The translations under genes and the position numbers were made by a program. Positions 1 through 23,438 of a DNA stretch of 23,438 bases are shown piece after piece. Every line of letters starts with the position of its first letter. Position 1 is the stretch's first letter. The notes beneath the pieces are model-generated. The model searched no databases, was not told the DNA's origin, and worked only from the letters and a program-made list of their open reading frames with translations. The DNA is from a virus: IMG/VR virus record IMGVR_UViG_3300032523_000846, positions 1 to 23,438 of that record, one strand, 5' to 3'.

Positions 1-60
1 AATGCAACAGGTTCAAATGCAACAGGTTCAAATGCAACAGGTTCAAATGCAACAGGTTCT
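1..60 (+). repeat. 15-bp tandem repeat encoding NATGS
   Basis: Four head-to-tail copies of AATGCAACAGGTTCA; the last differs only in its final base (T for A, synonymous). The array probably continues upstream of the window. It is in frame and encodes a flexible Asn/Ala/Thr/Gly/Ser spacer before the Pro-rich linker. Near-identity at third codon positions points to recent slippage expansion. Confidence 0.95.
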
Positions 61-789
61 AATACACCAACTACACCACCACCGACTGTTCAAATACCTG
101 GTAGTGTTTCTTCTAATTATCCCAATGGTTTAACATACGAACAATTAGGTTTAGAGCCGGCCAAGATGAAAAATATTGGTGGTAGATGGAATTATGATGG
201 TGATGTTGATTTATCAGCAAAAACAAATCCACTTACAAATAAAAGATTTACAGAAATACCTATACCGTTTGGTGTAGTAGCTGGTAATTTTAATTGTTCT
301 AATATGGAAATTAAATCATTGAAGAATTCTCCAACTGAACTTGGTGGAACATTTAATTGTTCTGGAAACCAATTAGAATCCTTGCAAGAAGGTCCAAAGA
401 AAGCAAAATCATATCTATGTAAAAACTCAGAATTAAAATCTTTAACTGGCGGACCAACTGAAGTTACAAGTGAATTTGATTGTGCTAACAACAGATTGGA
501 TACTTTAGTTGGTGGTCCAACTAAAGTTGGTTTTGCTTACCGCTTGGATGGAAACATAAAGATAACTTCATTGAGAGGTATTTCTGCAAATGGTACATTA
601 AATCCATTAAATCAATTACAATGTGACAATTGTTCATTAACTGATGCAACAATATTTACAGGAATAAATGAAATAAAAACAAAAACATTTAATGGTGGTT
701 ATCAGCAAGATGCAGCAGATGGTACGGTAATAAAATTAGATGCTACAATGATAAAAGAAATTACAGGTGCAAAAAACATATACGTTTAA
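1..789 (+). CDS. LRR-cassette phage structural protein, 5' end outside window
   Basis: The reading frame is open from base 1, so the gene begins upstream; the first in-frame ATG (166) is internal, not a credible start. Visible order: four NATGS pentapeptides (1-60), a Thr/Pro linker (GSNTPTTPPP), a short bridge, four to five irregular repeats of about 21 residues (about 268-555), and a C-terminal cap containing LTDATIFTGI and ending in IYV. Repeats follow a pattern like L-x-S-L-x-x-G-P-x-x-x-x-x-x-F-x-C-S-x-N, a bacterial/phage LRR type with Cys in place of the usual aliphatic residue (FNCSN, FNCSGN, FDCANN). The same cassette ends the proteins at 803-2977 and 11748-13337. There is no signal peptide or membrane segment in the visible part. 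Tail or baseplate context suggests a virion surface or receptor-contacting protein; that role is inference. The reading frame is certain, the function is not. Confidence 0.85.
   Translation, partial: NATGSNATGSNATGSNATGSNTPTTPPPTVQIPGSVSSNYPNGLTYEQLGLEPAKMKNIGGRWNYDGDVDLSAKTNPLTNKRFTEIPIPFGVVAGNFNCSNMEIKSLKNSPTELGGTFNCSGNQLESLQEGPKKAKSYLCKNSELKSLTGGPTEVTSEFDCANNRLDTLVGGPTKVGFAYRLDGNIKITSLRGISANGTLNPLNQLQCDNCSLTDATIFTGINEIKTKTFNGGYQQDAADGTVIKLDATMIKEITGAKNIYV
268..555 (+). repeat. LRR tract 1 (about 21-residue units)
   Basis: Protein-level repeats in the first gene, each with a core such as FNCSN, FNCSGN or FDCANN followed by an L-x-S-L segment and a GP or SP turn. They are degenerate at nucleotide level, so they look old and selected rather than freshly duplicated. 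Boundaries are approximate. Confidence 0.8.
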
Positions 790-791
790 TT

Positions 792-796
792 GGAGA
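792..796 (+). promoter_or_regulatory. Shine-Dalgarno site deciding a TTG start
   Basis: GGAGA lies six bases before TTG at 803, and no ATG or GTG sits in frame at a better distance. The site follows the preceding stop directly. The ten bases TAATTGGAGA recur at 2978-2987, just after the next LRR gene. Confidence 0.75.
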
Positions 797-802
797 TAAA
801 AT

Positions 803-2977
803 TTGGCTGGTTTTTCCACATATTCAATAACGGCAAATGACTTTATATTCTTAAAATGTTCAAAGGCAGTAGAAGAGAGTGGATTTTCATTACCACAAAA
901 TTTTAAGTTTATAGAATGTCCTGATGATCCGCATACAACAGAAGATGCTGCAAAACATAGAAAATTAGCAAAAGTATATTCAATAGCAAATATATATTGT
1001 TCTGGATTTGAATTAAAGTTAAGTGATAAAACAAGAAAATACTTAAACGGTTATGAATATATAGGCGATAATAAATGTCCTATTGTAATTTTAGAAAAAG
1101 ATAAAGCACCTACCGAAGACGATAAACCAGCACCAACCGAAAACATTAATGCAAAGAAAATGTTTGAATCCACAACAAATTCTCCATTAACGTATGAATA
1201 TTCACTGGCGGATGCAAGAACAACTGTATATGATGGTTTTACACAAAGTGTCAAAGACTCTATACTTAGTGGAAAATTTAATATTGACGCACTAAAAGAA
1301 AATGCAATAAACGCATTAAAAGATGCTGCACCTGGTGTTTTAAATTCTTTGGCTTCTAGTCTTGGGGTGGATGCAAAGACATTATCTGCAATAACAGATA
1401 TTGTTGATTTTGTAGGTAGTGACAATATTATTAATGGTAACATTGACGCTATCAAGAAGAAATTATTAGAACAATTGGAATTAAAAAATTTAGTAGATAT
1501 TGCATCAAAGCCAGAAATAACAGAAATGTTATCTAAAACGTTAAACGTTGGTAAAGACATTCTTACTAATTTATTTGATTCTTCAAAAAACATAAAAACA
1601 TTATCTGATATAAAAACTATTGAAACATATACATCAACTGATAATGTATTTAAAATAAAAATTATTGATGAAAATTATTTAGATACACGAAAATCTTTGG
1701 ATTTAATAGTATCCGCATCGGTATTATTTTACTCCGATGAAGATACAGATAGAATAGAAGGAGAACGTATAGCTAAAGGGCTTGCAAATGAATTTTTATC
1801 TTTACTCACACCAATAGATACAACAGTATCAGAAGATACTATGCCAGATCAAAAAGTTATTTCTAAAGGTACTTGGTTAACAACATTTAATAAAATTGAT
1901 TACCGTATTCAAAAAGTTGCTGCTGTGGGATTGGGATTTGGTATAGAAGAAGAAGGTGTTACAAAACTTCAAAAATATATAGAAAATTTGAATAAATACC
2001 AACAATTGAATGAAAAATCTAATGAATTACGAGAAGGACTAAAAGATCACACGGAAACATTAGAAGAAGAAAATAGATATAATCCAGACGCAGAAAAAGA
2101 TTATAAAGAAAAACATGGTCTTACTGATAAGCAATATGATGAATCATTGGGTATAGTTTATGACAGAGGTTTAGATAATCAACAGGATGAGGAATGTACA
2201 CAAGACTGGGAACCGTCACAAGAACAGCCAGATCCAAATGATCCAAGTTATGTTATGAGACTTGATCCTGCATTGACTGTAAAGGATTCATTGGGGAATG
2301 TGATTTCATATAATGGTGATATTATATTGACTGGAAAAAGAAGTGGTATAAATCCACAAGATAATAATTCTTCTGATAATCAACTATTAAAATCTATACC
2401 ATTTAAAATTAAAAATGTTAATGGTACATTTATATGTAAGAACATGGGATTAAAGAGTTTAGAAAATGCTCCAGATGTTGTAGAAGGTGATTTTGATTGT
2501 TCTGGTAACGAATTGGTTTCTTTAGATTTTGGACCAAAATCTGTTGGTGGAAATTATTTTGCTAATAAAAATAAATTAGAAAACTTAGATGGACTTCCAA
2601 GTTCAATAGGACAAAATTTGAATTTATCTGAAAATAGAATAAGTAGTTTAGAAAATTTAGGTTGTGGAAAATCATCAACAGCATTAGGTTGTCCAACTAC
2701 TGTGTTTGGTGATGTTAATTTATATGATAATGATTTAACTTCATTGAATAATGCAAATTTGAACATTCGTGGTACACTCGATGTTAGTAAAAATGAATTA
2801 ACCGATGCAACTATTTTTACGGGTATAAGTGAAGGATTGGGTGGTAAAAATGAGAGTTTCACTTCCGATATACGAGTTAAGAAATTCATTGGTATTAATC
2901 AACAACCAGACGGTGTTGGAAAACTAAGTAATAGTTTAATTGGAAAAACATTACAAATAGACAATATTATAGTTTGA
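803..2977 (+). CDS. Large structural protein with C-terminal LRR cassette
   Basis: 724 residues, TTG start supported by GGAGA at the right distance. Residues 1-105 form an unrecognised mixed domain. About 105-125 is a charged, Pro-rich linker. About 125-300 is helix-rich with many Leu, Ile and Ala (for example LNSLASSLGVDAKTL). A second mixed region follows. About 395-460 is Glu/Lys-rich and probably coiled coil. A Pro/Asp/Gln-rich linker (about 470-490) leads to LRR units from about residue 537, then the cap with LTDATIFTGI, ending NIIV. The cap matches that of the preceding gene closely. No catalytic motif, signal peptide or transmembrane segment is visible. The N-terminal part does not resemble the N-termini of the other two LRR proteins, so the cassette looks like a transplanted module. 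Place in the virion is inferred from neighbours; the N-terminal function is unknown. Confidence 0.88.
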   Translation: MAGFSTYSITANDFIFLKCSKAVEESGFSLPQNFKFIECPDDPHTTEDAAKHRKLAKVYSIANIYCSGFELKLSDKTRKYLNGYEYIGDNKCPIVILEKDKAPTEDDKPAPTENINAKKMFESTTNSPLTYEYSLADARTTVYDGFTQSVKDSILSGKFNIDALKENAINALKDAAPGVLNSLASSLGVDAKTLSAITDIVDFVGSDNIINGNIDAIKKKLLEQLELKNLVDIASKPEITEMLSKTLNVGKDILTNLFDSSKNIKTLSDIKTIETYTSTDNVFKIKIIDENYLDTRKSLDLIVSASVLFYSDEDTDRIEGERIAKGLANEFLSLLTPIDTTVSEDTMPDQKVISKGTWLTTFNKIDYRIQKVAAVGLGFGIEEEGVTKLQKYIENLNKYQQLNEKSNELREGLKDHTETLEEENRYNPDAEKDYKEKHGLTDKQYDESLGIVYDRGLDNQQDEECTQDWEPSQEQPDPNDPSYVMRLDPALTVKDSLGNVISYNGDIILTGKRSGINPQDNNSSDNQLLKSIPFKIKNVNGTFICKNMGLKSLENAPDVVEGDFDCSGNELVSLDFGPKSVGGNYFANKNKLENLDGLPSSIGQNLNLSENRISSLENLGCGKSSTALGCPTTVFGDVNLYDNDLTSLNNANLNIRGTLDVSKNELTDATIFTGISEGLGGKNESFTSDIRVKKFIGINQQPDGVGKLSNSLIGKTLQIDNIIV
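2411..2815 (+). repeat. LRR tract 2
   Basis: Six or so irregular LRR units of the same type as tract 1, with cores such as FICKN, FDCSGN, LNLSEN, VNLYDN and LDVSKN. Several units replace Cys with Leu or Val at the core position, closer to a canonical LRR. Boundaries are approximate. Confidence 0.75.
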
Positions 2978-2982
2978 TAATT

Positions 2983-2986
2983 GGAG
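2983..2986 (+). promoter_or_regulatory. Shine-Dalgarno site choosing ATG at 2993
   Basis: GGAG is six bases before the ATG at 2993. An in-frame TTG at 2981 would overlap this site and has no ribosome binding site of its own, so the ATG is the better start. Confidence 0.8.
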
Positions 2987-2992
2987 AAAGTA

Positions 2993-3994
2993 ATGGAAGC
3001 GGATATTTACGTATTGGATGATATTGATAAAGAAGAAGTTAACATTACCATTGTTGACCAAAATTATGGTTCACAATTATTAGAATTTATTATAGATTCT
3101 GGAAGCATTGAAGATCCAGGATTTATTGATGATGGTGCTTGGTTCGATGTGAAGCCAGAGGTCCAAAGAACAGTTAGTGCGCAAAAACCAGGTGAAAAAA
3201 GTGCTGGAATAAGTGCAGGTGGTGGTAGTCCTTGTTTAAAACCAGGTTCAACAACTCCTGTTAATGCAAACGAAACAGCAACTCCAACTACCGGGGGTGG
3301 TGGAGCATCTGATGTTCCTAAACAAGATGAATCAGCAGCAATTGGAGCCGCTCAAGTTCCAATATTAGACGCTACTGGACAAGGTAGTAGTGGCACCTAT
3401 AATAAAGTGAAATTTACAGGTTTAAAAAATGGATCTGGATGGTGGATTAGTCCTATAAAAAAGAAGATGGTAACAATACCTACTATTAAATCCAAGTGGC
3501 TTGTTACAATAGAAACATGGGCTGTTTTTACAAATGTACTTTTTGATATTCACAATGAAGTGGAAGACCTGAATTTGTTTACTACCGGCGACGGCCAAAA
3601 TGAAGGTAGTTTTTTGGTAAGAGAAATTAAAAATCCAGACATCCCAAAAACAGGATGGCCCTCACCAAAATGGTCTAATCATTCTTCTGGAACTGGTGTT
3701 GATATAAATACTCATTTACATCCGTTTAAGACAATCAAAGACCCTACAAAACGTGGATTTTCACCACAACAACTTGCTAAGATTGACCAAATTTGTGGTG
3801 TACGATATAACGGCGGAATGTACCCTGCTTACAAATATAATGATGATATGCATTTTGAAGTAAAAATTAAACCAGCTGAATTAGCAAAAATTACTAAAGA
3901 CTTAAATTTAGAAGTACGTGCAGCTGCAATACAAGCAGGAACCCTTAAAGCAAAAGTATATCCACCAAGTGTATCAGGACAAAAATCTTGGTAA
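2993..3994 (+). CDS. Peptidase M15-like (VanY/D-Ala-D-Ala carboxypeptidase type) tail lysin
   Basis: 333 residues from ATG 2993. The N-terminal 55 residues are acidic and unrecognised. About 55-120 is a Gly/Ser/Thr/Pro-rich low-complexity linker. The rest is a globular domain carrying M15 signatures: NHSSGTGVDIN, giving putative Zn ligands His230 and Asp237, and DDMHFEV, giving His287 with nearby Glu289. In this family the Zn-bound His/Asp/His site cleaves peptide bonds in peptidoglycan stem peptides, as carboxypeptidase or L-Ala-D-Glu endopeptidase. Which bond is cut here cannot be told. There is no signal peptide or transmembrane segment, which fits a virion-carried enzyme. It lies between the LRR genes and a second, larger lysin that also ends in an M15 domain. 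A role in wall penetration during infection is more likely than host lysis because no holin-like gene is adjacent, but that is inference. Confidence 0.82.
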   Translation: MEADIYVLDDIDKEEVNITIVDQNYGSQLLEFIIDSGSIEDPGFIDDGAWFDVKPEVQRTVSAQKPGEKSAGISAGGGSPCLKPGSTTPVNANETATPTTGGGGASDVPKQDESAAIGAAQVPILDATGQGSSGTYNKVKFTGLKNGSGWWISPIKKKMVTIPTIKSKWLVTIETWAVFTNVLFDIHNEVEDLNLFTTGDGQNEGSFLVREIKNPDIPKTGWPSPKWSNHSSGTGVDINTHLHPFKTIKDPTKRGFSPQQLAKIDQICGVRYNGGMYPAYKYNDDMHFEVKIKPAELAKITKDLNLEVRAAAIQAGTLKAKVYPPSVSGQKSW

Positions 3995-4042
3995 TTTATA
4001 ATTATAATATATGTTATTTAATTTATGTATAGAGAAATATAA

Positions 4043-7000
4043 ATGGCAGGTCCATTAGATCCAAGAGTAGAACTTAGAAGTAAATGGGGTAGATTCAAAT
4101 CCTCAAAGAAAGCATTAAATGCACCACTTGTATTTTGTGCTGGTGGAATACCGTTAGGTACGGTCTTTGCTTGTTCTGGTGTAGCGTGTGTTGCACTTCC
4201 TGGTGAATATATGTGGCCAGAAAAAGAAGATGGAAGCAATGGGAGTCCATCTGACGCTGCTGACTATAAAGGGTATTCTATTTTAACAGATTTTCACGTT
4301 TATACACCAATGTACACATCTGGTGACAAAGGTTCAACTGGCAATCATTGGAAAAATTATAATGCTACAACGTTTGCAAAAGAATCTTGGAATGAATTAC
4401 AATCTATTTTAACGATCCGCAATATAAAACCTTCTAAAAAAATAATTGTAGGTTTTTCGGGTGGTGTTGGTTTTGTAACAAAAAACATCGCAACTTTTGG
4501 TGGTAGTTGGACCTATTGGGATACTGTTTTACTTGCAGGGGCGTATGCTCCTCATCCTGAAGGAGCTGACCAAGTAAAACGAATACAACAAGCAAAAAAA
4601 TCTAATAAAAATACATACTACTTTTCAGGTGGCTTAAAAGGTGCCGATGGTCCAGACGGTTTTGATAATCCAGGTTTTGATGAAACCGCAACACTCTATG
4701 GTAAAGATTTTATCAAAACTTCAGTAGGTCACATGGGATTAGTTCCTTATACCGCTACTTGGATTAAAAATAATGTGAAAGTTACATCTACCGGAGAAGC
4801 AGCAACACCAAGTGGTGCAGCAACAACAGGTACAGGTGGAACACCAAATACAACACCAACCGGATCAAGTGGTACACCAAATACAACACCAGCAGAAACA
4901 GGTCAAAAATCTAAACTTCCAACTATATGTGAGTTACTAGCACCACATTTACCAGCACAGGTAATTGAAGAATTACCTGCTCTTATTAAGAAATTTGATG
5001 TAACTACGATGAATCAAATGATTCACTTTTGTGGACAATGTGCACATGAAACTGGAAATTGGAAAAGTACGACTGAAACGGGAGCAAATGCTGGAGCTAG
5101 ATATGAAGGGAGTGTAAATTTAGGAAATAATAAACCAGGAGATGGTGTAAAATTTAAAGGTCGTGGTTATATTCAATTAACTGGCAGATGGAATTACGGT
5201 CATTTTTCAAAGTGGTTAAAAGCAGAAGATTTAACACAATTTCCAGACTTAGTTGCAACTAAATATGCAGTATTATCTGCATTCTTTTTTATGAACGATA
5301 AAGGACTATGGACAGCAGCAAAAGACGCTGGATATAGTGATGCAGAAGTAACACGCATAACTAAGGTTGTGAATGGTGGATATAATGGTTTAGAAGAAAG
5401 AAAAAAATATACTGAAAAATTTAGAAAAATACTCGAAGGGAATAAATTTGTTTTATGTGGTGAAGTGGTTGAGGGAGTTATAGCGTCTTCGGTGACTGAA
5501 TCAAACGGAACCAATGCACAAATAGCAACCGCTTCAGATGATTGTAATGATTTACAAAAAGAAGATGCAAAATTAAAAGCAAACGAATCACCAGAAGGTG
5601 CTAAAGTAGAAGAAGTAGCAAAAGATCCATTACCACCACCAAAAGATGAAACTCCTGTTAGTTTGGATGGAAAATATAACCATAGATTTTATATTTTACC
5701 AACTAAAGAAAATAAACCCCTTACATTAGCAGAGATGGTTGATAAAAAACAAAAATATTATAAAAGATATTGGGCATGGAGAACAGACGAAAATCCAGGA
5801 TATGGAATTGCTGCAAACGAAAATAAGTTAGTATCGGATGATGGAAAACCTCTAATAAGTGCACTAGTTCCATACTGGCCACCACATAGTGGATCTTTTG
5901 ATGATATTAAAGAACCAACCGTAGCAGGCAAATGGTTGAATTTAATAAAAGGGCAAAAAGATATTGAATCTTTTTTAGATGTTCCAATTTTGTTGAATGC
6001 TTATGATGTTGGTGTTTTTAATGATAACATAGGTTATGTTTTTGAAGCAGGTAATGAATTACACATGACTTTATTGGAAAAAGTTTTTCTTACAAACAAA
6101 GGTTCTCAGATTGGAATTGGTAACGCTGTAAATACAACAATATCAGATAAAAAAAATCAAGATTCAAGTTGGAGAGAATGGCCAAAGTGGTCTGGTATAT
6201 GGGTTGAACATTGTTTGAAAAAATCTGGCTATACTTTATACGGTGATATAAGTGTAAACATCAATACTTACCATGAAAAACTTTTAAGTGGAAATAAGTT
6301 AATAAATTATCCTGGTAATAAAGAATGGAAATGGAAAGATTTGAAAGCAGCGGGTATCCAAGACCTTGTTTTTAAACCAAGTAGAATATGGCAAGATCCA
6401 GCAAATTTAAACTCAGACGAATTATTAAAGGATACTGGTGATATTGCAATATTTGTTGTTGAATATCACATAAAGAAAGATGGTACATTAACTGAAAGAG
6501 GACAGAAATTATTAGATAAAATAATATCGTTGAATTGGAAATTAGGAGTTATTTCTGCTGTAAAAAGTCACACGGCACAATCTAATCAGTTATACGCAGA
6601 GGTTTTGGTATATCTTGATAAAACTGGTAAGATTGTTACTTTTGGTGGTAATACAACACCACGGGGAGCAGATTCTATTCCAGGTGGTGGTCCATATCAC
6701 ATTGCTGTAAAAGAAACAAACTTCAAAGATTTTGCAATATTAGCGGGTGATAATTGGGTAAATGGTGCGGTATTTATTTCTAATATTAAATCTGGCGGAG
6801 ATGGACACAGAGTTGGTGGTTTGGATTCTAAGATATATACAACAACTATATTCAAAGATTATTATAAAAGAGTAGATACTGAAAAAGGAAAACTAACAGG
6901 TAGAATGTATAATTTCTTATTACCGTATATTGACCAAAAACCAGCTGCACCTGCTCCTGCAAAAATAGAACCAGAAAATTCAAATGAAGTAAAACATACA

Positions 7001-7642
7001 AAAATAACCCCTGCTGCAAGGGTGGATGGGAAAGATGCAGGTGGGTTCGTAGAGGAATCGAGGGAAGATGCTTTAGCTAAAGGATTAATTCAGAAAGTAC
7101 CAGGGCAACCTAACGAGGAATTACGAAGTACAGCAATGCCAGATTTTCTTGCAATGCGGGACGCTGCTAAAGTAGCAGGACATGCTATTTCACTTACTTC
7201 ATCATTTAGAACATGGCAGGATCAAGTAAGAATATGGGGGGGATCAGGTGGAATACGAATAATGGATCCGAATAACCCTAAAGATAAAGGACTTATTAAA
7301 AGGCAAGGTATAGATCATTTGTCTTCTGGAGGTGATCCTGTAACTGTTGGTATACCAGTTGGTTATCATACAAGGAATATGACGAGCTACAGAGGGGGGT
7401 CTTTTCATCAAAGAGGTAGAGCTATTGATTTTCATTATGGTGAAACTTCAACTAGAAAATCAGCAACTAAACCAGCAATGGTGAAGTTATATGGTAGTAA
7501 TTATCAAAAGTATTTAGATGGAGAACAAGGTCCAAATCAAAAATGGGTTCGTAAAAATGGACAAAAATATCAATGGTTTGGGTACTATGGTGAAATATGG
7601 CATTTTAATTATAAAGAGAATAATACAGGGGGAACTGTATAA
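4043..7642 (+). CDS. Multidomain tail lysin: alpha/beta-hydrolase-like, GH19, Cys-peptidase-like, M15 peptidase
   Basis: 1199 residues, ATG start with a weak purine-rich site (AGAGAAA). Residues 27-53 are unusually hydrophobic with three Cys. About 70-250 resembles an alpha/beta hydrolase: nucleophile elbow GFSGG (Ser139) and a C-terminal His in VGHMG (His230). About 255-287 is a Thr/Pro/Gly linker with an internal repeat. About 290-475 is a GH19-type domain: CAHETGNW (Glu336, likely acid), RYEG (Glu355) and FKGRGYIQLTGRWNY (371-385); such phage domains cut glycan strands of peptidoglycan. About 540-965 is unrecognised, but WVEHCLKKSGY (Cys724) and KSHTAQSNQ (His843) recall DUF2272/NlpC-like amidases; this is tentative. 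About 1010-1199 is an M15 peptidase: HQRGRAID (His1122, Asp1129) and EIWHFNY (Glu1184, His1187). Its place just ahead of gp25 and gp6 suggests a hub or tail-tip lysin, analogous to T4 gp5 in role. GH19 and M15 calls are firm; the other two are weaker. Confidence 0.88.
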   Translation: MAGPLDPRVELRSKWGRFKSSKKALNAPLVFCAGGIPLGTVFACSGVACVALPGEYMWPEKEDGSNGSPSDAADYKGYSILTDFHVYTPMYTSGDKGSTGNHWKNYNATTFAKESWNELQSILTIRNIKPSKKIIVGFSGGVGFVTKNIATFGGSWTYWDTVLLAGAYAPHPEGADQVKRIQQAKKSNKNTYYFSGGLKGADGPDGFDNPGFDETATLYGKDFIKTSVGHMGLVPYTATWIKNNVKVTSTGEAATPSGAATTGTGGTPNTTPTGSSGTPNTTPAETGQKSKLPTICELLAPHLPAQVIEELPALIKKFDVTTMNQMIHFCGQCAHETGNWKSTTETGANAGARYEGSVNLGNNKPGDGVKFKGRGYIQLTGRWNYGHFSKWLKAEDLTQFPDLVATKYAVLSAFFFMNDKGLWTAAKDAGYSDAEVTRITKVVNGGYNGLEERKKYTEKFRKILEGNKFVLCGEVVEGVIASSVTESNGTNAQIATASDDCNDLQKEDAKLKANESPEGAKVEEVAKDPLPPPKDETPVSLDGKYNHRFYILPTKENKPLTLAEMVDKKQKYYKRYWAWRTDENPGYGIAANENKLVSDDGKPLISALVPYWPPHSGSFDDIKEPTVAGKWLNLIKGQKDIESFLDVPILLNAYDVGVFNDNIGYVFEAGNELHMTLLEKVFLTNKGSQIGIGNAVNTTISDKKNQDSSWREWPKWSGIWVEHCLKKSGYTLYGDISVNINTYHEKLLSGNKLINYPGNKEWKWKDLKAAGIQDLVFKPSRIWQDPANLNSDELLKDTGDIAIFVVEYHIKKDGTLTERGQKLLDKIISLNWKLGVISAVKSHTAQSNQLYAEVLVYLDKTGKIVTFGGNTTPRGADSIPGGGPYHIAVKETNFKDFAILAGDNWVNGAVFISNIKSGGDGHRVGGLDSKIYTTTIFKDYYKRVDTEKGKLTGRMYNFLLPYIDQKPAAPAPAKIEPENSNEVKHTKITPAARVDGKDAGGFVEESREDALAKGLIQKVPGQPNEELRSTAMPDFLAMRDAAKVAGHAISLTSSFRTWQDQVRIWGGSGGIRIMDPNNPKDKGLIKRQGIDHLSSGGDPVTVGIPVGYHTRNMTSYRGGSFHQRGRAIDFHYGETSTRKSATKPAMVKLYGSNYQKYLDGEQGPNQKWVRKNGQKYQWFGYYGEIWHFNYKENNTGGTV
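4838..4891 (+). repeat. Direct repeat in interdomain linker
   Basis: Two copies of a 21-base unit, GGWACACCAAATACAACACCA, at 4838-4858 and 4871-4891, encoding GTPNTTP twice. They form the flexible linker between the hydrolase-like and GH19 domains. The only difference is one synonymous base, suggesting recent duplication. Confidence 0.85.
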
Positions 7643-7752
7643 TTTATATAATATTAATGTCTATTGGTTTCCTTAAATTACTGAAAATATATAAAAATGA
7701 TATTTATATTTTTAGATAGGTTATTATTAACAATTATTGAGTAGGTATTCAG
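7643..7752 (+). other. Intergenic gap, no gene
   Basis: 110 AT-rich bases with no plausible reading frame. A purine-rich GAGTAGG lies about seven bases before the next ATG (7753) and is the likely ribosome binding site. I see no convincing hairpin terminator. As one of only two gaps over 100 bases it is a candidate promoter site, but no promoter motif stands out against the AT background. Confidence 0.5.
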
Positions 7753-8184
7753 ATGGAATCAAATCAGTTTTTTAAGAAAATCCGAGAAATAATCAGAGAA
7801 GAAATAGATTACGCGTTGGATAAAAAATTAAATACTCCACCGGTAGTCAAAAAAAGTCAAAAAGAAACTATTGAGCATGGGTTATCTTTATTAAAACAAT
7901 ATCAAGATAAACCTAAACCTCAACAAAAACCAAAACAATCAAAGTCTGCTTATGGTTCTATACAAGATATTTTGGCAGAAACAAGAAGAACATTACAAGA
8001 AAGCAACGATTTAGACGGTGAATTTTCATTCACATCTGATATGGCAAGCGAATTTGGTAATTCTAAATACGGTGCTATACCACAAGGTGTTAATCCAAAC
8101 GAAGTTCCATCCGATGTAATGAGTGCGTTAACAAGAGATTACTCTGCACTTGTTAAGAAAATGGATGAGAAAAAAGGGAGATAA
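7753..8184 (+). CDS. Small conserved-looking unknown protein upstream of gp25
   Basis: 143 residues, ATG start with GAGTAGG upstream. Not recognised. Residues 1-27 form a charged amphipathic helix (KKIREIIREEIDYALDKK). About 35-50 is helical. About 52-65 is a Lys/Pro/Gln-rich linker (KPKPQQKPKQSK). About 70-85 is another helix (IQDILAETRRTLQES), and the C-terminus is basic (DYSALVKKMDEKKGR). There is no signal peptide, membrane segment or enzyme motif. Only three bases separate its stop from the gp25-like start, so it is probably co-transcribed and translationally linked. A baseplate accessory or assembly role is possible from position alone. In T4-like phages small proteins of the wedge (such as gp53) are also near here, but I see no specific similarity. 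Confidence 0.75.
   Translation: MESNQFFKKIREIIREEIDYALDKKLNTPPVVKKSQKETIEHGLSLLKQYQDKPKPQQKPKQSKSAYGSIQDILAETRRTLQESNDLDGEFSFTSDMASEFGNSKYGAIPQGVNPNEVPSDVMSALTRDYSALVKKMDEKKGR
8176..8180 (+). promoter_or_regulatory. Shine-Dalgarno site deciding a GTG start
   Basis: GGGAG, inside the end of the upstream gene, is seven bases before GTG 8188. The ATG at 8184 is in another frame and hits a stop after five codons, so GTG is the start. Confidence 0.8.
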
Positions 8185-8187
8185 TGA

Positions 8188-8682
8188 GTGGCAACATTTA
8201 GAAGAAAAAGAGAATTTGTAAATCCTAATAATCCTAATATAAATTTGGGAAAACCAATTGGAGTTTTAATTCCATTTAATGCAGAATCAGGGATATTTAG
8301 ACAAAGTTTTACAAATACTCAACAAGTTTTATCTAACTTGAAAAATCTTTTGTTGACTTCAAAAGGTGAACGGTATATGTTACCAACCTTTGGCACGGAT
8401 ATTCGTACTGTATTATTTGATAATATTTCAAGTGAAGACGAATTTACAGGCAGATTGAATTCTGAAATAGAAAGTGCAATTACAGAATGGATGCCGTTCT
8501 TAACAATTGTTCAATTGGAAACAATAATACCAGCAGTTGACCCACGATTAGACGATCCAGGTCATGCTGTTTCTATAAAATTAGTTGTAAAAATTAGTGG
8601 TACAAACATTTATCTACCTATACAGATATTTATATCGGATACAGGAAACTTACTAATACGAGAGGCAATCTATAATGGCTGA
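8188..8682 (+). CDS. 25: gp25-like baseplate wedge protein (GPW/gp25 family)
   Basis: 164 residues with a GTG start. The central part matches the GPW/gp25 pattern: FRQSFTNTQQVLSNLKNLLL (about 38-57), then TSKGERYMLPTFGTDIRTVL, with the family's G-E-R-x-x-x-P-x-F-G-x-x-x-x-x-x-L-F signature, and a helix with EIESAITEWMPFL. T4 gp25 is 132 residues, so this one is slightly long, with an N-terminal basic extension (about residues 1-25). In contractile injection systems gp25 anchors the wedge to the inner baseplate and starts sheath assembly; its EPR-like motif contacts gp6-type proteins. Here the motif reads GERYMLP. Its end overlaps the gp6-like start by eight bases, the usual arrangement, which supports co-translation. 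Confidence 0.93.
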   Translation: MATFRRKREFVNPNNPNINLGKPIGVLIPFNAESGIFRQSFTNTQQVLSNLKNLLLTSKGERYMLPTFGTDIRTVLFDNISSEDEFTGRLNSEIESAITEWMPFLTIVQLETIIPAVDPRLDDPGHAVSIKLVVKISGTNIYLPIQIFISDTGNLLIREAIYNG

Positions 8683-10576
8683 TTTAGTTAAAAAAGACAT
8701 TCGTTATCTTTCAAGAGATTTCTCTTCTTTGAAACAAAACCTTATTGATTTTACGAAAAATTATTTTCCAAATACATATCAAGATTTTAATGAAGCATCA
8801 CCTGGTATGATGTTCTTAGAAATGGCTGCATATGTTGGTGATGTTTTGTCATATTATACAGATGTTACTCTTCAAGAAACAATGCTTTTACACGCAACTG
8901 AACGTGTAAACATATTAAATACGGCACAATCTCTTGGATATATGCCTAAAAATAGAATTGCTGCTAATGTAAAACTTGATGTTTTTCAAATAGTTCCTGC
9001 TAAAACTATAGTTTCTGCTAGTGGAAGTCAAGTTGTACCAGATTATTCATACGCATTTGCAATAGAACCTGGTATGGTAGTCGGTGCAACAACTAATTCT
9101 GGCGTTGAGTTTAGAACAGTTGATTTTGTTGATTTTAAATTTAGTAGTAATATTGACCCAACCGAAGTTACTCCGTTTGAAGTTGATGTAAACGGTGAAG
9201 TTTTATTTTGGTTATTAAAAAAATCAGTAAAAGCAATTTCTGGTAAAGTAGAGTATTTTGATTATGAATTTAACGATCCAAAACCATACGATAGAGTTGT
9301 ACTGAATAATGCAGATTTTATAGAAATTTTATACGGTATTGATGACGATAATAATACTTGGTATAATGTACCGTATCTCGCTGCTGATACTATATTTAGT
9401 CCAGTTATAAATATTGCAAGAAATGATACAGAGTTATCCGCATATAGAGATGAAACACCGTATCTTCTTAAATTAAAGAAAGTTTCAAGAAGATTTACAT
9501 TAAGAACAGTTGACCAAGGAATTTATGAAATACAGTTTGGTGCTGGTGTTGCTGACTTAGATGATGAGGAACTAATACCGAATCCAGATTTAATTGGAAG
9601 TTCATTAACTGGTATTGAAAGTTCTGTTTCTTTGGATATAGATCCTTCTAACTTTTTATATACTAAAACATACGGACTTGCTCCAAATAATACTACAATT
9701 AGAATTTATTATACAACCGGTAAGGGTATACAAGATAATGTTGCAAGTGATACACTTACCAGAATTTTAACTAGAAGTATTTTACTTGATGAAACTGGTC
9801 TTGATAATGTTTTATACACTCAGATAGTTGCAAGTTTAGCGGTTACAAATCCAAAGCCGGCCGTAGGTGGTAAAGCAGGTGATGAAATAAACGAGATACG
9901 AAATAATGCTTTAGCAAATTTTGCTTCACAAAACAGAGCAGTAACTAAAGAAGATTATATTATTAGGGCTTACACGTTACCTTCCAAGTATGGTTCTATT
10001 GCAAAAGCATATATTACAAAAGATACACAATTAACGGTTGAATCCATATATAATACGGAAAGAATTCAAAACAATTTAGCCTTAAATTTTTATGTATTAG
10101 GATATGATGCTAATAATAAATTAACTGTTATTAATGATGCAACTAAGGAAAACTTAAAAACTTATTTGAATTATCATAGAATATTAACAGATGCTATTAA
10201 CATTCGTGACGCATATATAATTAATATCGGAATTGAATTTGATATAATAACTTTTCCAGATCAAAATAGTAATCAAGTTATATTAAGATGTATAAACCGA
10301 TTAAAACAATATTTTGATGTAAATAAATGGCAAATAAATCAACCTATTATAGTTAGTAATATATTCACCGAATTGGATAGAATAGAAGGTGTACAAACCG
10401 TTGTTGATGTTAGGTTAACAAACAAATACGATCAAACATTAGGTTATTCTCCAAATGCTTATAATTTACAAGAAGCAACAAGAAATGGAATTGTTTTCCC
10501 TTCTTTGGATCCTTCTATTTTTGAAATAAAATACCCAGATAATGATATTATTGGTAGAGTGAGGGCATTCGGATGA
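8675..10576 (+). CDS. 6: gp6/J-like baseplate wedge protein
   Basis: 633 residues, close to T4 gp6 (660). The N-terminus has the family's recognisable look: DIRYLSRDFSSLKQNLIDF, then FNEASPGMMFLEMAAYVGDV and LSYYTDVTLQETMLLHATER (about residues 8-85), followed by NILNTAQSLGYMP. The middle (about 90-350) is beta-rich; about 400-440 carries the conserved NEIRNNALANFASQNRAVTK-type segment followed by EDYIIRA, typical of baseplate J/gp6 proteins. The C-terminus has the ferredoxin-like segment with AYIINIGIEFDIITFPDQNS and IVSNIFTELDRIEGVQTV. In the wedge, two gp6 copies and one gp7 build the ring-forming heterotrimer of the baseplate. It overlaps gp25 by eight bases and the next gene by four (ATGA). 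The call is firm at family level. Confidence 0.93.
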   Translation: MADLVKKDIRYLSRDFSSLKQNLIDFTKNYFPNTYQDFNEASPGMMFLEMAAYVGDVLSYYTDVTLQETMLLHATERVNILNTAQSLGYMPKNRIAANVKLDVFQIVPAKTIVSASGSQVVPDYSYAFAIEPGMVVGATTNSGVEFRTVDFVDFKFSSNIDPTEVTPFEVDVNGEVLFWLLKKSVKAISGKVEYFDYEFNDPKPYDRVVLNNADFIEILYGIDDDNNTWYNVPYLAADTIFSPVINIARNDTELSAYRDETPYLLKLKKVSRRFTLRTVDQGIYEIQFGAGVADLDDEELIPNPDLIGSSLTGIESSVSLDIDPSNFLYTKTYGLAPNNTTIRIYYTTGKGIQDNVASDTLTRILTRSILLDETGLDNVLYTQIVASLAVTNPKPAVGGKAGDEINEIRNNALANFASQNRAVTKEDYIIRAYTLPSKYGSIAKAYITKDTQLTVESIYNTERIQNNLALNFYVLGYDANNKLTVINDATKENLKTYLNYHRILTDAINIRDAYIINIGIEFDIITFPDQNSNQVILRCINRLKQYFDVNKWQINQPIIVSNIFTELDRIEGVQTVVDVRLTNKYDQTLGYSPNAYNLQEATRNGIVFPSLDPSIFEIKYPDNDIIGRVRAFG

Positions 10577-11745
10577 TTTATACACTATACGCTCAAAAAG
10601 ATACAACTATTTATGAAAAATTTGAAACACTTAATAGCGGATTAGATCCATTATTGGAATTATCTCACGAAAAAGCATCTACATCATCTTTAGTTTATAA
10701 TAGTCGTGTTTTAATGAAATTTGACATGAGTGAAATAGAAAGTAGAGTGGATGCTGGTAAAATTTCTCAAAACGCAAAATACTATTTATCATTACGTTCT
10801 GCTGACGTTAGAGAAATACCACAAGAATATACTGTTTATGCTTATCCATTGAGTTCTTCTTGGACAAACGGAACTGGAAAATATTTTAATAATCCAATAA
10901 CTACCGATGGCGCTTCTTGGAAATATAGAACATCAAAGACAATAGGTGTTGAATGGGATATTCCACCTGCAATTTTAAATTATGAATGGGATAACGCTTC
11001 ACTGACTTGGGTTGATGCTAATCTTTTATTTGGTGTAAACCTTTCAGCGTATGTTACCGCATCTTATAATTCTAAGGAAGGCGGTGGTACATGGTGGACA
11101 TATGATAATGTAGAGTGTACACAATCGTTTTCATATGAATCTTCTGACATTTATATGAACATTTCTCAGATAGCAAAGAAATGGATAACTGGTTCTGGTA
11201 GATTTGTAAACGATGGCTTAATTATGAAGTTCAGTCAAGAACTTGAAAATTCAGGCGAAAGCTTAACAAGTCTTAAATTCTTCGGTACTGATAGTAATAC
11301 AATATATGTTCCAAGATTACACGTTGTTTGGGACGATTCTATATTTATTACTGGAAGTTTAACACGAGTAGATGTTGACGGATTAATACCAAACATTAAG
11401 TTAAAGAAGTTTTATTCACAAGATGAAAAACCAAAAATAAAAATACATGCTAATAAAAGATTTCCACAAAAAAATTATACAACTGAAGCATATAATTTAA
11501 CAAACTATTATTTACCTACTTCATCCTATTATGAAGTAAGAGATGCACATACTGATGAAGTAATTTTACCGTTTGATTATACTGGTTCAAAGATAAGTTG
11601 CGATGGTACAAGTAGTTATTTTAATTTATGGATGAACTCTTTTCAACCAGAACGATTTTATAGAATAGTATTAAAAGTAGAAACATCGGGCGGAGATAAT
11701 GTTCAAATATTTGATAACAATTATTACTTTAAGGTTACGAGATAA
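10573..11745 (+). CDS. DNRLRE-like beta-sandwich structural protein
   Basis: 390 residues, ATG in an ATGA overlap with the gp6-like gene, so probably translationally coupled. The first 250 residues resemble DNRLRE-type carbohydrate-binding-like domains: ATG followed by LYAQKDTTIYEKFETLNSG, then SRVLMKFDMSEI, KYYLSLRSADV, VYAYPLSSSWTNGTGKY, and ISQIAKKWITG, in the family order (thin strand, FD-x-S, strand, W-rich motif). Residues about 250-390 form a second beta-rich part ending in YRIVLKVETSGG and NNYYFKVTR. There is no signal peptide or transmembrane segment. In other settings DNRLRE-like domains occur in secreted and surface proteins that bind or act on polysaccharide. Here the gene sits inside the wedge cluster, so a baseplate-peripheral or host-glycan-binding role is plausible but inferred. 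The domain assignment is moderate; it could be a different jelly-roll. Confidence 0.8.
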   Translation: MIYTLYAQKDTTIYEKFETLNSGLDPLLELSHEKASTSSLVYNSRVLMKFDMSEIESRVDAGKISQNAKYYLSLRSADVREIPQEYTVYAYPLSSSWTNGTGKYFNNPITTDGASWKYRTSKTIGVEWDIPPAILNYEWDNASLTWVDANLLFGVNLSAYVTASYNSKEGGGTWWTYDNVECTQSFSYESSDIYMNISQIAKKWITGSGRFVNDGLIMKFSQELENSGESLTSLKFFGTDSNTIYVPRLHVVWDDSIFITGSLTRVDVDGLIPNIKLKKFYSQDEKPKIKIHANKRFPQKNYTTEAYNLTNYYLPTSSYYEVRDAHTDEVILPFDYTGSKISCDGTSSYFNLWMNSFQPERFYRIVLKVETSGGDNVQIFDNNYYFKVTR

Positions 11746-11747
11746 TT

Positions 11748-13337
11748 ATGTTAGAACGTGATGCATTGACTGGTGGAATCGTAAGTTATACCGATGATAG
11801 TGAAATTCAAAATCAAGGAGTTCTTGACGTAGCCGTGTTAGACGGAAGATATATACGTAGAGATTTTTCTCGTATAATAGATACTACGTTTAAGTCACTA
11901 AAAGGTGCAGCTTCCGCGGAAGCAAACGTAAATAAGAAAATAAAAAGTATTCAAAATAGAGCTTTATTACCAGGTGAGTTGGAAAAAATAGCGGGTAGAA
12001 ACTTACCAGATACGATATTAAGTGATACGGAAAAAGCACAATTTGCTAAAAAAGAATTTCTCAATACTATATCTAATTTGATTAGTATGGATAGTAACAC
12101 AACTACTGGTATGCAATATCAAATGGATCAAATGAAAGAACAATTAGGAACTAAAGATTCTATTATAAGTCAACAAATACAAACAATTTCAAAATTTGAT
12201 GATGTTTTATCATCGGTTTCTGCTGAAAGAGCACTTGCGGTTTCAAAAGCAGAAAGATTACGTGAAGCAAATGTTTCATTACAAAGACAAGCAGATGAAA
12301 AATTATCAAGGATACAAAACGAAGTAGTTGCTCAAAGAAAACAAGCAGAAAAATCAGCAACAGAGTTAAAAACTGCTTTGGTAGATAATATAAGTGCAAC
12401 AAATACAAAACAAGATGTTGATATTGAACAACTTAAATTACAAAATTTACAATTACAACAAAATCTTGTAGACACAGCTAATGCAATATCTGATACAAAA
12501 CAATCTATTATAGACTTACAAAATTCAGTAGATGCTGCTGCTGCAGCCGATGCATCTGGCTCTAATACACCACCACCACCGTCACCAGTCGGACCAACTA
12601 CGGATCCTAATATATTAACCGCTCTTGGATTATTACCTGATCACGTTTCGTATGTTGACACTCCAAGCGGTAGAGTTATGAACGTGTTCAGAAGTGTAAC
12701 TGTTTCATCACAAGCGGTAAAAAATGGGGCACTTATGGTAAAGTTCGGTGTTGTTAATGGAACATTTGATTGTTCTGGTGTTGGGTTAACAACTTTAGCA
12801 GGCGCGCCATCCAAGTGTTCTGAATTTAATTGTTCAAATAATTCGTTAATTTCATTACAAGGCTCACCACAAATTGTTTACGATGGAACAGTTGATTGTT
12901 CTAAAAATAAATTAAAAGATTTATTAGGTGGCCCACAAACTGGTGCTTTTACTAAATTAGACGGTGATGTTGCTACTGCACAGCGTAATACGTTTTATAG
13001 ATATGATTGTTCAAACAATGAATTGAACACACTAAAGGGGTATCCTCAGACTTCTTCCGATTTAGGTGGAGCTACCGATGTTACGGTAATAATGGCGGAT
13101 TTTAATTGTTCCAATAATCAGTTTCTTGTTGAAATCGATGGTGTAACTGCCACACCAGGAAAACAACCTATGAATATATTTAATGCAAGTAATTGCCTTC
13201 TTACTGACGCCTCGTTGGGGCGTTCTCAGATACGTTGGGCAACCTTAGAATTTAATGGCGCAAATCAACAAAATGGAATAAAATTAGACGCTAGTGTAGT
13301 TAAACAATACACAAAAGCAGTAACCGTTATAGTATAA
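11748..13337 (+). CDS. Coiled-coil baseplate/fibre protein with LRR tip
   Basis: 529 residues, ATG two bases after the previous stop. Residues 1-100 are an unrecognised N-terminal anchor with DGRYIRRDFSRIID. About 100-268 is a long, nearly Pro-free helical stretch rich in Gln, Lys, Glu, Ala and Leu, likely a coiled coil (for example LKLQNLQLQQNLVDTANAIS). An Ala run and a linker GSNTPPPPSP follow (about 262-285). LRR units occupy about 330-460 (FDCSG, FNCSNN, VDCSKN, YDCSNN, FNCSNN). The C-terminal cap has LTDAS, FNGANQQNG and ends VIV. The linker and cap resemble those of the first gene in the window, suggesting they are paralogues. The layout (anchor, stalk, linker, tip) is that of a trimeric or dimeric short fibre or whisker; oligomeric state is inferred. 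It lies between wedge genes, so attachment to the baseplate is likely. Confidence 0.87.
   Translation: MLERDALTGGIVSYTDDSEIQNQGVLDVAVLDGRYIRRDFSRIIDTTFKSLKGAASAEANVNKKIKSIQNRALLPGELEKIAGRNLPDTILSDTEKAQFAKKEFLNTISNLISMDSNTTTGMQYQMDQMKEQLGTKDSIISQQIQTISKFDDVLSSVSAERALAVSKAERLREANVSLQRQADEKLSRIQNEVVAQRKQAEKSATELKTALVDNISATNTKQDVDIEQLKLQNLQLQQNLVDTANAISDTKQSIIDLQNSVDAAAAADASGSNTPPPPSPVGPTTDPNILTALGLLPDHVSYVDTPSGRVMNVFRSVTVSSQAVKNGALMVKFGVVNGTFDCSGVGLTTLAGAPSKCSEFNCSNNSLISLQGSPQIVYDGTVDCSKNKLKDLLGGPQTGAFTKLDGDVATAQRNTFYRYDCSNNELNTLKGYPQTSSDLGGATDVTVIMADFNCSNNQFLVEIDGVTATPGKQPMNIFNASNCLLTDASLGRSQIRWATLEFNGANQQNGIKLDASVVKQYTKAVTVIV
12739..13125 (+). repeat. LRR tract 3
   Basis: Five recognisable units with DCSN/NCSN cores separated by L-x-x-L and GAP/GSP/GGP turns, interrupted by a non-repeat insertion between the third and fourth units. 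Same repeat type as tracts 1 and 2. Boundaries are approximate. Confidence 0.8.
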
Positions 13338-13351
13338 CATAGGATATTTTA

Positions 13352-16300
13352 ATGTCAAATTTTAATTATACAAATATAGACTCAATACTTTTAGCAACGA
13401 ATCCCATTCGTGGTTCAAGAACACGCTTATCTTCGGTTAGAAGAAAATTAGTTGTTCCTACATTGAATGATTCAGAAGATCAATATTTTGGTAGAGAATC
13501 TTCACTTGAATTGCACGTATTTTTAGCAAACACTACCTATGTTGATAATTCGTCTTTGTATGATGTTCCATTTAAAATAGAAGCAAGAAGTGAGATAATT
13601 ACTTCGGGTGGTGTTACTGAAAAGGTTGATAGAAAATATGTTTTAATCGATGTACACGATCATATTCAAAATTTATTAGAATTACCACCAGACAATTATA
13701 AAATTGTTTATAACTTTTTTAGAAATCTTATTGGTGGTTCTACCGATGAAATCGGAAGATTATTTATAACAGAAATTTCACAGGATAGAAGAGAATTAAA
13801 ATTAGCACTTAAATATCCAGAGAATACTGCTGCAAAAACCGATTTAACTAAATTTGTATTAAATTATCTTTCATCAACAACTTATCTACCACCTATTATA
13901 TTAAATTTTGGTGAAAATTTAATAGTTGATGTTATAAATGTTACTTCCGATGGTGATGACACTTATTTTTATGTAAAATTATATGATGTGCTTCCACCTG
14001 AAATTGATTTATATTATGAATGCTGGTTAGGAAGTCAAATTCTAAAACCTTGGATAGATAATCTAGTTGTTAGAAGTCAACAAGCAATGGATATGATTCC
14101 TTATATTAAAGGACCAAATTTTGAAGTTGACTATGATTATTGGGTAAATACGGAAACTGGATATAAGTCTTGGAATGATTTATTATCAACCAATGTACAA
14201 ACTTCTCAGGAAATTTTAAATAGATATGTTAATGATACTGGTTCTAGTGTAAAATTAAATGTTAATTATAGAGATTTTTCTAACTTCGTATTTTACTCTT
14301 CTGCTGAAGATAGATCTGCTAATTTCTTTTATAAACTTGGATTAATTGAAACATACAATACACAACTTTTATTATTGAATACATATACGGGTTCTGTTAG
14401 TGCAAATGTTATTAATGTTAAACATTTAAGAGATAAAATTGCCCAAGGATTTGATGATTTTGAAAAATGGATGTATTATGAAACAACGGCGAGTAATTTT
14501 TATACTAGTCAATCTGCTGCAATAATTACGCCATATCCAAAATATGAAGTTGATGCAACTTCTAGTGATTATCATATTTTAACAAAAGAGGGTAAATATA
14601 AATTATATTCTGTTTTATCTGATACTGGTATAGATTGGTATAATGATTTAGTTGATAATGGACTTGAATACGATTTAAAAAATTATAATTCATTACAAAA
14701 AGCAATACCAGAATACATACTAGACGATGGTCAGAGTGAACAATTCAAAACATTTGTAAACATGATTGGTCAGCACTTTGACATTTTATATTTATACACG
14801 GATCATATACTAAAGAAAAACACAAGAAAAGAAAATCCAAAAGATGGACTTTCTCAGGATTTAGTTTATGAAACAGCAAAAAATTTAGGTTGGACACTTT
14901 CAAGTGGAACTCAAACAAAAGATATTTGGGAATACGCACTTGGATTAAGTGGAAGTGGTGAACCTATTTGGACTGGTAAAACAACAATAAACAAATATCT
15001 TTCAAAATCAGAAGAAGACAGAACAAAGGAAGTTTGGAGAAGAATATTAAATACTCTTCCGTATGTATATAAAAGTAAAGGTACTTCACGAAGTATAAAG
15101 GCATTACTTTCCGCATATGGAATTCCTTCAACTATTCTTTCAATTCGTGAATATGGTGGTCCTGATAATGCAGACTTTGGTAAAATTCCAAGAGTAGAGT
15201 GGGATAAACAAACATATTATCTTAACTTTTTAGGAAGTAAGCAGCAACCACCCACAAATCAGTATGTTCAAGTTCCTTGGGAAAAAGTAAATAATGCAAG
15301 TAGTCAATGGCAATATCCCGATACTTTGACTTTCCGTTGGAAAATGTACGATACAAAATATTATCCATATGTGGATAATAAAGTTCAAACTATTTTACAA
15401 AAACAATCTGGTAGTAGATTAGATTGGTATGTAACAATAGCAAACGATGGAACTGATTATGACAAAGGAAGTTTAACTTTCCATATGCACGATGGGGCCA
15501 GTGCATATAAATCTGCTTCAATTACAGACCAATATTTGTATGATGCTGTACCACTAAATATTATGCTTCAAAGACGAGTTTCAACCGATTTAACTTCTTC
15601 AAATCAAATTTATGACTTGATTCTTAAAACAGGAAAATACGGTAAGATTGTAATTGAACAATCAGCAAGTATTATTATAAGTGGAAGTGTAAGTGGTAGT
15701 TATAATCAAGCATGGGCGTCTGATGGACAATTATATATTGGTTCTGGTTCAAATCCACAGACTGATAAAATTCTATCTGGTTCAATTTTTGAATTAAGAT
15801 ATTGGTCTAATATATTAAAAACTTCTTCTTTTGATAATCATGTATTAGCACCGAGGGCATATAATTCTAATAATCCAACTGGTTCTTTCTATGATTTACA
15901 AGGACAATGGCAATTCTGGAAAAAATTCGATGCTGCGGTAACTACTAGCTTTATAAGTAGTCACCCCGATCAAACCAAGAAAACATTTTATTCTTCTTCT
16001 AAAACAGCGTATCTAAATGGATTTAATACTTCATCGTTTGAATCTTTAGCCGAAACATATAATATGGAAGTTGCTACAATAGCAAACAATACGCCATTTA
16101 CTGAAAAAGTAAGAATAGATTCCGCTTCATTACAAGATTCGTTGCAGACTGACAAGTCGGTAACGGTAACTCAGTTTGATAAATATTCACTCGATTCAAG
16201 TAAATTGATGGTTGCATTTTCACCTCAGCACATAATAAATGAAGATATTTATGAATCTTTAGGATACACAGTATTAGATGATTATTTCGGTGGTTATGAT

Positions 16301-17362
16301 TCTGTTAATTTAGAGGAATATCCAGATTTAAAATTCTTAGCAAAAGAATACTGGAAAAAATATTCAAATAAAAATGATTTTACAGCATATATTGATTTAA
16401 TAGCAAAATTTGATTTTAGTATATTTGATCAAATACGTCAAGTTTTACCACTTCGAGTAAATGAAATATTGGGTTTAGTGGTTGAGCCAAATGTATTAGA
16501 AAGATCTAAAGTAAAAACTACAAGAGATTTTGCAGTAGAAAAATCAGATAGTGTAGAAACAAATGATATTTCAACTTTAGGTGCACCATCATTAAAATTG
16601 AATAAAGTTAAATCAACTGTTACTATTGGGTTTGATGAAAATTATGATAGTGAAATTTTAGAATACGGTGGTGAATTTGAGATTGGAAATACATTTGAAA
16701 CGGAATTGCAGGATATTAATGGTGAAAAAGATATTAATTATATTACTACTTCTAATTTAAGTAAAACGAGTGGAAGTGTATTTATACCTAAAAAATCTTT
16801 TATAAGTGAACATAACAAACTAAAAACTTTTATAACTGGTTCTAAAATAAAATCATTCGTTGCTAACGTAAAAGGAATTGCTGCTAATGTTAATCTTAAA
16901 CCAGTAGTTTCAACAAAAGATATAGATGGGAAAACTACATTCTGGTATACACCGGATATAGTTGGTACAATTTCAATAATACCAATTCCATCTGAGTATG
17001 TTAATAACACAACAACAATTACGCCAAATGAAACAGAGCAAACTACTGGTACATTTGATCAAATTGATGCTCCAATTAACATTGGTGGACATTATCAAAC
17101 ACCTGAGCCAGTTTATTCTACGATGGAAGAGTATGTAAACAACCAACCAAGTTCTTATATTTTTGTTGATACTGACTATGTTAATCCAGATGATTTAAGA
17201 ACTGCACAACAAAATTATATGTTTGCTGGTTGTAAACTTGAAGGTAATAATGGCGAAGGAATTAATGATGTAACATATCCAGCGGTAACGCCAGGTGGTG
17301 GAGCAATTGTAGAAGTTACTACTACTGACACACTTGAGGATGTTTCTTTTATTATAGAATAA
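13352..17362 (+). CDS. Giant baseplate wedge protein, gp7/gpI-like with LamG-like domain
   Basis: 1336 residues, ATG with AGGAT upstream. T4 gp7 is 1032 residues and follows gp6 in order, so position and size fit an enlarged gp7 equivalent. About 464-600 resembles the phage tail protein I core: a helix with FVNMIGQHFDILYLYTDHIL, then EVWRRILNTLPYVYKSKGTS and RSIKALLSAYGIPSTILSIR; gpI of P2 and a domain of gp7 share such a fold. About 655-850 looks like a concanavalin-type/LamG beta sandwich: LTFRWKMY, LDWYVTIAND, GSLTFHMHDG, GQLYIGSGSN, GSIFELRYWSN. Residues 1-460 and 850-1336 are beta-rich and unrecognised. A second helical piece, YWKKYSNKNDFTAYIDLIAK at about 1000-1020, leads to QIRQVLPLRVNEILGLVVEP. 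There is no signal peptide or membrane segment. gp7 identity is inferred from order, size and the gpI-like core; LamG may help binding to host glycans. Confidence 0.85.
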   Translation: MSNFNYTNIDSILLATNPIRGSRTRLSSVRRKLVVPTLNDSEDQYFGRESSLELHVFLANTTYVDNSSLYDVPFKIEARSEIITSGGVTEKVDRKYVLIDVHDHIQNLLELPPDNYKIVYNFFRNLIGGSTDEIGRLFITEISQDRRELKLALKYPENTAAKTDLTKFVLNYLSSTTYLPPIILNFGENLIVDVINVTSDGDDTYFYVKLYDVLPPEIDLYYECWLGSQILKPWIDNLVVRSQQAMDMIPYIKGPNFEVDYDYWVNTETGYKSWNDLLSTNVQTSQEILNRYVNDTGSSVKLNVNYRDFSNFVFYSSAEDRSANFFYKLGLIETYNTQLLLLNTYTGSVSANVINVKHLRDKIAQGFDDFEKWMYYETTASNFYTSQSAAIITPYPKYEVDATSSDYHILTKEGKYKLYSVLSDTGIDWYNDLVDNGLEYDLKNYNSLQKAIPEYILDDGQSEQFKTFVNMIGQHFDILYLYTDHILKKNTRKENPKDGLSQDLVYETAKNLGWTLSSGTQTKDIWEYALGLSGSGEPIWTGKTTINKYLSKSEEDRTKEVWRRILNTLPYVYKSKGTSRSIKALLSAYGIPSTILSIREYGGPDNADFGKIPRVEWDKQTYYLNFLGSKQQPPTNQYVQVPWEKVNNASSQWQYPDTLTFRWKMYDTKYYPYVDNKVQTILQKQSGSRLDWYVTIANDGTDYDKGSLTFHMHDGASAYKSASITDQYLYDAVPLNIMLQRRVSTDLTSSNQIYDLILKTGKYGKIVIEQSASIIISGSVSGSYNQAWASDGQLYIGSGSNPQTDKILSGSIFELRYWSNILKTSSFDNHVLAPRAYNSNNPTGSFYDLQGQWQFWKKFDAAVTTSFISSHPDQTKKTFYSSSKTAYLNGFNTSSFESLAETYNMEVATIANNTPFTEKVRIDSASLQDSLQTDKSVTVTQFDKYSLDSSKLMVAFSPQHIINEDIYESLGYTVLDDYFGGYDSVNLEEYPDLKFLAKEYWKKYSNKNDFTAYIDLIAKFDFSIFDQIRQVLPLRVNEILGLVVEPNVLERSKVKTTRDFAVEKSDSVETNDISTLGAPSLKLNKVKSTVTIGFDENYDSEILEYGGEFEIGNTFETELQDINGEKDINYITTSNLSKTSGSVFIPKKSFISEHNKLKTFITGSKIKSFVANVKGIAANVNLKPVVSTKDIDGKTTFWYTPDIVGTISIIPIPSEYVNNTTTITPNETEQTTGTFDQIDAPINIGGHYQTPEPVYSTMEEYVNNQPSSYIFVDTDYVNPDDLRTAQQNYMFAGCKLEGNNGEGINDVTYPAVTPGGGAIVEVTTTDTLEDVSFIIE

Positions 17363-17485
17363 ATAATAAAAAAAATGTAGAAAATACTATCGGTTTCATA
17401 TTTATAGTTTGAGAACATACCCATTGTTTTGTGGGCTACATTAATTTGTCATATTGAAATAATATTAAATAAAAAGGAGTATGGT
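17363..17485 (+). other. Intergenic gap before the fibre block
   Basis: 123 bases without a supported gene. An in-frame ATG at 17429 could extend the next gene upstream, but it lacks a ribosome binding site, and its extra 19 residues do not look like the conserved N-terminus. A short imperfect stem (CCCAT with GTGGG around 17420-17434) is too weak for a terminator call. This is the largest gap, so a promoter for the fibre genes could lie here, but I cannot identify one. Confidence 0.5.
17475..17479 (+). promoter_or_regulatory. Strong Shine-Dalgarno site choosing ATG at 17486
   Basis: AGGAG is six bases before ATG 17486 and out of reach of the upstream in-frame ATG at 17429. An ATG at 17481 is in another frame. 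This is the best ribosome binding site in the window, as expected for an abundant structural protein. Confidence 0.85.
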
Positions 17486-18247
17486 ATGGGTTATTTAAGT
17501 AATAATGGTACAGTAACCGTTGACGCAATTCTTACTAAAAAGGGAAGAGAGCTTTTAGCAAAAGGTGATGGTAAATTTAGAATCACACAATTTGCTCTTG
17601 CAGATGATGAAATTGATTATGATTTATGGAATCCGAATCATGGCGGTGGTTCTGCATATTATGGTGTTGTTATTGAAAACACGCCAATTACTGAAGCTGT
17701 TCCTGACGAAACTCAATCAATGAAATATAAATTAGTTTCTTTACCAAAGGGAACAATATCAATTCCGTATTTACAAACAGATGACGGTACTACTTCATAT
17801 TCATTTAATAATGCAGATCCTGCTGGTACTCAAGGTGCTGGATTAGGTTATAAAGCAGTTAACATATTAACACAACAATACACTGGTATACCTGGTCAAT
17901 TCACTCCACAAACAGCTCAAACATACACCGTTACTATATTAGACACAACATATATGGAACTTTGGGCTTCTGCTCCTGCATCTAGCGATTTAGCATCTAC
18001 AATGTCTGGTAATTCTAAAACTATATCAAGAGTTCCAGAAACAAGGTTAGGAACAAAGTTTGGTTTAAATATTTTAGTTTATGGAAAAGACAAACTCGGT
18101 ACTGGAACAAAAAGTACAAAAGTTATTGTTACAAATGAACAATTTGGTTCAAGACTTGTTTTGAACTTTACATATTCATGGACTGGTACAAACGATACGA
18201 GTAGAAATTTAATAAGTTTGCAGCAAGCAGGTACTTATAAAGCATAA
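17486..18247 (+). CDS. Phage structural protein, marine-myovirus-type
   Basis: 253 residues from ATG 17486, the start favoured by AGGAG. The N-terminus GYLSNNGTVTVDAILTKKGR followed by ELLAKGDGKFRITQFALADD and EIDYDLWNPN is of a kind I recall from structural proteins of T4-like phages; the recognition is of the pattern, not a named family. The middle (about 60-130) is Gly/Thr-rich. The C-terminal 100 residues (about 145-253) look like an Ig-like beta sandwich: YTVTILDTTYMELWA, TKFGLNILVYGKDK, STKVIVTNEQFGSRLVLNFT. There is no signal peptide or membrane segment. It heads the fibre block after the largest gap and has the strongest ribosome binding site, so a high-copy tail or fibre-attachment protein is likely. 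The exact role is unknown. Confidence 0.85.
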   Translation: MGYLSNNGTVTVDAILTKKGRELLAKGDGKFRITQFALADDEIDYDLWNPNHGGGSAYYGVVIENTPITEAVPDETQSMKYKLVSLPKGTISIPYLQTDDGTTSYSFNNADPAGTQGAGLGYKAVNILTQQYTGIPGQFTPQTAQTYTVTILDTTYMELWASAPASSDLASTMSGNSKTISRVPETRLGTKFGLNILVYGKDKLGTGTKSTKVIVTNEQFGSRLVLNFTYSWTGTNDTSRNLISLQQAGTYKA

Positions 18248-18284
18248 ATGTTTTTTAAAATAAAAAAGATAGGAAATTAAAGAT

Positions 18285-19526
18285 ATGGCATCAGCACCGC
18301 AAATATTTTTCCCAATAACAACTATATCAGATACATTTGGTAATTATGGTTCTATGATTTATACAACTACACCAACACGGCCACTTTGGGGTTCTAATAT
18401 TGGGTTTACATTAAATAATTTTTACACAAGTTCTTTACAAACAGCAACTTCTAAACAATATTATTATGAAGTGTGGGCATCTGCCTCACTAACGTGTAAC
18501 GATGAAAGAATGTTTGCCGTAGCGTATGGTAACATAAGTGGATCTGGTTCATCGTATGATACTGATGATACTTCATTAACAGGCGATACACCAACCAGAG
18601 CTATATATAATCAACATAGATTACTTTGTTTGGATGGTGATGAAGTTGGATTATTATTATCTGGTTCGAGAGCAACAGAGCTTTTGACAAATACACCATT
18701 GGAACATTTTTATGCAGTTTCAATTAATCGTGATAGATTTGGTGATAAATTAGATCCAGGTAATTTCCAATTAAATGTTGCTGAATTGAGTGGTTCTTAT
18801 GTTGAAATGCAATATCACACGGGAAGTAATGTTAGGGTGAAACCTGCTGGTAAATTAATTCATCTAATCGATGACTCTGGTGATATTAGTAATAACGCGT
18901 TAGAATATAATGAATTAGTAGATGATCCAAAAGCGTTATCAAAACCAAGAGCGATTGTTAGTGGAAGTATTTCAAACGGTATTTATAATAATGGTGCTTC
19001 CATCAATGGTGGTAGGGAAATTTATGGAGTGGTTTATCCTAGTTTAGGTACAATGTTATTATCTGCTGATGTACTAAATAAATCAGCGTCATTTAATAGT
19101 TTTACAGCAAGTAATGCTAACGGTGATAATGCACATAAATTATTTACAGCGATTTCTGGTGCGTATGAAACCCATACCGCTGGCTTCCAAGCTAGGTCAA
19201 TTGACATAAAAAAATGTCAACAATATTATATTAGTGTAATGCCAACTTTGGATGGGTTTGGAACATCAAATCCAACATGGATATTACCACCTGATAGTGA
19301 AGATCCATATGTACCAGGTGGAACTGTGACTGGCTTAATAAAATATCCAGATATGCGATGGAAGGGGGATCCTAATACTGGTACACCTGGACAAACCGTT
19401 GTTTACGTAACTTCAATTGGTTTATACGATGATAACAATAATCTATTGGCGGTTTCAAAATTAAGTGAACCAATAAAACATGAAAATAGTGATATGCTAT
19501 CGGTTACAGTTAAGTTGGAGTATTAA
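18285..19526 (+). CDS. Fibre-like structural protein, paralogue A
   Basis: 413 residues, ATG with AGGA about ten bases upstream. Beta-rich, with no signal peptide, coiled coil or enzyme motif. It is paralogous to the next two genes through an N-terminal module (about 45-175): YTSSLQTATSKQYYYEVWAS, MFAVAYGNISGSGSS, TRAIYNQHRLLCLDG, FYAVSINRDRFGDKLD and FQLNVAELSG. The middle holds GKLIHLIDDSG and GIYNNGASINGGREIYG. A second module shared with paralogue B fills the last 40 residues: VVYVTSIGLYDDNNNLLAVS, then KLSEPIKH, ending KLEY. That closing pattern looks typical of phage baseplate/fibre proteins, though I cannot name a family. It has only three Cys. Possible roles are a tail fibre, baseplate decoration or head-fibre subunit; the location after the wedge genes favours the baseplate or tail. 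Function is inferred from context. Confidence 0.83.
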   Translation: MASAPQIFFPITTISDTFGNYGSMIYTTTPTRPLWGSNIGFTLNNFYTSSLQTATSKQYYYEVWASASLTCNDERMFAVAYGNISGSGSSYDTDDTSLTGDTPTRAIYNQHRLLCLDGDEVGLLLSGSRATELLTNTPLEHFYAVSINRDRFGDKLDPGNFQLNVAELSGSYVEMQYHTGSNVRVKPAGKLIHLIDDSGDISNNALEYNELVDDPKALSKPRAIVSGSISNGIYNNGASINGGREIYGVVYPSLGTMLLSADVLNKSASFNSFTASNANGDNAHKLFTAISGAYETHTAGFQARSIDIKKCQQYYISVMPTLDGFGTSNPTWILPPDSEDPYVPGGTVTGLIKYPDMRWKGDPNTGTPGQTVVYVTSIGLYDDNNNLLAVSKLSEPIKHENSDMLSVTVKLEY

Positions 19527-19528
19527 AA

Positions 19529-20656
19529 ATGTATCATAATCTTCCAACAAACACGATGATGTCAAATTTAGATCGAACTACAGCTATTGGAAATAGCGGT
19601 ATTAACGGTGGATTGAGTTTCAAGGAGTTTGATGCCTCTTCTGTTAACAATTATCAAAGACAAGTTGTAACAGCACCTCTTTGGTCAGGTGGACAAGCAA
19701 GTTTACGTAATATGTATACAAGTTCTACTCAGTCTTCAAATGAGAAAAGATATTATTACGATGTTTATAATAGTCAATCTAATAGTCAAGGTTCTGCGAT
19801 TCAATTCTCTGTTGCGTATGGTGATTTGAATGGTAGTGGTTCATCTACTGGATCAACGGGCACAAACGTATATGATTATCCAACAAAAGCAATTTACTCT
19901 CAATATCGTCAATTATTATTAGAACCAACCGTTCCTTTATTTACATTTGAAAACGGTGAAACATCAGGATATGTTTACGTAATTAATGTTAACCGTAGTA
20001 GATACAAGGATAGAATAGATACTAATACATGGCAACTGTCTTTGGCAGAACTAAACACTACCGGTACTGTTTCTTCTTCAAATAAAATTGTCACACTTAT
20101 AGATGATGCAACAGCGTCAACTACAGAATTAGCAACACAAGGTGGTAGAGTATTTAATATTAGAAGTGGAAGTCTTTTAAATGGAATTTATACAGCAGAC
20201 ACAACACCTTGGGGATTATTTTATCCAGATAATGGTATTATTGTTTTGAATGGTAAAGCGTTAGATACTTCTGCTTCTTTTGCAACACCCCGAAGTCCTG
20301 CTACTGCAAGTGGTGATGACTCTGCTAAAAAATTATTCACAGCAATTAGTGGAGCAATGACAATTAGTTCAACAACTGGTTCATTCACCGCTAAAACAAG
20401 TGAGATGTATGCAAGTACATATTATTTTGCAAGACTTAATAATAATGAATTTAACTATACAAGTAATCCAAGTTTTTATTCTGGTAGTACAAACATAGTT
20501 AAATGGGCAGGAATGTACGATAATCCAAGAACATATGTAACATCTATTGGTTTATATAATGATACTTTTGATTTACTAGCGGTAGCTAAACTAAATCAAC
20601 CAATTGCAAAAACATTCGATAAAGAAGTTTCAATAAAAATAAAATTAGATTTCTAA
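19529..20656 (+). CDS. Fibre-like structural protein, paralogue B
   Basis: 375 residues, ATG with GGAG eight bases upstream and inside the end of paralogue A; the two genes are two bases apart. About residues 50-175 repeat the A module: YTSSTQSSNEKRYYYDVYNS, FSVAYGDLNGSGSS, TKAIYSQYRQLLLE, YVINVNRSRYKDRID and WQLSLAEL. The later region also aligns (GIYTADTTPWGLFYP against the matching part of A, KKLFTAISGA in B and HKLFTAISGA in A, YTSNPSF and GTSNPTW), as does the C-terminus TYVTSIGLYNDTFDLLAVAK and KLDF. There is no Cys at all, unlike paralogue C. Similarity to A runs over nearly the full length, so a tandem duplication is the likely origin, now diverged well beyond recent identity. It may form a hetero-oligomer with A or give alternative host contacts; both are inference. 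Confidence 0.83.
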   Translation: MYHNLPTNTMMSNLDRTTAIGNSGINGGLSFKEFDASSVNNYQRQVVTAPLWSGGQASLRNMYTSSTQSSNEKRYYYDVYNSQSNSQGSAIQFSVAYGDLNGSGSSTGSTGTNVYDYPTKAIYSQYRQLLLEPTVPLFTFENGETSGYVYVINVNRSRYKDRIDTNTWQLSLAELNTTGTVSSSNKIVTLIDDATASTTELATQGGRVFNIRSGSLLNGIYTADTTPWGLFYPDNGIIVLNGKALDTSASFATPRSPATASGDDSAKKLFTAISGAMTISSTTGSFTAKTSEMYASTYYFARLNNNEFNYTSNPSFYSGSTNIVKWAGMYDNPRTYVTSIGLYNDTFDLLAVAKLNQPIAKTFDKEVSIKIKLDF

Positions 20657-20663
20657 GGTAAAT

Positions 20664-23438
20664 ATGGATCAATACTTTAACTTATCGGAAATTCAATCAC
20701 TTCAAGCAGCGTATGCCGCGTTTTTACAAAACGATGGACCTGTATTAGAGGGTCATATCTTGAGTATGACTTTATTATTAGAAGATCCAAACGAAGGGCT
20801 TCGAGTACGGAATGCGTTGAACACCAACGAGCCATATCAACGTTCGGTTACTGTTTGGGTTAACTTAATAAATCTTTTTACCATTTATAAGGATTGGTTA
20901 TTATCAACCACTACTCAAACATATATAGATTGGTCTAATGATGTTTTTGATGATTATGGTGAAAAACCATATATAAGAGTGCAACGGGCATATACTATAT
21001 TAGATGGTGATAGTGGATTTAAGAATGACAAAAGCGGAGCCATCTGGAGTATGTTCAATGGCCCTGGCCCTATGGGATCACCAGGTATCAGACCTACAAT
21101 GCCACTTCCTATGATTGGAACACCCATACCCATTAACAATTCCGCTTCCAAATGTGCACCAGAAGCTTGGCATTGGCAATTCAGACCAAAAATAGTTCAA
21201 TTAGAACCAGAATTTGTCAATAGTGTTCCAGTTGGAAATAAAATAGCTTTAGAATATACATTATATAAATGTTGTCCAGCGTTTAGTTCAAACGGATACC
21301 CAGTTCCTTTGCGAGGTGCAACCGATCAATTTGTTGTTAGAATACCAGCAAGGTTACTTGCAAATGCAGAACCATGTCCAGACGGAAATCCTGGTAAAAT
21401 AACATATAAGAGATACTTTGATATTAGAGATATTGTAGAAAAGTTATATACTTCTTTAGATATAATACATGATGATAAAACTAATCCAGCATTTCTTTTA
21501 TTACAATATATGCTTGGAAATAAAAACATATATCCAGCTAATGTTGACTTATGTGCTACAGCTACTTACAACACACAAAAAAACTACACATTACCGTTTG
21601 GTGATTTTGGTCCTTATGGTGCTATTAAATATTTGACTTGGGGAAGCAATCAACGTGATATGCAAACAGCATACCCTGGTTATGTGTCTGTAGTTCCTGG
21701 TTTTACAAATGTTATAAATGTTGCAACTCAAGTTACAAGTAATCCTAATAATATTATATTAGAAAGATTTTTGTCTGATGCAGGATTTGGATCAGTTAAT
21801 TTATTGAATAGTACAACATTAACAGACCCATCGGTATCTGTTATAAAAACTTTCAATGAATCAGTAGGTGGTGGTACATTATTAATATCCGCTCAAGGAC
21901 AAGGTTACGCAGAAAAATGTGCTGATGTTACTATAACACCTCCAATAAATCCAGTTGGAAGTGTTACTGTAGATTCTTGTCTTTCTCCATATATCAAAAT
22001 CGGGACCGAAAATAAATTCCAATGGTCATTGGCATTAGAAGACACACCTATTTTTCAAGACATATATGATTTTAGAAATGATTATGATGATAATACTAAA
22101 TTATTTAGAGATTTAGAATTCGCATTTCCAACTTCTCTTGCTGATAATGCAGCGGTTATTATACGTAACAGAGGACGTTTCATTTTTGAAGATAATATAA
22201 ATATTCAAAAAACATCGATGAACAAAGTGGAAAGAAAATCCATTTCAAGTAATCCATGTTATACCGCAACTGCAGAAACTTTTAGATTGGACATAAAGCG
22301 AAAAAGAAAAAGATATATTAAAGTACAATGTGGTGCAGTAGAAACTACTGGAACCAACGGTTCATTAGGTATAGCTGTTGTTTACTTCGCTGAAAGTGCA
22401 ACGAGTGATTCAAAGTTTGCACCGCCAACTATTACAACTGATATAGATGATTATTTATTCCGCATTGATTTTACAAGAAAAGATGCACTAGGTGGTGACT
22501 CTGGTGAAACTACTCGTGGTAAACTTGCAACCTATTTAGCAGTTCAGAAATACGGAAAAAATAATGTATTTAAAGAAGATTCTGGACCAAAAGCAGGTCA
22601 ATTATACATTTTTGAAGAAGGTTATTATCCATTATATAGTAGTGATAGAACAAGAGATTTTGTTTCTGAAATATCAGACATTAACACAATAGAATTTACT
22701 AAAAATAACTTAGGTTGTGTTCCCGATGAGTATTGTGTAGACAAAGGCTGGACTCCAGACCCAACAGATTTATGTGGATGTGTTGAAGTTAGTGTTTATG
22801 AATGCTACGATGTTTATCCTGCACTTGAATATTTAGATGGTAATAGAATTAAAAGAACAATACCTGAACGATTAATATTAAAAATATTTCCGTTTAATCC
22901 AGATTATCCGTTCTTAACAAAAGGACAACGAGTAGTTAGTACACGAAGAGCTAGTTCTGCAATATGTAATCCAAGTATTGCTAAATTATATCATCCATTA
23001 CTTTACGGTGGTGATATTTTACCTGGTGTATCTAAGAATCAAGTGTACGGTATATTCAATGGTTCTTCTTCTCTTGATTGTTATTACACAAGTTCAACTC
23101 AAACTACAGCGTCAAAACAAATATATTACGATGTACTTGGATGTAATACGTGTGTTGTAACTCCTTTTTATGCAGTAGCATACGGACATTATGAAGGTTC
23201 TGGTTCAATAGGATATAACTATGATTATAGTGATAGTTCTACCAAAGCAATATACTCACAGTTTAGATTGTTAGGAATGGAAGCAACACAATCAAGATTT
23301 ATGTTCTTGGATTCTGGATCAGCAAATACTCCAAAAGATGTTTATGTTATAAACTATTATAGAAATGGACTTTCACATAAATTAGATTTAGGTAATTTTG
23401 AGATAAATTTAGCTGAATTGAACGGTACTGCATATCCG
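20664..23438 (+). CDS. Large Cys-rich fibre-like protein, paralogue C (3' end outside window)
   Basis: The frame is open from ATG 20664 through the last base (925 codons read, no stop), so the C-terminus is missing. AAGGT lies four bases before the ATG. Residues 1-115 are helical, with SVTVWVNLINLFTIYKDWLL. About 115-170 is Pro/Gly/Met-rich (GPGPMGSPGIRPTMPLPMIG). About 170-775 is a long beta-rich region of unknown family. From about 775 the module shared with paralogues A and B appears: YTSSTQTTASKQIYYDV, FYAVAYGHYEGSGS, TKAIYSQFRLLG, VYVINYYRNG, LDLGNFEINLAELNG. If it continues like A and B, roughly 200-240 residues lie beyond the edge. The visible part has 18 Cys, five of them within about 35 residues near 684-717, against none in B. 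No signal peptide or transmembrane segment. It may be the base-proximal or largest fibre component; the role is not known. Confidence 0.85.
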   Translation, partial: MDQYFNLSEIQSLQAAYAAFLQNDGPVLEGHILSMTLLLEDPNEGLRVRNALNTNEPYQRSVTVWVNLINLFTIYKDWLLSTTTQTYIDWSNDVFDDYGEKPYIRVQRAYTILDGDSGFKNDKSGAIWSMFNGPGPMGSPGIRPTMPLPMIGTPIPINNSASKCAPEAWHWQFRPKIVQLEPEFVNSVPVGNKIALEYTLYKCCPAFSSNGYPVPLRGATDQFVVRIPARLLANAEPCPDGNPGKITYKRYFDIRDIVEKLYTSLDIIHDDKTNPAFLLLQYMLGNKNIYPANVDLCATATYNTQKNYTLPFGDFGPYGAIKYLTWGSNQRDMQTAYPGYVSVVPGFTNVINVATQVTSNPNNIILERFLSDAGFGSVNLLNSTTLTDPSVSVIKTFNESVGGGTLLISAQGQGYAEKCADVTITPPINPVGSVTVDSCLSPYIKIGTENKFQWSLALEDTPIFQDIYDFRNDYDDNTKLFRDLEFAFPTSLADNAAVIIRNRGRFIFEDNINIQKTSMNKVERKSISSNPCYTATAETFRLDIKRKRKRYIKVQCGAVETTGTNGSLGIAVVYFAESATSDSKFAPPTITTDIDDYLFRIDFTRKDALGGDSGETTRGKLATYLAVQKYGKNNVFKEDSGPKAGQLYIFEEGYYPLYSSDRTRDFVSEISDINTIEFTKNNLGCVPDEYCVDKGWTPDPTDLCGCVEVSVYECYDVYPALEYLDGNRIKRTIPERLILKIFPFNPDYPFLTKGQRVVSTRRASSAICNPSIAKLYHPLLYGGDILPGVSKNQVYGIFNGSSSLDCYYTSSTQTTASKQIYYDVLGCNTCVVTPFYAVAYGHYEGSGSIGYNYDYSDSSTKAIYSQFRLLGMEATQSRFMFLDSGSANTPKDVYVINYYRNGLSHKLDLGNFEINLAELNGTAYP

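What the first reader, a model, noticed from the sequence alone, without database searches (positions are those of the whole stretch)
1..13337. One C-terminal LRR cassette on three unrelated N-termini
The proteins ending at 789, 2977 and 13337 share an LRR tract of about 21-residue units with Cys in the core (NCSN/DCSN), followed by a similar cap: LTDA(T/S), then F-x-G-x-x-QQ, then a final I-x-V or V-I-V. Their N-terminal parts differ (repeat linker, helical domain, coiled-coil anchor). The pattern fits a transplantable binding module placed on several baseplate proteins, perhaps giving one phage several receptor contacts, or a shared docking or maturation cap. Phage LRR proteins with this look are known; one cassette shared by three tail-cluster genes is the unusual part.
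Basis: partly seen in the sequence, partly recalled or inferred. Interest (0 to 1): 0.72.

Follow-up and report, generated by a model that had tools for sequence, protein, structure and literature searches.

The report
Shared binding-type tip on phage baseplate proteins
Three neighbouring tail proteins of an uncultured virus of bacteria end in the same repeat domain with its own closing piece, an inherited module that probably lets the tail tip bind something, although its partner is unknown.

Summary
The proteins ending at 789 (A), 2977 (B) and 13337 (C) carry one homologous C-terminal LRR cassette of about 235-250 residues on N-terminal parts without similarity (profile-profile probability 0.3% or less). 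The cap is homologous by itself, most clearly A-C and A-B, weakly B-C. In three wider viral scans 48 of 179 LRR-core ORFs had the cap; all 48 were A or B proteins.

A is not a bare repeat linker: the contig edge cuts a protein of 767-777 residues in relatives, probably a gp5/VgrG-like hub (unproven). The cassette is inherited, not freshly transplanted. In 113 records with a complete hub and a next gene, the hub had the cassette exactly where the next gene was B (13 both, 100 neither, 0 mixed), probably one evolutionary gain. C carries it only in the window and its near relatives.

Most likely it is a terminal binding head; an envelope target is my leading guess, docking between tail proteins the main rival. 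Receptor binding is not shown and no hypervariable face was found. The LRR fold was modelled for B only; C's model failed and A was not modelled.

The parts
1..789 (+). Protein A: C-terminal 262 residues of a hub-type baseplate protein, cut by the contig's 5' edge inside a (NATGS)n linker
   Evidence: full-length relatives of 767-777 aa in L043, L045, L047
88..786 (+). LRR cassette of A: lead segment, LRR units and cap
616..786 (+). C-terminal cap of A (LQCDNCSLTDATIF ... NIYV)
   Evidence: cap profile
803..2977 (+). Protein B: helical N-terminal part plus LRR cassette; wherever the hub is visible, found only directly after a cassette-bearing hub
2243..2974 (+). LRR cassette of B; model residues 474-724 align to solved LRR domains
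2777..2974 (+). C-terminal cap of B (strand pair, helix, final strand in the model)
11748..13337 (+). Protein C: baseplate-cluster protein with a long predicted helix plus LRR cassette
12588..13334 (+). LRR cassette of C, seen only in the window and its near relatives
13179..13334 (+). C-terminal cap of C (FNASNCLLTDAS ... TVIV)
2981..3994 (+). Context: putative M15-type peptidase/endolysin
   Evidence: Pfam match just below the curated cut-off
4043..7642 (+). Context: large lysin with GH19-like and VanY parts
8188..8682 (+). Context: gp25-like baseplate wedge protein
8675..10576 (+). Context: gp6-like baseplate wedge protein

Best explanation
A, B and C are baseplate-cluster proteins of a contractile-tailed phage that end in one homologous LRR domain closed by a family-specific C-terminal cap. 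Shown by sequence: homology of cassette and cap, unrelated N-terminal parts, inheritance of A and B as a pair, with C added in the window's near relatives. Inferred: the cassette is a folded binding head at the far end of its carrier. On A it hangs on a variable low-complexity linker from a probably gp5/VgrG-like hub. On B it follows a helical body encoded next to the hub. On C it lies beyond a long predicted helix (probably a coiled coil) near the wedge genes. In this reading the A-B pair acts together at the tail tip on a component of the host envelope, and C adds a further contact.
For: Homology of cassette and cap. Unrelated N-termini. LRR fold of B: residues 531-620 and 631-670 mostly at pLDDT 85-95; VIA-align Z 11.9-13.8 in the 50 rows listed, most of them LRR proteins by title or by recall. 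Position after a variable linker: (NATGS)n, (TDPNTP)n or (SGT)n. Dispensable: 100 of 113 hub records lack it, among them Mel-JY01 with 56.6% identity in the hub body. C homologues end differently: 146-848 aa. Cassette dN/dS 0.19-0.43 against 0.06-0.13 for gp6.
Against: No binding partner is known. Concave positions are not significantly less conserved than other exposed ones (A p 0.17, B p 0.54). Cassette dN/dS is about that of the carriers' own N-terminal parts (0.16-0.38). A central hub is an unusual place for a receptor-binding domain (general knowledge). The strict A-B pairing can equally mean docking. B's model is weak in its loops and part of the cap (621-630 at 41, 671-690 at 48-49), Foldseek alone gave no match below E 0.001, and VIA-align warns that Z under about 13 for repeats may mean only a common arrangement. 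C's model fails from residue 373; A was not modelled.
Confidence: 0.45

Rival explanations
1. Intra-virion docking: the cassettes of A and B, homologous domains on two neighbouring gene products, bind each other or one common tail protein and so tether B to the hub; C was later recruited to the same joint.
For: Hub cassette and gene B occur together in 13 records and neither occurs in 100, none mixed; six further contigs (L299, L300, L304, L308, L356, L357) also have both. The cap is the part confined to these proteins.
Against: The hub tree allows a single gain (support 81/67), so the pairing stands for few independent events. C homologues in other cassette-bearing lineages do without the cassette. 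Long variable linkers do not suggest a rigid joint.
Confidence: 0.3
2. Periplasmic or wall anchor: the heads hold the spike and its lysins on peptidoglycan or another inner envelope component after puncture, not on a surface receptor.
For: B lies between the hub and lysin genes with M15-, GH19- and VanY-like parts; in L054 and L060, which lack B, the gene after the hub matches the window's lysin at 27-31% identity.
Against: No wall-binding family was matched; C is encoded among wedge genes, away from the lysins.
Confidence: 0.12
3. Drift: an LRR domain spread by duplication without a specific role.
For: The same LRR core is common in other phages and in bacteria.
Against: dN/dS is below 1 in all cassettes tested; the A-B pair and the cap are kept in every cassette-bearing lineage seen.
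Confidence: 0.08
4. Artefact: generic LRR resemblance, not one shared module.
For: The LRR core alone matches many unrelated LRR proteins; the B-C cap pair alone is weak (z 2.6); the A-trained and C-trained cap profiles reach window-clade B only at E 0.3-0.45, behind unrelated hits at 0.02 and 0.08.
Against: In one search the best hits outside the training group are always other A, B or C caps (A-trained: C 6e-6; B-trained: A 6e-7; C-trained: A 1e-4), among all ORFs of the loci then held; 131 other LRR-core ORFs have no cap at E below 0.1.
Confidence: 0.03

Closest known systems
LRR domains of bacterial effectors and surface proteins (YopM, IpaH, SspH1, internalin B), met only as rows of the structure comparison
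   Same: Solenoid of short LRR units with end caps; the B model aligns over about residues 474-724 with Z 12-13.5
   Different: Those are bacterial effectors or surface proteins; here the domain is the C-terminus of phage tail-cluster proteins, with a cap not found elsewhere in the scans made. Tied Z values show fold, not kinship or function
Free-standing phage LRR gene arrays (e.g. L008, L009, L310, L327)
   Same: Same LRR core and leading segment (IPxKFxxVxGxFxC type)
   Different: Small proteins in tandem gene arrays with other C-termini and no A/B/C cap
Microcystis phage Mel-JY01 (PP395634.1) and Flavobacterium phage vB_FspM_immuto (NC_055915.1)
   Same: Homologous hub, gp25, gp6 and further genes
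   Different: No cassette match in the 40-kb stretches read; no B after the Mel-JY01 hub; C homologue or its positional equivalent without LRR
T4 gp5 / VgrG hub-spike
   Same: Gene position before the wedge genes; weak similarity to a VgrG spike (E 0.15) and of 1 of 13 hubs to DUF2345 (E 0.002)
   Different: Carries an LRR cassette on a linker; membership not proven

Membership tests
LRR superfamily | Tandem LxxLxLxxN-type units of 20-30 residues | tested here: met
   A and B: motif hits mostly 20-21 apart; C: 22-37 apart with long loops; alignment
LRR superfamily | Solenoid LRR fold (B) | tested here: met
   pLDDT mostly 85-95 over the units; VIA-align Z up to 13.8 with solved LRR domains. 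Foldseek alone: no E below 0.001, best rows include LRR proteins
LRR superfamily | Solenoid LRR fold (A and C) | tested here: inconclusive
LRR superfamily | Match to a curated Pfam LRR model above its cut-off (usual, not defining) | tested here: inconclusive
   A: LRR_5 13.9 bits, cut-off 27.7; B and C: none at E 0.1
Contractile-tail (T4-like) baseplate cluster | gp25 and gp6 wedge genes in the same cluster | tested here: met
   gp25 35.8 bits, cut-off 27.2; gp6 PHROG 4.9e-22; homologues annotated as baseplate wedge
gp5/VgrG-type hub-spike (protein A) | OB fold plus repeat spike | tested here: inconclusive
   Profile of 13 hubs: VgrG E 0.15 among PDB sequences; DUF2345 in 1 of 13 members; no PHROG
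gp5/VgrG-type hub-spike (protein A) | Trimer on the tail axis | not testable with these tools
   Needs a virion structure
Phage receptor-binding protein | Binds a host surface structure | not testable with these tools
   Needs binding or adsorption assays
Phage receptor-binding protein | Diversified binding face (usual, not strictly defining) | tested here: not met
   Concave positions not significantly less conserved than other exposed ones (4 lineages for A, 3 for B, so low power)

The most novel reading that the evidence does not exclude
The cap is a pairing surface: A and B cassettes form an obligate LRR-LRR pair that fixes gene product B to the central hub and makes a composite tail-tip recognition or docking unit, to which C was added in one group of phages. 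This would be an LRR-based module at the centre of a contractile tail.
Probability: 0.27. Interest if true: 0.68.

Novelty: new variant of a known kind. Interest (0 to 1): 0.5.

Why it matters
LRR proteins are common in large phages, but the listings of the nine literature searches made here (open-licence PMC papers only) showed no paper describing an LRR head on hub or wedge-cluster proteins of a contractile tail. If the heads bind the host, they would be a further kind of tail contact beside fibres and spikes, with the cap as a marker for finding such phages. If they dock, they would show how an extra protein is fixed to a hub. The strict co-occurrence of hub cassette and gene B makes an interaction test simple.

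Tried and rejected
Recent transplant or gene conversion between A, B and C: not favoured, because the cassettes group by carrier across lineages (A 60/84, B 56/54, C 100/100). Support for the A and B groups is low and the tree warns of long branches, so the origin of C's cassette (nearer to A by profile, and by cap, but not placed with A on the tree) is not settled.

Hypervariable binding face: a first crude count (concave 0.13 against convex 0.44 identity in A) looked like diversification, but its convex class held conserved structural Gly/Pro. With a fixed register it is 0.21 against 0.32, p 0.17. Rejected for lack of support.

Positive selection: pairwise dN/dS is below 1 in every comparison printed; the highest values, 0.41-0.74, are in the 45-codon cap of C and rest on few sites.

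Cap on other N-termini: sought with three further viral scans and one genome scan; none found beyond A, B and C. These scans use short conserved patterns, so absence is not proof.

Foldseek of full-length B: no E below 0.001. PDB sequence search with C: chance-level hits. AlphaFold of C failed for the cassette. Family searches: no PHROG for the hub bodies, no PHROG or Pfam family for the B body of L141.

Counting rules: loci of one contig were merged by hand; left out were hubs cut at the 3' end, minus-strand hits, hub matches under 200 residues, hubs without a next gene, three short duplicate loci, and the window itself (hub cut). B was accepted as first or second next ORF; in the listing it is the first wherever present. 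Several cassette-bearing contigs came from searches with B or the cassette, so 13 to 100 is not a frequency.
Full report
What the window is. It is a 23,438-base virus record (G000), 28-37% G+C by kilobase, without tRNA genes. It holds a contractile-tail baseplate cluster: a gp25-like protein (8188-8682), a gp6-like protein (8675-10576), lysin genes with M15-, GH19- and VanY-like parts (2981-7642), and large proteins downstream. The nearest named phages by gp6 are Microcystis phage Mel-JY01 (70% identity) and Flavobacterium phage immuto (42%). The host is not known; a Bacteroidota host is my guess.

The observation. Proteins A (1-789, cut at its 5' end), B (803-2977) and C (11748-13337) end in one homologous domain. 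BLASTP gives 7e-26 (A-B), 4e-24 (A-C) and 1e-10 (B-C). With four near relatives per protein, hhalign gives 99.2%, 99.1% and 90.3%. The N-terminal parts are unrelated, at 0.1-0.3% probability. A search of the whole record with C finds only these three places. Motif spacing is mostly 20-21 in A and B; in C it is 22-37.

The cap by itself. Because LRR units resemble each other, I tested the last 52-66 residues alone. Trained on A, a cap profile finds C best (6e-6), then B of L140, L139 and L144 (about 9e-4); window-clade B comes only at 0.3, behind an unrelated hit at 0.02. Trained on B it finds A (6e-7) and C (4e-4), with no unrelated ORF among the 22 rows shown. Trained on C it finds A (1e-4) and B of L140/L139 (0.03), then an unrelated ORF at 0.08 and window-clade B at 0.45. 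Against shuffles the B-C pair is weak (25 of 1000 reach it), the other two strong (0 of 1000). So A ties B and C together; the direct B-C link is weak.

How specific it is. The LRR core is common: 87 ORFs in the ORF set of 66 bacterial loci (mostly Chlorobiaceae) have it, with no cap at E below 1. In 66 further viral loci 179 ORFs have the core; 48 have the cap at E 4e-4 or better, all of them hub A (24) or B (24) proteins; the other 131 do not. Two more cap hits at E 0.8, one without core, look like chance. These counts hold several loci of the same contigs.

What A is. In relatives G001-G003, whose A cassettes are 81-96% identical to the window's, A is 767-777 residues long: a hub-like body of about 400 residues, a further stretch, a variable low-complexity linker, then the cassette. 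The body resembles a VgrG spike only weakly by sequence, so I call it hub-type, not proven gp5.

Distribution. A gp6 scan and a hub scan (80 loci kept in each) and a B scan gave, with the named phages, 113 distinct records with a complete hub end and a next gene. In 13 the hub has the cassette and is followed by B; in 100 it has neither; none is mixed. Among the closest hubs (E below 1e-150) the numbers are 13 and 21. Six further contigs show both, making 19 contigs plus the window. They fall into at least four lineages: the window and its relatives; the L053 group; L139/L144/L299/L300; L141/L142/L304. L356/L357, not placed on the tree, may be a fifth or belong with L053. On a tree of 31 hubs made before the last scans the 10 cassette-bearing rows form one group with modest support (81/67; 80% of bootstrap trees), so a single gain is likely. 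A 137-kb contig of the L053 group has exactly two cassette matches, at A and B.

Protein C. C carries the cassette in the window, G001, G002, G003 and G015. Complete C homologues without it are seen in three other cassette-bearing lineages: L053 and L135-L138; L141, G007 and G016; G008 and G018. C was not examined in L131, L139, G019 or L356/L357. In further related contigs C homologues range from 146 to 848 residues with different ends. So C's head is probably a later addition, perhaps from A, which is nearest in profile and cap, though the tree does not place it.

Fold. The model of B (mean pLDDT 65) has a helical body and an LRR solenoid: residues 531-620 and 631-670 mostly at 85-95, loops 621-630 and 671-690 at 41-49, the end 691-724 at 68-87 with a strand pair, a helix and a last strand. 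VIA-align places about residues 474-724 on solved LRR domains with Z 11.9-13.8 in the 50 rows listed; these rows are tied, and the tool warns that repeats can reach such values by common arrangement. Foldseek alone was weak. C's cassette could not be modelled and A was not tried.

Evolutionary rate. In the window's near relatives cassette dN/dS is 0.19-0.43, like the carriers' own N-terminal parts (0.16-0.38) and above gp6 (0.06-0.13). Concave positions are not significantly less conserved than other exposed ones.

Interpretation. I favour a terminal binding head: it lies beyond linkers or a long helix, is dispensable across related phages, and LRR domains are binding scaffolds (established knowledge). 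The A-B pairing suggests that these two act together, which is also the main argument for docking. The evidence does not choose between envelope binding and docking; hence 0.45 against 0.30.

Novelty. Tail-protein module swapping and phage LRR proteins are known kinds (general knowledge). A capped LRR cassette shared by a hub, a hub neighbour and a wedge-cluster protein is a new variant as far as the nine literature searches show (listings only, open-licence PMC papers).

Noticed in passing
window 18285-23438: A second shared module: the proteins at 18285-19526, 19529-20656 and the end of 20664-23438 share a domain (E 6e-40, 2e-19, 4e-17); in Mel-JY01 five consecutive genes match it at least in part.
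   Followed up: partly
L008, L009, L310, L312, L313, L327 and others: Tandem arrays of free LRR genes with short conserved N-termini such as MKHIKPYKIFES or MKLKQLFES, which recall (from memory) the T4 capsid-targeting sequence; they could be packaged and injected proteins.
   Followed up: no
L230-L290, mostly Chlorobiaceae genomes: Green sulfur bacteria and others carry LRR proteins with the same core but other C-termini.
   Followed up: partly
L147 11525-16294, L148 2767-7578, L149 10788-13559, L150 15037-17235, L059 2-1825: In related phages LRR domains without the cap lie inside large proteins near the hub or lysin genes; in L147-L150 the hub itself has no cassette, in L059 the hub is not seen.
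   Followed up: partly
window 4043-7642 and relatives L043, L045, L047: The large lysin varies strongly between close relatives (64-81% identical to the window's, dN/dS 0.35-0.56), far more than gp6.
   Followed up: no
L007 4195-5265: In this short contig the C homologue is split over two overlapping ORFs, by a frameshift or an assembly error.
   Followed up: no
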